Shown here in pieces: positions 1-64,000 of a DNA stretch of 64,000 bases. The translations under genes and the position numbers were made by a program. Positions within the stretch are counted from its first letter, which is position 1. The number at the start of each line of letters is the position of its first letter. The notes under the pieces were generated by a model, which was not told the origin of the DNA, did no database searches, and saw only the letters and a list, made by a program, of their open reading frames with translations. Origin of the DNA: Flavobacterium lotistagni (GTDB taxonomy: Bacteria; Bacteroidota; Bacteroidia; Flavobacteriales; Flavobacteriaceae); NCBI RefSeq assembly GCF_011392125.1, contig NZ_JAAJBU010000004.1, positions 186,001 through 250,000 on the forward strand, written 5' to 3'.

Positions 1-420
1 GGCATCTTTAAGCCAATTCACAATCTTAAAACCTGCGTGCTCTGGGTCAGTTACGTGGCGCAAACCATGCATGACGGCCGCTCCGGCAAAACCTCCGATT
101 AAAGTATGCGAAGATGAAGATGGAATTCCTTTCCACCAAGTGAATAAGTTCCAAATAATGGCGGCAATGACTCCGGCTAAAATCACCACTAAGTTGATAC
201 TTCCGGTGTGGGCCGTTTTAGCTACGGTATCGGCTACCCCAAAACCAAAAACCCAATAAGCCAAAAAATTAAAAAGTGCTGCCCACAAAACCGCTTGAAA
301 CGGCGTGAGCACTTTGGTAGCAACAATAGTTGCAATGGAATTGGCTGCATCATGGAAACCATTGATATAATCAAATATCAATGCCAAGACGATAATAATG
401 ATGAGTAGTGTAAAATCCAT
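1..420 (-). CDS. PiT-family inorganic phosphate transporter, N-terminal part (3' end outside window)
   Basis: Reading the minus strand from an ATG at 418-420 gives 140 open codons running off the left edge. The protein begins with a hydrophobic helix followed by DYINGFHDAANSIAT, the signature of PiT/Pho-4 carriers, in which the Asn/Asp-rich motif belongs to the phosphate and cation site. Further on are GIPSSSSHTLIGG and a second run of hydrophobic segments, also typical. PiT proteins move phosphate across the inner membrane with H+ or Na+. The start lies 20 bp after the stop of the DUF47 gene upstream, so the two form an operon, the usual pairing. Only the first 140 residues are visible, so nothing can be said about the C-terminal half. 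Confidence 0.93.
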   Translation of the reverse strand, partial: MDFTLLIIIIVLALIFDYINGFHDAANSIATIVATKVLTPFQAVLWAALFNFLAYWVFGFGVADTVAKTAHTGSINLVVILAGVIAAIIWNLFTWWKGIPSSSSHTLIGGFAGAAVMHGLRHVTDPEHAGFKIVNWLKDA

Positions 421-440
421 AAAAAGAGTTTGAGGGATTT

Positions 441-1082
441 TTATGAATGTTTCACTGAGATTTGCTCCATCACGTTGGAAACACTTTTACACTTGTCTGA
501 CGCAGATTCGAGTGCAGACAATACTTCTTTGTATTTAATGATGTTTTTCACATCGGTTTCGTTTTCGAAAATATCAGCAACGGCTTTGTCAAAAACATCA
601 TCAGCTTTACTTTCTAGTTTGTTGATGCGTTTGCAAGCTTCTTTAATCGCTTTGTTGTTCATGACTTTAAGCTCACGAATACCCATGCCAATCAATTGAC
701 AAGCTTCAAGGTTAATTTCAGTCAGTTTGCGAATGGATTTGGTAATCTTTTCTACTTGGTACAAACGCATTCTACTGGCTGCACCGTGCATGAAATCCGC
801 TACGTTATCAATTGATTTCACCAGTGCGTGAATGTCTTCGCGGTCGAATGGCGTGATAAAGTTTCGACTCAGTTCTAAATGTGTTTTGTGTGTAATCTCC
901 TCAATGGTCACCTCAAGATCGGCTATTTTTTTATAATAGTCTTCGCGTTCTTCTTTCGGAGCATTCACTGCCTCGTGAAGGGTTTCGGCCAAAAGGATTA
1001 ACTTCTCTGAAGCTTGTTCGAACAATGGAAAGAACTTTTTATCTTTCGGAACCAAAAACTGAAACACGTTGTTTAATGTCAT
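441..1082 (-). CDS. DUF47 family protein (PhoU-like partner of PiT transporter)
   Basis: The 213-residue product is almost entirely helical and charged, with no signal peptide or membrane segment. It matches the DUF47/TIGR00153 family by length and by the pattern HLELSRNFITPFDREDI followed by long helices, a PhoU-like fold with acidic metal-binding helices. Members are nearly always encoded just before a PiT transporter and are thought to modulate its activity; here the PiT start codon is 20 bp downstream. The start is an ATG at 1080-1082, with a TAnnTTTG-type promoter box 24 bp upstream. The functional link to phosphate uptake is inferred from context. Confidence 0.9.
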   Translation of the reverse strand: MTLNNVFQFLVPKDKKFFPLFEQASEKLILLAETLHEAVNAPKEEREDYYKKIADLEVTIEEITHKTHLELSRNFITPFDREDIHALVKSIDNVADFMHGAASRMRLYQVEKITKSIRKLTEINLEACQLIGMGIRELKVMNNKAIKEACKRINKLESKADDVFDKAVADIFENETDVKNIIKYKEVLSALESASDKCKSVSNVMEQISVKHS

Positions 1083-1105
1083 GACATAGTGATTAAAATA
1101 CGCGG

Positions 1106-1113
1106 CAAAAGTA
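1106..1113 (-). promoter_or_regulatory. Probable -7 promoter box of the DUF47/PiT operon
   Basis: On the minus strand the octamer reads TACTTTTG, an exact match to the Bacteroidota sigma-A -7 consensus TAnnTTTG, 23 bp upstream of the DUF47 start codon. I could not find a well-spaced TTG for the -33 element, so the call rests on the -7 box and position only. Confidence 0.5.
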
Positions 1114-1266
1114 AGCGGTCAATGTTAACTTAATATTAATTTAGCAACAAGAAGTTGTTATGTAGTTAACATTTTCTTAAAGTTATTTTTACATTAGTTT
1201 TTTCAGGTGCTGCCCATAATTCAAACGTTTTCGTATTTTAGCGCGACAATAAACTCAAGCTTTCCC

Positions 1267-2895
1267 ATGGATCTTAACTTCAATAAAAACGAAGATTACA
1301 ACAAACTTTTACTATCAGAGCTCAAACAAAAATTTGCCAAAGTGAAACTGGGCGGCGGCGAAAAAAGAATCGAAAAATTGCACGCCGAAGGCAAAATGAC
1401 TGCTCGCGAACGCATTGATTATTTGCTCGACCCGAAAGCCAAAAGCATCGAAATCGGTGCCTTCGTTGGCGATGGAATGTATGCCGAACACGGTGGTTGC
1501 CCTTCAGGTGGCGTTGTAGTTAAAATCGGTTATATTAAAGGAAAACAGTGTATTGTTGTGGCCAATGACGCTACTGTAAAGGCCGGCGCGTGGTTTCCCA
1601 TTACTGGCAAGAAAAATTTACGTGCGCAGGAGATTGCCATCGAGAACCGTTTGCCGATTATTTATCTGGTCGATTCGGCAGGTGTATATCTTCCAATGCA
1701 AGACGAGATTTTTCCCGACAAGGAGCACTTCGGACGCATTTTTCGCAACAATGCAGTCATGTCGAGTATGGGCATTACCCAAATTGCGGCTGTGATGGGA
1801 AGTTGTGTTGCCGGTGGCGCTTATTTGCCAATTATGAGCGATGAAGCTATGATTGTCGACAAGACCGGAAGCATTTTCTTGGCCGGAAGCTATTTGGTGA
1901 AAGCCGCTATCGGAGAAACCATTGACAATGAAACTTTGGGCGGAGCCACAACGCATTGTTCCATTTCGGGCGTAACCGATTACAAAGCCAAAGACGATAA
2001 AGACGCACTAGACCGAATCAAAAATATCGTAGGCAAAATTGGCGATTATGACAAAGCCGGGTTCAATCGCGAAAAGGCTGAGAAACCTGAATTAGATGAA
2101 AAAGAACTCTATGGTATTTTGCCCAAATCGCGTGCAGACCAATACGACATGTATGATATTATTAAGCGTTTGGTAGACCATTCCGAGTGGGATGAATACA
2201 AACCCGATTACGGCAAAACACTGATTACTGCTTACGCCAGAATTGATGGTTGGGCTGTAGGCATCGTTGCTAACCAACGCAAAGTAGTCAAAACAGCTAA
2301 AGGCGAAATGCAATTTGGCGGCGCGATTTATTCAGATTCAGCAGACAAGGCTACTCGTTTTATTGCGAATTGTAACCAGAAGAAAATTCCATTGGTATTT
2401 CTGCAAGACGTGACCGGTTTTATGGTGGGCTCAAAAAGCGAGCATGGCGGTATCATTAAAGACGGAGCGAAAATGGTCAATGCTGTTTCCAATTCGGTAG
2501 TGCCAAAATTCACGGTGATTATCGGAAATTCTTACGGTGCCGGAAATTACGCCATGTGCGGTAAAGCGTACGACCCAAGATTAATTTTCGCATGGCCAAG
2601 TGCCGAATTGGCTGTGATGGGCGGAACGCAAGCCGCGAAAGTACTTATGCAAATCGAGGCTTCAGCACTCAAAGCCAAAGGCGAAGTCGTTGATCAAGAA
2701 AAAGAGCAAGAATTGTTTGATAAAATTAAAGCGCGTTATGATGCGCAAGTTTCTCCCTATTACGCTGCCGCCAGATTATGGACCGACGCGATTATCGATC
2801 CAATAGAAACCCGAACATGGATTTCGATGGGTATTGAAGCGGCTAACCATGCTCCTATTGAGAAAAAATTTAATTTGGGCGTGATTCAGGTGTGA
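1267..2895 (+). CDS. Acyl-CoA carboxylase, carboxyltransferase (beta) subunit
   Basis: The 542-residue protein is a biotin-dependent carboxyltransferase of the crotonase superfamily (PF01039). It has the two halves expected: an N-terminal CoA-binding half with AVMGSCVAGGAYLPIMSDEA and FLAGSYLVKAAIGE, and a C-terminal carboxybiotin half with FLQDVTGFMVG, GNSYGAGNYAMCGKAY and AVMGGTQAAKV. The sequence looks closest to methylcrotonyl-CoA or related branched acyl-CoA carboxylases, but substrate cannot be fixed from sequence alone (propionyl-CoA is the main alternative). No biotin carboxylase subunit is adjacent. An upstream in-frame GTG at 1207 would add 20 residues without family match; the ATG at 1267 gives the normal N terminus. 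The gene diverges from the DUF47/PiT operon. Confidence 0.9.
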   Translation: MDLNFNKNEDYNKLLLSELKQKFAKVKLGGGEKRIEKLHAEGKMTARERIDYLLDPKAKSIEIGAFVGDGMYAEHGGCPSGGVVVKIGYIKGKQCIVVANDATVKAGAWFPITGKKNLRAQEIAIENRLPIIYLVDSAGVYLPMQDEIFPDKEHFGRIFRNNAVMSSMGITQIAAVMGSCVAGGAYLPIMSDEAMIVDKTGSIFLAGSYLVKAAIGETIDNETLGGATTHCSISGVTDYKAKDDKDALDRIKNIVGKIGDYDKAGFNREKAEKPELDEKELYGILPKSRADQYDMYDIIKRLVDHSEWDEYKPDYGKTLITAYARIDGWAVGIVANQRKVVKTAKGEMQFGGAIYSDSADKATRFIANCNQKKIPLVFLQDVTGFMVGSKSEHGGIIKDGAKMVNAVSNSVVPKFTVIIGNSYGAGNYAMCGKAYDPRLIFAWPSAELAVMGGTQAAKVLMQIEASALKAKGEVVDQEKEQELFDKIKARYDAQVSPYYAAARLWTDAIIDPIETRTWISMGIEAANHAPIEKKFNLGVIQV

Positions 2896-2938
2896 GTTAG
2901 TAATTAGTAAATAGTAGTCAGTAGTTAGTAGGAGTTGT
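2896..2938. repeat. Low-complexity TAGTA/TTAGTA repeat after the carboxylase gene
   Basis: The whole short gap between the carboxylase stop and the next start is built of degenerate TAGTAATTAGTAAATAGTAG units. It has no hairpin or ORF. Similar degenerate intergenic microrepeats occur at 12652-12681 and 29822-29860. Confidence 0.5.
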
Positions 2939-2945
2939 AAAAATC

Positions 2946-4598
2946 ATGGAGATGAGGAAGTTTTCTTTTTTATGGATTGGCCGATTGTTTATTTTATTAC
3001 TACTCGGCTTTCAAATGTTTGCGCAGGAAACTTTTACCCGAAAAGATTCTCTGCGTGGTGGTTTGCGTATGGAAAGAACTTGTTTTGATGTTTTGCGCTA
3101 TGATTTGAATATCAAAATTGATCCGAAAGAGAAATCTATTCATGGTTTTAATGATGTTACTTTCCAAGTAGTTGAAAATACTTCAAAAATTCAGCTCGAT
3201 CTTTTTGAGAACATGACTATTGATAGTATCGTTCTCAATGCCAAGAGACTCAACTACAAAAGGGAGTTCGACGCTGTTTTTATCGATTTCCCGAAAACCT
3301 TGAATAAAGGTTCACAGCAGCTTTTGCATTTTTACTATTCCGGAAAACCCACCATTGCCAAGCGCGCTCCTTGGGACGGCGGTTTTGTATTTGAAAAAGA
3401 CGCCAAGGGCAAGGATTTTATTGGCGTAGCGGTTCAAGGTACTGGCGCCAGTTTGTGGTTTCCTTGTAAAGATTCCCAAACAGATGAACCTGATTTCGGC
3501 TGTACGATCAAAGTGGCCGTTCCCAATGGTTTAACCGAAGTTTCGAACGGACGTTTCATAGGCAAAGAAGATCTGAAAAACGGATACACTCGCTGGGATT
3601 GGGAAGTCAAGAATCCGATTAATAGTTATGATATTACCGTCAATATTGGCGATTATATTCATTTCGGAGAAAACTATAATGGCCTTGATTTGGACTACTA
3701 TGTTCTCAGGCAAAATGAAGCTAAAGCACGGAAGCAATTCGAGCAAGTCAAACCGATGATGGATTGTTTCCAGAGCAAATTCGGCACTTATCCGTTTGCC
3801 AATGATGGATATAAATTGGTAGAAACGCATTATTTAGGTATGGAGCACCAAAGCGCTGTGGCTTACGGAAATAAATATCAAAATGGTTATCTCGGCAACG
3901 ATTTATCTAGCACTGGCGTTGGGCTGCTTTTTGACTTTATTATCATTCATGAAAGCGGCCACGAATGGTTCGGCAACAGCATCACTTCTAAAGACATTGC
4001 CGATATGTGGATCCATGAAGGATTTACCTGTTACAGCGAAAGTGTTTTTCTGGAATGCCAATACGGTTACGACAAAGCGCAACAGTACATTAACGGGCTG
4101 AAACGCAACATCCACAACGACAAACCCATCATCGGTCAATACGGTGTTAGTAATGAAGGTTCTAGCGATATGTATTATAAAGGTGCGCTAATGCTTAATA
4201 CTATTAGACATATTGTTAATAACGACGAGAAATGGTGGCAGATTATTTTAAAATATTCAACAACTTTTCGCCACCAAATTATTGATACGCCTACAGTTGT
4301 TGATTTTTTCAATCGCGAAACCGGAATAAACCTTAAGCCGGTTTTTGATGAGTATTTAAATTATAAAGAACTTCCTATTTTAAAAGTTTATCTTGGTAAG
4401 AAAAACCAACTTGTTTTGCAATGGCAAGCCCAAGAAAAGGATTTTGAAATGCCAGTAGAAGTTAGTATCGATGGTAAAATTGAAAGAATTCCAGTTTCAA
4501 CACAAATCACCAAAACCAAGTTCAAAGTCAAGAAGAGCTTTGGTTTCAAAGATATCAATACGACCAAATTTCTTTACCAACTTGGTCAACACAATTAA
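2946..4598 (+). CDS. M1 family metallopeptidase (secreted aminopeptidase)
   Basis: A 550-residue gluzincin aminopeptidase. The N terminus carries a signal peptide (hydrophobic LFILLLLGFQMFA followed by QE). The zinc site HESGH is at residues 335-339, and the third ligand Glu is at about 358 in WIHEGF, the 18-residue spacing of M1 enzymes. LGMEHQSAVAYG about 50 residues earlier corresponds to the GAMEN exopeptidase motif. It lacks the large C-terminal helical domain of PepN, so it belongs to the shorter periplasmic or exported Bacteroidota form. No T9SS tail is present. A second ATG at 2952 is an equally possible start. It stands 24 bp before the DinB gene and may be co-transcribed. Confidence 0.92.
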   Translation: MEMRKFSFLWIGRLFILLLLGFQMFAQETFTRKDSLRGGLRMERTCFDVLRYDLNIKIDPKEKSIHGFNDVTFQVVENTSKIQLDLFENMTIDSIVLNAKRLNYKREFDAVFIDFPKTLNKGSQQLLHFYYSGKPTIAKRAPWDGGFVFEKDAKGKDFIGVAVQGTGASLWFPCKDSQTDEPDFGCTIKVAVPNGLTEVSNGRFIGKEDLKNGYTRWDWEVKNPINSYDITVNIGDYIHFGENYNGLDLDYYVLRQNEAKARKQFEQVKPMMDCFQSKFGTYPFANDGYKLVETHYLGMEHQSAVAYGNKYQNGYLGNDLSSTGVGLLFDFIIIHESGHEWFGNSITSKDIADMWIHEGFTCYSESVFLECQYGYDKAQQYINGLKRNIHNDKPIIGQYGVSNEGSSDMYYKGALMLNTIRHIVNNDEKWWQIILKYSTTFRHQIIDTPTVVDFFNRETGINLKPVFDEYLNYKELPILKVYLGKKNQLVLQWQAQEKDFEMPVEVSIDGKIERIPVSTQITKTKFKVKKSFGFKDINTTKFLYQLGQHN

Positions 4599-4622
4599 TT
4601 CGAAAAACTAATTTTATCCATC

Positions 4623-5147
4623 ATGGATTTTAATATTTCGCAAGCCATAACCGTTTTAGAACGCACGCCAAAAACCTTAGATTTTCTTTTAAGCGGTATG
4701 GAAGATTCTTGGATTTTCAATAATGAAGGCGAAGAAAGTTGGAGTCCTTATGACGTTTTAGGGCATTTGATTCATGGTGAAAAAACCGATTGGATAGTTC
4801 GCATGGACATTATTCTTTCGGACCAGCCAGAGAGAACCTTTGCGACTTTTGATCGCTTTGCCCAATTCGAATCAAACAAAGGAAAAACTTTCACAGCATT
4901 GATGGAAGAATTTCAAAGTTTGCGAAGTACCAATATCAATATTCTTAAATCTAAAAATCTTACTGATGATGATTTAGCCAAAACGGGCATTCATCCAGCG
5001 CTCGGAACAGTTACCTTGAAGGAACTACTCGCCACTTGGGTAGTTCACGATTTGGGACATATCGCGCAAATTTCACGTGTTATGGCCAAACAATACCAAA
5101 ATGAAGTGGGTCCGTGGCAAGTGTATCTTCCTATACTCAGCCGCTAA
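4623..5147 (+). CDS. DinB-like four-helix-bundle protein
   Basis: The 174-residue soluble protein fits the DinB/DinB_2 (YfiT-like) fold: an N-terminal helix, a first histidine in GHLIHGEKTDW near residue 47 and a C-terminal pair of histidines in HDLGHIAQISRVM. Those three histidines form the usual metal site. Many members are bacillithiol- or other thiol-dependent transferases, and some have unknown roles; substrate here is not predictable. The gene follows the M1 peptidase gene by 24 bp on the same strand. Confidence 0.85.
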   Translation: MDFNISQAITVLERTPKTLDFLLSGMEDSWIFNNEGEESWSPYDVLGHLIHGEKTDWIVRMDIILSDQPERTFATFDRFAQFESNKGKTFTALMEEFQSLRSTNINILKSKNLTDDDLAKTGIHPALGTVTLKELLATWVVHDLGHIAQISRVMAKQYQNEVGPWQVYLPILSR

Positions 5148-5247
5148 TGGGTATCAAAAGTGAATGAAATTGTTCAAATGTTTTGCAATAAAAAAACGTA
5201 TTCCATTAATAAATAGTAACTTAGACTAAATTCTAAACTTATTTATT

Positions 5248-5673
5248 ATGGACACTTCTGTAAAAGGTTTGAACAAATGGGCCAATGCCCACACGAATTA
5301 TGCGCTCGACGCACTAAGAATTTTACTTGGCGTTTTTCTAGTTTACAAAGGTGCCTCGTTTATTACACACAGCCGCGAATTTGAAGATTTGATTGCTCCG
5401 GTGAGTAACTTCATGGGCGGAATGCTAACTTTCCATTACATTGCAGCGGCTCACATTATGGGCGGTGTGATGATTGTTTTTGGTTTACTTACGCGTTGGG
5501 CCATTATTGCACAACTACCGATTTTACTTGGTGCGGTACTGATTAATTTTTTGGGGCAAATGGAGCCAGATAATCTGATGATGGCTACGGCAGTTCTGGG
5601 CATCAGTATTTTCTTTGTGTTCTATGGCGGCGGAAAACATTCGGCAGATTACTATTTCAAAATGGAAAAGTAA
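5248..5673 (+). CDS. DoxX family membrane protein
   Basis: The 141-residue product has four predicted membrane segments and the DoxX pattern: ALDALRILLGVFLVYKG at the start and LLTRWAIIAQLPILLGAVL near residues 85-105. DoxX-type proteins are small inner-membrane proteins, some tied to quinone or thiosulfate oxidation and stress, but most members are uncharacterised. The gene stands alone, convergent with menE, with a shared hairpin terminator between them. Confidence 0.85.
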   Translation: MDTSVKGLNKWANAHTNYALDALRILLGVFLVYKGASFITHSREFEDLIAPVSNFMGGMLTFHYIAAAHIMGGVMIVFGLLTRWAIIAQLPILLGAVLINFLGQMEPDNLMMATAVLGISIFFVFYGGGKHSADYYFKMEK

Positions 5674-5691
5674 AGGTACTGTTTCAATTAC

Positions 5692-5729
5692 AACCGCAGT
5701 TTCTGTATTTAGAAGCTGCGGTTATTTTT
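5692..5729 (+). terminator. Terminator between doxX-like gene and menE
   Basis: A perfect 8-bp stem, AACCGCAG (5692-5699) with CTGCGGTT (5716-5723), is followed by ATTTTTG on the plus strand. The right arm overlaps the menE stop codon, so the terminator serves the plus-strand doxX-like gene. Confidence 0.75.
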
Positions 5730-6780
5730 GCTGTAGTACCAAGGCTAAGGTATCTTTTCTGATGATTTTTCCGTTTTCAGTTTCTTTGAATTTTGGCACA
5801 AACAGTACTTCTTTCGGCTTTTCGTACTTGTCTAAAGATTCAAAAACAGCTTCATCAATCGGCTGTTTTTCGCCTTCAATAATCAGAACTAATTTCTCAC
5901 CTAAGGTTTGATCGGGTTTTCCGGACAGAATGAACCTTTGTTCGATTTTTCCACTGAGTTTGGCTTCGATTTGTTCCGGAATCAACTTGATGCCGCCGCT
6001 GTTCACTACGTTGTCGAAACGACCTAAAAAGATAAATTGGTTTTCGTTGACCAACTCTACGATATCGTTGGTGCGAATGACTTCATCTGAAATTCTTGGC
6101 GCATGGATCACCAAACAATTGTTATCGTCATACGAAATTGTCACATTGGGCAAAACCGTGAAAGCCTTCTCTCCTATTCTTTTGGCTGCGATATGCGTGA
6201 TGGTTTCAGTCATGCCATAGGTTTCGTAAGCAATCGTCTGTGATTTGAGTAATTGCTTTTCAAGTTTTTCGTGCAACTTGGCGCCACCAATAATCATCTT
6301 CTTGACTTGCTTGAGTTGTTTGATGGATTGTTGCGCTTGCAAAGGCACCATCGCGACAAAATCATACTCTGTTTCATTTTTGTGTAAAGGCGTCGAATTG
6401 GGCGCTACCAAATCCATATCTAAACCTAAAATAAAGCCGCGAACGAGCATCATTTTTCCGGCAATATATTTTACCGGAAGGCATTGCAAGACTTTGTCGC
6501 CCGGAGCCAAATCAAAAAAATCACCTGTGGCCAAAGCCGAATTGACCATCGCTTGTTTGTCTAGTCGGATGTTTTTTGATTTTCCGGTGGTTCCTGAAGT
6601 GGGCATTTCCAGATAAGGCCGATCATCAAACCAATCGAGAATGAAACTGCCGACAGGTTTCTCAAAATCTTCTCCTTCTTTGATAAAGCTGTACGCCACG
6701 CGGCACAAATCTTCGCGGTTCAAATGAAAACCGTCCAGTTTAAAGCTGTTGTGTACGTTATGATAAGTTGGTGTGCTCAT
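5722..6780 (-). CDS. menE: AMP-binding enzyme, O-succinylbenzoate-CoA ligase (MenE)
   Basis: A 352-residue ANL-superfamily adenylating enzyme. The P-loop-like motif TSGTTGKSK lies at about residues 60-68, YETYGMTET near 190, and the C-terminal hinge region FIFLGRFDNVVNSGG near 255; it ends with GKIIRKD, containing the catalytic lysine. At about 350 residues it is shorter than the 450-550 of most ANL enzymes, but this compact form is the usual MenE of Flavobacteriia. MenE activates o-succinylbenzoate in menaquinone synthesis. Its start overlaps the end of the CPBP protease gene by 23 bp, so the two are co-transcribed. Other men genes are not in view, so the assignment relies on family resemblance. 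Confidence 0.8.
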   Translation of the reverse strand: MSTPTYHNVHNSFKLDGFHLNREDLCRVAYSFIKEGEDFEKPVGSFILDWFDDRPYLEMPTSGTTGKSKNIRLDKQAMVNSALATGDFFDLAPGDKVLQCLPVKYIAGKMMLVRGFILGLDMDLVAPNSTPLHKNETEYDFVAMVPLQAQQSIKQLKQVKKMIIGGAKLHEKLEKQLLKSQTIAYETYGMTETITHIAAKRIGEKAFTVLPNVTISYDDNNCLVIHAPRISDEVIRTNDIVELVNENQFIFLGRFDNVVNSGGIKLIPEQIEAKLSGKIEQRFILSGKPDQTLGEKLVLIIEGEKQPIDEAVFESLDKYEKPKEVLFVPKFKETENGKIIRKDTLALVLQQK

Positions 6781-7711
6781 GATGCTCTAAGTGTTTAGTG
6801 GAAATTTCGCCTGTAAGTTTTTCTCTCCAATGCGTCCAACGGTATTTTCTGCCAAAGACAAACAACAACGCCGGATAAATGATAATTACCGGGAGAAAAG
6901 TGTCAATCGCTACTGACGGATCGGAAACATCTTTTAGTATCGAAGCGGTTTGAAAAGCCGACCAATCTGCCGTAACTAGCAAAGCACCAATTAAATTGTT
7001 GGCCGCATGAAAACCCAAAGAAAGTTCCATTCCTTCATCCATGAGCGTGATGATGCCGAGAAACAATCCGGTGCCGATATAATATATCAGCACAATATAA
7101 CCCATCTTTTCTATTTCAGGATTAAAGATGTGCATCAGCCCAAAAATTGTAGAAGTCATTAACAAAGGAAACCACTTATTTAAGCTCAAATTCCCGAATC
7201 CTTGCATTAGGTAACCCCGAAAAACCAATTCTTCGCAGGTGGTTTGTATCGGAATCATTAGCGTGCCGATGACCAACAAGATTAAAAAAGGCTGCGGTTG
7301 AAATGTAATAACGAAATCTTGCGGGCTCATCCAATAATCTAGAATTGTGGTCACTATAGTTAATGATGCCCAAATTAAAAATGCAAAACCAATGCGTTTG
7401 AAATCGAGTTTTTTTCTCGTTGTTGTAATTTCAATCATCGTTTGTTGGTGCAAATATTTCACAACGAAGTAAATTCCGCCAATGGCAAAAAGGAACGAAA
7501 CCAAAATCAAGAACAAGGCAAGATTAGAATCGAGCATTTCCATAATCGAATTCTGATCGGTGGGCAACCCTTTTCCGCTGGCGAAGGATTGCATCATCAA
7601 AGCCACCAACAACGGAATTTGCCCGATGCCCGAAGCCAAAATAATTAATATTGAACCCACTAAATACTTCCAGAATTTGTTTTCCTTTCGGATACCTTGC
7701 TCTATAAACAT
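6758..7711 (-). CDS. CPBP family intramembrane glutamic endopeptidase
   Basis: A 317-residue polytopic membrane protein with about eight hydrophobic segments. The CPBP (Abi, Rce1-like) motif EELVFRGYLMQGF lies in the middle and is followed by the second motif FGLMHIFNP and the third with HAANN, giving the Glu-Glu/His/His catalytic set. In bacteria these proteases are linked to CAAX-like processing, bacteriocin immunity or envelope roles; no specific substrate can be named. The ATG at 7709-7711 is preferred over an upstream in-frame TTG at 7717. Its 3' end overlaps menE by 23 bp. Confidence 0.87.
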   Translation of the reverse strand: MFIEQGIRKENKFWKYLVGSILIILASGIGQIPLLVALMMQSFASGKGLPTDQNSIMEMLDSNLALFLILVSFLFAIGGIYFVVKYLHQQTMIEITTTRKKLDFKRIGFAFLIWASLTIVTTILDYWMSPQDFVITFQPQPFLILLVIGTLMIPIQTTCEELVFRGYLMQGFGNLSLNKWFPLLMTSTIFGLMHIFNPEIEKMGYIVLIYYIGTGLFLGIITLMDEGMELSLGFHAANNLIGALLVTADWSAFQTASILKDVSDPSVAIDTFLPVIIIYPALLFVFGRKYRWTHWREKLTGEISTKHLEHHEHTNLS

Positions 7712-7771
7712 GCTCAATGATTTTTGACTAATTTAAGTGATTTTTTGATTCCTTTGCAAAAACAATTCTTA

Positions 7772-8113
7772 ATGATTTCGATTTATCACAATGCCCGCTG
7801 CAGTAAATCGCGCGAATGTTTGGCTTTTCTGGAGCAAGGTAACCACAACTTCCAAGTCGTCAAGTACATAGAAGCACCTCCAACAATTGAAGAACTTTCA
7901 GAATTAATTCGCAAACTAGGCATTAAACCTATTGAGTTGGTTAGGCAAAAAGAGCCTTTATGGATTGAAAAATTCCAAGGCAAGAAATTGACACCGAAGA
8001 GAATCATTGAAATCTTAACCAAAAATCCCATTCTCATTGAAAGGCCTATAATAATTAACGGAGAAAAAGCAGTCATTGCACGACCTTTCGAGAAAGCATT
8101 AACCATCATTTAA
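7772..8113 (+). CDS. arsC: Arsenate reductase, glutaredoxin-type (ArsC/Spx fold)
   Basis: From the ATG at 7772 the product is 113 residues, standard for ArsC. The active-site cysteine is Cys10 in HNARCSKSRECL, and the later arginine lies in IERPIIINGEKAVIARPFE, both conserved in the glutaredoxin-dependent arsenate reductases. Enzymatic reduction of arsenate to arsenite is the family function. No arsenite exporter or ArsR lies nearby, so a housekeeping or Spx-like role is possible. An upstream in-frame start at 7724 would add 16 residues that do not resemble the family. Confidence 0.87.
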   Translation: MISIYHNARCSKSRECLAFLEQGNHNFQVVKYIEAPPTIEELSELIRKLGIKPIELVRQKEPLWIEKFQGKKLTPKRIIEILTKNPILIERPIIINGEKAVIARPFEKALTII

Positions 8114-8173
8114 CATAGCTTTGTGAAAGCAGGTTTGCCGCAAAACCTATTTTTGTGCTCTCAAACTTCATTT

Positions 8174-10627
8174 ATGTCGGATTTCAAATACAGCTTGCTT
8201 CTACTCTTTTTTCCGTTATTTCTTTTAGCTCAAAAACCTGAGGGTCGAAAAATCAAAATATCAGGAACCATCATTGAGAAAACTACTAAACAACCGCTAG
8301 AATACGCTACAATTACTTTCACCAATACCAAGAACCCGAAAATCATTGGTGGCGGAATCACCAACAATAAAGGCGAGTTCGATATCGCATTAAGCCCGGG
8401 CAATTATTCGGCAAAAGCAGAATTCATTTCGTTCAAACCGTTTGTTATTGCGGCCAAAGATTATCAAGAAAACACATCGCTAGGCGTGATTTCGCTCGAT
8501 GAAGATTTTACCCAACTCAAAGCCGTAGAAGTGCGTGCGCAAACTACCAGCATTGATATCAAACTCGATAAAAAAGTCTACAGCGTAGGCCAGGATTTAA
8601 TGGTCAAAGGCGGAACGGTGAGCGATGTTTTAGACAATATTCCTTCAGTTAGCGTCGATGCCGACGGAACCGTCAACCTGCGCGGCAACAGCAACGTGAG
8701 GATTCTGATTGATGGCAAGCCTTCCAATTCTGTCAATATTACCGAAGCTTTAAGGCAAATTCCGGCCGATGCTATCGATAAAGTAGAAGTCGTGACCAAC
8801 CCATCAGCGCGTTATGATGCGGAAGGTGGCGGCGGCATTCTGAACATTATCCTCAAACGCGGCAAGAACCAAGGCATCAACGGCAGCGTAATCGTTTCGG
8901 CAGGTTCGCCTGAAAATACTGGTGCTTCGGGCAACTTCAACATCAAAAGCAAGGAATCGAATTTTTTTGGTTCGCTCGGTTACAACAAAAGCAACAGCCC
9001 GGGAAATACCAAAATTGACCAAACCAATTATGATTCCGCCGGCAATTTCGTTTCTTACATCGAAGAACGACGCAACAACGACAGAGCGCGTGAAGGTTTC
9101 AACACCAATTTTGGCATCGAACTGTATTTAGACAAAACTTCGTCTTGGACCAATGCACTTTCGATTCGCAAAAACAAAGGCGGTAATCCTGAAGACGTGT
9201 TTTATTCAATTTATTCCAACAATCCGTTCGAGCTGCGCCAACGTTATAACGACTTGTACCGCTCGAGCCAAGACATAGAATACACGACCAACTTCATCAA
9301 GAAATTCAAACGCGACGGACACAAATTCACCATCGATGGCGCTTTTTCAGTGAACCGCGACAATGAAACTTCGAACATTTACGGCAACGGAATTCTGCCG
9401 ACTCCGAGATTCATTTCTTCGGAAAAAACCAGCAATAACCAAAAACAAAGCAGAAATCTGATCCAATCCGATTATGTGTTGCCGTTCAAGAAAAACAGTC
9501 AATTGGAACTGGGTTTCAGAGGCAGTTACCTCACTTTGCGTTCTGATTATAATGTAGCCGAAGACCGAACCAACAGCGGTATTTTTACAGATAATCCGTT
9601 ATTCACCAACAACTTCGAATACAAGGAAAATATCAATGCGGCTTACGTTCAATTGGGAACCAAAATCAAGAAATTCTCAATACTCGGCGGTTTGCGTTTT
9701 GAAGACTCGAATATCGAAATCAACCAACTTGCTACAGCAGATTACAACACCAAGAAATACAACAACTTCTTCCCTAGCCTTTTCCTGACCTACGAAATCA
9801 GTGAAACCACTAATATTTCTTTAAACTATAGCAGAAGAATCAACCGTCCGCGCGATCGTTTCATTAATCCGTTTTCGTCTTATTCTAGCAATACCAGCTT
9901 GTTTTTAGGAAACCCTGATTTAGATCCGGCGCTGAGTGATGCTTACGATTTGGGCTTTTTAAAGAAATGGAAGAAACTCACCTTAAATACTTCGCTTTAC
10001 GTCAACCACACTACTGATTCGTTTCAGTTCATCGCCAAAGAACGCGGCGATGAGATTGATGGCATTCCGGTAATTATCAGAACGCCGTTCAACTTAGCAA
10101 CCGACAACAAATTCGGTTTCGAGTTCACACTGAATTACACGCCTTTCAAATGGTGGCGACTCAACGGAAACTTCAACTATTTCAGCAATAAAACCGACGG
10201 AAGTTATACTTACACCAAAATCAACGGCGCTATCGAAACTGTAGATTTTTATTTTAATTCGTCTACTTGGTTCACGCGATTGACTTCCAAAATCACTTTG
10301 CCTTACAAGATTGATTTTCAAACCAACGGCACCTACAACGCCGAGCAGAAAACCGCACAAGGCCGCAACAAAGCCAACGCGAGCATGAACTTAGGTTTGA
10401 GCAAAGATGTTTTAAAAGACAAAGGCACGATCGCATTCAACGTGAGCGATGTGTTCAATTCGCGGAAAAGACTTACAGAGCAAAATACGCCAACGGTGAA
10501 TTCAGACAGCCAAATGCAATGGCGCGAAAGACAAATCACTTTATCGTTTACTTACCGTTTCAACAAAGCCAAGAACGAGCGCGAGAAACAACCGAAGCGT
10601 TCCGATGATGGCGGTGAGGAATATTAG
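8174..10627 (+). CDS. TonB-dependent-receptor-like outer membrane beta-barrel protein
   Basis: The 817-residue product begins with a signal peptide (YSLLLLFFPLFLLA/Q). A carboxypeptidase-regulatory-like domain spans about residues 25-115, a plug domain follows with VSVDADGTVNLRGN and VEVVTNPSARYDAEG, and the remainder is a beta barrel of alternating aromatic strands ending in ITLSFTYRFN before a charged tail. The architecture matches the Bacteroidota outer membrane beta-barrel family (PF14905) related to TonB-dependent receptors. The typical TonB box is not obvious. No SusD partner is adjacent, so the cargo is unknown. The ATG at 8174 precedes the signal peptide directly; a GTG at 8123 would put 17 residues before it. 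Confidence 0.88.
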   Translation: MSDFKYSLLLLFFPLFLLAQKPEGRKIKISGTIIEKTTKQPLEYATITFTNTKNPKIIGGGITNNKGEFDIALSPGNYSAKAEFISFKPFVIAAKDYQENTSLGVISLDEDFTQLKAVEVRAQTTSIDIKLDKKVYSVGQDLMVKGGTVSDVLDNIPSVSVDADGTVNLRGNSNVRILIDGKPSNSVNITEALRQIPADAIDKVEVVTNPSARYDAEGGGGILNIILKRGKNQGINGSVIVSAGSPENTGASGNFNIKSKESNFFGSLGYNKSNSPGNTKIDQTNYDSAGNFVSYIEERRNNDRAREGFNTNFGIELYLDKTSSWTNALSIRKNKGGNPEDVFYSIYSNNPFELRQRYNDLYRSSQDIEYTTNFIKKFKRDGHKFTIDGAFSVNRDNETSNIYGNGILPTPRFISSEKTSNNQKQSRNLIQSDYVLPFKKNSQLELGFRGSYLTLRSDYNVAEDRTNSGIFTDNPLFTNNFEYKENINAAYVQLGTKIKKFSILGGLRFEDSNIEINQLATADYNTKKYNNFFPSLFLTYEISETTNISLNYSRRINRPRDRFINPFSSYSSNTSLFLGNPDLDPALSDAYDLGFLKKWKKLTLNTSLYVNHTTDSFQFIAKERGDEIDGIPVIIRTPFNLATDNKFGFEFTLNYTPFKWWRLNGNFNYFSNKTDGSYTYTKINGAIETVDFYFNSSTWFTRLTSKITLPYKIDFQTNGTYNAEQKTAQGRNKANASMNLGLSKDVLKDKGTIAFNVSDVFNSRKRLTEQNTPTVNSDSQMQWRERQITLSFTYRFNKAKNEREKQPKRSDDGGEEY

Positions 10628-10633
10628 ATTTTG

Positions 10634-10687
10634 GACCGCTGCGCTTTGAGACCGCTTCGCTGTAGGACTTTACGACCGCTGCGCTTT
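10634..10687. repeat. Intergenic repeats of GACCGCTGCGCTTT / GACCGCTTCGCTGTA
   Basis: Right after the receptor stop codon there are two copies of GACCGCTGCGCTTT (10634-10647 and 10674-10687) around GACCGCTTCGCTGTA (10649-10663). The 15-mer GACCGCTTCGCTGTA recurs exactly, inverted, at 13581-13595. There is no coding capacity. Confidence 0.7.
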
Positions 10688-10722
10688 AGGATTGTAGGAT
10701 TGTAAGACTATGAGACAGAAAT

Positions 10723-10757
10723 AAAAAAGGGAACCCGATCGTTGGTTCCCTTTTTTG
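10723..10757. terminator. Bidirectional terminator between receptor gene and small membrane protein gene
   Basis: A perfect 7-bp stem, GGGAACC (10729-10735) with GGTTCCC (10744-10750), is flanked by AAAAAA on the left and TTTTTT on the right, so it can stop transcription from both converging genes. Confidence 0.88.
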
Positions 10758-10768
10758 GTGCTCTAAAA

Positions 10769-10933
10769 TTAATTAGCAGCTTCTCTTTGTGCTTTTTTCG
10801 CTTTGTATCTTTCCCATAGCGCGCCGCCAACCCAATACTGGAGGAAGCCTACCAAGAAGAACATGAGCCAGAAGCCCATCGTCAAGATACAGAGGAACAA
10901 TAAAAAGCCCAAGTACTGTGAAAATTCAAACAT
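10769..10933 (-). CDS. Small membrane protein of 54 residues, unknown function
   Basis: The minus strand from ATG at 10931-10933 to TAA at 10769-10771 encodes 54 residues. It starts MFEFSQYLGFLLFLCIL, has one or two hydrophobic segments (residues 6-34), and ends in a charged ERYKAKKAQREAAN tail. Support for a real gene: an ATG start, a balanced membrane-protein composition with a positive-charge tail, and a strong terminator 12 bp after the stop. I believe similar short proteins occur in other flavobacteria but cannot verify this here. No function can be proposed. Confidence 0.7.
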   Translation of the reverse strand: MFEFSQYLGFLLFLCILTMGFWLMFFLVGFLQYWVGGALWERYKAKKAQREAAN

Positions 10934-11031
10934 GTTTTCCGGAATTTTTTGAATTATGAGCCAAAGGTAACTTTATTATTTTTTGTAGGCAATTAATTCC
11001 AAATCAATTTTTATAAAATCACATTTATCCT

Positions 11032-11039
11032 TACTTTTG
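11032..11039 (+). promoter_or_regulatory. Possible -7 box upstream of fumC
   Basis: TACTTTTG matches the TAnnTTTG consensus. If used, the fumC transcript would have a leader of about 210 nt holding both structured repeats at 11054-11109 and 11127-11219. No clear -33 TTG is seen at the right distance. Confidence 0.4.
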
Positions 11040-11053
11040 GGCTGGTTTTTAAG

Positions 11054-11109
11054 GAGCTGTTTCCGGCTTTTCGCAGTGCATGGCACTTTGCTTCAATCCG
11101 GGCTAGGGT
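11054..11109 (-). repeat. Dispersed hairpin repeat, short copy (minus orientation)
   Basis: Read on the minus strand it begins ACCCTAGCCCGGATTGAAGC, has an apical stem AGTGC/GCACT, and ends GCCGGAAACAGCTC, the same ends as the copies at 17174, 22273, 25173, 37577 and 54937. At 56 bp it is the shortest copy because the apical hairpin is small. Confidence 0.75.
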
Positions 11110-11126
11110 CCTGTATATCACCGGAA

Positions 11127-11219
11127 TCCCGCGTTAGGGGTTGGAGCATTTGTCTGAGCTCTTTGCACAATGCAATGGAGCAAAAGCGAGTGCGGAAGGC
11201 CCGGCCGAAGGCAACGCCC
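11127..11219 (+). repeat. Structured GC-rich element upstream of fumC, second repeat type
   Basis: A GC-rich block starting CGCGTTAGGGGTTGGAGC and ending GGCCGAAGGCAACGCCC. GCGTT and AACGC can pair as an outer stem, and GAGCTC..GGAGC plus TTGCACAATGCAA form inner pairs. It has no convincing coding capacity, although one frame stays open. It lies 36 bp before the fumC ATG and back to back with the copy at 11054-11109. Related elements are, from memory, common between genes in Bacteroidota. It may be a repeat or part of the fumC leader. Confidence 0.55.
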
Positions 11220-11254
11220 AAACATAGAACATATAACTTACAACATACAACAAA

Positions 11255-12652
11255 ATGGAATTCAGAATCGAGAAAGACACCATGGGCGAGGTAAAAGTAC
11301 CTGCCGACAAATATTGGGGCGCACAAACCGAACGCTCTAGAAACAATTTTAAAATCGGGCCATCGGCTTCTATGCCTAAGGAGATCATCGAAGGTTTTGC
11401 TTATTTAAAAAAGGCCGCCGCTTATGCCAACTGCGATTTGGGCGTATTGCCCACCGAAAAACGCGACGCGATTGCAGCAGTTTGCGACGAAATCTTGGCT
11501 GGAAAACTCGACGACCAATTCCCGCTCGTGATTTGGCAAACCGGATCAGGCACACAAAGCAACATGAACGTGAATGAAGTCGTTGCGAATCGTGCGCAAG
11601 TTTTGGCTGGTTTTAAAATCGGTGAAGGCGAAGCAGTAATTAAAGCCAATGACGATGTAAACAAATCACAATCTTCTAACGATACGTTCCCGACCGGAAT
11701 GCACATCGCAGCCTACAAAGCTGTAGTAGAAACGACAATTCCGGGTGTTGAAAAACTCCGCGATACTTTACAAGCCAAAGCTACCGAATTCAACAACGTA
11801 GTAAAAATCGGCCGCACACACTTAATGGATGCGACACCGCTTACTTTAGGGCAAGAACTTTCCGGTTATGTGGCGCAGTTGAATTATGGCATTAAGGCTT
11901 TGAAAAATACACTGTCACACTTGTCAGAACTTGCTTTGGGCGGAACTGCCGTAGGAACCGGGCTCAACACACCAGCCGGTTATGACATAAAAGTCGCTGA
12001 ATACATTGCAAAATTTACCAGTCATCCGTTCGTGACGGCGCCCAACAAATTTGAAGCTTTGGCCTCGCACGACGCGATTGTGGAAAGCCACGGTGCTTTG
12101 AAGCAACTAGCGGTTTCTTTGAATAAAATTGCAAACGATATCAGGATGTTGGCTTCCGGTCCACGTTCGGGAATTGGTGAAATTTTGATTCCTGAAAACG
12201 AGCCAGGTTCGTCAATCATGCCCGGAAAAGTCAACCCAACACAATGTGAAGCTTTGACTATGGTGTGCGCGCAAGTCATGGGTAACGACGTAGCGATTTC
12301 TGTTGGTGGCATGCAAGGGCATTACGAACTGAATGTTTTCAAACCGGTGATGGCAGCCAATTTCCTGCAATCAGCGCGACTATTAGGCGATGCTTGTTTG
12401 TCATTTGAAGAACACTGCGCGGTCGGTATCGAACCGAATTACAAACGAATCAAAGAATTGGTCGATAATTCGTTGATGCTTGTGACGGCTTTGAACACCA
12501 AGATTGGTTACTACAAATCGGCTGAGATTGCGCAAACCGCACATAAAAACGGAACTACTTTGAAAGAAGAAGCGGTTCGTTTGGGCTATGTTTCCGCTGA
12601 GGATTTTGATGTTTGGGTGAAAGCGGAAGATATGGTGGGAAGCTTGAAATAA
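11255..12652 (+). CDS. fumC: Fumarate hydratase, class II
   Basis: The 465-residue protein is a class II fumarase of the aspartase/fumarase superfamily, converting fumarate to malate in the TCA cycle without an iron-sulfur cluster. It shows the N-terminal [28 protein letters not shown]-type start, [13 protein letters not shown] near residue 98, [10 protein letters not shown] near 188 and the superfamily signature [15 protein letters not shown] near 317. Length is standard. The preceding 321 bp carry no gene (10934-11254) but hold a possible promoter box and two structured repeats. Confidence 0.97.
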
Positions 12653-12681
12653 TTAATAATGAATAATTAATAATGAATAAT
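12652..12681. repeat. Tandem AATTAATAATGAATA microrepeat
   Basis: Two copies of AATTAATAATGAATA follow the fumC stop directly. They are AT-only spacer sequence in front of the fumC terminator. Confidence 0.5.
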
Positions 12682-12682
12682 G

Positions 12683-12705
12683 GCCCCTTTTTGGGGCTTT
12701 TTTTT
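12683..12705 (+). terminator. fumC terminator
   Basis: GCCCC (12683-12687), a T5 loop, GGGGC (12693-12697), then eight T residues: a compact intrinsic terminator 30 bp after the fumC stop. Confidence 0.88.
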
Positions 12706-12816
12706 AACTTTAGTTAAAGGGTTAAATTTCAAGGCAATGGTTTTATTTTTCGTTTGTTTTTTATAATTTCAGTTTTACAATCTATTGATAGTTATTGGTT
12801 TGAAAACTCATTTGCT

Positions 12817-13533
12817 ATGAACGAGAATAAAGGAATAATCGAGAAAGAACTATTTAAAGAACGCAGCCGCTTTCAATCGGAAACGAATATTTTAGAAACC
12901 GTCAGCCGGATTCTGAACGAAAATGAAACGACCCGCGATGGCATTAAAAAAACACTTGAATCTAAAAGTTCAACAGATTCAAACGCTTTTAACGCTGATT
13001 TGTTGCAAACCGACAAAATTTACCACGTTTCGCAGATTCGTCGGGTTTGTATTGATTATCGCTTCAGGTTTTTAGACAGTGTGTTTTTCAAAGCCGGCAT
13101 TCCAGAAGAAGCCATTAGCAAAATCCACGCGCTGGAAAAGCAGCACCAAACCCAACTGCATGGCTTCAAGATTATGGCACCGAGCAAGGCATTCCAATTA
13201 TTGAGCTACGACGATCCGTTGCTCTTCGCTCCTATCGGAAATGATTACTATTATTTGATCCACCAATGGGGAAACGATATCAATCCGGTTAGGAAATGGC
13301 TCGTCAAACCGGTCGAAAGCCTGATGAGTTTTACTTGGTTTTGCCTTATCATTAGTTTGATAATTACTTTTCTGACACCGGAAACCAACCTGAGTAAAGC
13401 CGTTCCGATGGCTAGCATCATTATCTTTTTGTTTGCTTTCAAATCGGTAATAGCCGTGCTGATGTACGGTTTTTTTATGATGGGCAAGAATTTCAACGTC
13501 GCGATTTGGGACCGGCAATATTTCAATAACTAA
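12817..13533 (+). CDS. Hypothetical protein with two C-terminal membrane segments
   Basis: From the ATG at 12817 the product is 238 residues; an upstream TTG at 12754 would add 21 residues. Residues 1-140 are soluble and charged, with a middle part resembling a small alpha/beta domain (KIYHVSQIRRVCIDYRFRFL). Two hydrophobic helices follow near residues 168-187 and 195-220, and it ends with a short NVAIWDRQYFNN tail. I do not recognise a named family. The likely layout is a cytoplasmic N-terminal domain anchored by a C-terminal hairpin. It has its own terminator and stands alone between fumC and the IcmF gene, with which it converges. Confidence 0.75.
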   Translation: MNENKGIIEKELFKERSRFQSETNILETVSRILNENETTRDGIKKTLESKSSTDSNAFNADLLQTDKIYHVSQIRRVCIDYRFRFLDSVFFKAGIPEEAISKIHALEKQHQTQLHGFKIMAPSKAFQLLSYDDPLLFAPIGNDYYYLIHQWGNDINPVRKWLVKPVESLMSFTWFCLIISLIITFLTPETNLSKAVPMASIIIFLFAFKSVIAVLMYGFFMMGKNFNVAIWDRQYFNN

Positions 13534-13534
13534 A

Positions 13535-13569
13535 AAAACCGATAATGATAATTTACCGGTTTTTATAAA
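13535..13569 (+). terminator. Terminator after the 238-residue membrane protein gene
   Basis: AAAACCG (13535-13541) pairs with CGGTTTT (13557-13563) around an AT-rich loop, with flanking A and T runs, immediately after the stop codon. Confidence 0.72.
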
Positions 13570-13580
13570 TCTTACAGTCT

Positions 13581-13595
13581 TACAGCGAAGCGGTC
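13581..13595 (-). repeat. Inverted copy of the 15-mer GACCGCTTCGCTGTA
   Basis: The exact reverse complement of the 15-mer at 10649-10663. It lies in the 74-bp gap between two converging genes. Confidence 0.65.
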
Positions 13596-13607
13596 TTAAA
13601 TCCCAGC

Positions 13608-16600
13608 TTACATATTCCTTCTGTATTGTCCGCCCACTTCAAACAAGGCGCTGGTGATTTGCCCTAGCGAACAAACCTTGGTGGCTTCCATCAATTTCTC
13701 GAAAATGTTCTGGTTGTTGATAGCAGCTTCTTGGATAATGTTGAGCTGTTGTTCGACTTGGTCATGATAAGATTGATGCAATTGCTCAAGCATCGTAATC
13801 TGGTACTGCTTTTCTTCTTCGGTTGCGCGAATCACTTCAGCCGGAATCACCGTTGGCGAACCTTTCGAACTCAAGAAAGTATTCACGCCAATAATCGGAA
13901 ACTCGCCAGTGTGTTTCAAGGTTTCGTAATACAAACTTTCTTCCTGTATTTTCGAACGTTGGTACATCGTTTCCATCGCGCCGAGCACTCCGCCTCTTTC
14001 GGTAATGCGGTCGAATTCCTGCAATACGGCTTCCTCTACCAAATCTGTCAGTTCCTCAATAATAAACGAACCTTGGATTGGATTTTCATTTTTCGCCAAA
14101 CCTAATTCTTTATTGATAATGAGTTGGATAGCCATCGCACGACGAACGGATTCTTCAGTCGGCGTGGTAATCGCTTCGTCGTAGGCATTGGTGTGCAAAG
14201 AATTACAGTTGTCATAAATCGCATACAAAGCTTGCAAAGTGGTACGGATGTCGTTGAAGTCGATTTCCTGCGCGTGCAACGAACGACCTGAAGTTTGAAT
14301 ATGGTACTTCAACATTTGCGCTCTTTCGTTCGCTCCGTATTTGTTCTTCATTGCCTTGGCCCAAATTTTACGGGCCACTCGACCAATGACTGCATATTCC
14401 GGATCGATTCCGTTCGAGAAGAAAAACGACAAGTTTGGCCCGAAATCATTGATGTTCATGCCGCGACTTAGGTAATATTCTACGTAAGTGAAACCGTTGG
14501 CGAGTGTAAAAGCCAATTGCGTGATTGGGTTCGCTCCGGCTTCGGCAATATGGTAACCGGAAATAGAAACCGAATAGAAATTGCGAACATTCTTTTCGAT
14601 GAAATATTCCTGTACATCGCCCATCAAACGCAAAGCGAATTCAGTCGAGAAGATACAAGTGTTCTGCGCCTGGTCTTCTTTTAAAATATCGGCTTGCACC
14701 GTTCCGCGCACTTGTGAAAGTGTTTTGATTTTGATTTCGTTATAAACATCAGCCGGCAAAACCTGATCGCCGGTAACGCCCAAAAGCATCAAGCCCAAAC
14801 CGTTGTTTCCGTGGGGCAACTCGCCTTGGTACTGCGGGCGTTTGGTGCCTTTCTTTTTATAGATTTCGTTGATTTTTTCCTGAACTTCCGCTTCAAGATT
14901 GTGGGCTTTGATGTAATGCTCGCACTGTTGGTCAATCGCAGCGTTCATAAAGAAACCCAGAAGCATCGGCGCCGGGCCATTGATGGTCATACTCACTGAA
15001 GTCAATGGATGCACCAAATCAAATCCGGAGTACAATTTTTTGGCATCGTCGAGGCAACAGATAGAAACCCCGGCATTTCCGATTTTCCCGTAGATATCAG
15101 GACGAATATGCGGGTCATTTCCGTACAAAGTCACGCTATCAAAAGCAGTAGAAAGTCTTTTTGCTGGCATTCCGGCACTAACATAATGAAAACGCTTATT
15201 GGTTCTTTCCGGGCCACCTTCTCCGGCAAACATTCTCGACGGATCTTCACCTTCGCGCTTGAACGGATACAAACCAGAAGCAAATGGAAATTCGCCGGGC
15301 ACGTTTTCCTGCAAACACCAACGCAAAATGTCGCCCCAAGCTTGGTATTTCGGTAAGGCAACTTTGGGGATTTGTGAATGTGAAAGCGACTCGGTATGGG
15401 TAGCAATCTTGATTTCTTTGTCGCGGACTTTAAAAGAATAGATTGGATTTTTGTATTTGTTGACTTTGTCATCCCAAGTGAGGATGATTTCCCAGTTGTA
15501 TGGGTCGAGGTCCATTTTGACACGGTCGAATTCTTTGGTCAGCAAAGTAAGGAAATCTTTGTTTTGCTCAGTAATATTCAAGGATTCGTCTACAATACCA
15601 GACTTATCAAGTTTAGGCAATTTTTTGGCGACGGTTTCAATGGTTTTGAAAATCCCGTATAATTTCTGCGCGACTTGTTCTTGGCTTAAAGCGATTTCGT
15701 CGTATTTGCGGTTGTTCTCGGCAATTTCTGAAAGGTAACGCGTTCTATGTGGCGGAATCACGAAGATTTTCTCGCTCATTTCTCGCGTGATTTCAAATGT
15801 GGAATGTAAATCCGATTGTGTTTTCTCGTGGATTTTGTCCATCACGGCTTTGTAGAGCGTGTTCATGCCCGGATCGTTGAACTGAGACGCAATTGTACCG
15901 AATACCGGAAGCGTATCCAAATCGCTGTCCCAAAGTTGGTGGTTGCGTTGGTATTGCTTTTTCACATCGCGCAAAGCATCGAGCGCACCGCGTTTGTCGA
16001 ATTTGTTGATGGCAACCAAATCGGCGAAATCGAGCATGTCAATTTTTTCCAATTGCGTGGCGGCTCCGAATTCGGGTGTCATTACATACAATGAAACGTC
16101 TGAATGGTCCATGATTTCAGTGTCAGATTGACCGATTCCCGAAGTTTCCAGAACAATCAAATCATATTTTGCAGCTTTTAAAACCTGAATGGCTTCGGCT
16201 ACGTATTTGGACAATGCCAAATTAGATTGACGTGTGGCCAGCGAACGCATGTAAACCCGTGGGTTATTGATCGCGTTCATTCTGATTCTGTCACCAAGTA
16301 AGGCACCGCCGGTTTTTCTTTTAGACGGATCGACTGAAACGAGGCCTATGGTTTTCTCTGGAAAATCAATCAGGAAACGACGCACGAGTTCGTCTACTAA
16401 CGAGGATTTTCCAGCGCCTCCGGTTCCGGTGATTCCGAGTACCGGTGTTTTGCAGTCTTTATTTTTGCTGTGGATGATATCTAAAGTTTCTTTGGCAACT
16501 TCAGGGAAATTTTCTGCTGAAGAAATGACGCGCGCAATCGCCGTAGGATTTTTTTCTTCGAGATGATTGACTTCTCCGTTGAGCTTATCGCCTACCGCAA

Positions 16601-17033
16601 AGTCTGAGCGTTTGACCAAATCATTGATCATGCCTTGCAAGCCCATTGCGCGACCGTCATCAGGAGAATAGATGCGCTCGATGCCGTATTCGTGCAATTC
16701 AGAAATTTCAGAAGGTAAAATAACTCCGCCGCCGCCGCCAAAAATTTTGATATGCCCTGCTCCTTTTTCCTTGAGCAAATCGTACATGTATTTGAAATAT
16801 TCGTTGTGCCCGCCTTGGTAAGAAGTCATGGCAATCGCGTTGGCGTCTTCTTGAATGGCGGTGTTGACTACTTCTTCTACAGAGCGGTCGTGGCCCAAAT
16901 GAATCACTTCGACTCCGGTGGCTTGAATGATGCGTCGCATGATATTAATTGCGGCATCATGACCATCGAAAAGTGAGGCTGCCGTTACGATTCTGACTTT
17001 GTGTTGGGGAATGTAGGGTTGGGCTTGTTCCAT
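13608..17033 (-). CDS. icmF: IcmF: fused isobutyryl-CoA mutase with G-protein chaperone
   Basis: The 1141-residue protein has the full IcmF order. An N-terminal B12-binding domain (about residues 10-145) holds SLFDGHDAA, whose histidine ligates cobalt. A MeaB-like GTPase (about 195-420) has the P-loop [12 protein letters not shown]. The C-terminal mutase barrel holds [17 protein letters not shown] and [13 protein letters not shown]. Separate methylmalonyl-CoA mutases lack the internal G domain. IcmF interconverts isobutyryl- and butyryl-CoA, and some members accept isovaleryl/pivalyl-CoA. The built-in GTPase protects and reloads the cofactor. The ATG at 17031-17033 is chosen; a TTG at 17063 would add ten residues. 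It is a single-gene unit with adenosylcobalamin dependence. Confidence 0.93.
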
Positions 17034-17173
17034 ATTGAGGGATTCTTTTTTAAACGCGTGCAATTTACAGAAATTCTTAAAAAATGCCTACCAAATCGGG
17101 CAAAACATAAAATTATAATAAAGCGGTTTTTGTAACTGAATTTAATGACTAGATTTGGACAAATTTTGAACCG

Positions 17174-17260
17174 GATAGCCCTAGCCCTGATGGCAGCGGC
17201 ATCCTTTTAAACCTACTAGGTTTAAAAGATATAGCGTACAGCAGGTTCCCGGCTTCTAAA
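17174..17260 (+). repeat. Dispersed hairpin repeat, copy with perfect 11-bp apical stem
   Basis: It begins GATAGCCCTAGCCCTGATGG, then AGCGGCATC, a perfect apical hairpin CTTTTAAACCT..AGGTTTAAAAG, then GATATAGCG and ends CCCGGCTTCT followed by A residues. It sits 10 bp upstream of the DUF4197 start, in the divergent gap with the IcmF gene. Confidence 0.85.
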
Positions 17261-17270
17261 AAATATAAAA

Positions 17271-17993
17271 ATGAAAAGAATCTTATGGTTTTTTTTACTA
17301 CTTCCGACTTTCGCAATGGCGCAAGATTGGCAGGATTTGCTGAACCAAGTGAAAGACAAACTCAACCAGGTCAATACCAGCGGAAGTGTTGATATTGCGG
17401 CCGGTTTGAAAGAAGCGCTCAACAACGGCATTACCAAACAAGTCATCAAACTGACCGCAACCGATGGTTTCTACAAGAACGAAATGGTCAAAATCGTGTT
17501 GCCGGATGAACTTAAAAAAGTGGATAAAACCTTGCGCAAACTCGGCATGAGCAAACTGGCCGACAGCGGTATCAAATCGTTAAACCGGGCTGCCGAAGAC
17601 GCTGTAAAAGAAGCTACTCCGATTTTTTTGAACGCAATTAAAAGCATGTCGTTCTCAGACGCGAAATCGATTTTAATGGGCAAAGAAACCGCTGCAACAG
17701 ATTATTTGAAAGGTACCACTTCGACTGCTTTGTACGCCAAATTTAGTCCTGTCGTACAGCAATCGATTGGAAAAGTGGGTGCTGATAAAATCTGGGCTTC
17801 GATTATTAAGAAATACAACTCAATACCAAAGGTTGCCAAAGTAAACCCGGACATTACCGATTATGTAACCAATAAAGCCATGGACGGAGTTTTCAAGATG
17901 GTTTCGGTAGAAGAAAAAGACATCCGCACGAATATCAAATCAAGAACCTCGGATCTTTTGAAAAAGGTTTTCGCGCTGCAAGACAAGAAATAA
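17271..17993 (+). CDS. DUF4197 family exported protein
   Basis: The 240-residue product has a clear signal peptide (ILWFFLLLPTFAMA/Q). The mature part matches the DUF4197 family by length and pattern: GLKEALNNGITKQVIKL early, FLNAIKSMSFSDAKSILMG in the middle, and ITDYVTNKAMDGVFKMV near the end. It is helical and probably periplasmic, since no lipobox or T9SS tail is seen. The family has no established function. It diverges from the IcmF gene, with a dispersed hairpin repeat ending about 10 bp before its ATG. Confidence 0.86.
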   Translation: MKRILWFFLLLPTFAMAQDWQDLLNQVKDKLNQVNTSGSVDIAAGLKEALNNGITKQVIKLTATDGFYKNEMVKIVLPDELKKVDKTLRKLGMSKLADSGIKSLNRAAEDAVKEATPIFLNAIKSMSFSDAKSILMGKETAATDYLKGTTSTALYAKFSPVVQQSIGKVGADKIWASIIKKYNSIPKVAKVNPDITDYVTNKAMDGVFKMVSVEEKDIRTNIKSRTSDLLKKVFALQDKK

Positions 17994-18118
17994 AAACTTA
18001 ACACTACTCAAACAAAGAAATAACAAAGCTTTAACTAGGAAACTGGCACATTCGGCGGACATTTGTAGGGTAATAAAAAAGGTTTTTATTATTTTGGTTT
18101 AGAGTTAGTTTAATAAGA

Positions 18119-18150
18119 AAGCCGTGTCTTAATTGATGCGGCTTTTTTTT
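18119..18150 (+). terminator. Terminator downstream of the DUF4197 gene
   Basis: AAGCCG with CGGCTT closes a 14-nt loop and is followed by eight T residues on the plus strand, overlapping the end of the converging receptor gene by two bases. It lies about 125 bp after the DUF4197 stop. Confidence 0.7.
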
Positions 18151-18949
18151 ATGCAATTCGCTCGTGGAGTTTTTTGAAATAGGAAAATGCTTTCAGCAGC
18201 CGAGATCCGTACCAAGAAAACATTTCGCCGTCAACAAAAATTGTTTTGGCGTGATGCGTGAATCTCCCGATTTCGAAGGCATCTTCGTCTTTGAATGGAT
18301 AAGGTTCTGAGGATAAAAGCACCAAGTCTGGATCGCCTTCGAGACGCAATTTTCTAAGTTCTACTTCAGGATAACGGCTTTCGCGGTCGGCATAAATATT
18401 TTGAAAATGGTTCAGTTGCAGTATTTCATTGATGTAAGTTCCCGAACCAGCAACCATGTATGGATTTTTCCAGATAAAATAGGCTACTTTTTTGAAGGGT
18501 TTTTCTTTGATGAAAGCCCGAAAATCAACCAAAGCGTATAGTAATTTATCGTTCCACTTTTGAGCTTCGGTGCGGCAGTTGAAGAGTTGTCCGAAATCAG
18601 TAATCATTTGAAAATTCTCTTCGATGGTTTTAATATCTGTTACCCAAACCGGGCAGATTTTTCGGAGTTCTTCGACAATTTCAAGTGTATTTTCTTCTTT
18701 ATTGCAAATGATGATATCGGGCTGCAACAAGCGGATTTTCTCGTAATGTACTTTTTTAGTGCCGCCTACCACTTTCTTAGTCGATTTGAAATGAAACGGA
18801 TGCACGCAGAATTTGGTTATACCGACGATACTAGATTCCAAACCCAATTCGTAAAGTAATTCAGTTTGCGAAGGCACTAACGAGATAATCCGTTTGGGAA
18901 CAGTTTCAATATAATGGGTATTTCCTACTTGGTCTGTTAGCATTTTCAT
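18149..18949 (-). CDS. BtuF-like helical-backbone metal/cobalamin receptor, without signal peptide
   Basis: The 266-residue product has the class III substrate-binding fold: KRIISLVPSQTELLYELG at the start, GGTKKVHYEKIRLLQPDIII in the middle, and a second lobe after a long linking helix. This resembles BtuF and related cobalamin or metal-chelate receptors. Unusually it begins MKMLTDQVGNTHYIE, with no signal peptide or lipobox, so as read it is cytoplasmic. No permease or ATPase gene is adjacent. B12 handling is suggested by the fold and by the B12-dependent IcmF gene 1.1 kb away, but that link is inference. Confidence 0.82.
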   Translation of the reverse strand: MKMLTDQVGNTHYIETVPKRIISLVPSQTELLYELGLESSIVGITKFCVHPFHFKSTKKVVGGTKKVHYEKIRLLQPDIIICNKEENTLEIVEELRKICPVWVTDIKTIEENFQMITDFGQLFNCRTEAQKWNDKLLYALVDFRAFIKEKPFKKVAYFIWKNPYMVAGSGTYINEILQLNHFQNIYADRESRYPEVELRKLRLEGDPDLVLLSSEPYPFKDEDAFEIGRFTHHAKTIFVDGEMFSWYGSRLLKAFSYFKKLHERIA

Positions 18950-18966
18950 ATCGAGCCAGCGAATTT

Positions 18967-18993
18967 AATTCGTGCTAATTCGTGCAATTCGTG
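18967..18993 (+). repeat. 27-bp AATTCGTG triad
   Basis: Three AATTCGTG octamers at 18967, 18977 and 18986 (steps of 10 and 9 bp) between the pyrF stop and the receptor start. The identical layout is present at 36301-36327 and, inverted, at 36212-36238. Confidence 0.75.
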
Positions 18994-18994
18994 T

Positions 18995-19813
18995 TTATCT
19001 TTTTTGCATCAACTGCTGCATTTCAGTTTGGATTTTCAGCGCTTCTTCCCTAGCCTTGGTTGCAAAATTTTCTCCACTATCAGCATAAATAATCCCGCGT
19101 GAAGAATTGATTAACAATCCAATAGCTTCATTCATTCCATGCTCGCAAACTTCGGCTAAACTTCCGCCTTGCGCACCGACGCCCGGAACTAATAGAAAGC
19201 TGTCAGGAACAATCTTGCGGATTTCTTTGAAGTATTCGGCTTTGGTTGCTCCTACTACGTACATCAAGTTTTGGCTGTTTTTCCAGTTTTTGGAGGTTTG
19301 AATCACTTGCTGATACAACGGTTTTTCGTCGGCAAACGCTGTCTGGAAATCGAATGCGCCTTCGTTGGAAGTCAAGGCGAGTAAAATGGTGTGCTTGTTC
19401 TCAAATTCTAGAAACGGCTCCACGGAATCTTTGCCCATATAAGGCGCGACAGTAACCGAATCGAAGTTCAAATCTTCCAGGAAAGCTTTGGCGTACATAG
19501 ACGAAGTATTACCGATATCACCGCGTTTGGCATCTGCAATGGTGAAAATTTCAGGATGCTTTTCGTTGAGATAATCAATGGTTTTCTGAAGCGATTGCCA
19601 ACCTTTGATTCCGTAGGCCTCATAAAAAGCAGTGTTCGGCTTGTAAGCTACAGCTATGTCATAAGTCGCGTCTATGATGGCTTTGTTGAATTCGAAAATC
19701 GGATCGTCGAGTTTTAATAAATGCGGTGGGATTTTATTCAAATCGACATCGAGGCCGATGCAGAGAAAGGATTCTTTTTGGCGGATTTGTTCGGTGAGTT
19801 GTGTTGTTGTCAT
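18995..19813 (-). CDS. pyrF: Orotidine 5'-phosphate decarboxylase (type 2)
   Basis: A 272-residue enzyme of pyrimidine synthesis making UMP from OMP. It has the type 2 N terminus [17 protein letters not shown] and the active-site signature [15 protein letters not shown] with the catalytic lysine near residue 95. The phosphate-binding loop appears as [11 protein letters not shown] and NSSRGIIYA. The ATG at 19811-19813 is used; an upstream TTG would add seven residues. A -7 box lies about 20 bp upstream, so it is likely transcribed on its own. Confidence 0.95.
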
Positions 19814-19831
19814 GGTTGTGTAGTTTCGGGG

Positions 19832-19839
19832 CAAAGATA
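19832..19839 (-). promoter_or_regulatory. Probable pyrF -7 box
   Basis: TATCTTTG on the minus strand matches TAnnTTTG, 18 bp upstream of the pyrF ATG. No convincing -33 TTG was found. Confidence 0.5.
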
Positions 19840-19844
19840 ATTGT

Positions 19845-20765
19845 TTATTTTTTCTTGAAGCTTGATTGCCATTGCTGCTTCAGAATCCATTTTGCGATTT
19901 TTTCAGAAACTTGCTGCCCTGATTTCTTACTCAAATGTATACCGTCGATGTAGTGATATTGGTTGTTTTTATTGGTTAAATCAAGATATCCGGATGATTT
20001 TGCTACCGCTTTTTCAATACGTTTATTGAAATTCGGAAGCAATCGCTGCTCAATCTGCATTAGTTCGGAGGCCATCGGCAATCTGACCAAATACACTTTA
20101 CCGTGCTGACTTAAAAAGTCGATTATCTTCAGAAGATAATCCAACCTGAGTTGTGAAAATAAATAATCTGACTCATATTGTCGGTACTGATTTAAAGTAC
20201 TTTCAGTTCTTCGGTTAACTGATAATGAATCTTCATCAAGGCTTACTTCGAACCAACCATCATCGTGCAAAAAAGCGACAGACGATTCAAAAATCAAACC
20301 ATAGTACTTGCCAGAGAGGTATTGGGTTAAATAGGTAAAATTGGGTTTCTGGTTAACAATTTTCATTTCGCCTACACAAGAATGGTTTTCACTAAAAGCC
20401 AAACTGTCATTTGGATGCTGGCTTTTAGTAGCGATACCCCAGTAATCCACTGTCAGAATAAAAATGCCGTTTTTAGTATTGGGGTCGAGTTTTCTTTGAA
20501 CGCTTCGGAGATAACTCGGTCCGTAAGGACTTTTGCTGATATCGAAAGAGTAATTGTAAAGTTGTGATTTTAAAATCTGATTCATTGTTTCCGGTCTTAA
20601 TCCCTGCGCTGCTTTTGAAGTTCCTAGAATCAGGCTCCGTTGCTTAGGAGTTGTGAATCGCAGATAATGCGCATCGGTATATCCGTCGGCACGGAAAAGC
20701 AATGCAATAATAGAAACCGTTAGCAAAAGAAGAAACGTCAAACAATAGATTAGAAATTTTTTCAT
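19845..20765 (-). CDS. SGNH-like hydrolase/acyltransferase, membrane-anchored
   Basis: A 306-residue protein with an N-terminal membrane anchor ([20 protein letters not shown]) and an exported domain. [11 protein letters not shown] near residue 45 resembles the nucleophile-serine block of SGNH/DltD-type proteins, and [12 protein letters not shown] near 280 gives the Asp-x-x-His pair. This architecture is typical of the partner of an MBOAT O-acyltransferase, and the MBOAT gene ends 3 bp upstream on the same strand. Together they probably transfer acyl groups to an envelope glycan, like AlgI/AlgJ/AlgX or DltB/DltD. The acceptor is unknown. Confidence 0.75.
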
Positions 20766-20768
20766 CGG

Positions 20769-22217
20769 TCAGAATTGAAAATAAATAAACGTCTCATTTA
20801 CCGCTCCGAACAAGAAAATCAACATCGTAATTAGATAATAAAAAGCCCATCTAAATGGTTTGCTCCATTGGGTTGCTATCGATTGAATGCCATATTGTTG
20901 TTGCCTTCCGATCCATTCTATCAGTAGCATAAAAACAATAAATACAATAGTAATGGCAGCTTGTTTGATTCCTAGAAAATACGGTATACTGAATAAATCT
21001 GCAGCGCACATTCTAGAGAAATAAACCCAAGTTTGGGTGATACTTTCAGACCTAAAAATAATCCAAGCCAATGAAACCAAAATAAAAGTAACAACCATTT
21101 GCCCCATTTCTTTGAGATTGGGCAGTAAACTATTCGAAGCTACAATTTCGATATTGGTTCTGTTTTTCCCTGAAAGCAATAATGGCATGAAATACAGAGC
21201 ATGTACTGCACCCCAAAGAATAAAAGTCCAGTTGGCACCATGCCAGAAGCCGCTGAAAAGGAAAATGATAAAGGTGTTGCGCACAGCCATCCATTTGCTG
21301 CCATGACTTCCTCCTAATGGGATATACAAATAATCTTTAAACCAAGACGACAGAGAAATGTGCCAACGTCTCCAAAATTCAGCAATATCGCGCGAGAAAT
21401 AGGGATACGCAAAATTGCGCAAAAGGTCGATGCCGAAAAGTCTGGCGGCTCCCAGCGCAATATCTGAATAACCTGAAAAATCGCCATAAATCTGAAATGC
21501 AAAAAACACGGCACCGAGCAAAAGTGTACTTCCTGAATGTTCTGAAGGATTTCCAAAAATCGTATTGGCATAAGTCGCGCAGTTATCTGCAATGACCATT
21601 TTTTTGAACAAACCCCACAAAATCTGCTTTAATCCGTCAACGGCTTTCGCATAATGAAATGCTCTTTTTTTGATGAGCTGCGGCAGCAAATGAGTGGCTC
21701 TTTCAATTGGGCCCGCAACGAGTAACGGAAAGAAACTCACAAAGACGGAATAAGTAATCACATCGCGCTCAGGCTTAATCTTGTTTTTATAGAGATCAAT
21801 TACATACGACAAACCGTGAAAGGTATAGAAAGAAATTCCGACCGGCAAAATAATATTCAGTGAACCTAAATTGGCTTTAAGGCCAACCATCAAGAGAGCT
21901 TGAGCAAACGATTCAGCAAAGAAATTGTAGTATTTAAAAACACCCAAAAAGCCCAGATTAGCACCAACGCTAATCCAGAGCCACCATTTTCGTTGCTTTG
22001 AGTTGGTAGCATCGAAAATTTTGATTCCGGTGTAATAGTCTAACGAGGTTGAAAAAATCAGCAGAAATAAAAAACGCCAATCCCAGCAGGCATAAAAAAA
22101 GTAACTGGCCAACAACAACAAAATATTCTGCGATTTCACGCTGCCTTTGGCTATAAACCAATAGAGCAAAAAAACAACCGGCAAGAAAAAGGCGAAATGG
22201 ATCGAGTTAAAAAGCAT
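20769..22217 (-). CDS. MBOAT family membrane-bound O-acyltransferase (AlgI/DltB-like)
   Basis: A 482-residue polytopic membrane protein with about eleven hydrophobic segments. MBOAT hallmarks are present: FQIYGDFSGYSDIALGAARL near residue 240, the WHISLSSWFKDYLYIPLGGS block near 285, and the catalytic histidine in FSGFWHGANW near 325. These proteins move acyl groups through the membrane for transfer to exported polymers. The next gene, 3 bp downstream, encodes an SGNH-like protein, a recurrent partner. No alginate or teichoic acid genes are near, so the acceptor is probably a surface polysaccharide of this organism. Confidence 0.92.
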   Translation of the reverse strand: MLFNSIHFAFFLPVVFLLYWFIAKGSVKSQNILLLLASYFFYACWDWRFLFLLIFSTSLDYYTGIKIFDATNSKQRKWWLWISVGANLGFLGVFKYYNFFAESFAQALLMVGLKANLGSLNIILPVGISFYTFHGLSYVIDLYKNKIKPERDVITYSVFVSFFPLLVAGPIERATHLLPQLIKKRAFHYAKAVDGLKQILWGLFKKMVIADNCATYANTIFGNPSEHSGSTLLLGAVFFAFQIYGDFSGYSDIALGAARLFGIDLLRNFAYPYFSRDIAEFWRRWHISLSSWFKDYLYIPLGGSHGSKWMAVRNTFIIFLFSGFWHGANWTFILWGAVHALYFMPLLLSGKNRTNIEIVASNSLLPNLKEMGQMVVTFILVSLAWIIFRSESITQTWVYFSRMCAADLFSIPYFLGIKQAAITIVFIVFMLLIEWIGRQQQYGIQSIATQWSKPFRWAFYYLITMLIFLFGAVNETFIYFQF

Positions 22218-22272
22218 ACACGCTAGATTAAAAAATAAAATGAATGGAAATATAGGAACCTCTTACCAATCA

Positions 22273-22354
22273 ATAGTCCTAGCCCCGGTTGTAACGGCAT
22301 CCTTTGCTGGCGGGGTTCGCCAGTAAAGATATAGTGAAAAACGGGAACAGCTTC
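22273..22354 (+). repeat. Dispersed hairpin repeat with CTGGCG/CGCCAG apical stem
   Basis: It starts ATAGTCCTAGCCCCGGTTG, then AACGGCATCC, an apical hairpin CTGGCG..CGCCAG, then AAAGATATAG and ends GGGAACAGCTTC followed by an A run. It lies in the gap between two minus-strand genes, in the opposite orientation to both. Confidence 0.85.
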
Positions 22355-22388
22355 AAAAAAAAAAGAACGGGAAACCAGTAATGAGTGT

Positions 22389-23966
22389 TTACTGACGAAT
22401 AATTTTTACCGTACTGCTGATTTGTTCGGCACTACTGAGTTGCAGCAAATAAGTGCCTTTGCCTAGAGACTGAAAATCAAGCGTTTCTTGATGAGCGCCT
22501 TGGTTTCTTGTAGCATCTGTAGCAAATTTTCGCACCAATCTTCCGGTCAAATCATACAAACCAATACTGATTTTTTGCTCTTGGGCCAGTTCATAATGCA
22601 AAACTGTCGCAGACTGCACCGGATTCGGATAAACGGTTAATGATGCACCAGTGTTAAAGTCTAGATTTCCTAAAACAATTCCGGTGGTGAGTCGGCCCAT
22701 TAGGTATTCCCAATGCCCGTTAAAGATTCGGGTACCGGCAAAAACCAACCGGCCTTGAGAATCAAAAGCGATTCTGCTTATGTTTTCGTTACCGCCAAAA
22801 GCCGCTTTAAAGATACCGTTGTTGCCAAAGGTCGAATCATAGTTTCCGTTGGGAAGACAACGAATCACAAAGCTATCGGTTCCGGTCAGTGGCGGATTGT
22901 CCATGTATTGGCCTGCAAAAACAATTTTTCCGTCTTCTTGCTCCAGCACTGAAAATATGTAAGTATTGGGCAAAGTGGAACCATAATAAATAACCGGCTC
23001 TGCAACTAAATTACCGCTGGCATCGAACTTTATAGTACGAATGGATGTAGGCGGCGAATTCAAATAAGTAGTCACCGGATTGGCCAACAGAGATACACTA
23101 CCATCATCAGCTACTTTTGTCAGATAAGCAGAAGAAATGGCATTGCTGAGCATCACGCCGCTTGTGCCATAAGAATTATCGACAGTGGCATCGGCATTAA
23201 ATTTTTTAATAAAATAATTGCGGCGCTGCACATTGCCTGCATCGGTGTAAACATAATTGCCCAAAACCAAATATTTGCCGTCGCTCAGCGGATAGAGCGA
23301 ACCACTGATATTGTCTGCACTGCTCGCAGGAATATCGTTCAAGGGAAAGAACAAAAAGCCGTTGTTGCCGAATGAAGTATCAACGGTAGCATTTGAGAAA
23401 TATTTCCCTAAAGCCAAGCCAATTGGGCCACTACTGGTTTGTTTGGCTTTTCCGCTGGCAGTAAAACTTCCGTCTGGAGCTACTTTAACATTGGCAGCAT
23501 TGAATATTGTGCCGTAAACCAAATCAAAAGTGCCATTGGTGCCAAAAGAGGTATCGACCACACAATCCAAGTTAAGTTTGGTTAAAGAATAACGCTCGCC
23601 ATAATAAGACACTAAGTAGTAACTGCTGTCATCAATCTTCAATAACGAACCAAAATTAGTGAACGAAGCATTTTTTACGCGCATCCGAATCACGCCATCG
23701 GTTCCGAAAGTAGTGTCAAAATTGCCGTCTTCATTTACCCGAATCAACCCGACGAGTTTGTCTCCCAAAGTAGTAGCGTAATCGGCATTCCCAGCAAAAA
23801 TAACCTTACCGTTTTCTTGGAAAATGATGCTTCTGGCGCGGCTGTCTCCTTCGAATAAACTTCCGTTTTGTCCGGTTCCGTGAAAGGTTGGGTCGAGATC
23901 GCCGTATTGTGCAAACGAAAATTGACTAATAACCAAAAACAAACTAAAAAGAATTGGATGTTTCAT
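22389..23966 (-). CDS. Delta-60 repeat protein with T9SS type A sorting domain
   Basis: The 525-residue product has a signal peptide (ILFSLFLVISQFSFA/Q) and at least five delta-60 units recognisable by LDPTFHGTG, FDTTFGTDGV, VDTSFGTNGT, VDTSFGNNGF and YDSTFGNNGIF, spread over residues 20-410 as a beta-propeller-like array. The last 80 residues are a type A sorting domain: VYPNPVQSATVLHYEL, then GLYDLTGRLV and a final VKIIRQ. It is therefore exported by the type IX system and attached to, or released from, the cell surface. Delta-60 proteins have no fixed function. It is transcribed alone. Confidence 0.9.
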   Translation of the reverse strand: MKHPILFSLFLVISQFSFAQYGDLDPTFHGTGQNGSLFEGDSRARSIIFQENGKVIFAGNADYATTLGDKLVGLIRVNEDGNFDTTFGTDGVIRMRVKNASFTNFGSLLKIDDSSYYLVSYYGERYSLTKLNLDCVVDTSFGTNGTFDLVYGTIFNAANVKVAPDGSFTASGKAKQTSSGPIGLALGKYFSNATVDTSFGNNGFLFFPLNDIPASSADNISGSLYPLSDGKYLVLGNYVYTDAGNVQRRNYFIKKFNADATVDNSYGTSGVMLSNAISSAYLTKVADDGSVSLLANPVTTYLNSPPTSIRTIKFDASGNLVAEPVIYYGSTLPNTYIFSVLEQEDGKIVFAGQYMDNPPLTGTDSFVIRCLPNGNYDSTFGNNGIFKAAFGGNENISRIAFDSQGRLVFAGTRIFNGHWEYLMGRLTTGIVLGNLDFNTGASLTVYPNPVQSATVLHYELAQEQKISIGLYDLTGRLVRKFATDATRNQGAHQETLDFQSLGKGTYLLQLSSAEQISSTVKIIRQ

Positions 23967-24017
23967 AAGTTCAAATTTTAAATGCCAACCGTCGCTTTTT
24001 GCTAGGCAGATTTTATG

Positions 24018-25094
24018 TTAAAACACTTCACTCGCTTCTTTCAACTTCTCGGTGTTGTTCACGAGTTGCAACTCATCAATCATTTTCTGGATATCACCAT
24101 TGACAAAATTCTGCAAATCGTAAATGTTCATATTGATCCTGTGATCGGTCACGCGGCCTTGCGAATAGTTATAAGTTCTAATCTTTGCCGAACGGTCACC
24201 TGAGCTTACCTGTGAGGAACGTTTCTTGGCATCTTCTTCCTGTTTCTTGGCGAGTTCCTGCTCATACAAACGCGAGCGCAAAACCGTTAACGCTTTGTCT
24301 TTGTTCTTGTGCTGCGACTTTTCGTCTTGGCATTGCGCTACCAATCCGGTTGGAATGTGCGTTAAACGAACCGCCGATTTGGTCGTGTTTACCGATTGTC
24401 CGCCCGGCCCTGAAGAACAGAAATAATCAATTCTTACGTCGTTCATGTCAATCTGCACGTCGAATTCTTCTGCTTCTGGCAACACCATTACCGTTGCTGC
24501 CGAAGTATGCACGCGGCCTTGGGTTTCCGTTTGCGGAACACGCTGAACCCTGTGAACACCTGCTTCAAATTTCAAAGTACCATAAACATCTTCACCGGTT
24601 ACTTCGAAAATGACTTCTTTAAAACCGCCTGAGGTGCCTTCGTTCATATCGACTACCGAGGTTCTCCAGCCTTTGTTTTCGCAATATTTGGTATACATTC
24701 TATACAAATCACCTGCGAAAATCGAAGCTTCATCACCACCGGTTCCGGCCCGAATTTCAACCATCACGTTTTTCGCATCTTCCGGATCTTTCGGGATCAG
24801 CATGAACTTGATTTCTTCTTCTAATTCCGGCAATCTTTCTTTGGCCTCGTCGAGTTGCATCTTGGCCATCTCGACCATTTCTACGTCTGAGCCATCGGCA
24901 ATAATTTCGTTGGCTTCGGCAATATTTCCGGTCAGGTTTACGTATTCGTCGCGTTTTTCGGCGAGCGCTTTCAAATCTTTGTATTCTTTATTGAGGGCCA
25001 CCCAACGCTTCTGATCGGCAATCACATCGGGCTGAATAATCAAGTCCGAAACTTCGTCAAAGCGCTGTTTTACTATTTGCAGTCTGTCTAACAT
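24018..25094 (-). CDS. prfA: Peptide chain release factor 1
   Basis: The 358-residue protein has the release-factor GGQ motif in [16 protein letters not shown] near residue 230, whose glutamine is the methylated catalytic residue. The codon-recognition region carries [19 protein letters not shown]; the P-x-T tripeptide of RF1 (UAA/UAG) is present, not the SPF of RF2, so it is prfA. The N-terminal helical hairpin starts [12 protein letters not shown]. The ATG at 25092-25094 is used; a start at 25121 would add nine basic residues. It terminates translation in the cytoplasm. Confidence 0.96.
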
Positions 25095-25172
25095 TTTATT
25101 TTTCCTTTTTTTGGTGCGCAAATTTAAGCAAAAATGTTGTAGGTTGTAAGTTGTAGGTTATAGGTTTTTTCC

Positions 25173-25279
25173 GAAGCTGTTCCGGCTGTACGCTATAGTT
25201 TTGTTTGCTATTGCACCTCGATAAAAAAGCAAATATCCGCTTAGCAAACAAAAGCTGCCGCTGCCATCCGGGCTAGGGC
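25173..25279 (-). repeat. Dispersed hairpin repeat, long copy with GTTTGCT arms
   Basis: Read on the minus strand: GCCCTAGCCCGGATGGCAGC, GGCAGC, a large stem TTTTGTTTGCTA..TAGCAAACAAAA, CTATAGCGTACAGCC, and GGAACAGCTTC. It lies in the divergent gap between prfA and the DUF6265 gene. The same TTTTGTTTGCT arms occur in the copy at 37577-37684. Confidence 0.87.
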
Positions 25280-25326
25280 AATTTTGCTTATTATTGCAAC
25301 AGTGAAAAACCTGAAAATAGTTCCTT

Positions 25327-25797
25327 ATGAGAAAATCTATCTTACTACTGGCTGCCATTGCACTCAGCGTTTCGTGTAAAAAATCTGGTCAAGAAAACCA
25401 ACTCCAGGCTGCTGATTGGCTTATCGGTACATGGGAAAACCAAGACCCGCAAGGCAAAATGATTGAAATCTGGAGCAAGGCCAACGACAGCATTTACATC
25501 GGTGAAAGCTATTACATCAAAGCAAAAGACACTTTGCATTCAGAGCAAATTCAACTGGTTCAAAACGGCGAACTCGTGCAATACATCCCAACAGTCAAAG
25601 GCCAAAACAATGATCAGCCGGTCAATTTCAACTTAACTTCAAAAACCGACAAAGAACTGGTTTTCGAAAATCCGAAGCATGACTTTCCGCAGAAAATTGT
25701 CTACAAAAAAATTACTGCAGACAGTTTGGTGGCAACTATTTCAGGCACTCAGCAAGGAAAAGCCAGCTCAGAAAGCTACCCGATGAGAAAAAAATAA
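25327..25797 (+). CDS. DUF6265 family lipoprotein
   Basis: A 156-residue product with a lipoprotein signal: LLLAAIALSVSCKK, with the lipobox cysteine at residue 17. The mature part starts ADWLIGTWENQDPQGKMIEIW and continues as a small beta-barrel/lipocalin-like domain ending FENPKHDFPQKIVYKK, the DUF6265 pattern. It is probably attached to the outer membrane facing the periplasm. The family has no demonstrated function. It is preceded by a dispersed hairpin repeat and followed by a strong terminator. Confidence 0.82.
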   Translation: MRKSILLLAAIALSVSCKKSGQENQLQAADWLIGTWENQDPQGKMIEIWSKANDSIYIGESYYIKAKDTLHSEQIQLVQNGELVQYIPTVKGQNNDQPVNFNLTSKTDKELVFENPKHDFPQKIVYKKITADSLVATISGTQQGKASSESYPMRKK

Positions 25798-25833
25798 ACC
25801 ACTACCGAGTAGATAGTGGTTTCATAATTTTTT
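25796..25833. terminator. Terminator between DUF6265 gene and subtilase gene
   Basis: A perfect 9-bp stem, AAACCACTA (25796-25804) with TAGTGGTTT (25814-25822), followed by CATAATTTTTTT. It lies between two converging genes and probably serves the plus-strand one best. Confidence 0.85.
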
Positions 25834-25846
25834 TATGTGCAAAAAG

Positions 25847-27355
25847 CTATTGTACTGCCAATAAAGCATTCACATTGCCATGACCAAACTCCGGATTTTT
25901 AACCGGATAAAAAGTAGCAGATTGTTTCATTTTGGTCAAAACTTGATCGCGCGTCCAAGTAGGGTTTTTCGCCCAGACCAAAGCAGCAATCCCAGCCGTT
26001 GTAGCTGTAGCCACTGATGAGCCACCTACATAATTCGTCTGCGCATTGTAATAACTGTTCACCGGAACGGTATTGCCGCTGGAAGCACGTTGCATTATTA
26101 CAGTAAAATCAATTTTGTTTCCGGTATGGCAAACATCACATTTTTGGTAGGTACTTCCCTCCTTCACGCCGGTAACCGCAACTACTTCTGGCATCCAAGC
26201 CGGAAAAATAACGCCTACAAAAGTGGTAAAACTAGTCGAGGTTCCGCCAGCGCAGAAAATCAGCTTTCCTTTACTGTAAGCATATCGGATACCGTCTTCA
26301 ATTTTCCCGACAGAAAATACATAACCCATCGACATCGAGATAATCTTCACGTTGGCATTATTTCCCAAAGCCGTAAACGCATTCTTCACGCCTTCTTGCT
26401 CTTGATAACCATCCAAAACCACATTTGAAGCGGCGCGGTAAACTACCAAATTTGCGTTGTAAGCGACACCTACCGGCATTCCGTTGTTGTTTCTCGGGGC
26501 AGTCGCTACCGAAGCCATGCTGGTGCCGTGCCCACATTGGTCGTTCGGGCCATCAGTATTGGTGCTCCAAGGCCAAATCGAATTCACATACACTCCAAAT
26601 TTCTGCAAAGTTCTACCCGAAGAATCACCAGTATTGAATGCCGAACCCAGCAAAGTTTGATTGGGTGAAATTCCGGTATCTACAATTCCGATGGTAATGC
26701 CTCGGCCACTGCTGTAATTCCAGGCACTAGGAATGTTGTGTTTGGTGAAAGTCCAAGGCACTTTTGCATTGGGTGTTGTGGTAGTATAGTCGGCTGCACT
26801 TAAGGCCGTCGAATCAAAACCGCAACCTGAAGAACCTGAACTCGACGAAGAAGTTAAACGTCGTTGCCCGTTTTTGATGGCAACATAATGATAATCAGCC
26901 GGCTCAATGTATCGAATGTACTTGTTCTTTCTGAGCGCAATGATGGTTTCTTGCTTTTTAATTATCACGTTCATCAAATTCAAATAGCGATCAGAAGAAA
27001 TCAGTATTTCATCCGAATCACCTTCATACTTTTTAATGATTTGCATCAACTCAGCTTCAATGGCTGCGCTATTTGCGGTCTTGGCCCGGTCAAAATCTTG
27101 GGCAGAATTCCCAAAACCGATAGTCACTACCGAGTTTCCTTGCATTGTGGCACTCCACAGTAAATGGTCTGAAGCGCTTTTCCAGTTGAAGTCGCCTTTT
27201 GCGTTGAGTTGTTCATCGATTTTTGCATTGATTTGCTGAGTGTTCAGTGGCTCGCGTTGGGCGGCATCGATAACGATGGGTTGTGAATCGTCTTCATTGT
27301 TACAACTGGCCAAAATCAGCAACACTATACTGAATTGTAATAATTTACGAATCAT
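25847..27355 (-). CDS. S8 family serine peptidase (subtilase), lipoprotein
   Basis: The 502-residue protein has a lipobox (LLILASCNNEDD). Residues 30-150 form a probable inhibitor-type propeptide, and residues 215-495 the peptidase. The catalytic triad is visible: Asp in GITIGIVDTGIS, His in DQCGHGTSMASVA, Ser in GGSSVATATTAGIAAL. A serine-rich linker containing SSSSSGSSG joins the two parts. There is no T9SS tail, so it is predicted to be a membrane-tethered protease of the periplasm or surface. The ATG at 27353-27355 is used since it opens directly onto the signal peptide. Confidence 0.92.
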   Translation of the reverse strand: MIRKLLQFSIVLLILASCNNEDDSQPIVIDAAQREPLNTQQINAKIDEQLNAKGDFNWKSASDHLLWSATMQGNSVVTIGFGNSAQDFDRAKTANSAAIEAELMQIIKKYEGDSDEILISSDRYLNLMNVIIKKQETIIALRKNKYIRYIEPADYHYVAIKNGQRRLTSSSSSGSSGCGFDSTALSAADYTTTTPNAKVPWTFTKHNIPSAWNYSSGRGITIGIVDTGISPNQTLLGSAFNTGDSSGRTLQKFGVYVNSIWPWSTNTDGPNDQCGHGTSMASVATAPRNNNGMPVGVAYNANLVVYRAASNVVLDGYQEQEGVKNAFTALGNNANVKIISMSMGYVFSVGKIEDGIRYAYSKGKLIFCAGGTSTSFTTFVGVIFPAWMPEVVAVTGVKEGSTYQKCDVCHTGNKIDFTVIMQRASSGNTVPVNSYYNAQTNYVGGSSVATATTAGIAALVWAKNPTWTRDQVLTKMKQSATFYPVKNPEFGHGNVNALLAVQ

Positions 27356-27529
27356 AAAAAGTTGATTTATAGTTAGGTGAAACGAATATAACAATAATTC
27401 AAAACCAAAACAGAAATGTTAATAAAACTTGGCCGATGCATGCAAAAGGAAAAGGTTGCTACCTAAAAAAGATAACAACCCCTTCCTTACCCGGTTGCCC
27501 AAAAAAACAACCAAACTAACAATTATTAA

Positions 27530-28135
27530 TTAAAACAAAAACTTAACACCTACTTGCAAATTGCCCAACATACGGTCTGATACAGAGTTAAGTGGGTTTG
27601 CGTTCAACTCGAATTTTGTAGTTTTGTCACCAGTGTCCGGTGTTATAGTTGAGCTTGTAGCATTGAAAATCGTGAACGAAGTTTCAATAGTCATCCATTT
27701 GTTAAGCACATAGTCAAAACCTGGAGAAAGCTCTAAACCTACTGACATGGTTTTTGAATCAGAAATATCTTCTTTTCCAGACATGATTGGCAAAGCTGCC
27801 TGACCATACATAAAGAAATTTCCTTTGATATTCCAGTATTTTCTAACCAAAGGTTTTACTACAAAAGTATTGCTATCTTCTGTCGTAACGCCAGCAGCAT
27901 TATCTGTTTTAGAACTGATGGTTCCAATACCGATACCGGCGGTTACCGATGGTGCAAAGAAATAACCCACGATTGGTAAAACCATAGTCGACGATGATTT
28001 AGCATCACCGGTTTTAGTCGAACTGTTTGAAATTTGTCCGGCTACCCACCATGTTCCTTCTAATCCTTGTTTTTCCTGAGCCTGAGTAGTAAAGCTTAAT
28101 AGAGCAGCTGCGGCAATAAAAAAAAGTCTTTTCAT
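27530..28135 (-). CDS. Outer membrane beta-barrel protein (about 200 residues)
   Basis: The 201-residue product has a signal peptide (LFFIAAAALLSFTTQA/Q) and a barrel of eight or so amphipathic strands, ending GNLQVGVKFLF with the terminal phenylalanine expected by the Bam machinery. Strands such as VKPLVRKYWNIKGNFFMYGQAAL resemble the OmpW/PorT-like small barrels of Bacteroidota. Ligand or role unknown. A -7 promoter box lies about 44 bp upstream. Confidence 0.85.
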   Translation of the reverse strand: MKRLFFIAAAALLSFTTQAQEKQGLEGTWWVAGQISNSSTKTGDAKSSSTMVLPIVGYFFAPSVTAGIGIGTISSKTDNAAGVTTEDSNTFVVKPLVRKYWNIKGNFFMYGQAALPIMSGKEDISDSKTMSVGLELSPGFDYVLNKWMTIETSFTIFNATSSTITPDTGDKTTKFELNANPLNSVSDRMLGNLQVGVKFLF

Positions 28136-28178
28136 TTGTTTTTAGTTTTTAAATTAATGTTGTTTAAAATTTATATGA

Positions 28179-28186
28179 CAAATGTA
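28179..28186 (-). promoter_or_regulatory. Probable -7 box of the small outer membrane barrel gene
   Basis: TACATTTG on the minus strand matches TAnnTTTG, 43 bp upstream of the start codon. Confidence 0.5.
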
Positions 28187-28290
28187 TCGCGCTAGTTTTG
28201 CTTAAAAACTGACTTAAATCATAGTCTGGACACTTTTTTTTATTTCTTTAAATGCAATCGCAACCTGTTTTATCCAACCAACAATTCTAT

Positions 28291-28298
28291 TACCTTTG
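28291..28298 (+). promoter_or_regulatory. Probable smpB -7 box, implying a near-leaderless transcript
   Basis: TACCTTTG matches TAnnTTTG and ends only 5 bp before the smpB ATG, so transcription would begin at or very near the start codon. Confidence 0.5.
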
Positions 28299-28303
28299 CG
28301 CTT

Positions 28304-28762
28304 ATGATTAAACTGGTCAACATTCTTAATAAGCGGGCGCGTTTCGACTACGAAATCCTGGAAACCTACACTGCCGGCATCGTACTAACCGGAACCGAGA
28401 TTAAATCAATTCGGCTCGGAAAGGCCAATATCACCGAGAGTTTTTGCGAATTTAGCAACGGGGAACTGTTCGCCATTAATACTTATATAGAAGAATACGC
28501 TTTCGGCAATCAGTTCAACCACAAAGCCCGAAGCGAACGCAAATTGCTATTGAACAAGCGCGAACTCAAATCATTATTCAAAAATGTACAAGTAAAAGGT
28601 TTGACGATTATTCCGCTGAAATTACACACCAACGAAAAAGGTTTAGCCAAACTAGATATTGGTTTGTGCCGAGGAAAGAAAACCTACGACAAACGCGAAT
28701 CGCTTAAAGCACAAGACACCAAGCGCGATTTAGACAGAATCAAGAAAGCCTACAACAATTAA
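28304..28762 (+). CDS. smpB: SsrA-binding protein
   Basis: A 152-residue SmpB, the protein partner of tmRNA in rescue of stalled ribosomes. Diagnostic blocks: NKRARFDYEILETYTAGIVL, GTEIKSIRLGKANI, and the C-terminal basic tail KKTYDKRESLKAQDTKRDL that forms a helix in the decoding centre. Length and start are standard. The XRE-type regulator gene begins 6 bp after its stop, so they share a transcript. The tmRNA gene itself is not in this window. Confidence 0.97.
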   Translation: MIKLVNILNKRARFDYEILETYTAGIVLTGTEIKSIRLGKANITESFCEFSNGELFAINTYIEEYAFGNQFNHKARSERKLLLNKRELKSLFKNVQVKGLTIIPLKLHTNEKGLAKLDIGLCRGKKTYDKRESLKAQDTKRDLDRIKKAYNN

Positions 28763-28768
28763 TTACTG

Positions 28769-29140
28769 ATGGAAAGCGTTGCGGCATGGCTCAAAAAAGG
28801 TAGGGAAAGTAAAGGTTTGAAAACCCGAGCAGTTTCCTCGATGCTCAAAATTGACCAAGCGTTAATCAGCAAGTTCGAAAACGGACAACGTCGCCCGACC
28901 AAAAATCAAATAACGCAACTCGCTCAGTTGTTTGATATCAACATAGAATCGCTGACGATTTTGTGGATTAAAGAAAAATTACTGACTGAAATTCAAGACG
29001 AACCTTTAGGGATTAAAGCTTTTGAAGCAGCTGCAGAACAACTCAACCTAATTAAACCTAAAGACAATGCCGCGATTGAAGCGCTTTTTGAAGAAATGAA
29101 TGTGCTTAAAACTAAAATGGAGGCGCTGAGAAAACCTTAA
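28769..29140 (+). CDS. XRE-family helix-turn-helix regulator
   Basis: A 123-residue protein whose N-terminal 65 residues form a Cro/C1-type HTH: AAWLKKGRESKGLKTRAVSS, then MLKIDQALISKFENGQRRPT as the turn and recognition helix. The rest is a helical segment with FEAAAEQLNLI and a coiled end, probably for dimerisation. Regulated genes are unknown; autoregulation or control of neighbours cannot be judged. Being 6 bp behind smpB makes it part of the smpB operon. Such HTH proteins often accompany restriction-modification genes, but none is present here. Confidence 0.85.
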   Translation: MESVAAWLKKGRESKGLKTRAVSSMLKIDQALISKFENGQRRPTKNQITQLAQLFDINIESLTILWIKEKLLTEIQDEPLGIKAFEAAAEQLNLIKPKDNAAIEALFEEMNVLKTKMEALRKP

Positions 29141-29782
29141 TTAATTTTTATTTTCCAACAAAGGCACAAACCTAAATTCTCCGAGTTCGTGTTTTTCGAA
29201 TTGGGTCTCGTTTTTTCTAATAAGTAAAGTCATGATTTGGTGTTGCTCACCCAACGGAATCACGAGTCTGCCTCCTATTTTGAGCTGCGCCATCAGCGGT
29301 TTCGGAATTATAGGCGCGCCGGCAGTTACGATGATGCTGTCAAACGGCGCATGATTTGGCAAACCTTTATAACCGTCACCAAACGACAAATGCTTGGGGC
29401 GAATGCCTAATTTAGGAAGCAATATAGAAGTTTGTTTAAAGAGTTCGTTTTGTCTTTCGACACTATAAACCTTTGCGCCCATTATACAAAGCACAGCCGT
29501 TTGATAACCCGAACCGGTTCCGATTTCAAGGATTTTCTGGTCTTTTTTTACTTCAAGTAGTTGCGATTGAAAAGCCACAGTATAAGGCTGCGAAATGGTT
29601 TGGCCCGCACCAATTGGGAAAGCTTTGTCTTGATAAGCGTAATCTTCAAAACTCGAATTCAGAAATAAATGCCTCGGGATTTTCTTGATGGCTTCGAGTA
29701 CGTTTTTGTCGGTGATGCCTTTTTCTTTGAGCTGCGCCACTAGTTGGTTCCTGAGGCCTTGGTGTTTCGGGGTATCTTTCAA
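29141..29782 (-). CDS. pcm: Protein-L-isoaspartate O-methyltransferase
   Basis: A 213-residue SAM-dependent methyltransferase that starts repair of isoaspartyl damage in proteins. It has IPRHLFLNSSFEDYAYQDKA, the PIGAGQTISQPYTVA block near residue 70, and the SAM motif I ILEIGTGSGYQTAVL. The start is taken as TTG at 29780-29782 (encoding MKDTPKHQGLRNQLV), which matches where the family begins. The frame stays open upstream to 29947, but that part has no family match and passes through a TTGAATGTTGAA microrepeat. Confidence 0.9.
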   Translation of the reverse strand: MKDTPKHQGLRNQLVAQLKEKGITDKNVLEAIKKIPRHLFLNSSFEDYAYQDKAFPIGAGQTISQPYTVAFQSQLLEVKKDQKILEIGTGSGYQTAVLCIMGAKVYSVERQNELFKQTSILLPKLGIRPKHLSFGDGYKGLPNHAPFDSIIVTAGAPIIPKPLMAQLKIGGRLVIPLGEQHQIMTLLIRKNETQFEKHELGEFRFVPLLENKN

Positions 29783-29821
29783 AACAGGGGAATTTTTTGG
29801 TAAAAATAACAAAGTAAATCC

Positions 29822-29860
29822 TATTTTGAATGTTGAATGTTGAATTTTGAATGAGTCATC
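29822..29860. repeat. TTGAATGTTGAATTTTGAAT microrepeat upstream of pcm
   Basis: A run of degenerate TTTTGAATG/TTGAA units in the divergent gap between pcm and the Gfo/Idh gene. The 228-bp gap also holds a partial hairpin repeat at 29974-29990. Confidence 0.5.
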
Positions 29861-29973
29861 CCTCAATCGATTTTCATTCCATAGTATAGTTGAATAACTA
29901 ACCGGATTTGTTGAGAACCTTAGCCGCAAATTGATTGTACGAAGCAAATTAATTCCTATTTTTGTTCACTCGC

Positions 29974-29990
29974 GGCCTAGCCCGAATTGA
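29974..29990 (+). repeat. Fragment of the dispersed hairpin repeat
   Basis: GGCCTAGCCCGAATTGA matches only the 5' end (CCTAGCCCGGATTGA) of the dispersed hairpin repeat; the hairpin and 3' half are absent. It lies 20 bp before the next ATG. Confidence 0.5.
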
Positions 29991-30010
29991 ATGAAATAAA
30001 AAATCCACTT

Positions 30011-30982
30011 ATGCTCAAAATTGGCGTTCTCGGTGCTGGCCATCTCGGGAAAATACATTTAAAACTACTCCAACAATCTGAAAAATACGAGCTCGTTGGT
30101 TTCTACGACGAAAATCTCGAAAACGGAAAAAAAATCGCTGAAGAATTTGGTTATAAACAATTCCAGACCATCGCTACTTTAATCCACGCTGTAGATGTAG
30201 TAGATATTGTTACTCCGACACTTTCACACTACAAATGCGCGCGAGTGGCGATCAAATCCGGAAAGCACGTTTTTATTGAAAAGCCGATATCCAACACTGT
30301 AGAAGAAGCCGAAGAAATCATCTCGCTTGCCAAAGAGTACAATGTAAAAGGCCAAGTCGGACATGTAGAACGATTCAATCCGGCCTTTATCGCTACCAAA
30401 AATATGATTGAAAATCCGATGTTCATCGAAACACACCGTTTGGCCGAATTCAATCCGCGCGGCACAGATGTTCCGGTAGTATTGGATTTAATGATTCATG
30501 ACATCGACGTGATTTTGAGCGTTGTAAAATCCAAAGTGAAAAGGATTAATGCCAGCGGAGTTTCGGTAATTTCAGATTCGCCCGATATCGCCAATGCCCG
30601 AATTGAGTTTGAAAACGGCTGCATCGCCAATCTGACTTCAAGCCGGATTTCGATGAAGAATATGCGCAAGTCGCGGTTCTTCCAAAAAGATGCGTACATA
30701 TCAGTAGATTTTCTTGATAAAGTGTGCGAAGTCGTGAAAATGAAAGACGCACCTGAAACGCCGGGCGATTTCGACATGATTTTACAAAATGCGGAAGGAG
30801 TCAAAAAGCAGATTTATTTCGCCAACCCGGAAGTACATCCGAACAACGCGATTCTCGATGAATTGGAGACTTTTGCCGATGCCATCAACCACAACACAAC
30901 GCCGATTGTTACTTTAGAACAAGGTACAGAAGCACTTCGCGTCGCCTACCAAATTATTGGTTGCTTTGAGCCGGGTGCCTAA
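30011..30982 (+). CDS. Gfo/Idh/MocA family oxidoreductase
   Basis: A 323-residue NAD(P)-dependent oxidoreductase. The Rossmann loop is KIGVLGAGHLGKIHLK at the N terminus, the EKP motif appears as VFIEKPISNTVEEAEEI near residue 95, and the catalytic-domain histidine region is PVVLDLMIHDIDVILS near 165. Substrates of this family are sugars, inositol and related compounds; here none can be named. The ATG at 30011 is used, because an upstream TTG at 29987 would add eight residues overlapping a repeat fragment. It heads a plus-strand gene series running to 37.6 kb. Confidence 0.9.
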   Translation: MLKIGVLGAGHLGKIHLKLLQQSEKYELVGFYDENLENGKKIAEEFGYKQFQTIATLIHAVDVVDIVTPTLSHYKCARVAIKSGKHVFIEKPISNTVEEAEEIISLAKEYNVKGQVGHVERFNPAFIATKNMIENPMFIETHRLAEFNPRGTDVPVVLDLMIHDIDVILSVVKSKVKRINASGVSVISDSPDIANARIEFENGCIANLTSSRISMKNMRKSRFFQKDAYISVDFLDKVCEVVKMKDAPETPGDFDMILQNAEGVKKQIYFANPEVHPNNAILDELETFADAINHNTTPIVTLEQGTEALRVAYQIIGCFEPGA

Positions 30983-31010
30983 AATTCAGAACAAACTAAA
31001 AACAGTATAT

Positions 31011-31904
31011 ATGAAAAATATCGCCGTAATCGGAGCCGGAACCATGGGTAACGGTATTGCCCACACTTTCGCCCAAAGCGGATTCACCGTAAAACTAATA
31101 GACGTTTCTGAAAAATCACTCGATAAAGGCATGGCCACTATTGCCGCAAACCTCGACAGAATGGTTGCTAAAGGCACCATTACCGAAGCCGACAAACTTA
31201 AAACCATCGGCAACATCATCACCTACACGGATATTAAAGACGGCGTGGTTGGTGTAGATTTGGTCGTAGAAGCTGCCACCGAGAATGTAGAACTTAAGCT
31301 CAATATTTTCAAGCAACTCAATGACTATTGTTCGCACAGCACGATATTGGCTACCAATACTTCATCGATTTCGATTACCCAAATCGGCGCAGTGGTATCG
31401 CATCCGGAGCGTGTCATCGGAATGCACTTTATGAATCCGGTGCCGATTATGAAACTTGTAGAGATTATTCGCGGTTATAATACTTCTGATGCCGTTACTA
31501 AAACCATCATGGATTTGTCAGTTACCTTAGGAAAGGTTCCGGTGGAAGTGAATGATTATCCGGGCTTTGTTGCGAATCGAATTTTAATGCCGATGATTAA
31601 CGAATCCATCGAGACTTTGTATAATGGTGTGGCCGGGGTTTATGAGATTGATACCGTAATGAAACTCGGAATGGCACATCCGATGGGGCCATTGCAATTG
31701 GCTGACTTTATCGGCTTAGATGTTTGCCTCGCTATTCTTCACGTAATGTACGACGGCTTTAAAAACCCTAAATACGCTCCTTGCCCATTACTGGTCAATA
31801 TGGTTCGCGCCGGAAAACTGGGCGTTAAGTCTGGCGAAGGTTTTTATGATTATAGCGAAAGTAAAAAGGCCGAGAAAGTGGCGAAAATGTTCACTAAAAA
31901 CTAA
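31011..31904 (+). CDS. 3-hydroxyacyl-CoA (3-hydroxybutyryl-CoA) dehydrogenase
   Basis: A 297-residue single-function dehydrogenase: NAD-binding loop IAVIGAGTMGNGIAHTFA, catalytic histidine in IGMHFMNPVPIMKLVEII near residue 138, and the C-terminal domain with LGMAHPMGPLQLADFIGLD. Length is that of Hbd/PaaH enzymes acting on short-chain 3-hydroxyacyl-CoA. It reduces acetoacetyl-CoA or oxidises hydroxybutyryl-CoA in fatty or amino acid breakdown. The ATG at 31011 gives the normal N terminus. Together with IcmF and the acyl-CoA carboxylase it points to active branched-chain acyl-CoA metabolism. Confidence 0.93.
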   Translation: MKNIAVIGAGTMGNGIAHTFAQSGFTVKLIDVSEKSLDKGMATIAANLDRMVAKGTITEADKLKTIGNIITYTDIKDGVVGVDLVVEAATENVELKLNIFKQLNDYCSHSTILATNTSSISITQIGAVVSHPERVIGMHFMNPVPIMKLVEIIRGYNTSDAVTKTIMDLSVTLGKVPVEVNDYPGFVANRILMPMINESIETLYNGVAGVYEIDTVMKLGMAHPMGPLQLADFIGLDVCLAILHVMYDGFKNPKYAPCPLLVNMVRAGKLGVKSGEGFYDYSESKKAEKVAKMFTKN

Positions 31905-31914
31905 TATTTAAAGA

Positions 31915-33129
31915 TTGGCGACCATAGTTCCTTTCCAAGCTGTAAGACCAACTCGCGATAAAGTTTGTCTGGTTACCTGCCGTTCCTACGACGAATACGT
32001 GAATGCGGAATTGGCTGCTCAGCTTGATTTCAACCCATTGTCTTTTTTGCACGTGATTCGTCCGGCTTTTGTAAACCAACAGTCTATTGCTTACGAGAAA
32101 CGTTATCGTCAAGTGCATCAGAAATACCAAGATTTCAAAAACGAAATCATTTTGGTCAAAGATGACAAACCGGCCGTTTATATTCACAAGATTAAAACAA
32201 AAACCGAATCTTTTGCAGGCATTATTGTGGGTACTTCTCTAGAGGAATATCGTCAAAATATCATTCGCAAACACGAAGATACCATTGCATTTCGCGTTCG
32301 GCTGCTCAAGGAATACATGAAATATTCGGAGTTCAACACAGAGCCGGTGTTGATGACTTATCCCGACAATAAAACTATCGAGAATTGGATTTTTAATTGC
32401 ACACAGAAACTCGCCGATTTCGAATTTTCGACCACCAAAAAAGAAACGCATTACCTCTGGAAGATCGAGGATCAACTGGAAATTAATTGGTTGCAAAATA
32501 TCTTCAAAAAAACTGATTATCTGTATATTGCCGATGGCCATCATCGTTGTGAAGCTGCTAAATTGCTAGCCGATGAAAATGACAACCCAAACAACAAAGC
32601 CAAGGATTATTTGTTGAGTTATTTGATTTCGGAACACAACATCAAAATTTACGAATTCAACCGACTCGTTAAAGACTTGAACGGTCTTTCGCGCGAAGCC
32701 TTCATTAAAAAACTGGCCGAAGATTTTATCGTAAAAAGCCATAGTGAACAGCCTTTCAAACCAACGCATAAACACGAATTTGGGATGTATCTCAACCATT
32801 GTTTCTACAGCTTGACCCTGCGAGACGAACGATTCGGTTCTGTATTGGAAGCTCTTGATACTCAAATTCTGTACGACAAGATTTTGCATCCTATTTTGGG
32901 AATTTCTGATTTGAGAAACGATGAACGCATTGAATATGCCTCCGGAAAGAACTCGGTTTTAGATTTAAAGCAACGAATAGATGATGAAGAGTTTGAGGTA
33001 GGCTTTGTTCTTTATCCGTCGGATATTGAGGAAATCAAAGCTTTGGCCGACAACGATTTGATCATGCCTCCAAAAAGCACTTACATCGAGCCGAAGTTCA
33101 GAAGCGGTTTGGTGATATACGAATTGTAG
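31915..33129 (+). CDS. DUF1015 family protein, TTG start
   Basis: A 404-residue cytoplasmic protein of the DUF1015 family, with the characteristic IVPFQAVRPTRDKV at the start, IADGHHRCEAA near residue 200 and a C-terminal part with YASG and IMPPKSTYIEPKFRSGL. The family's function is not established; the DGHHR motif looks like an active site. The only start consistent with the family is TTG at 31915, 10 bp after the previous stop. It is followed 11 bp later by yggS, so it is inside an operon. Confidence 0.9.
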   Translation: MATIVPFQAVRPTRDKVCLVTCRSYDEYVNAELAAQLDFNPLSFLHVIRPAFVNQQSIAYEKRYRQVHQKYQDFKNEIILVKDDKPAVYIHKIKTKTESFAGIIVGTSLEEYRQNIIRKHEDTIAFRVRLLKEYMKYSEFNTEPVLMTYPDNKTIENWIFNCTQKLADFEFSTTKKETHYLWKIEDQLEINWLQNIFKKTDYLYIADGHHRCEAAKLLADENDNPNNKAKDYLLSYLISEHNIKIYEFNRLVKDLNGLSREAFIKKLAEDFIVKSHSEQPFKPTHKHEFGMYLNHCFYSLTLRDERFGSVLEALDTQILYDKILHPILGISDLRNDERIEYASGKNSVLDLKQRIDDEEFEVGFVLYPSDIEEIKALADNDLIMPPKSTYIEPKFRSGLVIYEL

Positions 33130-33140
33130 CGAAAGAAAAA

Positions 33141-33800
33141 ATGTCGATAGCAAAAAACCTGATACAAATCAAAGAATCTTTGCCGACTGCGGTTACTTTG
33201 GTCGCGGTTTCTAAAACCAAACCCATAGCCGATTTAATGCAAGCTTACCAGGCTGGCCAACGAGTTTTCGGCGAGAACAAAATTCAGGAAATGACAGAGA
33301 AATACGAGCAAATGCCCAAAGACATCCAATGGCATATGATTGGGCATGTTCAAACCAATAAAGTCAAGTTCATGGCGCCTTATGTTTCGTTGGTTCACGG
33401 TGTCGATAGTTTAAAGCTACTCGAAGAAATTAACAAACAAGCATTGAAAAATAACCGTGTAATCGATTGTTTGCTGCAAGTACATATCGCCGAAGAAGAA
33501 ACCAAATTCGGATTGAACGAAGAAGAACTCGATGAGTTGTTAAATTCAGCAACGTTCATGAATCTCAAAAACATCAAAATTACCGGACTCATGGGCATGG
33601 CAACTTTTACGGATAACCCAATGCAAATTCGAAAAGAATTCCAGCACTTAAAATCCATCTTCGACAAACACCAAAAACCAGCAACCCACAACCCACAACT
33701 GACAACCCTTTCCATGGGCATGTCCGGAGATTATCAAATAGCGATTGAATGTGGCAGTAACATGGTTCGCATCGGAAGTAGTATCTTCGGGCATCGCTAA
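33141..33800 (+). CDS. YggS/PROSC family pyridoxal-phosphate homeostasis protein
   Basis: A 219-residue alanine-racemase-like barrel. The PLP lysine lies in LVAVSKTKPIADL near residue 28; other family blocks are RVFGENKIQEM, WHMIGHVQTNKVKF and SMGMSGDYQIAIECGSNMVRIGSSIFG. YggS proteins bind PLP and keep vitamin B6 pools balanced; they are not racemases. The C-terminal third contains a run NPQLTTLSMGMSGD, as usual. The gene lies between the DUF1015 and exonuclease genes in the same operon. Confidence 0.94.
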   Translation: MSIAKNLIQIKESLPTAVTLVAVSKTKPIADLMQAYQAGQRVFGENKIQEMTEKYEQMPKDIQWHMIGHVQTNKVKFMAPYVSLVHGVDSLKLLEEINKQALKNNRVIDCLLQVHIAEEETKFGLNEEELDELLNSATFMNLKNIKITGLMGMATFTDNPMQIRKEFQHLKSIFDKHQKPATHNPQLTTLSMGMSGDYQIAIECGSNMVRIGSSIFGHR

Positions 33801-33830
33801 TTTAACAACAACCGACAACTATCAACTGAA

Positions 33831-35192
33831 TTGTACGCAATACTTGACATAGAAACCACCGGCGGGCAATATAATGAAGAAGGCATTACCGAGATTGCCA
33901 TCTATCAGTTCGACGGTCATGAAGTTGTAGACCAATTCATCAGTTTAGTAAACCCTGAAATTCCAATCCAACCTTTTGTGGTGAAACTTACCGGTATCAA
34001 CAATGCGATGCTGCGGTCGGCACCGAAATTCTACGAGATTGCCAAACGAATTATTGAAATAACCGACGGCTGTATCATTGTAGCCCATAACGCTTCGTTT
34101 GATTTTAGAATCTTGCGCACCGAATTCAGGCGGCTCGGTTATGATTTTGAGCGACAAACCCTTTGCACTGTAGAATTGGCAAAAATTTTATTGCCAGAGC
34201 AAACTTCCCACAGTTTAGGCAAACTTGTGCGCGCTTTGGGCATTCCGATGGCCGACCGACACCGCGCTAGTGGTGATGCGATGGCAACGGTAAAGTTGTT
34301 CAAAATCCTGTTAGAAAAAGACGTGACCAAAACCATCGTCAAGAGCATGATTCAAACCGAATCGGTCAAGAAATTGGCACCCCGACTTAACGATATTGTT
34401 GAAAGTCTGCCCTCGAGAACCGGAGTCTATTATATCCATCGCGAAGACGGAACCATCATCTACATTGGCAAAAGCAAGAACATCAAAAAACGAATCAACC
34501 AGCATTTTACCGGAACCACCAACAAATGCAAGAAAATCCAGTTGGAAGTTTTTACCGTAACATACGAAGAAACCGGTTCAGAGCTTATTGCGCTACTCAA
34601 AGAAAGTCATGAAATTAAAGCCAATCAGCCTATTTACAACCGCTCGCAACGCCGCAGTATTTTTCAATGGGCGCTTTACGACGAACTAGACAGCAACGGT
34701 TACATCAACCTGAAACTGCAAAAAGCCGATGGCCGTCGACGAGAAATTACCTCGTTTACTAGCCTGCAAGAAGGCAAAAACACCTTGTTTCGAATTTCAG
34801 CGCAATACCAATTGTGTCAAAAGCTCAATGGCATTTACGATACGCAACAACATTGTTTTCAATATACAATTAAAGAATGTGATGGCGCGTGTATCGGCAA
34901 AATTGCTCCGGAAATTTACAACCAGCGCGTGCAGGAATTCATCGACACGTATCTTTTTGAAAACAAAACGCTCGTGCTGATCGACCGCGGCCGGAATATT
35001 AGCGAGCGTTCGGCAGTGCTCATTGAAAACGGTATTTACAAAGGATATGCGTTTTACGATTTGAATTACCAAATCCGCAACATCGATATACTGAAAAACA
35101 TTTTGGTTTCGATGCCCAGTAACCGTGACACGCGCAAGATTATTCAAAGCCAAATGCGCAAAAGTAAAAGTTTGAAACAATTGATTTTTTAG
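33831..35192 (+). CDS. DnaQ-like exonuclease fused to a GIY-YIG nuclease domain, TTG start
   Basis: The 453-residue protein has a DEDDh 3'-5' exonuclease domain at residues 1-165 (AILDIETTGGQYNE, VAHNASFDFRILRTEFRRLG and HRASGDAMATVKLF). A GIY-YIG domain follows at about 195-285, with RTGVYYIHREDGTIIYIGKS and a glutamate in the ELIALLKESHEIK helix, as in UvrC and Cho. The remainder resembles the UvrC/Cho linker. The combination suggests a repair enzyme able to incise and trim DNA, like the DnaQ-UvrC-type proteins annotated in other Bacteroidota. TTG at 33831 lies exactly at the expected family start (MYAILDIE). Confidence 0.9.
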   Translation: MYAILDIETTGGQYNEEGITEIAIYQFDGHEVVDQFISLVNPEIPIQPFVVKLTGINNAMLRSAPKFYEIAKRIIEITDGCIIVAHNASFDFRILRTEFRRLGYDFERQTLCTVELAKILLPEQTSHSLGKLVRALGIPMADRHRASGDAMATVKLFKILLEKDVTKTIVKSMIQTESVKKLAPRLNDIVESLPSRTGVYYIHREDGTIIYIGKSKNIKKRINQHFTGTTNKCKKIQLEVFTVTYEETGSELIALLKESHEIKANQPIYNRSQRRSIFQWALYDELDSNGYINLKLQKADGRRREITSFTSLQEGKNTLFRISAQYQLCQKLNGIYDTQQHCFQYTIKECDGACIGKIAPEIYNQRVQEFIDTYLFENKTLVLIDRGRNISERSAVLIENGIYKGYAFYDLNYQIRNIDILKNILVSMPSNRDTRKIIQSQMRKSKSLKQLIF

Positions 35193-35276
35193 CAGCTTTT
35201 TTCCGCTTTTCATTTTATCTTTGTCCGCGAACCCCGCGAACAAAGGATGCCATTACAATCGGGGCTATGGCTATCG
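35192..35276 (-). repeat. Dispersed hairpin repeat overlapping the apparent miaA start
   Basis: Read on the minus strand: GATAGCCATAGCCCCGATTG, AATGGCATCC, an apical hairpin around GTTCGCGGGGTTCGCGGAC, AAAGATAAAATG, and AAAGCGGAAAAAAGCTGCT. It starts at the exonuclease stop codon. The plus-strand ATG at 35247 is the complement of the conserved GGCATCC core. Confidence 0.85.
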
Positions 35277-35291
35277 AATTTTCAAGAACCA

Positions 35292-36230
35292 TTGAATTAT
35301 CTCATTACCATTACCGGCCCAACCGCTATCGGAAAAACCGCCTTAAGTATCGAATTGGCGCGGCATTTTGGTTGCGAAATCATTTCCTGCGACAGCCGTC
35401 AGTTTTTCAAGGAAATGAGCATCGGTACTGCAGTTCCAACAGTGGAAGAATTGGCCGCCGCGCCACATCATTTCATCCAAAGCAAATCGATCTTTGAACC
35501 CTACAACGTGGGCGATTTTGAGAAAGACGCAATAACCCAACTCGATACGCTTTTCGCTAAAAATAGCATTGCCGTTTTGGTTGGTGGTTCCGGTTTATAC
35601 GTAGATGCTATTTTGAAAGGTTTAGACGATTTTCCCGAAATTCTGGCAACCATTAGAAATTCTGTTGCATCTGATTATCAAAAATATGGAATAGCTTACT
35701 TGCAAGAATCATTGAGAAAAATCGACCCCGAATATTACGAGAAGCTCATCAAAGAAAACCCGCAAACTTTGCTTAATCCGCAACGATTGATGCGCTTTGT
35801 AGAGGTTGGTTTGGGCACGGGAAAACCTTATTCCTCGTTTTTGAATCAAAAGCAAAACCAGCGCAACTTCACTCCTATTGTCATTGGTTTAGAAGCCGAA
35901 CGTGTTATTATTTACGAAAGAATCAACCAACGTGTAGATTTGATGGTGCAAAACGGATTAGTTGAAGAAGCAAAAGCTTTGTTGCAACATAAAGATTTAA
36001 ATGCCTTGCAAACTGTAGGCTATCGTGAACTGTTTGATTATTTCGAAGGAAAATTATCGCTCGAACAAGCTATCGAGGAAATCAAGAAAAATACCCGAAG
36101 ATTTGCCAAACGCCAACTGACTTGGTTCAAACGAAAAGAAGACACGAAATGGTTTGATTTTCAAACACCTAGTGAGAAGATTATCAATTATATAGAGAAC
36201 AAAATGAGAAACACGAATTTCACTAATTAG
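35292..36230 (+). CDS. miaA: tRNA dimethylallyltransferase
   Basis: MiaA adds the isopentenyl group to A37 of tRNAs reading UNN codons. The Walker A motif is ITGPTAIGKTALSIELA near the N terminus, then ISCDSRQFFKEMSIGTA, LVGGSGLYVDAIL near residue 95 and the RFAKRQLTWFKRK block near 280. From the TTG at 35292 the protein is 312 residues (MNYLITITGP..), the normal size. An in-frame ATG at 35247 would add 15 residues (MPLQSGLWL..) encoded inside a dispersed repeat and is probably not the true start. The C-terminal NTNFTN is encoded within an AATTCGTG-type repeat. Confidence 0.93.
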   Translation: MNYLITITGPTAIGKTALSIELARHFGCEIISCDSRQFFKEMSIGTAVPTVEELAAAPHHFIQSKSIFEPYNVGDFEKDAITQLDTLFAKNSIAVLVGGSGLYVDAILKGLDDFPEILATIRNSVASDYQKYGIAYLQESLRKIDPEYYEKLIKENPQTLLNPQRLMRFVEVGLGTGKPYSSFLNQKQNQRNFTPIVIGLEAERVIIYERINQRVDLMVQNGLVEEAKALLQHKDLNALQTVGYRELFDYFEGKLSLEQAIEEIKKNTRRFAKRQLTWFKRKEDTKWFDFQTPSEKIINYIENKMRNTNFTN

Positions 36231-36330
36231 CACGAATTAAATAACAAAAGAATTTTTTTCTTTCAACTCTCTAAAACGTTGCAGGAAAAATAATCTTCTC
36301 AATTCGTGTAAATTCGTGAAATTCGTGTTT
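36209..36330. repeat. Inverted pair of AATTCGTG triads bracketing the miaA stop and downstream gap
   Basis: The left arm AAACACGAATTTCAC (36209-36223) is a perfect 15-bp complement of GTGAAATTCGTGTTT (36316-36330). Each arm belongs to a 27-bp triad of AATTCGTG octamers stepped by 10 and 9 bp (36212-36238 inverted, 36301-36327 direct). The left triad has one altered octamer (AATTAGTG) and overlaps the last miaA codons and stop. Confidence 0.8.
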
Positions 36331-36340
36331 GATTAAAACT

Positions 36341-37084
36341 ATGCCTATAGCTCCTGACTTTCAATCTGTGTTTTCCCGCGATTGGGAAATCAACTTCATG
36401 CAATGCACGCCAAACGGATTTTTGCGTTATACTGAATTGTGTAATCTGTTGCAACTCACCGCTGCCGCCCACTCGGAATCTGGCGGTTTCAGTTTTGTGG
36501 ATATGCAAGCGTTCGATCAAGCTTGGGTGTTGAGCCGAATGCGTTTGGAAATTTCCAAGTTGCCAAAGTGGAAAGACGTTATTACAATAAAAACTTGGAT
36601 CAATTCGCTAGAAAACTCGCGCTCTGTCAGGGCTATGGAGGTTACTGTTAATGGCGAGAAGTATGTTGGCGCGGAAACTTTTTGGGCCGTCTTCAACACT
36701 AAAACACGTCGCCCGGAAGGCATGGCGTTGGCGCATGAACACTGCGAGAAATACCCGGATGAGCGTGCCACATTACTACCGTTTTCTAAAATCGATATCG
36801 ACCGAAACAATGAATTGGTTTTTGAGCGAAAAGTGGTTTTGTCGGATTTAGATATCGTGAACCACGTGAATAATGTGAAATATCTCGAATGGTGTTTGGA
36901 CTTGGTGGATGATAACGAAATCTTGAACCAGAGGATTTCAAGTTTCGAGATGAACTTTTTAAAAGAATTGTCATTGAACGATTGGGTTCAGATTCACACA
37001 ATTAAAAAAGACAACAAGACCGTTTTTAGCATTACCAAAGACGATAAGGCAGTTTTTGCGTTGGAACTGGAAACTAACTACTAA
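36341..37084 (+). CDS. Acyl-ACP thioesterase family protein
   Basis: A 247-residue double hot-dog protein of the acyl-ACP thioesterase (FatA/FatB-like, PF01643) family. FSRDWEINFMQCTPNGFLRY opens the first hot-dog, WVLSRMRLEISKLPKWKDVI is the hydrolase core, and VLSDLDIVNHVNNVKYLEW near residue 170 holds the conserved Asp/Asn/His set of the second. It likely releases fatty acids from ACP, or an acyl-CoA in some bacteria. The ATG at 36341 is used. It is followed by the GyrI-like gene 5 bp downstream. Confidence 0.85.
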   Translation: MPIAPDFQSVFSRDWEINFMQCTPNGFLRYTELCNLLQLTAAAHSESGGFSFVDMQAFDQAWVLSRMRLEISKLPKWKDVITIKTWINSLENSRSVRAMEVTVNGEKYVGAETFWAVFNTKTRRPEGMALAHEHCEKYPDERATLLPFSKIDIDRNNELVFERKVVLSDLDIVNHVNNVKYLEWCLDLVDDNEILNQRISSFEMNFLKELSLNDWVQIHTIKKDNKTVFSITKDDKAVFALELETNY

Positions 37085-37089
37085 AAAAG

Positions 37090-37572
37090 ATGGAACCTCG
37101 AATTATTCATATCGGAGCCAAGAAACTTATTGGTCAGCACGTTTTAATGTCTTTGGCGGATAACAGAACTTTCGAATTATGGCGTGGTTTTATGCCGAGA
37201 AGGAAAGAAATCACCAATAATTTGAATACGGATTTAATTTCGATGAAAGTTTGTCATGAGCCAGTGGATATCGGCCGAATGGACCAGCTTCACGAAAAAT
37301 GGGCCGCTATTGAAGTAAGCAGTTTTGAATTTGTTCCGCCCGATATGGAAACCTTCGAATTGCCAGGTGGCACTTACGCTGTTTTTCATTACAAAGGGTT
37401 GAATACAGACCCGAGAATATTCATTTATATTTTTACCGATTGGTTGCCCAACTCAGAATATGAACTGGACGACCGACCGCATTTTGAAATCCTGGGCGTC
37501 AAATACAAAAACAATGACCCAGATTCTGAAGAGGAAATCTATATTCCTGTTCGGCCTAAAAGCGAAAGATAA
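37090..37572 (+). CDS. GyrI-like small-molecule-binding protein
   Basis: A 160-residue protein fitting the GyrI/AraC effector-binding (SHS2) fold: RIIHIGAKKLIGQHVLMSL, the ELWRGFMPRRKEI helix, ELPGGTYAVFHYKG near residue 95 and FEILGVKYKN with EEEIYIPV at the end. No DNA-binding domain is attached, so it is a stand-alone binding or hydrolase-like member. Ligand unknown. The start is 5 bp after the thioesterase stop, so they are co-transcribed. A dispersed repeat follows immediately. Confidence 0.85.
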   Translation: MEPRIIHIGAKKLIGQHVLMSLADNRTFELWRGFMPRRKEITNNLNTDLISMKVCHEPVDIGRMDQLHEKWAAIEVSSFEFVPPDMETFELPGGTYAVFHYKGLNTDPRIFIYIFTDWLPNSEYELDDRPHFEILGVKYKNNDPDSEEEIYIPVRPKSER

Positions 37573-37576
37573 CACG

Positions 37577-37684
37577 AAAGCCCTAGCCCGGATGGTAGCG
37601 GCAGCTTTTTGTTTGCTGGGGTGGTATTTCTTTTTCACCCGATGTGGAAGCAAACAAAACTATAGCGGACAGCCGGAACAGCTA
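37577..37684 (+). repeat. Dispersed hairpin repeat, long copy with GTTTGCT arms
   Basis: AAAGCCCTAGCCCGGATGGT, AGCGGCAGC, arms TTTTTGTTTGCT..AGCAAACAAAAC with an inner GGGGTGG..CACCC hairpin, CTATAGCGGACAGCC, GGAACAGCTA. It begins four bases after the GyrI-like stop codon in the same orientation and is the near twin of the copy at 25173-25279. Confidence 0.87.
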
Positions 37685-37689
37685 CCCAT

Positions 37690-37716
37690 AAAAAAAGCCC
37701 TGATTACTCAGAGCTT
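37690..37716 (-). terminator. Terminator of the response regulator gene
   Basis: On the minus strand AGCTCTGA, loop GTAA, TCAGGGCT (one mismatch) then TTTTTT, directly after the response regulator stop. The left A run also allows function from the plus strand. Confidence 0.75.
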
Positions 37717-37724
37717 ATTTCTTT

Positions 37725-38441
37725 TTAACTGGCGAGTTTGTTTTTGATTACCAAACGGAAGCCTTCGCCGTGAATGTTGAGAATTTCAACGTCTTCATCG
37801 AGTTTGAGGTATTTCCTGAGTTTGGCGATGTACACATCCATACTTCTGGAAGTGAAGTAATTGTCGTCTCTCCAGATTTTTGTAAGCGCTAATTCACGTG
37901 GCATCAAATCGTTTTCGTAGATCGCAAGCATTTTGAGTAACTCGTTTTCTTTGGGCGACAATTTGATCGGTTCTTCGTTTTTGAAAGTTAAGAACCTGAG
38001 TTTCGAATTCAAATGGAAATTTCCGATTTGAAACTCAAATTTAACGTGATCGGTTTTGACATCGTTGGCCTTTCTTTGGATAATGGCTTTGATTTTCATC
38101 AGCAAAACTTCTGAATCGAAAGGTTTGTTGAGGTAATCGTCTGCGCCAACTTTATAGCCTTTGAGCACATCTTCTTTCATGGATTTGGCCGTTAAGAAGA
38201 TAATCGGTACGTCTTTGTTTTTCTCACGGATTTCTTTGGCGAGCGTGTAGCCGTCTTTATAAGGCATCATCACATCGAGGATGCACAAATCGTAGGTGTC
38301 TTTCTTGAATTTCTCGAAGCCTTCCATGCCGTTTTTAGCTAGTGTGACTTCAAAGTCGTTGAGCATAAGGTAATCCTTGAGTATGGCTCCGAAATTCTGG
38401 TCGTCTTCTACCAGAAGGATTTTTTTGTTTTCTGTTTCCAT
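37725..38441 (-). CDS. OmpR/PhoB-family response regulator (RprY-like)
   Basis: A 238-residue response regulator. The receiver domain (1-125) carries VEDD at residues 11-14, the phosphorylated Asp56 in LCILDVMMP, TAKS near 85 and the KPF lysine near 106. The C-terminal winged helix (140-235) has LSPKENELLKML and a recognition region with SRSMDVYIAKLRKYL. It closely resembles RprY of Bacteroides. The kinase gene ends 17 bp upstream, so they are one operon. Target genes are not evident from this window. Confidence 0.93.
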   Translation of the reverse strand: METENKKILLVEDDQNFGAILKDYLMLNDFEVTLAKNGMEGFEKFKKDTYDLCILDVMMPYKDGYTLAKEIREKNKDVPIIFLTAKSMKEDVLKGYKVGADDYLNKPFDSEVLLMKIKAIIQRKANDVKTDHVKFEFQIGNFHLNSKLRFLTFKNEEPIKLSPKENELLKMLAIYENDLMPRELALTKIWRDDNYFTSRSMDVYIAKLRKYLKLDEDVEILNIHGEGFRLVIKNKLAS

Positions 38442-38458
38442 AGCGGTTGTTGGTTTAT

Positions 38459-40045
38459 TTAGTTGATTAGTGGTAATTTAATAATGAAGGTGCTTCCTTT
38501 CCCTTTTTCGCTTTCTACAAATATCTGACCGTTGTGGTCTTCTACAATTCGCTTGACATAAGCCAAGCCTAAGCCGTGTCCTTTGACGTTGTGCAAATCT
38601 CCGGTGTGTTCGCGGTAGAACTTCTCGAAAATTTTCTTTTGCGCCACTTTGCTCATTCCTACGCCTTGGTCTTTGACTTTGATGATAATGAAATCTTTGA
38701 CGTTTTCTGTATAAATATCAATTCGCGGCGCTTCGGTGGAATATTTAATCGCATTATCTAAAATATTCACGATGACATTGGTAAAGTGAACGTCATTGAG
38801 CAAAACAGTCGTCCGGTTCGCATTGAGGTGCGTCGTGATCGAACCTTGGCGGTCTTCAATGATGAGGTTGACGTGTTCAATGGCTTCTTCAACAATATCG
38901 TGAACGCTATATGATTCTTTAGTGATTTCGAGCTCTTTCTTTTCAAGTTTGGATATTCTAAGAACATTCTCGACTTGAGCGTGCATGCGTTTGTTTTCAT
39001 CGCGAATCATTTGAAGATATCGCTGGATTTTATCTTTATCTTCAATAATCTTCGGGTTTTTAATGGCATCAAGAGCAAGATTAATAGTTGCAATCGGCGT
39101 TTTGAATTCGTGCGTCATGTTGTTGATGAAATCGGTTTTGATTTCTGAAATCTGACGCTGGCGAATTAGCTGATTCAGTGCACTACTGTATGCAATCAGG
39201 ATAACTAAAGTGAAGATAATCGAGAGCAAGGTAATACCGATCAGTTCAGAGAACAAAAACTTTTGTTTTTGAGGAAAAGAAACGAGTAATTGGTATTTGT
39301 TATTGCCTTCATTATCTGTAAAAACAGGAATCGAATAAGTTTTGTCTTTTTCATAATTGAAATTATCCGATTGGACTTTTGTAGCTAATCCGTTGCTATA
39401 TATACTGAATTCAAATGGTGTTCTGACACCGTATTGATCCAGTTCGGTTTTTAACAACAGTTGCAATCTATCTTTTGAAACCCTATCCTGCAGAGGCTTG
39501 GCAGCTGCAATATCTTTAAAAAAAATCTCAAATTGGGCTTTGTCTAGAATTTCGAGCTTACCTGCTTTTTTGATTTTGATATCTGCTGCAATGGTTTGTT
39601 GCATTCCAGATTTATCGATATTACCGTTGTTGAATACCTCAGTTACCCTTTTTGATGTAAAGTTTTTGAGTTTGATGCTGTCGGTTTTTTTATCAAAGAA
39701 CGAGGATGAAATGTTGTAATCTTCCGAAATGATATTGTTAGAGTAAATAATTGTTTCGTTGGTTCGAGAATCTCTTTGGTAGTAACCAAATTCCAGAAAA
39801 TCACTTTTCTGTGGTTCTTTCCCAATACTATCTTTTAGTTTTTTGTATTTATCAATAAAACTAAAAGCTTCTTCGGCTTGTAATTTCTCGGCTACGTTGC
39901 CAATCACTTGTTTGACGTGAAACCGAAACTGCTCGTCATTGTTTTTGAACGAGGTGTTAAACCAATAAACTTGCACGAGAATGATGCCGATTAACGACAA
40001 ACTCATTAACAAGACAAGCAAACGGAAAAACAATTTATTCATCAA
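38459..40045 (-). CDS. Sensor histidine kinase (RprX-like)
   Basis: A 528-residue membrane kinase. One transmembrane helix (LLVLLMSLSLIGIILVQVYW) opens the protein, a periplasmic sensor of about 240 residues follows, and a second helix (LIGITLLSIIFTLVILIAYS) ends near residue 295. The H box is NMTHEFKTPIATINLALDAI, with the ATPase region holding N box (NILDNAIKYS), VKDQGVGMS and GHGLGLAYV. It pairs with the response regulator immediately downstream. A -7 box TAATTTTG lies only 2 bp before the first ATG, so the second ATG (40042) could be a leaderless start. Confidence 0.93.
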   Translation of the reverse strand: MMNKLFFRLLVLLMSLSLIGIILVQVYWFNTSFKNNDEQFRFHVKQVIGNVAEKLQAEEAFSFIDKYKKLKDSIGKEPQKSDFLEFGYYQRDSRTNETIIYSNNIISEDYNISSSFFDKKTDSIKLKNFTSKRVTEVFNNGNIDKSGMQQTIAADIKIKKAGKLEILDKAQFEIFFKDIAAAKPLQDRVSKDRLQLLLKTELDQYGVRTPFEFSIYSNGLATKVQSDNFNYEKDKTYSIPVFTDNEGNNKYQLLVSFPQKQKFLFSELIGITLLSIIFTLVILIAYSSALNQLIRQRQISEIKTDFINNMTHEFKTPIATINLALDAIKNPKIIEDKDKIQRYLQMIRDENKRMHAQVENVLRISKLEKKELEITKESYSVHDIVEEAIEHVNLIIEDRQGSITTHLNANRTTVLLNDVHFTNVIVNILDNAIKYSTEAPRIDIYTENVKDFIIIKVKDQGVGMSKVAQKKIFEKFYREHTGDLHNVKGHGLGLAYVKRIVEDHNGQIFVESEKGKGSTFIIKLPLIN

Positions 40046-40047
40046 TC

Positions 40048-40055
40048 CAAAATTA
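40048..40055 (-). promoter_or_regulatory. Possible -7 box of the two-component operon
   Basis: TAATTTTG on the minus strand matches TAnnTTTG. It abuts the histidine kinase start codon by 2 bp, so if active it gives a leaderless mRNA starting around the second ATG. Confidence 0.4.
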
Positions 40056-40113
40056 ACATTTTAACATTTAAACGATAAATACATTAACCAAAGATTAACA
40101 TCAAAACCTAATT

Positions 40114-40695
40114 TTACGGATTTTGCAGTTTTTTTAGAATTTCTTCTGCTTGAATCTTAGCTGAAGTAAGCTCTCGGTTTTCAATTACATAATCACTTTT
40201 TGCGATGCGCATTGGGTCGGTCCACTGGTTGTTGATGCGACTCAGAATGGCTTCCCTGCTAGTCTGGTCACGCAACAACACTCTTTCTATTCTGCTTTCC
40301 AATGGCGCGATCACGGTAATAATTTTATCACAATCTTTATAACTTCCACTCTCAAAAAGTATCGCGGCTTCTTTAATAATAATTGGACAATTTTGTTGGG
40401 ATGACAACCAACTTTCAAAATGAGCTTTTACCGCCGGGTGAACAATTTCGTTCAATAAACTTAGCTTTTCAGGATTGGAAAAAACCAAGTTTGCTAGTTG
40501 CTTTCTATCAATTTTATTGTCAACCAACTCCACCCCAAAAGTCTTTACTATTTGTTGCTGAATTGAAGCTTCATCGATAATTTTCTTAGCTTCATCATCA
40601 GCAATATAAACCGGAATTCCTAACGATTTGAAATGCTTAGCAATAGTAGTTTTTCCGCTACCAATGCCTCCGGTAAGCCCAATGATTTTAGTCAT
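40114..40695 (-). CDS. coaE: Dephospho-CoA kinase
   Basis: A 193-residue P-loop kinase catalysing the last step of coenzyme A synthesis. The Walker A motif is GLTGGIGSGKTTIAKHF at residues 6-22, followed by VYIADDEAKKIIDE, where the Asp binds the substrate, and by RVLLRDQTSREAILSRINNQ near 140, the lid. Standard length. The ATG overlaps the stop of the glycosyltransferase gene by 4 bp, implying translational coupling. Confidence 0.95.
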   Translation of the reverse strand: MTKIIGLTGGIGSGKTTIAKHFKSLGIPVYIADDEAKKIIDEASIQQQIVKTFGVELVDNKIDRKQLANLVFSNPEKLSLLNEIVHPAVKAHFESWLSSQQNCPIIIKEAAILFESGSYKDCDKIITVIAPLESRIERVLLRDQTSREAILSRINNQWTDPMRIAKSDYVIENRELTSAKIQAEEILKKLQNP

Positions 40696-41690
40696 TTTTT
40701 AAAAAATAGTTCCGGAAATGCTGATTCCGGTTGTTGTTTTAAAACGTTGATTCGAATGAAAGATTGCAAAAAACCCATACCATAACCATGGAATTGTTTC
40801 CAAGTAGCAATAACGGCTAGAAATCCGACTTTTAAGCTTTTGTTTTGCGCAGAAGCAACTATCATCAATACAAAAAAGTAGCAACAATAAAGTTTCATTA
40901 AAAAATCTTCTGCAAAAATCAACAACAATAGTGAACTATAAAGTCCTAAAATAAAAAAGGTTGGAAAAAAATAAGACCATTTGTTATGCTCAGGATACCA
41001 ACTATTCAAAATCGGTCGAGCCTTCCCAAATTTCTTAACTTGGTGCGTGAATTTTTCCCAATCGATACGGCGCTTGTGGTAAACATAGACTTGTGGAAAC
41101 AATCTAGTTTGAAAACCTAAATTCCATAAACGGATGGATAAATCTGGATCTTCACCCGGATGAATATTACCGAAACCTCCGGAAGCCTCAAATGCTTTTC
41201 TGGAAATGCCCATGTTGAAACTTCGAGGCTGAAACTTGTTTATTTTTTCAGAACCGCCTCGAATACCACCTGTAGTTAGAAAAGAAGTCATTGAAAAATT
41301 GATGGCTTTTTGAATATCAGTAAATGAATCTAGCGCTTTATCAGGGCCGCCATAGCAATCGACATAATTCATCTGAAAAGCTTTAACCAATTCTGATAAA
41401 TAGTTTCTGGGAATGATGCAATCTGAATCGAAAAGAATAAAATAATCGCCTTTAGCTTTACGCATTCCGAAATTTCTTGAATCGCCAGGCCCGGTGTTCT
41501 CTTTGAAATAGTATGCAATGTTGAGTAAGCCTGCATATTTCTCTACCACTTTATCTGATTTATTGACAGAACCATCTTCTACGATTACCACTTCAAACTC
41601 CTGATCGAATTCTAGGTTTGACAAACTCTGCAACAGTTCTTCAGTTTCCTCTGGACGATTATAAACCGGAATTACAATAGAAAATAACAT
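40692..41690 (-). CDS. Family 2 glycosyltransferase
   Basis: A 332-residue GT-A enzyme: SIVIPVYNRPEETEELLQSL at the N terminus, EVVIVEDGS, and the metal-binding DSD in FILFDSDCIIPRNYL near residue 90. A hydrophobic C-terminal part (residues 240-285) holds one or two membrane helices, so it is membrane-attached. It probably adds a sugar to a surface glycan or lipid; donor and acceptor are unknown. The ATG at 41688-41690 is used. It leads coaE with a 4-bp overlap. Confidence 0.9.
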   Translation of the reverse strand: MLFSIVIPVYNRPEETEELLQSLSNLEFDQEFEVVIVEDGSVNKSDKVVEKYAGLLNIAYYFKENTGPGDSRNFGMRKAKGDYFILFDSDCIIPRNYLSELVKAFQMNYVDCYGGPDKALDSFTDIQKAINFSMTSFLTTGGIRGGSEKINKFQPRSFNMGISRKAFEASGGFGNIHPGEDPDLSIRLWNLGFQTRLFPQVYVYHKRRIDWEKFTHQVKKFGKARPILNSWYPEHNKWSYFFPTFFILGLYSSLLLLIFAEDFLMKLYCCYFFVLMIVASAQNKSLKVGFLAVIATWKQFHGYGMGFLQSFIRINVLKQQPESAFPELFFKK

Positions 41691-41705
41691 AAGCACCAAT
41701 TTGAA

Positions 41706-41713
41706 CAAAGGTA
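41706..41713 (-). promoter_or_regulatory. Probable -7 box of the glycosyltransferase-coaE operon
   Basis: TACCTTTG on the minus strand matches TAnnTTTG, 15 bp upstream of the start codon. A TTG lies 14 bp further up, shorter than the usual 17-23 spacing. Confidence 0.45.
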
Positions 41714-41721
41714 AACTTTAT

Positions 41722-41751
41722 AAAAAACAAAAACCACCTTAACAGGTGGCT
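41722..41751 (-). terminator. Terminator of the GEVED T9SS gene
   Basis: On the minus strand GCCACCT, loop GTTA, AGGTGG followed by TTTTTGTTTTTT, 26 bp after the stop. Confidence 0.87.
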
Positions 41752-41774
41752 TTAGTCGTAAAAATTAGGAGTTG

Positions 41775-44171
41775 TTACTCTTTACTAATTTTAAAGGTCT
41801 TTGTCTTGTCGTTTACAAAAACTTTTACCAGATAAGTTCCAATAGGTATATTACTTAAATTAATATTCGCAGAGGTTGTTAACACTGTTTGATTAATAAC
41901 TTGTTGCCCCAACAAATTATAAACCAATACCGCAGTAATTGGTTGCTTGTTACTAATCGATAGATAATCATTCACAGGATTCGGATAATAATTTAAGTCC
42001 GAAAAATCAAAATTATTATTGTTTAACGTGGCGCTCCAAGCAGCTATCTTAAAGGTACCTTGTACATTGTTACCATACTCCCAAACTCGGGCATAAATAG
42101 TTTGTCCAGCGGTTAAGCCTGTCAAATTTAATTTGGAAAATGAACCTACTCCTTCATCGTCACTACAACCGATTGCTGTTAGGTTGTCACAACTTCCTGT
42201 GAATACACTCATACCTGAATCAATAAATGGAGAGCCAGGATTGGCTTGTAATTCAATAGTGATTTTACCATCGGTAGGAACAATTGTACTAAACCAAACA
42301 TCACCTCCGAAACCTAAAGCTGCACAAGTAGGATTGGGTATTCCTATGCTTGTTGATGCATCTAAGTTGCTGGCAATGATGGCGTGTTCAGCAAATGTTG
42401 TTCCCGCAGTCAATTCTATCGCATTGATACACTCGTCATTGGCTATTGGTGGTGGAAGTGTTGTAAAAGTGTATGGTCCAATCCAATTGCTGTACTGATT
42501 GTCTACACATACGGAACGAACATAAAATTCATAGCTTGTGCCATTGGTTAAATCAGAAATTAATAGCGGACTGGTGCTATTTGGATGTGATGGCAAACCA
42601 GTTGGTAAACCAGAACCTGCTGGACCAAAATGAAGATCAGAGCCTAAAGGATTACAGACAGAAACCCAAGTCAAGGTGGCATTGGTAGCATTTACGCTAC
42701 TGGTTCCAAGATTTGTTGGAGCTATACAAATACTACCCTCTTCAATTGTAATATCATAATCCTCCGTTTCTCCGTATTGATAATTCGCGCAAGGATCAAT
42801 ATTTGTTGCAAGAGTATTCCAAACATCCCTGATTCTCATCCTGTGCAAACCCGGCAAAGCATTACAATCTAAGGTAATTTGAAAAGTTCCTGTTCCACCA
42901 CCACCAATCTCGGCGGTACTTCCTACTCTTTCATTAGCTTCAAAAAAACCATTATCATTGTAATCAATCCAAGCGGTCACGTTTTGCTGTCCGAAACTTC
43001 CCACTGTTACATTCAATTCATAAGTATAACCCATTTGAAGTGATGCGGTGTAATTTTCTTGCCCAGTAAAATAGGTATAAGCCGGATTCACTGGTTCAGT
43101 ACCGCTGTTATTAGACAAAGTAGTCCCTGTGATATTTACATTCGAAATTAGATCTCCATCAGTTTTCCCAGTGGTGTAGGTTGGTGTGCAAAAACAAAGA
43201 ATTGCACTATTAACAGTCACTTGAACTGGAGTACTAATAGCGCTTTCACTTCCACAACTTACCAAACATTGATAGTAATTCGCGAGCGTTTGATTCGTTG
43301 TTAAAATCGAATTATTGGCTAGAGGAATGTCTGAATATTCTACACCATCAAAAGAGGATTGCCATTGGTATGAAACTCCAAAACCTGCAGTTGGATTTTC
43401 TAAACTCAACTGAAAATTAGTTCCGGCGCATACACTTGATACACTTGAAACGGTATTACCTGGAACAGGAACTCCATTACAAGGTGGCCCTAGGGTGAAA
43501 GTAAATTTTTGCCCAACTAAAAACTCAGTACTGTTGATGAGGTTATTAGCAGTAATATTCGATGATGTAGCCGAAGTCAAGTTTGGTGTAATACTCAGAA
43601 ATGAGCCGGAATCATTTAAGCCAACAGAAGCCGATAAGTTTCCAACAGGATTCATGGTAGGCCCGTAAATAAATTCAATTACTCCAGTTGTTTCATACAA
43701 TCGCATTTTGAATGAACCAAATGCAGTAGCACTTTGAGAACCATTCCCTCCTAAATTGATATTGTCCCAACCTATTTCTAATATTTGATCTGGTGTTGAT
43801 CCAGACAATGCATATTGAATAGACCCTGTGTTGCGATTGTGATCATCCCAAAAAGCGGCTATTAAAGGTCTCTGTGCTGCATTATTAGCCAAAATATTGG
43901 TCCAAGAACTACCAGCAACAGGGTTTCCTAATCGAATAAAGCCGTTCGTACTGATGCTGAAAGTAGTATAAGTGGCACTACCATAACTAAAATCAAAACC
44001 TATTGGAATATCATTTTGTGAACCATCATCACCTGCTGCTGTTGAAGGAGTTCCAACCACTGGTGTATATGTTTCGGTTGATTGACTAAACACATAATCA
44101 GCTACAGACTGCGCTTGAAGGCCAAATCCATTGAAAGCTAAAAATGAAAATAGAATAGTAACTTTTTTCAT
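41775..44171 (-). CDS. T9SS type A sorting protein with GEVED and fibronectin III-like domains
   Basis: A 798-residue exported protein. A signal peptide ending FGLQAQ is followed by a domain with IGFDFSYGSATYTTFSISTN and FYGPTMNP-like strands (25-225), an Ig-like part (230-320), a GEVED domain with AWIDYNDNGFFEANERVG and YGETEDYDITI (330-480), a fibronectin III-like domain (485-570), and a PPC-like beta-sandwich (575-720). It ends in a type A sorting domain, YYPNPVNDYLSISNKQ to FKISKE. It is exported by T9SS, probably to the surface. The C-terminal sandwich is shared with the three genes upstream. Function unknown; adhesion is plausible. Confidence 0.9.
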   Translation of the reverse strand: MKKVTILFSFLAFNGFGLQAQSVADYVFSQSTETYTPVVGTPSTAAGDDGSQNDIPIGFDFSYGSATYTTFSISTNGFIRLGNPVAGSSWTNILANNAAQRPLIAAFWDDHNRNTGSIQYALSGSTPDQILEIGWDNINLGGNGSQSATAFGSFKMRLYETTGVIEFIYGPTMNPVGNLSASVGLNDSGSFLSITPNLTSATSSNITANNLINSTEFLVGQKFTFTLGPPCNGVPVPGNTVSSVSSVCAGTNFQLSLENPTAGFGVSYQWQSSFDGVEYSDIPLANNSILTTNQTLANYYQCLVSCGSESAISTPVQVTVNSAILCFCTPTYTTGKTDGDLISNVNITGTTLSNNSGTEPVNPAYTYFTGQENYTASLQMGYTYELNVTVGSFGQQNVTAWIDYNDNGFFEANERVGSTAEIGGGGTGTFQITLDCNALPGLHRMRIRDVWNTLATNIDPCANYQYGETEDYDITIEEGSICIAPTNLGTSSVNATNATLTWVSVCNPLGSDLHFGPAGSGLPTGLPSHPNSTSPLLISDLTNGTSYEFYVRSVCVDNQYSNWIGPYTFTTLPPPIANDECINAIELTAGTTFAEHAIIASNLDASTSIGIPNPTCAALGFGGDVWFSTIVPTDGKITIELQANPGSPFIDSGMSVFTGSCDNLTAIGCSDDEGVGSFSKLNLTGLTAGQTIYARVWEYGNNVQGTFKIAAWSATLNNNNFDFSDLNYYPNPVNDYLSISNKQPITAVLVYNLLGQQVINQTVLTTSANINLSNIPIGTYLVKVFVNDKTKTFKISKE

Positions 44172-44230
44172 ATATCAAGTATTGAATTGATTTCTAAAGT
44201 AATAAAAAAACTAATACAAAGAAATAATAT

Positions 44231-44258
44231 AAAAAAAGCCGCCCATTAAAGGCGGCTC
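44231..44258 (-). terminator. Terminator of the 856-residue T9SS gene
   Basis: AGCCGCC (44237-44243) pairs with GGCGGCT (44251-44257); on the minus strand a run of T residues follows. Confidence 0.88.
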
Positions 44259-44279
44259 TTAAAATTTATTAATCAAAGA

Positions 44280-46850
44280 TTACTCTTTTACAACTTTAAT
44301 TGTTTTAGTTTGATTGTCAGCTGTTACTTTAACGAAATAAGTTCCGCTCATTAAATGCGACATGTCAATTTGAGACATATTATTATTTAATGACTTGGCA
44401 ATCACTTGTTGACCCAATAAATTAAATATAGCTACATTCGAAATTGTTTTATCTAAAGACAAGTTCAAAACATTCTTTGCTGGGTTTGGATAAACTCTGA
44501 AATTAGCACTTTCAAAAACACTATTTGCTAATGAAGCATCATAAGCAGACAATTGGAATTCGCCATCAGCAGAAGATCCCCATTTCCAAACACCGATGTA
44601 AAGTGTTTCACCTGGTGTAAGATCAGCTAAAACAACTTTTGAAAAGTTACCATTTCCATCATCGTCATTGCAACCAATTTCAGTTAAAGCATCACAAGTG
44701 CCTCTGTACACACTAACCACTGAATCGGTCATCAATGTTCCGTCTGTTGTGTCTGTTTCAATAGTTAAAGTACCAGAAGCTGGTGCTACTACGCTATACC
44801 ATACATCATTTGATCGGTTGGTTTGGCAGCTAAAAGCAGGCAGTCCTGTAGCAGATGTTGAACTCAAATTAGACCCAATGATTGGAGAAGTAGCAAACTC
44901 TCCACCAGCAGTAATTTCAATAGCACCACTACAATCATCATTTGCAGGTGGCGGTGGTGGTGTTCCAATACATACATCAAAGGTTGAAGTTTGTCCAGTG
45001 GTCGCAGTCCATGAATACACTCTTAAATAGTAGGTGCTTCCAGGAGTCAAACCTGCAACAGTACTAGCATTAGGATCCGAACAAGTATTAGGAACTAATG
45101 TCAAACCTGAACAATCACCCGTCCATAAAGAATGGTATAAATCGGTGGTTCCTCCTGTAATATTCAGTAAACTAATGGTATGAATTTCACTACTTGCTAC
45201 AAAACTAAACCAAATATCGTCGTCTTCTGTTCCTCCACAAGCATCTGAATCAACTGAAGACGGAGTAGCAGAAGCAATAGTTCCTGCTGTAACTTCAGTA
45301 CAGCTAGCATCAGCATTTACGTTTAAAACATAAGCACCATCGCATTCATCGTTAGCTGGTGGTGGAGGCAAAGTTCCTACACAAACGTCGAACGTTGTAT
45401 CTTGTAGAGGCAAATTGGTATAGGAGTATACTCTAATGTAATAAGTATCACCTGGTGTTAATCCAAAATCGATACTATTCTCTGGATCGGAACATGAATT
45501 AGGAACCAATGTCAATCCGCTACAGTCACCTGACCATAAAGAGTGGTACAAATCAGTTGTTGAACCAGCTACATTATTTAGACTAATAGCATGAGCCGTT
45601 TCTGTTGCTACAAAAGAAAACCAAACATCATCATCAGCAGTTCCGAAACAAGTTGTGTCAGTTACTGAAGAACCTGTAGCTCCAGACAAAGTTCCAGTTG
45701 TTGTTGAACCACAAGCCATATCTGAATTAACCGTTAATGAATAGGCACCATCGCATTCGTCATTAGCAGGTGGTGTTGCTGCTTCTGCACAAGTAATAGC
45801 TAAATCAAAAACTACTGCTGGGTCACCATTAATATAGTTACCAACGTGCATAAAGTAAGTTGTTCCTAACGTTGAAACAAACGATACCGAAGCAACTGTT
45901 TCGCCAGTTCCAGCAGCAATCAAACAATCACCAACTGTAAAACCTGCACATGTGCCATCAGTACTAGGGTAAACTTCAATTTGTGGAAATTGCACGGTTG
46001 CGGTTGCTGTCACGGTAATAACTTGACCATCGCCAACAAAGCTATACCAGATTTCATCTCCAATGGTTCCTAAACAAGAAGCATCTGTTCCACCTGTAGC
46101 ACCTTCTGTTACCTGATTGGTTAAGGTATCACCGCAATTCAATACAATGGCATCTTCACATATATCATTTGTTGGAGGACAAGCGTAAGTTACAAGTGGC
46201 CCACTAGTTATATTACAAATCGGAGTTTGGTCATTAGTTACTGTCAGATTAACAGTTGTTCCGAACGGATAAGGACCAAAAGTAACTAAATTGGGAGAAG
46301 AAACCGATTGAGAAGCACTGCCTTGATCGTCGGTTACAGTTATTGAAGCAGCATCACCAACATTGGTTATGTCTACATCGATAGTAAAAGTTGAAGACCC
46401 GCAATCATAGGCTTTGGCGAAAGTAGCCGTAGGCATAATGCATGGCGGAACTCCACAAACATACGAGCGCGTTCTAAAGTCTTGATTGTCGGTACATAAA
46501 TCGTCAGCATGTGTGTAGAAACGAATTTCTCCTGTTACATCGGCTACCCAAGTTAATGGTGAAAGTCCGAAAGTTGCTGCTGAAGTACCTTCATCACTAC
46601 TAATGGTGATTAAATCAGTAGGCAATGAACTACTAAAAGTGTATGTTTCGCCTTGAATGACCGTTATTCTAGAGTATTCACCAGCATAGCCCGCTGTTGT
46701 AGCAACTGTTGTAGCAATTCCATCACAAGTAGCTGCCGTTATTGTAGCGGTAGGCCATTGCCCGTTAGGGTCAGTTAAACATTGTGCATTACTAACGGAA
46801 ATTCCCATGATTGCCATACACAACAATAGTTTCAGTGTAATTTTTTTCAT
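44280..46850 (-). CDS. Modular T9SS type A sorting protein, 856 residues, repeated PPC-like domains
   Basis: A signal peptide (LLLCMAIMGISVSNA/Q) is followed by a sandwich domain (25-130) with YAGEYSRITVIQGETYTFSS, an Ig-like linker, and four ANDxC units beginning with PPTNDICEDAI, PPANDECDGAYSL, PPANDECDGAYVL and PPPANDDCSGAIEI, each about 135 residues. Inside each unit, EDDIWFSFVAS, VAGSTTDLYHSLW and YYIRVYSYT recur. The end is a sorting domain NFRVYPNPAKNVLNLSLDK..TIKVVKE. The two middle units and the last have close relatives in the adjacent 1017-residue gene. Secreted, surface-located; binding partner unknown. Confidence 0.9.
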   Translation of the reverse strand: MKKITLKLLLCMAIMGISVSNAQCLTDPNGQWPTATITAATCDGIATTVATTAGYAGEYSRITVIQGETYTFSSSLPTDLITISSDEGTSAATFGLSPLTWVADVTGEIRFYTHADDLCTDNQDFRTRSYVCGVPPCIMPTATFAKAYDCGSSTFTIDVDITNVGDAASITVTDDQGSASQSVSSPNLVTFGPYPFGTTVNLTVTNDQTPICNITSGPLVTYACPPTNDICEDAIVLNCGDTLTNQVTEGATGGTDASCLGTIGDEIWYSFVGDGQVITVTATATVQFPQIEVYPSTDGTCAGFTVGDCLIAAGTGETVASVSFVSTLGTTYFMHVGNYINGDPAVVFDLAITCAEAATPPANDECDGAYSLTVNSDMACGSTTTGTLSGATGSSVTDTTCFGTADDDVWFSFVATETAHAISLNNVAGSTTDLYHSLWSGDCSGLTLVPNSCSDPENSIDFGLTPGDTYYIRVYSYTNLPLQDTTFDVCVGTLPPPPANDECDGAYVLNVNADASCTEVTAGTIASATPSSVDSDACGGTEDDDIWFSFVASSEIHTISLLNITGGTTDLYHSLWTGDCSGLTLVPNTCSDPNASTVAGLTPGSTYYLRVYSWTATTGQTSTFDVCIGTPPPPPANDDCSGAIEITAGGEFATSPIIGSNLSSTSATGLPAFSCQTNRSNDVWYSVVAPASGTLTIETDTTDGTLMTDSVVSVYRGTCDALTEIGCNDDDGNGNFSKVVLADLTPGETLYIGVWKWGSSADGEFQLSAYDASLANSVFESANFRVYPNPAKNVLNLSLDKTISNVAIFNLLGQQVIAKSLNNNMSQIDMSHLMSGTYFVKVTADNQTKTIKVVKE

Positions 46851-46909
46851 ATAAAAATATTGAGAAGTTAATATTTCATAAATGTATAAAAAATAAGTTA
46901 GGATGAAAT

Positions 46910-46934
46910 AAAAAAAACCACCCGAAGGTGGTTA
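46910..46934 (-). terminator. Terminator of the 1017-residue T9SS gene, TTCG tetraloop
   Basis: On the minus strand AACCACC, loop TTCG, GGTGGTT and a T run; the C(TTCG)G closure is an especially stable RNA tetraloop. Confidence 0.88.
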
Positions 46935-46959
46935 AAATTTATAAAGTGATTTTAGAAGA

Positions 46960-49900
46960 TTACTCTTTTACAACTTTAATCGTTTTAGTTTGATTGTCAG
47001 CAGTTACTTTAACGAAGTAAGTTCCGCTCATTAAATGCGACATATCAATTTGTGACATACTACTGTTTAATGATTTGGCAATCACTTGTTGACCTAACAA
47101 ATTGAATACAGCAACATTTGTGATGTTTTTGCTGTAAGAAAGATTCAAGTAATTCTCAACAGGAACTGGGAAAGCTTTGAAGCTGCTATTATCAAAAGAC
47201 TCATTAGCCAATAAAGAAGCATCGTAAGCAGACAACTGGAATTCACCATCTGATGAAGTTCCCCATTTCCAAACACCAATGTACAAAGTTTCTCCTGGTG
47301 TTAAGCCTGACAAAACAACTCTAGAGAAGTTGCCATTACCGGTATCATCGTCACAACCTACTTCTACTAATGATCCGCAGCTTCCTCTGTAAACAGTTAT
47401 TACAGAATCAGTCATTGCAGTTCCTGGAGCAGCATCTGTTTCAACTGTTAATGTCCCTGAATCTGGTGCAATTACAGTATACCATACATCGTTGAAACGA
47501 TTAGGTTGGCATGAGAAAGCTGGCAAACCTGCTGTTGTGGTTGAGCTAACATTCGAACCAACCACTGGAGAAGTAGCAAACTCCCCGCCTGCAGTAATTT
47601 CAATAGCACCAGTACAGTCGTCATTAGCTGGTGGTGGTGGTGGTGTTCCTACACAAATATCAAATGTTGAAGTTTGACCTGCTGTAGCTGTAGAACTATA
47701 TACTCTTATGTAATAAGTTTGACCCGCTACTAAACCAGTAGGAACGCTAGCATTGTTATCAGAACAAGAACCTGCAACCAGTGTCAAAGCACCACAATCT
47801 CCAGTCCAAACAGAATGGAATAAATCAGTAGTTGAACCAGCAACGTTATTTAGATTAATTGCTTGAATAGCATCAGTAGCAACGAATGAGAACCAAACGT
47901 CGTCATCTTCTGTTCCACCACAAGCAGCAGTATCAACATTCGAAGGTGTAGCAGAAGCAAGAGTAGCCGATTCAAAAACAGCACAACCCATATCTGAATT
48001 AACTGTCAAAGCAATTGCACCATCGCACTCATCATTAGCTGGTGGTGCTGGTGGTGTTCCGATACAAATATCAAATGTTGAAGTTTGACCTGCGGTAGCT
48101 GTCCATGAATAAACTCTTACATAATAAGTATCTCCAGGAGTCAAACCAGCAGCTAAGCTGTTGTTAGGATCTGAACAAGTATTGGGTACCAAAGTCAAGT
48201 TATCGCAATCAGCTCCAGTCCATACTGAATGATATAAATCTAAAGTAGAACCAGCAACATTGTTTAAGTTGATGTAATGTGAAGTTCCAGTAGCCACAAA
48301 TGAGAACCATACGTCATCATCTTCTGTTCCGCCGCATGCAGCAGTATCAGTATTAGAAGGGGTTGCAGAAGCAATGGTACCTGAAGTAAATTCGGTACAA
48401 ACAGCATCAGCATTAACATTTACAGCAATAGCTCCAGCACAGTCATCGTTAGCTGGCGGTGGTGGTGGTGTGCCGATACATACATCAAATGTAGAAGTTT
48501 GACCTACAGTAGCCGTCCAAGAATAAACTCTTAAGTAGTATGTTTCTCCCGGAGTCAATCCGTTAGCAGTACTGTTATTTGGATCTGAACATGTATTTGG
48601 AACCAAAGTCAAGTTATCGCAATCAGCACCTGTCCAAACTGAATGGAACAAATCTGCTGTAGAACCAGCCACATTAAGTAAGCTAATGGTATGTGAAGCA
48701 TTAGTAGCTACGAAAGAAAACCAAACGTCGTCATCTTCTGTACCTCCACAAGCAGCTGTATCAGTAACAGAAGCACTAGCAGCTGCAATAGTACCTGGAG
48801 TAACTTCTGCACAGCTGAAATCTGGGTTAACAGTCAAAGCAATTGCACCTAAACACTCATCATTTGCCGGAGGACAACCTGTCAAAAGTTGTGCAGGGCT
48901 TACCAATGCACATCCGGGAGTTTGATCGTTAGTAACAGTAATTACTACTGATGTACCAAAAGCATAAGGACCGAAAGAGACTACACCAGCAGCGCTTAGT
49001 GATTGTGACGCACTACCTTGGTCATCAGTAATAGTAACCGAAGAGGCTGAAGCCAAACTAGTCACATTAACATTTACAGTGAAAGTTGTATCTGAAGGGC
49101 AGTTGGCCACTTTTTCAAAAGTAGCTACAGGCAAACAAACTGAAGGATCTGACAAACTGATGTTGAACTCACCTTGCTCAGAACCACCGCTCCATACTTG
49201 AACATAATAAGTCTCGCCTGCAGTCAATGTTGTTAATGATTGTGTGAAAGGCGTTGTCAAATTAGCATTACATGCTATACTAGTAAGCGCATCACATGCT
49301 CCTGAGTAGATTGCAAAATTTGCAGATGTCATTGTTCCGATGGTTACTGTGCAATCTACAGTTGATGATGGCGCAACAAATGAGAACCAAACATCCTGAA
49401 TAGAACCAAAGGTGTCACAGGTTGGTTGTGTAGCAGTAACGTCACCGTATGAGTTGTCTGAAGTTAAGATAGAACCATCTACTTCAAGATTCAAAGCAGT
49501 CAAACAAGTTTGGTTTTCAACCGCTGGTGGATTTACAGCATCGCAAGTAACATCCATGGTGTAGGCTCCTGTACTTGTGGCATTCCAACCTTCGATGGCA
49601 ATGTAATAGGTGGTCGAACCATCTGAATTGAAACTCAATCTGGAACGGGTAGTCAGACCAACACCACAAGAGTTGTCGTCATCATTGGCAATCACCAAAG
49701 TAAGGTTGCCTGAAGTTCCAGTGTAAACCATGACAGAGGTGTCATAAGAAGAGTTACACAAATTAAGGGTTACAGTTTCTGGCGAACCCGAACCTGTGTA
49801 AGAATACCAAACGTTTGGGGCATCCATGTCTGCTCCAAAACCATCAGGGGCATTGTCTTCGTCGAGAGTCGCTCCTGCCGTAGTACCGGAGAAATTGTTC

Positions 49901-50013
49901 CCACAAGAAATTGCCTCTGCATTTGCAAAGTTGTCATTGGCTTGTGCGTTCATTGCCACTGAAGACAATAACAAACCAACACCCAACAAAAGATTAAAGG
50001 TAATTTTTTTCAT
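46960..50013 (-). CDS. Modular T9SS type A sorting protein, 1017 residues, tandem 138-residue repeats
   Basis: The largest of the four adjacent T9SS proteins. After the signal peptide (LLLGVGLLLSSVAMNA) come a module with APDGFGADMDAPNVWYSYTG (25-155), a second with CDTFGSIQDVWFSFVAPS (165-285), and an Ig-like module with TITDDQGSASQSL (290-375). Four ANDxC units then start at about residues 380, 517, 655 and 793. The first three are near-identical (TACGGTEDDDVWFSFVAT, LFHSVWTGADCDNLTLVPN); the fourth is divergent with GLPAFSCQPNRFNDVWY. It ends in the sorting domain FKAFPVPVENYLNLSYS..TIKVVKE. It is probably a surface-exposed, Ca- or glycan-binding type beta-sandwich array, but no function is known. 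Confidence 0.92.
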   Translation of the reverse strand: MKKITFNLLLGVGLLLSSVAMNAQANDNFANAEAISCGNNFSGTTAGATLDEDNAPDGFGADMDAPNVWYSYTGSGSPETVTLNLCNSSYDTSVMVYTGTSGNLTLVIANDDDNSCGVGLTTRSRLSFNSDGSTTYYIAIEGWNATSTGAYTMDVTCDAVNPPAVENQTCLTALNLEVDGSILTSDNSYGDVTATQPTCDTFGSIQDVWFSFVAPSSTVDCTVTIGTMTSANFAIYSGACDALTSIACNANLTTPFTQSLTTLTAGETYYVQVWSGGSEQGEFNISLSDPSVCLPVATFEKVANCPSDTTFTVNVNVTSLASASSVTITDDQGSASQSLSAAGVVSFGPYAFGTSVVITVTNDQTPGCALVSPAQLLTGCPPANDECLGAIALTVNPDFSCAEVTPGTIAAASASVTDTAACGGTEDDDVWFSFVATNASHTISLLNVAGSTADLFHSVWTGADCDNLTLVPNTCSDPNNSTANGLTPGETYYLRVYSWTATVGQTSTFDVCIGTPPPPPANDDCAGAIAVNVNADAVCTEFTSGTIASATPSNTDTAACGGTEDDDVWFSFVATGTSHYINLNNVAGSTLDLYHSVWTGADCDNLTLVPNTCSDPNNSLAAGLTPGDTYYVRVYSWTATAGQTSTFDICIGTPPAPPANDECDGAIALTVNSDMGCAVFESATLASATPSNVDTAACGGTEDDDVWFSFVATDAIQAINLNNVAGSTTDLFHSVWTGDCGALTLVAGSCSDNNASVPTGLVAGQTYYIRVYSSTATAGQTSTFDICVGTPPPPPANDDCTGAIEITAGGEFATSPVVGSNVSSTTTAGLPAFSCQPNRFNDVWYTVIAPDSGTLTVETDAAPGTAMTDSVITVYRGSCGSLVEVGCDDDTGNGNFSRVVLSGLTPGETLYIGVWKWGTSSDGEFQLSAYDASLLANESFDNSSFKAFPVPVENYLNLSYSKNITNVAVFNLLGQQVIAKSLNSSMSQIDMSHLMSGTYFVKVTADNQTKTIKVVKE
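47230..48880 (-). repeat. About four 414-nt coding repeats within the 1017-residue T9SS gene
   Basis: The + strand shows repeated boundaries near 48880, 48465, 48048 and 47635, with long stretches of nearly identical DNA in the first three units, for example the complement of the ACGGTEDDDVWFSF codons and of the CSDPNN region. The last unit (47230-47635) has diverged. The DNA similarity, not only protein similarity, implies recent tandem duplication or ongoing gene conversion. Confidence 0.82.
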
Positions 50014-50038
50014 TGTTGTTTTTTTAGTTAATAATTTC

Positions 50039-50046
50039 CAAAAATA
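50039..50046 (-). promoter_or_regulatory. Possible -7 box of the 1017-residue T9SS gene
   Basis: TATTTTTG on the minus strand matches TAnnTTTG, 25 bp before the ATG. Confidence 0.45.
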
Positions 50047-50071
50047 GTAAAATAAGATTGACTTATAAACA

Positions 50072-50097
50072 AGAAAACCACCCTAATTGGATGGTTC
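50072..50097 (-). terminator. Terminator of the 581-residue T9SS gene
   Basis: AACCATCC and GGGTGGTT (minus strand) pair around AATTA with one G-T pair, then TTTTCTTG. It lies 25 bp after the stop. Confidence 0.72.
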
Positions 50098-50121
50098 TCA
50101 GATTTTTTAACTAAATAGATT

Positions 50122-51867
50122 TTACTGCTTCAATATTTTAACAGTTTTAACCAGATTATCTGCATTGATTTTAACCATATACACACCTTTTGCAAGTGTT
50201 GATAAATCAATTTGCGAAATATGAGCGGTAGAAGATTTAGTAAAGACTTGCTGTCCAACCATATTAAATACTTCTACATTTGAAATATCCTTATCATAAT
50301 TAAGATGCAAAACATCTGTCACTGGGTTAGGATATGTTTCAAAAGTTCCGCTATCAAAAGTACTATTACTAAGCGATGGATTAGCTAATCTGAGAGTGAA
50401 TGTTCCTTGCTCAGCAGCATTGCTCCATACTTGCACACGATATACATTTCCTGCAACAAGGCCTGTCAAAGATTCTGTAGTCGCGGTTGTTAAGTTGGCG
50501 TTACAAGCACCTGTTACTGCTTCTAAAGCACCGCAATCTCCTGAATAAACATTAAAGTTTGCTGAAGTCATGAATCCATTGGTTACTGTTACATCAACTG
50601 TTCCCTCTGTGGGTGCAACAAAGGAGAACCATACATCTTGAATCGAACCAAAAGTATCGCAACTTGGCTGCACCGAATTAATTGTTCCAAAAGAGTTGTC
50701 AGATTGTACATCTGTGTTGTCGATTTCTAAAGCAAGGGCAGTATCGCAAGATTGGTTCTCAACTGCAGGCGGGTTGACTTCACTACAAGTTACCTCCATT
50801 GTAAAATCACCCAAACTAGTGGCATTATAACCTTCTACCGCAATATAATAAGTAGAGGTTCCATCTGAAGTAAATGATGTTCTCGACCTAGTATTTAAAG
50901 GAAATGCTCCGCAAGTTGCATCATCGTCATTTCCTCCGATTAAAGCAAAAGAACCCGGTGAACCTGTATAAATCAATACCGAAGTATCATAAGCAGACCC
51001 GCATAAATTCAGGGTGATGGACTCTGCAGCACCAGAACCAGTATAACTGAACCAAACATTGGGCGCATCCATATCGGCTCCAAAACCATCTGGAGCATCA
51101 TTCTGATCTAAAGTTGCAGCCGCTGTGCTTCCGGTTAAAGTATTTCCGCAAGCAATCGCAATCGCATTTGCAAAATCATCATTGGCTGGAGGGCAAGCAG
51201 CCTGAGCAAAATTAGCACTAGTAACTGTACATACATCAGAATCGTCGTTTACCGCTGTAAGTGATACTGTTACTCCATTGTCGTATGGACCAAAAGTAAG
51301 CAAACCAGTTCCGTTAGCTACTTGAGGTGTACTTCCTGCTTGATTGTCAGTGATTGTAATAGCAGCTGCAGAACCCATTGATGTTACATCCGCAGTGACA
51401 TTGAAAGTGGCTTCAGGACAATTTGAAACTTTAGTAAAGGTAATCTCTGGCAAAGTACAAGGCGCAATTCCACAAACAATTCTTCTGGCTCTGAAAGTTT
51501 GATTTTCTGTACATATTTCGTCGGCGTGTGTATAAAAACGAACTACACCATCAATATCAGCTACCCAGGTCAAGGGCGAAGTTCCAGATACCGTTGCAGT
51601 CACTCCATCATCAGAGCTGATGGTGATGTAATCCGTTGCAATGGAGCTAGAAAAAGTATAGGTTTCTCCTGCTACAACATTTACGTTAGAGTATTCTCCA
51701 GCGTAACCAAGGGTAGTAATTGAATTTACTGTAATTCCATTGCAGGTAGCCGGCGTGTAGGTAGCGTCAGGATACAGACCGTTACCTGCTTCCAGACACT
51801 GAGCATTCACCGAGGCGGTAAACAATACTGCAATGACAGAAAATAGATTAAACGTAATTTTTTTCAT
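50122..51867 (-). CDS. Modular T9SS type A sorting protein, 581 residues
   Basis: Begins MKKITFNLFSVIAVLFTASVNA with a signal peptide. The first module (20-125), with YAGEYSNVNVVAGETYTFSS, matches the start of the 856-residue gene. An Ig-like module follows, then one with DAPDGFGADMDAPNVWFSYTG and one with CDTFGSIQDVWFSFVAPT, which match the start of the 1017-residue gene. The end is a sorting domain, FETYPNPVTDVLHLNYDK..VKILKQ. It is thus a mosaic of the two neighbours. The ATG at 51865-51867 opens onto the signal peptide; an earlier start at 51978 would overlap purM. Surface protein of unknown function. Confidence 0.9.
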   Translation of the reverse strand: MKKITFNLFSVIAVLFTASVNAQCLEAGNGLYPDATYTPATCNGITVNSITTLGYAGEYSNVNVVAGETYTFSSSIATDYITISSDDGVTATVSGTSPLTWVADIDGVVRFYTHADEICTENQTFRARRIVCGIAPCTLPEITFTKVSNCPEATFNVTADVTSMGSAAAITITDNQAGSTPQVANGTGLLTFGPYDNGVTVSLTAVNDDSDVCTVTSANFAQAACPPANDDFANAIAIACGNTLTGSTAAATLDQNDAPDGFGADMDAPNVWFSYTGSGAAESITLNLCGSAYDTSVLIYTGSPGSFALIGGNDDDATCGAFPLNTRSRTSFTSDGTSTYYIAVEGYNATSLGDFTMEVTCSEVNPPAVENQSCDTALALEIDNTDVQSDNSFGTINSVQPSCDTFGSIQDVWFSFVAPTEGTVDVTVTNGFMTSANFNVYSGDCGALEAVTGACNANLTTATTESLTGLVAGNVYRVQVWSNAAEQGTFTLRLANPSLSNSTFDSGTFETYPNPVTDVLHLNYDKDISNVEVFNMVGQQVFTKSSTAHISQIDLSTLAKGVYMVKINADNLVKTVKILKQ

Positions 51868-51925
51868 CTTAAAGCTTTTTAGGATTAATAATGCTCTAAA
51901 ATAAAAAAAAATGACAATAAGCAAA

Positions 51926-53107
51926 CTATTTATACTCAAACAACCCGTAAACACTATTGATTGTAAGCCTTTTCTCATCTGAAGCGACTACCCTACCAAT
52001 AATCTGTGCCGGAACACCAAAAGATTCCGATATAGTAATAATTTCCTGAGCAGTACTTTCTGGCACATACAATTCCATACGATGCCCGCAGTTAAACACT
52101 TGGTACATTTCTTTCCAGTCGGTTTTAGACTGATATTGAATGAGTTCAAACAGAGGCGGAACCGGAAAAAGATTGTCTTTTATGACATGAAGATTTTCGA
52201 TAAAATGCAGGATTTTGGTCTGTGCACCACCACTACAATGCACCATACCGTGAATATCTTTTGCAGTAAATTTTTCTACTATTTTTTTGATAATCGGCGC
52301 ATAGGTTCTGGTTGGGGAAAGCACTAATTTTCCAGCGTCAATCGGCACGTTAGGGATGAAATCCGTCAATTGCATTTGACCGGAATACACCAAATCTTCG
52401 GGCAACAAATCGTCATAACTTTCGGGATATTTTTTAGCCAATGCATTTGAAAAAACATCATGCCGGGCCGAAGTCAGCCCATTGCTTCCCATGCCACCGT
52501 TGTATGATTTCTCGTAGTTCGCCTGACCGAATGAAGCCAAACCTACAATCACATCGCCCGCTTGAATATTCGCATTGTCTATCACCTCTGCCCTCTTCAT
52601 TCGCACTGTTACCGTAGAATCGACAATAATCGTACGAACCAAATCACCAACATCGGCTGTTTCGCCACCTGTGGAATAAATATTAACACCAAAGGTTTTT
52701 AGTTCAGAGATGAGTTCTTCGGTTCCATTGATAATCGCCGCAATGACTTCACCTGGAATACGATTTTTATTTCTTCCGATAGTAGACGACAGCATAATAT
52801 TATCGACAGCACCCACACACAAAAGATCGTCTATATTCATAATCAGGGCATCTTGGGCAATGCCTTTCCAAACCGATAAATCTCCGGTTTCTTTCCAGTA
52901 CATATAGGCTAAAGACGATTTGGTTCCGGCTCCATCAGCGTGCATCACCAAACAATAATCTTCATGACCTGTGAGATAGTCCGGGACAATTTTGCAGAAA
53001 GCTTTGGGAAATAAACCTTTGTCGATATTTTTGATGGCTTGGTGCACATCTTCTTTTGATGCAGATACGCCACGACCGGCATAGCGTTTAGAATTTTCTG
53101 AACTCAT
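51926..53107 (-). CDS. purM: Phosphoribosylformylglycinamidine cyclo-ligase (AIR synthetase)
   Basis: A 393-residue enzyme of purine synthesis closing the imidazole ring. It starts RYAGRGVSASKEDVHQAI and has the PurM ATP-binding blocks VMHADGAGTKSSLAYMYWKE and IMNIDDLLCVGA, then STGGETADVGDLVRTI, the Gly-rich loop IVGLASFGQANYEK and GMVHCSGGAQTKIL. It is longer than the 345 residues of E. coli PurM, as is usual in Bacteroidota. A -7 box lies 20 bp before the ATG. It is upstream of, but not obviously tied to, the T9SS genes. Confidence 0.92.
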   Translation of the reverse strand: MSSENSKRYAGRGVSASKEDVHQAIKNIDKGLFPKAFCKIVPDYLTGHEDYCLVMHADGAGTKSSLAYMYWKETGDLSVWKGIAQDALIMNIDDLLCVGAVDNIMLSSTIGRNKNRIPGEVIAAIINGTEELISELKTFGVNIYSTGGETADVGDLVRTIIVDSTVTVRMKRAEVIDNANIQAGDVIVGLASFGQANYEKSYNGGMGSNGLTSARHDVFSNALAKKYPESYDDLLPEDLVYSGQMQLTDFIPNVPIDAGKLVLSPTRTYAPIIKKIVEKFTAKDIHGMVHCSGGAQTKILHFIENLHVIKDNLFPVPPLFELIQYQSKTDWKEMYQVFNCGHRMELYVPESTAQEIITISESFGVPAQIIGRVVASDEKRLTINSVYGLFEYK

Positions 53108-53127
53108 TGTAGTGTGTTGTTGTGGCG

Positions 53128-53135
53128 CAAAGATA
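53128..53135 (-). promoter_or_regulatory. Probable purM -7 box
   Basis: TATCTTTG on the minus strand matches TAnnTTTG, 20 bp upstream of the purM ATG. It equals the pyrF box exactly. Confidence 0.5.
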
Positions 53136-53162
53136 GGAAAATGACTTTTAGAAACAGAGGTA

Positions 53163-53960
53163 TTAGTTCTCCAACACCAATATTTCTACACGGCGGTTTT
53201 CTTCTTCTTCCTGCGCATTTTTCTCTGGAATCGGATGAATTGGGTCGCTTGTACCGTAACCTTTATAAGTCAAGCGTTTGCGATTGATTTTTTTGTTCAC
53301 CAGATAATTGTAGATGGCCCGGGCACGCATCACCGAAAGTTCATTAATGTCAAACACTTTCTGGCAGCAAATATGACCTTGGATTTCGATTTTAAGTTTC
53401 GGATTGTCTTCTAAAGCACACAATAATTCTACTAGAACCGGTCGTGATTTAGGCAAAATTCTCGGTGTCATGTTGTAGAAATAAATGTTTGGAAGCTTGA
53501 TCTTCTCGCCCACTTTCGCTTGTTTGAACCTTTCACCTAACGGAAGTAAATCTTTGTCTAAAACCACTGCGGTTGGAAGAATTTCCTTTTTCTGCTGGTA
53601 AACCAAAAGTACTTTTCTGTTTTCAGCTTGTACATCGGATTGCTCAAAATCTTCGCCAAAACCTTTGACTTCGAATCCGTCAATTACTTTGATGTTTTTC
53701 AGTTTCAAGTAATCCAGAATGGTATGAATGCGTTTCAAGGATAAAGAGTCATTATAGGTATTGGTTCCTTTCCAATCGCAGAAGCCATAGATTTTCGTGA
53801 CTTCAATTTTAGGATTATTGGCAACCCAAGTTTGCAGTTGTTCGATGGCCGTTGGATTGAGCTGATGTTTGTCGAAATCAAAGAAGACCGTGAGTTGGTC
53901 TTGAGCAAAAACACAAGAAACATTCAATAGGAACAACAAAATAAAACCGTATTTCTTCAT
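53163..53960 (-). CDS. OmpA-domain protein with two OmpA-like modules (downstream of a paralogue)
   Basis: A 265-residue protein with a signal peptide (LLFLLNVSCVFA/Q). The first OmpA-like module (20-125) holds FFDFDKHQLNPTAIEQLQTW, IYGFCDWKGTNTYNDSLS and ENRKVLLVY. A second, at 150-265, holds LKIEIQGHICCQ, LSVMRARAIYNYLVNKK, RLTYKGYGTSDPIHPIPEK and ENRRVEIL, the peptidoglycan-binding pattern with conserved Asp and Arg. It follows a close paralogue, 22 bp upstream, so a duplication in one operon. Both are probably periplasmic cell wall-binding proteins. No barrel is present. Confidence 0.85.
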   Translation of the reverse strand: MKKYGFILLFLLNVSCVFAQDQLTVFFDFDKHQLNPTAIEQLQTWVANNPKIEVTKIYGFCDWKGTNTYNDSLSLKRIHTILDYLKLKNIKVIDGFEVKGFGEDFEQSDVQAENRKVLLVYQQKKEILPTAVVLDKDLLPLGERFKQAKVGEKIKLPNIYFYNMTPRILPKSRPVLVELLCALEDNPKLKIEIQGHICCQKVFDINELSVMRARAIYNYLVNKKINRKRLTYKGYGTSDPIHPIPEKNAQEEEENRRVEILVLEN

Positions 53961-53981
53961 CGCTATTGAATTTTAAGGAAG

Positions 53982-54866
53982 TTAATGCGACACTATCAGA
54001 ATTTCAACCCGGCGGTTGGCCGCCCGTTGGGCTTCGTCTTTCTCTGGAATCGGAAAGATAGGTTGCGTACTACCGAAACCTTTATAAGTAAGGCGCTTTT
54101 CGTTGATTCCGTTGGCGACCAAGAAATTGTTGATGGCTTTGGCACGTTGGGTCGATAAATCCAATCGGTCGGTCGGCATGCAACACAAATGGCCTTGTAT
54201 TTCGATTTTAAGTTTTGGATTTTTCTGCAAAACAACTAAAAGCTCATACATTTTGCCGCGCGATTCGGGAACGACAATAAAAGTATTGATTTTGAAATTC
54301 AGGTTCTCGATTTTGAGCTTCTCGCCTACTGCCGCTTCACCGAGTTTTTTCATAAAGTCTACGTCGAGTTTGTATTCGGATTTTGTGCCATCGGGATTGT
54401 CTAATGCTAGCTTTTCTGGGTAACGAATGATTTCTCGAATTTCTTCTGCTTTTTCGGGTGCTTTGATGCCGAGGATTTCGTTCTCGCGCGGAATATCTTT
54501 TGCCTCGAGGTAGAACAAAGTGACTTTACGATTTTCTGCTTTGGTTGTTGAAAGTTGATGCAATTCGCCGAAACTTCGGGTTTTGAAATCGTCGCGGATT
54601 TTGATTTGGTCTTTAATTAGGTTGAAAATGGAATTGATGCGCTTTTTTGCCAAAGTATCATTGTAACCGCTGGTGCCGTCTTCATCAGTAAAACCGTGGA
54701 TACCGACGATCTTGACTTCTTTGTTGGCTGCAATCCAATCGCTTAGATTTTTGGTTTCCTTGGAATTGAGTACAAATTTATCGCTGTCGAAAAAAACCGA
54801 AAACTGCTGCTGCCCGAAAACGAAAGCTGAAAAAAGCACACAAACAATTGACAAAACCAGTTTCAT
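53982..54866 (-). CDS. OmpA-domain protein with two OmpA-like modules
   Basis: A 294-residue paralogue of the next gene. The signal peptide is LVLSIVCVLFSAFVFGQ. The first module holds FFDSDKFVLNSKETKNLSDW and IHGFTDEDGTSGYNDTLAKKR (20-130). A spacer with a DGTKSEYKLDVDF stretch follows, then the second module with LKIEIQGHLCCMPTDRLDL, TQRAKAINNFLVANG, RLTYKGFGSTQPIFPIPEKDEAQ and NRRVEIL. Both modules end with the NRR/K-V signature. It probably binds peptidoglycan in the periplasm. It is transcribed with the paralogue downstream. Confidence 0.85.
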   Translation of the reverse strand: MKLVLSIVCVLFSAFVFGQQQFSVFFDSDKFVLNSKETKNLSDWIAANKEVKIVGIHGFTDEDGTSGYNDTLAKKRINSIFNLIKDQIKIRDDFKTRSFGELHQLSTTKAENRKVTLFYLEAKDIPRENEILGIKAPEKAEEIREIIRYPEKLALDNPDGTKSEYKLDVDFMKKLGEAAVGEKLKIENLNFKINTFIVVPESRGKMYELLVVLQKNPKLKIEIQGHLCCMPTDRLDLSTQRAKAINNFLVANGINEKRLTYKGFGSTQPIFPIPEKDEAQRAANRRVEILIVSH

Positions 54867-54936
54867 AAGCAGTTTTATTGGAGAACGAAAGGTAAGAAAA
54901 AATGTTGTTGGTTTCAGAGAATGGCAATACCAACCG

Positions 54937-55010
54937 ATAGCCCTAGCCCCGATAGTAGTGAAAGCCCGCAGCTTTGCGAGGACTTGCAGCGAATAGCGGG
55001 ATCAGCTTCT
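54937..55010 (+). repeat. Dispersed hairpin repeat, copy near glnN
   Basis: GATAGCCCTAGCCCCGATAG, an apical stem CCCGC..GCGGG around GCTTTGCGAGGACTTGCAGC, and AGCGGGATCAGCTTCT followed by an A run. It lies between the OmpA pair and glnN, antisense to both. Confidence 0.83.
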
Positions 55011-55020
55011 AAAAAAACAT

Positions 55021-55053
55021 AAAAAAACCCACACATTCAGTGCAGGTTTTTAA
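55021..55053 (-). terminator. glnN terminator
   Basis: On the minus strand AAAACC, TGCACTGAATGTGTG loop region with a CAC/GTG pair, GGTTTTTTT, 17 bp after the glnN stop. Confidence 0.65.
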
Positions 55054-55069
55054 TAGATTGAATCGGTTC

Positions 55070-57259
55070 TTATTTGGTAAATAACAACTCGCGGTATTTG
55101 GTCAGCGTCCAGACTTCGTCATCGACCAAAAGTTCGAGTTTGTCGCAGTGCTCGCGGATGACCTCGAAATAAGGCTTCACTTTCTCGCAGTATGCGTCGG
55201 CCATTTTTTCCATGCTGGTTAGGGCATTGGCTTTTCTTCTGGCCTCGGTCATTTCCTCGACTTTGCTGTTGATGCCTTCGATGTGCGAAGAAATTTCTTT
55301 TATCAAAATGATTTGCTCTTTGGCAATTTTTTCGAAGTCTTTTCCGAAGATTTCTTTCAAGCCGCGCACGTTTTCAATTAGTGTATTTTGGTAACGGATT
55401 GCAGTTGGAATCACGTGGTTTCTGGCGATATCACCAAGCACACGACCTTCGATTTGAATCTTTTTAGTGTATTCTTCTAGTTCGATTTCGTAGCGCGCTT
55501 CCATTTCGACGTGGTTCATGATACCCATTTCCTCGAACAAAGCCAATGCTTCTTTGGATGCTCTTGCTTTCAAGGCTTGTGGCGTCGTTTTGAAATTGCT
55601 CAATCCGCGTTTTTTGGCTTCTTTTTCCCAAGCTTCACTGTAACCGTCGCCTTCGAAAAGGATGTTTTTGGATTGCTTGATGTATTCACGCAATACGTTG
55701 AAAATCGCTTCGTCTTTCTTCAAACCTTTCTTGTCAATCAAAGCATCGACTTCTTTTTTGAAATCTTTTAACTGCTTGGCTACGATGGTGTTCAAGGTAG
55801 TCATTGCATTGGAACAGTTAGCCGAAGAACCTACCGCACGGAATTCAAATTTATTTCCAGTAAAGGCGAACGGCGAGGTTCTGTTACGGTCAGTATTATC
55901 TAACAATACATCTGGAATTTTACCTACAACGTTCAATTTCAAGTCGGTCTTTTCCTCCGGCGATAATTTGCCTGAAGTGACTCCTTCGAGTTCGGCTAAA
56001 ACTTTAGTTAATTGTTCTCCGATGAAAACCGAGATAATCGCCGGTGGTGCTTCGTTGGCTCCTAAACGATGGTCGTTGCTCGCCGTCGCGATAGAACCTC
56101 TAAGTAAAGCCTCATAAATATTCACCGCTTTGATTGTGTTGATAAAGAAAGTCAGGAATTGCAAGTTGCTCATTGGGGTTTTGCCCGGACTCAATAAGTT
56201 CACGCCGGTATCGGTCGCCAAAGACCAGTTGTTGTGTTTTCCGGAACCGTTCACGCCTTTAAAAGGTTTTTCGTGCAGCAACACTTTGAAATCGTGGCGC
56301 TCGGCTACTTTCTGCATCACATCCATTAGCAAACAGTTGTGGTCTACAGCCAAGTTGGTTTCTTCAAAAATCGGTGCGAGTTCGAATTGGTTTGGCGCTA
56401 CTTCGTTGTGACGGGTTTTAACGGGAATTCCGAGCAACATACATTCTTGCTCCAGATCTCTCATATAAGTGAGCGCGCGCGTTGGAATCGAACCAAAATA
56501 GTGGTCATCCAATTGTTGTCCTTTTGCGGAAGTGTGTCCTAGTAGGGTTCTTCCGGTCATCATCAAATCAGGACGCGATTGTGCGAGCGATTTATCGACC
56601 AAGAAATATTCTTGCTCCCAACCCAAAGTGGCGGTTACTTTCTTGACGTTTTTGTCGAAAAATTTGCAAACTTCCGTAGCAGCATCATCCATAGCAGACA
56701 AAGCGCGCAACAAAGGAATTTTATTATCTAAAGCTTCTCCTGTGTAGGAAATAAAAACGGTAGGAATACACAAAGTGGTTCCAAAGATAAACGCCGGCGA
56801 AGTTGGATCCCAAGCGGTGTAACCTCTGGCTTCAAAAGTATTTCTGATGCCGCCGTTCGGAAAACTCGAAGCATCTGGCTCTTGTTGTACCAATTGGCCG
56901 CCACCGAATTTCTCTAACGGATCGCTGCCGTCATAAGAAGTTTCAAAGAAGGCATCGTGCTTTTCAGCCGTGGCACCTGTTAAAGGTTGAAACCAGTGTG
57001 TATAATGAGTCACGCCTTTAGAAAGTGCCCACTCTTTCATACCCATGGCAATATAATCTGCTAGTTTACGATCGATTTTGGTTCCGTGCTGTACGGCATC
57101 TCTAACTCCTTTGAAAGCATCTGGAGTAAGGAATTGCTTCATTGCTTTGTCATTAAAAACATTGGATCCGAAAATTGCGGATTTTCTTCCGGCTTCTTCA
57201 AATTTCACCGGAGTTCTGTTAGACGATTCTTTTAAAGCTTGAAATCGTAATGTTGCCAT
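55070..57259 (-). CDS. glnN: Glutamine synthetase, class III
   Basis: A 729-residue class III glutamine synthetase, the long form typical of Bacteroidota. The N-terminal extension starts FQALKESSNRTPVKFEE, the catalytic part has THWFQPLTGATAEKHDAFF, GWEQEYFLVDKSLAQ, TRHNEVAPNQFELAPIFEE, HEKPFKGVNGSGKHNNWS and APPAIISVFIGEQLT, and a coiled C-terminal tail follows. It makes glutamine from glutamate, ammonia and ATP. A -7 box lies at 57299-57306, and the gene is divergent from terC. Confidence 0.96.
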   Translation of the reverse strand: MATLRFQALKESSNRTPVKFEEAGRKSAIFGSNVFNDKAMKQFLTPDAFKGVRDAVQHGTKIDRKLADYIAMGMKEWALSKGVTHYTHWFQPLTGATAEKHDAFFETSYDGSDPLEKFGGGQLVQQEPDASSFPNGGIRNTFEARGYTAWDPTSPAFIFGTTLCIPTVFISYTGEALDNKIPLLRALSAMDDAATEVCKFFDKNVKKVTATLGWEQEYFLVDKSLAQSRPDLMMTGRTLLGHTSAKGQQLDDHYFGSIPTRALTYMRDLEQECMLLGIPVKTRHNEVAPNQFELAPIFEETNLAVDHNCLLMDVMQKVAERHDFKVLLHEKPFKGVNGSGKHNNWSLATDTGVNLLSPGKTPMSNLQFLTFFINTIKAVNIYEALLRGSIATASNDHRLGANEAPPAIISVFIGEQLTKVLAELEGVTSGKLSPEEKTDLKLNVVGKIPDVLLDNTDRNRTSPFAFTGNKFEFRAVGSSANCSNAMTTLNTIVAKQLKDFKKEVDALIDKKGLKKDEAIFNVLREYIKQSKNILFEGDGYSEAWEKEAKKRGLSNFKTTPQALKARASKEALALFEEMGIMNHVEMEARYEIELEEYTKKIQIEGRVLGDIARNHVIPTAIRYQNTLIENVRGLKEIFGKDFEKIAKEQIILIKEISSHIEGINSKVEEMTEARRKANALTSMEKMADAYCEKVKPYFEVIREHCDKLELLVDDEVWTLTKYRELLFTK

Positions 57260-57298
57260 AAAATTAATTTTTAATGTTATACCCTAATTATTTCGAGG

Positions 57299-57306
57299 CA
57301 AATATA
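57299..57306 (-). promoter_or_regulatory. Possible glnN -7 box
   Basis: TATATTTG on the minus strand matches TAnnTTTG, 39 bp before the glnN start. A TTG (57321-57323) is 14 bp further upstream, short for a -33 element. Confidence 0.45.
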
Positions 57307-57405
57307 TAAAATAATGTTTCCAATATTAAATAACCCCTATTTTTTTATAGGGTTTTAGATGAATTACACAAAATTACAGCCCAAAAACATATTTATTAAT
57401 CTTTC

Positions 57406-57435
57406 TTGCACTTCTTAGGGTATGGTTTATATTTG
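57406..57435 (+). promoter_or_regulatory. Probable terC promoter (-33 TTG and -7 TATATTTG)
   Basis: TTG at 57406-57408 and TATATTTG at 57428-57435 are 19 bp apart, the Flavobacterium TTG-17/23-TAnnTTTG arrangement. The start codon is 22 bp downstream. Confidence 0.7.
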
Positions 57436-57457
57436 CGCAATACCTAAATAATTTAAA

Positions 57458-58408
57458 ATGATTGGCTGGACTTTATTTATTATCACGATTTTATTGTTTT
57501 TAGCATTAGACTTGGGCGTTTTCAACAAAACACCACATGTTATCAGTTCTAAAGAAGCCGGCAAGTGGACCGCTATTTGGGTAACTACGTCTTTCATTTT
57601 CTCCGGCGTGGTGTATTGGATGTACCAATCAGGCATGACGCTCAATCCAGACCAGCTCAAACCGCACACAGCCATGATCAAATATATTACGGGCTATTTG
57701 ATTGAGTTGTCATTGAGCATTGATAACATTTTCGTAATCGCAATTATTTTCAGCGCATTCAAAATCAAGCAGAAATACCAACACCGGGTTTTATTTTGGG
57801 GTATTATTGGCGCAATTGTTTTCCGTGGGTTGATGATTTTCTTTGGTGTGATGCTGATTAATAAATTCAGTTGGACCACTTATTTGTTTGGAGCCTTTTT
57901 AGTATTTACCGCTTTCAAGATGCTTATTACCGACGAAGAAAACGAATTCAAACCTAAAGAATCTATTATATATAAGATATTGGGCAAAATTGTCCCGATT
58001 ACTACCGAAACACACGGACCTGATTTTTTTATCCGCAAAGAAATGAAAACCTATGCTACTCCTCTATTTGTAGCTTTGGTGGTCATTGAAGTGATGGATG
58101 TTTTGTTCGCCGTGGATAGCGTTCCTGCAATTTTAGCGATTACTTCCGATCCGTTTTTGGTTTTGAGTTCTAACATTTTTGCGATTCTCGGCTTGCGGTC
58201 GATGTATTTCTTTCTGGCCAATATGCTGGAGAAGTTCAGTTGCTTGGAATACAGTCTGATTGCTATTTTGACTTTTGTCGGGCTTAAAATGCTATTACAC
58301 GATTATATTGAAGTTCCGGAATGGGCTTCGCTCGGGTTTATTGGCATGTCACTTTTAATTGGCGTGTGGGTTTCGTTGAAAAGAGATGCTGCCAACCACA
58401 AAGCATAA
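57458..58408 (+). CDS. TerC/Alx family metal homeostasis membrane protein
   Basis: A 316-residue protein with eight or nine membrane segments. TerC hallmarks: ALDLGVFNKTPHVIS near residue 17, the ELSLSIDNIFVIAIIF segment near 85 and EVMDVLFAVDSVPAILAIT near 215, whose conserved acidic residues line a metal path. Members export Mn2+ or take part in tellurite resistance and in metal loading of exported proteins. The ORF is standard length with a strong promoter upstream and a terminator just after its stop. Confidence 0.92.
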   Translation: MIGWTLFIITILLFLALDLGVFNKTPHVISSKEAGKWTAIWVTTSFIFSGVVYWMYQSGMTLNPDQLKPHTAMIKYITGYLIELSLSIDNIFVIAIIFSAFKIKQKYQHRVLFWGIIGAIVFRGLMIFFGVMLINKFSWTTYLFGAFLVFTAFKMLITDEENEFKPKESIIYKILGKIVPITTETHGPDFFIRKEMKTYATPLFVALVVIEVMDVLFAVDSVPAILAITSDPFLVLSSNIFAILGLRSMYFFLANMLEKFSCLEYSLIAILTFVGLKMLLHDYIEVPEWASLGFIGMSLLIGVWVSLKRDAANHKA

Positions 58409-58440
58409 AAAAACCGTCTAATTAAGACGGCTTTGTATTT
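58405..58440. terminator. Bidirectional terminator between terC and the lipoprotein gene
   Basis: CCGTCT (58414-58419) pairs with AGACGG (58425-58430), flanked by an A run on the left and CTTTGTATTTTTAT on the right, between two converging genes. Confidence 0.82.
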
Positions 58441-58450
58441 TTATTTGAAT

Positions 58451-58969
58451 TTAGTTCAGGCTTTTAATTTTACTTTCATCAATGTGATACGCTTTAATTA
58501 CGGCTTCGTAGTCAGATAAATCGATGGCATTTGCATTTCCTTTATTGGCGAACTGGCCGGGAATAACTACCACTCTGAAAGTCTGATCGTATAAAAGTTC
58601 CGGTGATAAGGCGATGTTATAATTTCCACCGGCATATATTGAAAAATCAACTCGGCTGAAGTCGTAGTCGTAATCAAATTCATTACCATTATCTAAATAG
58701 ACTGTTCTCGGAATCGGTTGCCAAATCGGTGTTTGAGAGTTAATTGTACCCGACAATCTGTATATCAATACACTGTCTTCAAGATTCGTACTGATGGATC
58801 TTCTGAAACTATAGTCGCCGTTTTGATCTAGCGTAATATCTGCGTTTTGGTATTCATAAACCGCCGCTTCAGCACTATAACCGGTTTCGCCTCTCGGGCC
58901 TTCCGGACCTTCACAACCTGCAAAAATCAAAGAACTTGTTATCACTAAGAGTAAAATTATTTTTTTCAT
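58451..58969 (-). CDS. Lipoprotein with collagen-like GPEGPRGETG stretch
   Basis: A 172-residue protein with a lipoprotein signal, LLLVITSSLIFAGCEGPEG, in which the lipobox cysteine is followed by a short Gly-X-Y run (GPEGPRGETGY). The mature part is beta-rich (YEYQNADITLDQNGDYSFRR, DYDFSRVDFSIYAGG). I do not recognise a named family. The ATG at 58967-58969 is the one directly before the signal sequence; an upstream start at 59032 would add 21 residues. Its role is unknown. Outer-membrane attachment is expected. Confidence 0.8.
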   Translation of the reverse strand: MKKIILLLVITSSLIFAGCEGPEGPRGETGYSAEAAVYEYQNADITLDQNGDYSFRRSISTNLEDSVLIYRLSGTINSQTPIWQPIPRTVYLDNGNEFDYDYDFSRVDFSIYAGGNYNIALSPELLYDQTFRVVVIPGQFANKGNANAIDLSDYEAVIKAYHIDESKIKSLN

Positions 58970-59075
58970 GACTTCTAATATTTTAAGTTTCGCCGCCGCC
59001 GTTTCAAATACCGAACCAAAAAAAGCAGTCAATGTTTATTTATGATTATTTTTGGAAACAACTAATTCAAACTTC

Positions 59076-59297
59076 ATGAGTTCTAAATTTGATACTTTAA
59101 AACAAGATGTTCAAGAAATCATTGATTTGATGGCTGCCAAGCAATACATCGATGCTAACTATAAATTACTTGACGCTGCCGAATATCTTGACGAACTGTT
59201 AGATCATTCTGAAGCAGATGAGGATTTAATCGAGATTAGTAAATACCAAGTACTATTGAACCAGTTGCAGCAAAAAATCAGCACTGCGATTAAATAA
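59076..59297 (+). CDS. Conserved small hypothetical protein, 73 residues
   Basis: From the ATG at 59076 the product is 73 residues, acidic and helical (DTLKQDVQEIIDLMAAKQYIDANYKLLDAAEYLDELLD), with heptad-like leucines and no membrane segment. It could form a coiled coil. An upstream TTG at 59052 would add eight residues. It ends at a bidirectional terminator. Function unknown. Confidence 0.72.
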   Translation: MSSKFDTLKQDVQEIIDLMAAKQYIDANYKLLDAAEYLDELLDHSEADEDLIEISKYQVLLNQLQQKISTAIK

Positions 59298-59330
59298 AAA
59301 AAAGCCCCACAAAATTTGCAGGGCTTTTTC
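59296..59330. terminator. Bidirectional terminator between the 73-residue gene and sucD
   Basis: AAAGCCC (59301-59307) pairs with GGGCTTT (59321-59327), flanked by A and T runs. The two genes converge here. Confidence 0.85.
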
Positions 59331-59348
59331 AAATATCTTCCGAGAATA

Positions 59349-60221
59349 TTATCCCATAATCTCTTTAACTTTTTTACCAATCTCTGCCGGAGAATCAACC
59401 ACGTGAATACCGTTCTCGCGCATGATTCTTTTCTTAGCTTCGGCAGTATCGTCAGAACCACCAACAATCGCACCTGCGTGACCCATGGTTCTTCCTTTTG
59501 GCGCGGTTTCTCCTGCGATGAACCCTACCACCGGTTTTCTGTTTCCGTCGGCTTTGATCCATTTGGCGGCGTCGGCTTCGAGTTGTCCTCCGATTTCACC
59601 AATCATTACGATACACTTGGTTTCAGGATCATTCATCAGCAATTCAACTGCGGCCTTAGTAGTAGTACCAATGATTGGGTCGCCACCGATTCCGATAGCA
59701 GTCGTGATTCCCATTCCTTGTTTTACCACTTGGTCTGCGGCTTCGTATGTTAAAGTTCCTGATTTAGAAACAATTCCAACGCTTCCTTTTTTGAAAACAA
59801 AACCAGGCATAATCCCAACTTTAGCTTCTTCAGGAGTAATTACTCCAGGACAGTTCGGCCCGATGAGTGTGCAATTTCTTTCTTTGATGTATTCGTTCGC
59901 ACGGATCATATCGGCTACCGGAATTCCTTCGGTAATCGTGATAATGACTTTGATTCCGGCGTCGGCAGCTTCCATAATGGCATCTGCAGCAAAAGCAGGT
60001 GGAACGAAGATGATAGTGGTATCGGCACCAGCTTGGTCTACCGCGTCTTTCACTGTATTAAAAACCGGACGATCTAAGTGCATGGTTCCTCCTTTTCCGG
60101 GAGTTACACCACCTACTACGTTGGTTCCATATTCAATCATTTGTGAGGCGTGGAAAGTACCTTCGCTACCGGTAAAACCTTGAACGATAATCTTTGAATT
60201 CTTATTGACTAAAACACTCAT
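59349..60221 (-). CDS. sucD: Succinyl-CoA synthetase alpha subunit
   Basis: A 290-residue subunit of the TCA enzyme that makes ATP or GTP from succinyl-CoA. The CoA-binding start is [39 protein letters not shown] follows, and the phosphohistidine segment is [19 protein letters not shown] near residue 245. [20 protein letters not shown] near 125 is also typical. The beta subunit sucC is not in the window. A -7 box lies about 40 bp upstream. Confidence 0.96.
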
Positions 60222-60261
60222 TGGGTTGATATTTTTTTATGTTGTTTTTTTAAACGCTATG

Positions 60262-60269
60262 CAAAAGTA
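60262..60269 (-). promoter_or_regulatory. Probable sucD -7 box
   Basis: TACTTTTG on the minus strand matches TAnnTTTG, 40 bp upstream of the sucD ATG, and equals the DUF47 box exactly. Confidence 0.5.
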
Positions 60270-60310
60270 AGCATTACATCCTACTTTCATAATTTATTTT
60301 CCAGAAATTA

Positions 60311-60670
60311 TTAAGGCAATTGACTGATCTGAAAACCGCGGTACAGCTTGTCGTCTTTCACTTCCCAAATCACCATAAAATGGGCCAAGAGCATTTCTTC
60401 ACGCGGGTTTTCTATGGTTTTAATGTAGTGTGAATAACGAACTGTAAAGGTATTTCCGTCTTTCAATAAATGGCTAATTTTCGCTTTGGAACGCACATAC
60501 GCTTTACCAAGTTCTCCTGCTAACGAAAGTATTTGTTCACGATTCAGTTGTTTGTGGCCGGTACTGCTGTTCCAATCCAAGGCAAAATCAGGATGCAAGT
60601 AACCGTCCATGATTTCGCTATTGATTAGTGCATCGGATTTGTAAAAATCCTGAACCAATTTCTTAGACAT
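60311..60670 (-). CDS. SnoaL/NTF2-like small protein
   Basis: A 119-residue protein with an NTF2-like fold: LVQDFYKSDALINSEIMDGYLHPDFALDW at the start, a helix with LNREQILSLAGELG, and three strands ending DKLYRGFQISQL. It is a cone-shaped small-molecule-binding fold with enzymes and non-enzymes. The lpxD stop is one base upstream of its start, so the gene is in the lipid A operon. Function unknown. Confidence 0.82.
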   Translation of the reverse strand: MSKKLVQDFYKSDALINSEIMDGYLHPDFALDWNSSTGHKQLNREQILSLAGELGKAYVRSKAKISHLLKDGNTFTVRYSHYIKTIENPREEMLLAHFMVIWEVKDDKLYRGFQISQLP

Positions 60671-60671
60671 G

Positions 60672-61601
60672 CTATTTTAGTTTATTTAAAATTTCTGGAA
60701 TTTTTTTCACATTCGCCAATTGCTTGAGCTTTTCGCGAGATTCTTCAATCGGCGTCCCGAAATAAGATTTCCCGCCTTCAACCGATTTGGTTACTCCGGT
60801 TTGCCCCATGATGACTGCCTTTGCCCCTATGGTAATACCGCTGGTAGTTCCAACTTGGCCCCACATAGTTACTTCGTCTTCAATCACCACGCAGCCTGCA
60901 ATACCGGTTTGCGAGGCAATCAGACATTTCTTTCCAATTACGGTGTCATGCCCAACATGCACTTGATTATCGAGCTTGGTTCCGGCTCCAATAGTGGTAT
61001 CGCCGGTTACGCCTTTGTCAATCGTACACAAAGCGCCAATCCCTACATTGTCTTCTATCACTACGCGACCACCCGAAAGCAATTGATCGAAACCTTCCGG
61101 ACGCTTCTTGTAGTAGAACGCGTCACCACCAATCACGGTTCCTGCGTGAATAATCACATTATCGCCAATGACGGTATCATCGTATATCGCCACATTAGAA
61201 TGGATCAGGCAATTTTTGCCAATCACCACATTGTTCCCAATAAAAGTATTGGGTTGAATTAAGGTGTGCTCACCGATTTTGGCCGACGGAGAAATCGACA
61301 AACTCGAATGTTGGAAAGGTTTGAAGTGCTTAGTGAGTTTGTTGAAATCGCGAAACGGATCGTCAGAAATGAGTAAAGCTTTACCTTCAGGACAAGCTAC
61401 TTCTTTATTAATCAAAACAATCGTTGCCGCAGATTGCAGCGCTTTGTCGTAATATTTGGGATGATCAACAAAAACAATATCGCCGGGCCCAACCACATGG
61501 ATTTCATTCATACCAAGAACCTCAAAATCAACATCGCCAATAAACCCGCAGCCGAGCAAATTCGCAATTTCTTGTAAGGTATGAACTCTATGAAATTTCA
61601 T
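60672..61601 (-). CDS. lpxD: UDP-3-O-acylglucosamine N-acyltransferase
   Basis: A 309-residue left-handed beta-helix acyltransferase. The N-terminal domain (1-100) has a GDVDFEVLGMNEIH start and the helix region repeated hexapeptides, such as GKNCLIHSNVAIYDDTVIG, DKGVTGDTTIGAGTKLDN with the catalytic His in QVHVGHDTVIG near residue 230. It transfers the second hydroxyacyl chain in lipid A synthesis. It lies next to efp, lpxA and lpxC/fabZ, in the order known for flavobacteria. Confidence 0.93.
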   Translation of the reverse strand: MKFHRVHTLQEIANLLGCGFIGDVDFEVLGMNEIHVVGPGDIVFVDHPKYYDKALQSAATIVLINKEVACPEGKALLISDDPFRDFNKLTKHFKPFQHSSLSISPSAKIGEHTLIQPNTFIGNNVVIGKNCLIHSNVAIYDDTVIGDNVIIHAGTVIGGDAFYYKKRPEGFDQLLSGGRVVIEDNVGIGALCTIDKGVTGDTTIGAGTKLDNQVHVGHDTVIGKKCLIASQTGIAGCVVIEDEVTMWGQVGTTSGITIGAKAVIMGQTGVTKSVEGGKSYFGTPIEESREKLKQLANVKKIPEILNKLK

Positions 61602-61667
61602 GTTGATTTAAAGATTTGAGGATTTTATAATTTGAAGATTGAATGCTTAGCTTCCTACTTTTCAAAT

Positions 61668-62234
61668 TTATTCTTTCACACGTTCCATGTATTTTCCGGA
61701 AGCGGTATCAATTTTAATCTTGTTTCCTTCCTCGATAAATAAAGGAACGTTAATCGTAGCACCGGTTTCTACTGTAGCTTGTTTGGTGGCGTTTGTCGCT
61801 GTGTTTCCTTTGACGCCAGGTTCAGCATACGTAACCTCCAGAATAACTGAAGCCGGCATATCTACCGATAAAGGCAAATCAGTTTCTGTATTGATTTGAA
61901 CCATCACTTCTGAGCCTTCTTTCATCAACTCAGGAGCATCTAGCGCATTTTTGTTGATGGTGATTTGCTCGAAAGTTTCGGTGTTCATAAAGTTGAATTG
62001 TTCACCTTCGGCATATAAGTATTGGAATTTATGGGTTTCTACGCGTATTTCGTCAATTTTGTGGCCTGCCGAAAAAGTATTGTCAATCACTTTTCCGTTA
62101 GTGACACTTTTTAGTTTGGTACGCACGAAAGCCGGTCCTTTTCCTGGTTTCACGTGAAGAAACTCGATAATTTTATAAATGTCGTGGTTGAATTTGATGC
62201 ACAATCCGTTTTTAATATCTGCTGTAGATGCCAT
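61668..62234 (-). CDS. efp: Elongation factor P
   Basis: A 188-residue EF-P: KNGLCIKFNHDIYKIIEF opens the KOW domain, HVKPGKGPAF puts Lys32 at the tip of the loop that reaches the peptidyl transferase centre, and the OB domains follow with the C-terminal GNKIKIDTASGKYMERV. It relieves ribosome stalling at proline runs. Embedding efp inside the lipid A gene series is typical of Bacteroidota. Length and start are standard. Confidence 0.97.
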   Translation of the reverse strand: MASTADIKNGLCIKFNHDIYKIIEFLHVKPGKGPAFVRTKLKSVTNGKVIDNTFSAGHKIDEIRVETHKFQYLYAEGEQFNFMNTETFEQITINKNALDAPELMKEGSEVMVQINTETDLPLSVDMPASVILEVTYAEPGVKGNTATNATKQATVETGATINVPLFIEEGNKIKIDTASGKYMERVKE

Positions 62235-62270
62235 TTGTATGTATTTGGTTATTTATTATTTGATTATTGA

Positions 62271-63056
62271 TTAGTAGTTGCCCGAGTAGCCTTTCATAAT
62301 ACCTCGCGAAGAATTTCTGATGAAGTCTAGAATTTCGTCTCTCTCGGGTGTGGCTTCCATTTCGGCTTCGATAATGCTTACCGCTTGGGAAGTATTGTAA
62401 TTCTTCTGATAAAGGATTCTATAAATGTCTTGGACTTCACGGATTTTGTCGGTTGAAAAACCCCTTCTTCTTAACCCTACCGAATTGATTCCGACATACG
62501 AAAGCGGTTCTTTCGCAGCTTTGGTGTATGGCGGAACATCTTTTCTGACCAATGATCCTCCGGAAACCATGGCATGATCGCCAATGTGGATAAACTGATG
62601 AATCGCTGCCAAGCCACCAATCACAGCATAATTGCCGATGACGACATGGCCGGCCAATGCCACACCGTTAACAATGATGGAGTTGTTTCCGATAACGCAA
62701 TCGTGCGCTACGTGAGCATAAGCCATGATAAGGCAATTGTCACCAACAGTAGTTTGTCCGGAAGCGACAGTTCCTCTGTTGATGGTTACACATTCCCGTA
62801 TTGTGCAGTTGTCGCCGATAATAGCTAGAGAATCTTCGCCACCGAATTTTAAATCTTGAGGAATCGCCGAAATCACTGCGCCAGGAAAAATATTGCAATT
62901 CTTGCCGATACGCGCGCCTTCCATGATGGTTACGTTAGAGCCAATCCAAGTTCCGTCTCCGATAACTACATTATTGTGTATGGTTGTAAAAGGCTCTATT
63001 ACGACGTTCTTGGCTATTTTCGCGCCCGGATGAACATAGGCTAAAGGTTGGTTCAT
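62271..63056 (-). CDS. lpxA: UDP-N-acetylglucosamine acyltransferase
   Basis: A 261-residue left-handed beta-helix enzyme starting lipid A synthesis. Hexapeptide repeats (YVHPGAKIAKNVVIEPF, GVALAGHVVIGNYAVIGG) and the C-terminal helical part with GLRRRGFSTDKIREVQDIYR are present. The catalytic histidine is in CLIMAYAHVAHDCVIG near residue 122. It directly follows lpxC/fabZ with a 45-bp gap, and precedes efp by 36 bp. Confidence 0.95.
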   Translation of the reverse strand: MNQPLAYVHPGAKIAKNVVIEPFTTIHNNVVIGDGTWIGSNVTIMEGARIGKNCNIFPGAVISAIPQDLKFGGEDSLAIIGDNCTIRECVTINRGTVASGQTTVGDNCLIMAYAHVAHDCVIGNNSIIVNGVALAGHVVIGNYAVIGGLAAIHQFIHIGDHAMVSGGSLVRKDVPPYTKAAKEPLSYVGINSVGLRRRGFSTDKIREVQDIYRILYQKNYNTSQAVSIIEAEMEATPERDEILDFIRNSSRGIMKGYSGNY

Positions 63057-63101
63057 TTGTTTTATTTTATACTCTTTTGCAAGGTTTGCTCTGGAGTTGG
63101 T

Positions 63102-64000
63102 TTATTGTTTTTTAGAGATTTGTGCCATCAGTTCAGCTTCAGCAACTAATTTCCCGTTGGCGTATGCGTTGGCTTGCATATGACAAATACCGCGGCGAAT
63201 CGGGCTTATTAAATCGCATTTGAAAATTAAAGTATCGCCGGGCAACACTTTTTGCTTGAACTTCACATTGTCGATTTTCATGAAATAAGTCAAGTAATTT
63301 TCAGGATCGGGAACTGTACTTAAAATTAGAATTCCTCCGGTCTGCGCCATTGCTTCTACAATTAAAACACCCGGCATTACCGGCGCTCCGGGAAAATGGC
63401 CTACGAAAAACGGCTCGTTCATTGTTACATTTTTCAAACCTACCACGTGCGAATCAGACAATTCAAAGATTTTATCGACCAATAAGAATGGTGGGCGGTG
63501 CGGCAACATCGACATGATTTTGTGGATATCCATCAACGGCTCTTGATTCAAATCGTAGCAAGGCACAAAATTCCGCTGCTCGATTTTAATCATCTTGGAG
63601 AGTTTCTTCGCGAATTGCGTGTTTACAAAATGTCCTGGCTTATTCGCTATCACTTTTCCTTGTATTCTAGTACCAATCAAAGCCAAATCACCAATCACAT
63701 CAAGCAACTTGTGGCGCGCGGCTTCATTCGGGTAATGCAAAGTAAGGTTGTCCAGAATTCCGTTGGGTTTTACTGAAATTTGTTCTTTTCCGAAGGCTAC
63801 TTTAAGGTTGTTCATCGTTTTCTCGGAAATATCTTTATCAACGTAAACAATAGCGTTGTTCAAATCGCCACCTTTGATCAAACCTTCGTCAAGTAAAGTT
63901 TCTAGTTCGTGTAAGAAGCTGAAAGTACGCGCATCGGCAATTTCGGATTTGAAATCGGCCATTTTTTTCAAAGTTGCATTTTGTGTCCCTAAAACTTTAG
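63102..64000 (-). CDS. Bifunctional LpxC deacetylase / FabZ dehydratase, C-terminal part (5' end outside window)
   Basis: The minus-strand frame stays open to the right edge (299 codons visible). It reads LGTQNATLKKMADFKSE on entry and continues as the end of LpxC, whose zinc and catalytic region is seen in HKLLDVIGDLALIG. From about visible residue 155 it becomes FabZ: IMSMLPHRPPFLLVDKI with the catalytic histidine, and PGVLIVEAMAQTGG with the catalytic glutamate. The fusion of the UDP-3-O-acyl-GlcNAc deacetylase with the 3-hydroxyacyl-ACP dehydratase is the rule in Bacteroidota. It couples hydroxyacyl supply to lipid A synthesis, with lpxA 45 bp downstream. Confidence 0.95.
   Translation of the reverse strand, partial: KVLGTQNATLKKMADFKSEIADARTFSFLHELETLLDEGLIKGGDLNNAIVYVDKDISEKTMNNLKVAFGKEQISVKPNGILDNLTLHYPNEAARHKLLDVIGDLALIGTRIQGKVIANKPGHFVNTQFAKKLSKMIKIEQRNFVPCYDLNQEPLMDIHKIMSMLPHRPPFLLVDKIFELSDSHVVGLKNVTMNEPFFVGHFPGAPVMPGVLIVEAMAQTGGILILSTVPDPENYLTYFMKIDNVKFKQKVLPGDTLIFKCDLISPIRRGICHMQANAYANGKLVAEAELMAQISKKQ

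Follow-up and report, generated by a model that had tools for sequence, protein, structure and literature searches.

Module shuffling in a four-gene array of predicted T9SS surface proteins at an optional chromosomal slot of Flavobacterium lotistagni and its relatives

Flavobacterium lotistagni carries an array of four adjacent minus-strand genes, A, B, C and D, whose open reading frames translate into proteins of 581, 1017, 856 and 798 amino acids with shared modules and T9SS type A sorting tails. The array is probably a small multigene family of T9SS surface binding proteins that sits in an optional slot and owes its diversification to ordinary homologous recombination among its repeats. The slot has a conserved neighbour, a GT2 glycosyltransferase gene, and allows the shuffling of domains in T9SS surface proteins to be traced across the genus and beyond, through single-module steps and genomes without the array. 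All positions below refer to the minus strand of the 64-kb stretch of DNA that was analysed (the window).

Gene A (50122..51867; 581 residues counted from the ATG at 51867, with a longer mechanical open reading frame of 618 residues starting further upstream) was resolved by Pfam and a module map into a signal-peptide-like start followed by modules N, K, Ga and Gb and the T9SS tail. Module N (YAGEYS...GETYTFSS; 51460..51810) is without a Pfam match and is shared with gene C according to a local module HMM, and module K (51193..51459), about 90 residues long and strand-rich in the predicted model, is shared with genes B and C. Ga (50776..51192) is without a Pfam match of its own, while Gb (50386..50775) was assigned to PF23759 by Pfam and the module HMM; the Ga-Gb pair is 62.5% identical in amino acids to that of gene B. 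The type A sorting domain follows at 50125..50352 (TIGR04183, PF18962). In gene B (46960..50013), mapped in the same way, the order is signal-peptide-like start-Ga-Gb-K-Gc-Gc-Gc-Gd-tail. Here the Ga-Gb cassette is N-terminal (49162..49941; BLASTP and module HMM) and is followed by K (48874..49161; module tree), three tandem Gc modules of 414, 414 and 411 nt (47635..48873; repeat spacing 411-414, 72-77% DNA identity), Gd (47224..47634), which resembles gene C in this genome more closely than its orthologue in genome L046, and the sorting domain (46963..47190; TIGR04183 and Pfam).

Gene C (44280..46850; open reading frame, Pfam and module map) reads signal-peptide-like start-N-K-Gx-Gc-Gc-Gd-tail, with repeat spacing and the module HMM placing the tandem Gc-Gc-Gd run at 44541..45773. 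Gene D (41775..44171; open reading frame and Pfam) consists of a signal-peptide-like start, a domain of its own (D1), a weak Ig_7 stretch, GEVED, a weak fn3 stretch, Gd and the tail; GEVED scores over the cut-off (E 3.8e-18), and Ig_7, fn3 and PF23759 fall under it. The module sharing that a first-pass annotation had read from the letters was confirmed by BLASTP for the 581/856 (E 1.8e-112), 581/1017 (E 4.4e-119), 856/1017 (E 0) and 798/856 (E 1.9e-60) pairs. Two of its details needed correction. A motif given as common to the 581- and 1017-residue proteins is present in the latter as ADMDAPNVWYSY, but the former has ADMDAPNVWFSY. The 798-residue protein does share modules, mainly in its C-terminal part (the last PF23759-like module and the tail), but none of the other three has its N-terminal domain, its GEVED domain or its weak Ig-like and fn3 stretches.

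Terminator-like hairpins lie behind gene A (50073..50099), gene B (46916..46933), gene C (44234..44260) and gene D (41730..41753). Since the terminator scan as a whole does not exceed chance (6 found, 7.0 expected), the case for four terminators is their position directly behind the four genes and that alone. A sigma-70 promoter scan gave 28 sites where 28.7 were expected. Promoters of the Bacteroidota type carry a −7 motif, which was found with at most one mismatch 30-36 nt upstream of all four genes; shuffled intergenic sequence contains one in 80-95% of trials, and we therefore make no promoter claim. The G+C content of the array, 37-43%, is similar to that of its flanks.

The four consecutive sorting domains of the first-pass annotation stand: TIGR04183 scores of 57.6, 52, 61.3 and 47.1 bits for genes A to D lie well over the curated cut-off of 23. 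By inspection, all four translations show lysines and a hydrophobic stretch at their start, which may be a Sec signal peptide. A search of the genome for SprA and the PorU-type T9SS sortase found both over their cut-offs, at 2769.7 and 1403.1 bits. The tails suggest that the array proteins would be secreted by the T9SS and attached to the cell surface.

The main repeat is a unit of about 137 residues belonging to PF23759 (GBD_T9SS_assoc). Against a cut-off of 27 bits, this family scores 35.3 in gene A (residues 370-490), 114.1 in gene B and 80.1 in gene C, and 26.1, just under, in gene D; gene B holds five such stretches (E 5.5e-33) and gene C three (E 2e-22). Of the genome's ten listed PF23759 matches, eight fall in the array. 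Genes B and C have weak matches to PF04151 (PPC), at 23.5 and 16.6 bits against a cut-off of 25.9, so we call the module PPC-like rather than a PPC member. A predicted Gc model, built with 40 of the 75 available modules (pLDDT 87.9), is a beta-sandwich as in PPC and collagen-binding domains. The six best VIA rows for it are all ColG/ColH domains (Z 10.8-12.4, with the next row at 10.1), and superposition on the collagen-binding domains of these collagenases reaches Z 12.4 and rmsd 2.1-2.3 over 104 aligned residues. With Foldseek the first six ColG rows have E values of 8e-5 to 5e-4 and TM scores of 0.50-0.60 on the query. The fold is thus shared with the collagenase domains in a predicted model rather than a solved structure. 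When solved structures were searched by sequence, the modules gave one weak metalloprotease and nothing below E 0.3, and gene A gave chains that contain the tail. Modelled as a whole, the gene A protein (mean pLDDT 70, pTM 0.45) matches a mixture of many beta-rich proteins in the PDB, ColG second among them, and its module N is predicted to form strands, mostly at pLDDT 70-90. Pfam found no protease domain in the array proteins, and a literature search found no paper naming PF23759. Judged by this fold, the array proteins would be multi-domain binding proteins, probably adhesins.

The GT2 gene that anchors the slot (40692..41708; PF00535) lies outside the array and is present, at E ≤ 1e-80, in 384 of 398 congeneric genomes. 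The array is positioned upstream of the order GT2-coaE-histidine kinase-response regulator. No such array occurs at the GT2 slot in 36 of 40 hand-picked relatives, and what comes next in these array-free loci divides into counts of 24, 10 and 2. Where arrays are present they contain one to four T9SS genes (three in L044), and they also occupy this slot in Psychroserpens and Winogradskyella. On this gene order, the slot is best read as a fixed but optional chromosomal location in Flavobacteriaceae. No description of the locus was found in the open-licence literature at the level of titles and abstract openings. The fabV-type gene of F. lotistagni is on another contig, behind a 550-aa gene that resembles the RecF/RecN/SMC-type gene of relatives, and is followed by no array (sequences judged by eye); the array thus stayed or moved with GT2-coaE.

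Arrays were compared between species, with one genome per species. Duplicate genomes (L060, L061, L062, L063, L064, L067 and L078) and loci without GT2 (L031, L034, L036, L038, L043, L047, L053 and L058) were left out, and L001-L030 lie outside the final array map. The 26 arrays upstream of GT2, each from a different species, have 26 distinct module strings, two of which (L056 and L096) are near contig ends and may be incomplete. The number remains 26 after merging Gc, Gx and Gd, labels that, like Fn, come from models built on the F. lotistagni window and are in part uncertain. Classified by gene number and by length in 60-residue bins, the same arrays form 25 classes, with one tied pair. This variation upholds the domain shuffling of the first-pass annotation; identical order and copy number everywhere, which it had named as the refuting outcome, was looked for between species and not found. 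The two-module Ga-Gb cassette itself shifts position between proteins: of 34 genes with Ga, 25 have it directly before the tail, 6 have other modules downstream of it and 3 are truncated. Arrays without Ga-Gb are under-represented in the sample, since most arrays were found with gene A as the query. Smaller steps are visible between closer genomes. L049, L052 and L054, about 79-83% identical in DNA over long aligned blocks, differ in gene B or gene C by one module of about 410 nt, and the array of L059 exceeds that of L039 by one gene.

Neighbouring genes also appear to have exchanged sequence. For genes B and C of the window and L046, orthologues of the 5' module K are 66-67% identical and paralogues 57-58%, whereas the relation is reversed in Gd (orthologues 57-64%, paralogues 73-79%) and in the tail (67-72% and 81-83%). 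For Gd plus tail, AU tests rejected grouping the five B genes as a clade (p 4e-32); for K they rejected a clade of window B and C (p 0.007). These p values are optimistic because the groups were chosen after the first tree. The gene B module K groups with gene B K of L046, L049, L052 and L054 (support 97/97); in a further K tree window gene A nests among the B genes, and the AU test did not reject a clade restricted to B genes (p 0.058). Modules of the L049/L052/L054 trio give a mixed picture. We disregarded a spurious tail hit to the histidine kinase of the window, as well as the L039 paralogue columns, in which a gene was compared with itself. That the 3' modules of genes B and C are closer within a genome than between species, while the 5' module tracks orthology, argues for exchange between neighbours and conflicts with descent by orthology alone.

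Selection for matching tails, through shared recognition by the T9SS or a partner, could produce the same 3' likeness with no exchange of DNA. The high amino-acid similarity of the Gd modules would fit this, as their 4-fold sites are near chance (48% identity against 43% in the window), too near to it to date the exchanges. The tails speak against it: in the window 16 of 21 of their 4-fold sites are identical (76%, against a chance value of 41% and on counts of 21-26 sites), above the 34-51% of flanking orthologues between the window and L046, and other T9SS tails listed from the same genome are only 21-48% identical to the gene B tail region. We consider this explanation unlikely.

Somewhat less probable still is a static paralogue family, arisen by duplication and divergence, in which mislabelled modules and gene loss would mimic shuffling and no exchange would have followed. 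The uncertain Gx/Gc/Gd and Fn labels leave it some room, as does the architecture of genes A and D, which is the same in several species. Against it, the Ga-Gb cassette changes position independently of those labels, trees of the 3' modules conflict with those of the 5' modules from the same genes, and direct alignment of the DNA shows shifts by single modules.

On the favoured reading, a family recombining through its own repeats, unequal crossing-over would add or remove modules of about 137 residues in frame, and tandem duplication would do so for whole genes. Gene conversion or crossing-over between neighbours would move the 3' end, comprising the last module and the sorting tail, leaving the 5' part gene-specific. 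We infer this recombination route from the patterns above. Reshuffling is apparently slow, at the scale of species divergence.

The first-pass annotation went further, reading the array as a local system that generates variable surface proteins. An array dedicated to reassorting modules within a population far faster than background, so as to vary antigens or receptors, would agree with the many module strings between species, the clean module-sized gains and losses and the likeness of tail modules within genomes. Such a dedicated or fast mechanism is nevertheless improbable. A scan of 18 flanking proteins, of which one had no match at all, turned up no recombinase, integrase or transposase family; the longest exact repeat is 30 nt in the window and at most 44 nt across the seven arrays measured; inverted repeats are short and imperfect (17-24 nt, 83-89%); and most shared modules are only slightly above chance at 4-fold sites. 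Module models found no further module-bearing gene in the rest of the window, and the first gene is the same in a pair of genomes whose DNA is 88% identical. The same inverted repeats and flanking proteins led us to reject an invertible or mobile element. We would give only slim odds to a broader proposal, in which pressure from phages, predators or hosts maintains the slot upstream of GT2-coaE, across the whole family, as a locus where decoy or receptor surface proteins diversify, with module gain and loss and tail exchange fast enough to make strains differ.

Within the same genus, Flavobacterium psychrophilum has tandem genes for leucine-rich-repeat surface proteins; the modules there are LRRs, whereas those of F. 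lotistagni are PPC-like. In Porphyromonas gingivalis, HagA, RgpA and Kgp are reported to be T9SS-exported surface proteins with a type IX C-terminal domain and repeated adhesin modules common to several genes, the order and number of which vary between strains; the authors conclude that domains were rearranged and genetic material exchanged, and gene conversion is mentioned (PMC5266723). The modules are CAD (IPR011628) and DUF2436, are partly borne on proteases and include identical repeats (PMC5266723). The array resembles this system in its T9SS tails, its homologous modules common to several genes, their varying order and number at one locus and the exchange between paralogues. It differs in its PF23759/PPC-like modules, in that a protease domain was not found, and in having four genes side by side at a conserved slot; variation was compared between strains in P. 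gingivalis and between species here. The Porphyromonas picture of modular T9SS adhesins is thereby extended to environmental Flavobacteriaceae, with a different type of module.

The four consecutive minus-strand genes of the array, A (50122..51867, 581 aa), B (46960..50013, 1017 aa), C (44280..46850, 856 aa) and D (41775..44171, 798 aa), lie where the first-pass annotation had placed them, and each carries a C-terminal T9SS type A sorting domain (T) scoring above the curated cut-off. Local module models read the genes as N-K-Ga-Gb-T (A), Ga-Gb-K-Gc-Gc-Gc-Gd-T (B), N-K-Gx-Gc-Gc-Gd-T (C) and D1-Ig7-GEVED-fn3-Gd-T (D). The sharing of modules among A, B and C was borne out by best pairwise BLASTP E-values of 1.8e-112 to 0. 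Pfam PF23759 is matched by the Gb, Gc and part of the Gd modules, while Ga and Gx, which have no separate Pfam match, were classed with the PF23759-type modules on mutual similarity; inside a gene, the Gc-Gd repeat recurs at intervals of 411 or 414 nt. Of the ten PF23759 matches in a first-look listing for the genome, which may miss some modules, eight fall in the array, in contrast to T9SS tails, which are frequent across the genome (136 matches, 134 above cut-off). One of the two listed matches outside the array lies in a 2522-aa open frame (G000:C2:461107-466344) with a T9SS tail match.

The glycosyltransferase gene GT2 (40692..41708, minus strand), downstream of the array, is present in 384 of 398 congeneric genomes (E <= 1e-80), and arrays occupy the same slot upstream of it in Psychroserpens (L048, L051, L057) and Winogradskyella (L056) loci. 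Across 26 genomes of different species with an array in this slot, arrays range from one to four genes, and 26 distinct module strings were found, a count that label noise can inflate and in which two strings are possibly cut by contig ends. All 26 remained distinct after Gc, Gx and Gd were merged, and gene number and length alone (60-aa bins) gave 25 classes, L033 tying with L037. The proposal of domain shuffling is supported, neither module order nor copy number being uniform between species. Of 34 Ga-bearing genes, 25 have the Ga-Gb cassette directly before the tail and six have it upstream of further modules; the other three are truncated. Both placements occur in the window (before the tail in A, upstream of further modules in B), while L046, L049, L052 and L054 have solely the latter and L039, L059, L032 and L033 solely the former. 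Among closer relatives, L049, L052 and L054 (~79-83% DNA identity over long aligned blocks) are separated by shifts of 410-411 nt, equal to one module, in gene B of L054 and gene C of L052; L059 exceeds L039 by one whole gene; and L038 and L055 (88% over 12 kb) have their first gene in common, the L038 sequence ending within the array.

Comparison of genes B and C between the window and L046 revealed that modules differ in their history, in line with sequence exchange between neighbouring genes. For K, orthologues (67.1 and 65.9% DNA identity) exceed paralogues (58.1 and 56.6%); for Gd, paralogues (73.5 and 79.3%) exceed orthologues (63.6 and 56.8%), as they do for the tail (80.6 and 83.1% against 72.1 and 66.7%). 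AU tests of groups picked after inspection of an earlier tree gave the same picture: Gd plus tail rejected both the monophyly of the five B genes (p 3.8e-32) and the pairing of window B with its L046 counterpart (p 1.1e-43); K rejected the pairing of B with C in the window (p 0.007) and in L046 (p 0.003) but did not reject a B-only clade (p 0.058). Window gene A, on a long branch, falls within the B group in the free K tree. The L049/L052/L054 trio is mixed, part of its modules tracking orthology and others not.

At fourfold sites, within-genome Gd pairs are 48-57% identical (41-45% by chance) and within-genome tails 58-88% (39-50% by chance; 21-26 sites each), against 34-51% (26-39% by chance) for flanking orthologues of the window and L046. 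These identities suggest that the last tail exchange in the window lineage may be younger than the species split and that the modules are old. The longest exact repeat runs to 30 nt in the window and does not exceed 44 nt in any of the seven arrays measured, inverted repeats at the array are short, and no recombinase, integrase or transposase family was matched among 18 flanking proteins scanned (one without any match). Together, the fourfold sites, short repeats and flanking proteins speak for slow homologous recombination rather than a switching system. Of the suggested local system for generating variable surface proteins, the variation between species is supported, and a dedicated or fast mechanism is not.

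According to PMC5266723, adhesin domains are combinatorially modular in the P. gingivalis gingipains and HagA, which are exported by the T9SS, and surface proteins are concluded to diversify by domain rearrangement and genetic exchange. The window array probably diversifies its putative surface proteins in the same way, with other modules and in a multigene slot. An AlphaFold model of Gc (input alignment, 40 of 75 modules at hand) had a mean pLDDT of 87.9. Its best structural matches were the ColH and ColG collagen-binding domains (VIA Z 12.4, rmsd 2.1-2.3, 104 residues), followed by PliG (Z 10.1) and SIDT1 (Z 9.1). PMC6168687 identifies the PPC domains in these collagenases as collagen-binding domains; the Pfam PPC model matches the array proteins weakly, below its cut-off. 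We infer that the array proteins bind some ligand.

The slot upstream of GT2 was also surveyed in 40 genomes hand-picked among the highest-scoring GT2 matches listed. Module-bearing T9SS genes occupy it in four, L067 and L078, already known to carry an array, and L082 and L096; 36 lack them. The L096 (G361:C14) occupant, a single 1717-aa open frame with seven local Fn-type model matches, one Gd and a T9SS tail, is quite different from the others. In the 36 array-free loci, the next gene on the GT2 strand encodes 396-403 aa in 24 and 268-280 aa in 10, and is a different gene in two; in L080, one of the 24, it lies 6.7 kb from GT2 with opposite-strand frames in between. A 396-aa example (L049) matches trans-2-enoyl-CoA reductase families (FabV type), and two shorter examples (L055, L086) match the enoyl-ACP reductase family (FabI type); the 550-aa gene preceding these reductase genes matches RecF/RecN/SMC. 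These unrelated enoyl reductases (~396 and ~268 aa) occupy one place, singly or side by side, in L055, L066, L071, L086 and others (Pfam for three examples), an arrangement that resembles an ongoing replacement. The non-Flavobacterium loci L048, L051, L056 and L057 have an additional 318-322-aa gene between GT2 and coaE.

Upstream of the array, the window genome and L046 have, in place of the RecN-type and fabV-type genes, a block made up of an AIRS/purM-like gene, two OmpA-family genes and a glutamine synthetase gene (window 51926-57259; L046 3155-9699). The window belongs to contig C4 of its genome (G000), whose fabV-type gene is found on contig C9, with no array there; a rearrangement has split the two halves of the gene order seen in other relatives. 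In L046, an acyltransferase gene (PF01757) stands in the place expected for gene A. Finally, L031 (CALPUN020000074.1), titled a Bifidobacterium breve MAG, bears this Flavobacteriaceae locus: its genes match in size (403-295-550-397) and are followed by one of N-K-Ga-Gb-T architecture. Either the binning or the title is therefore probably in error.
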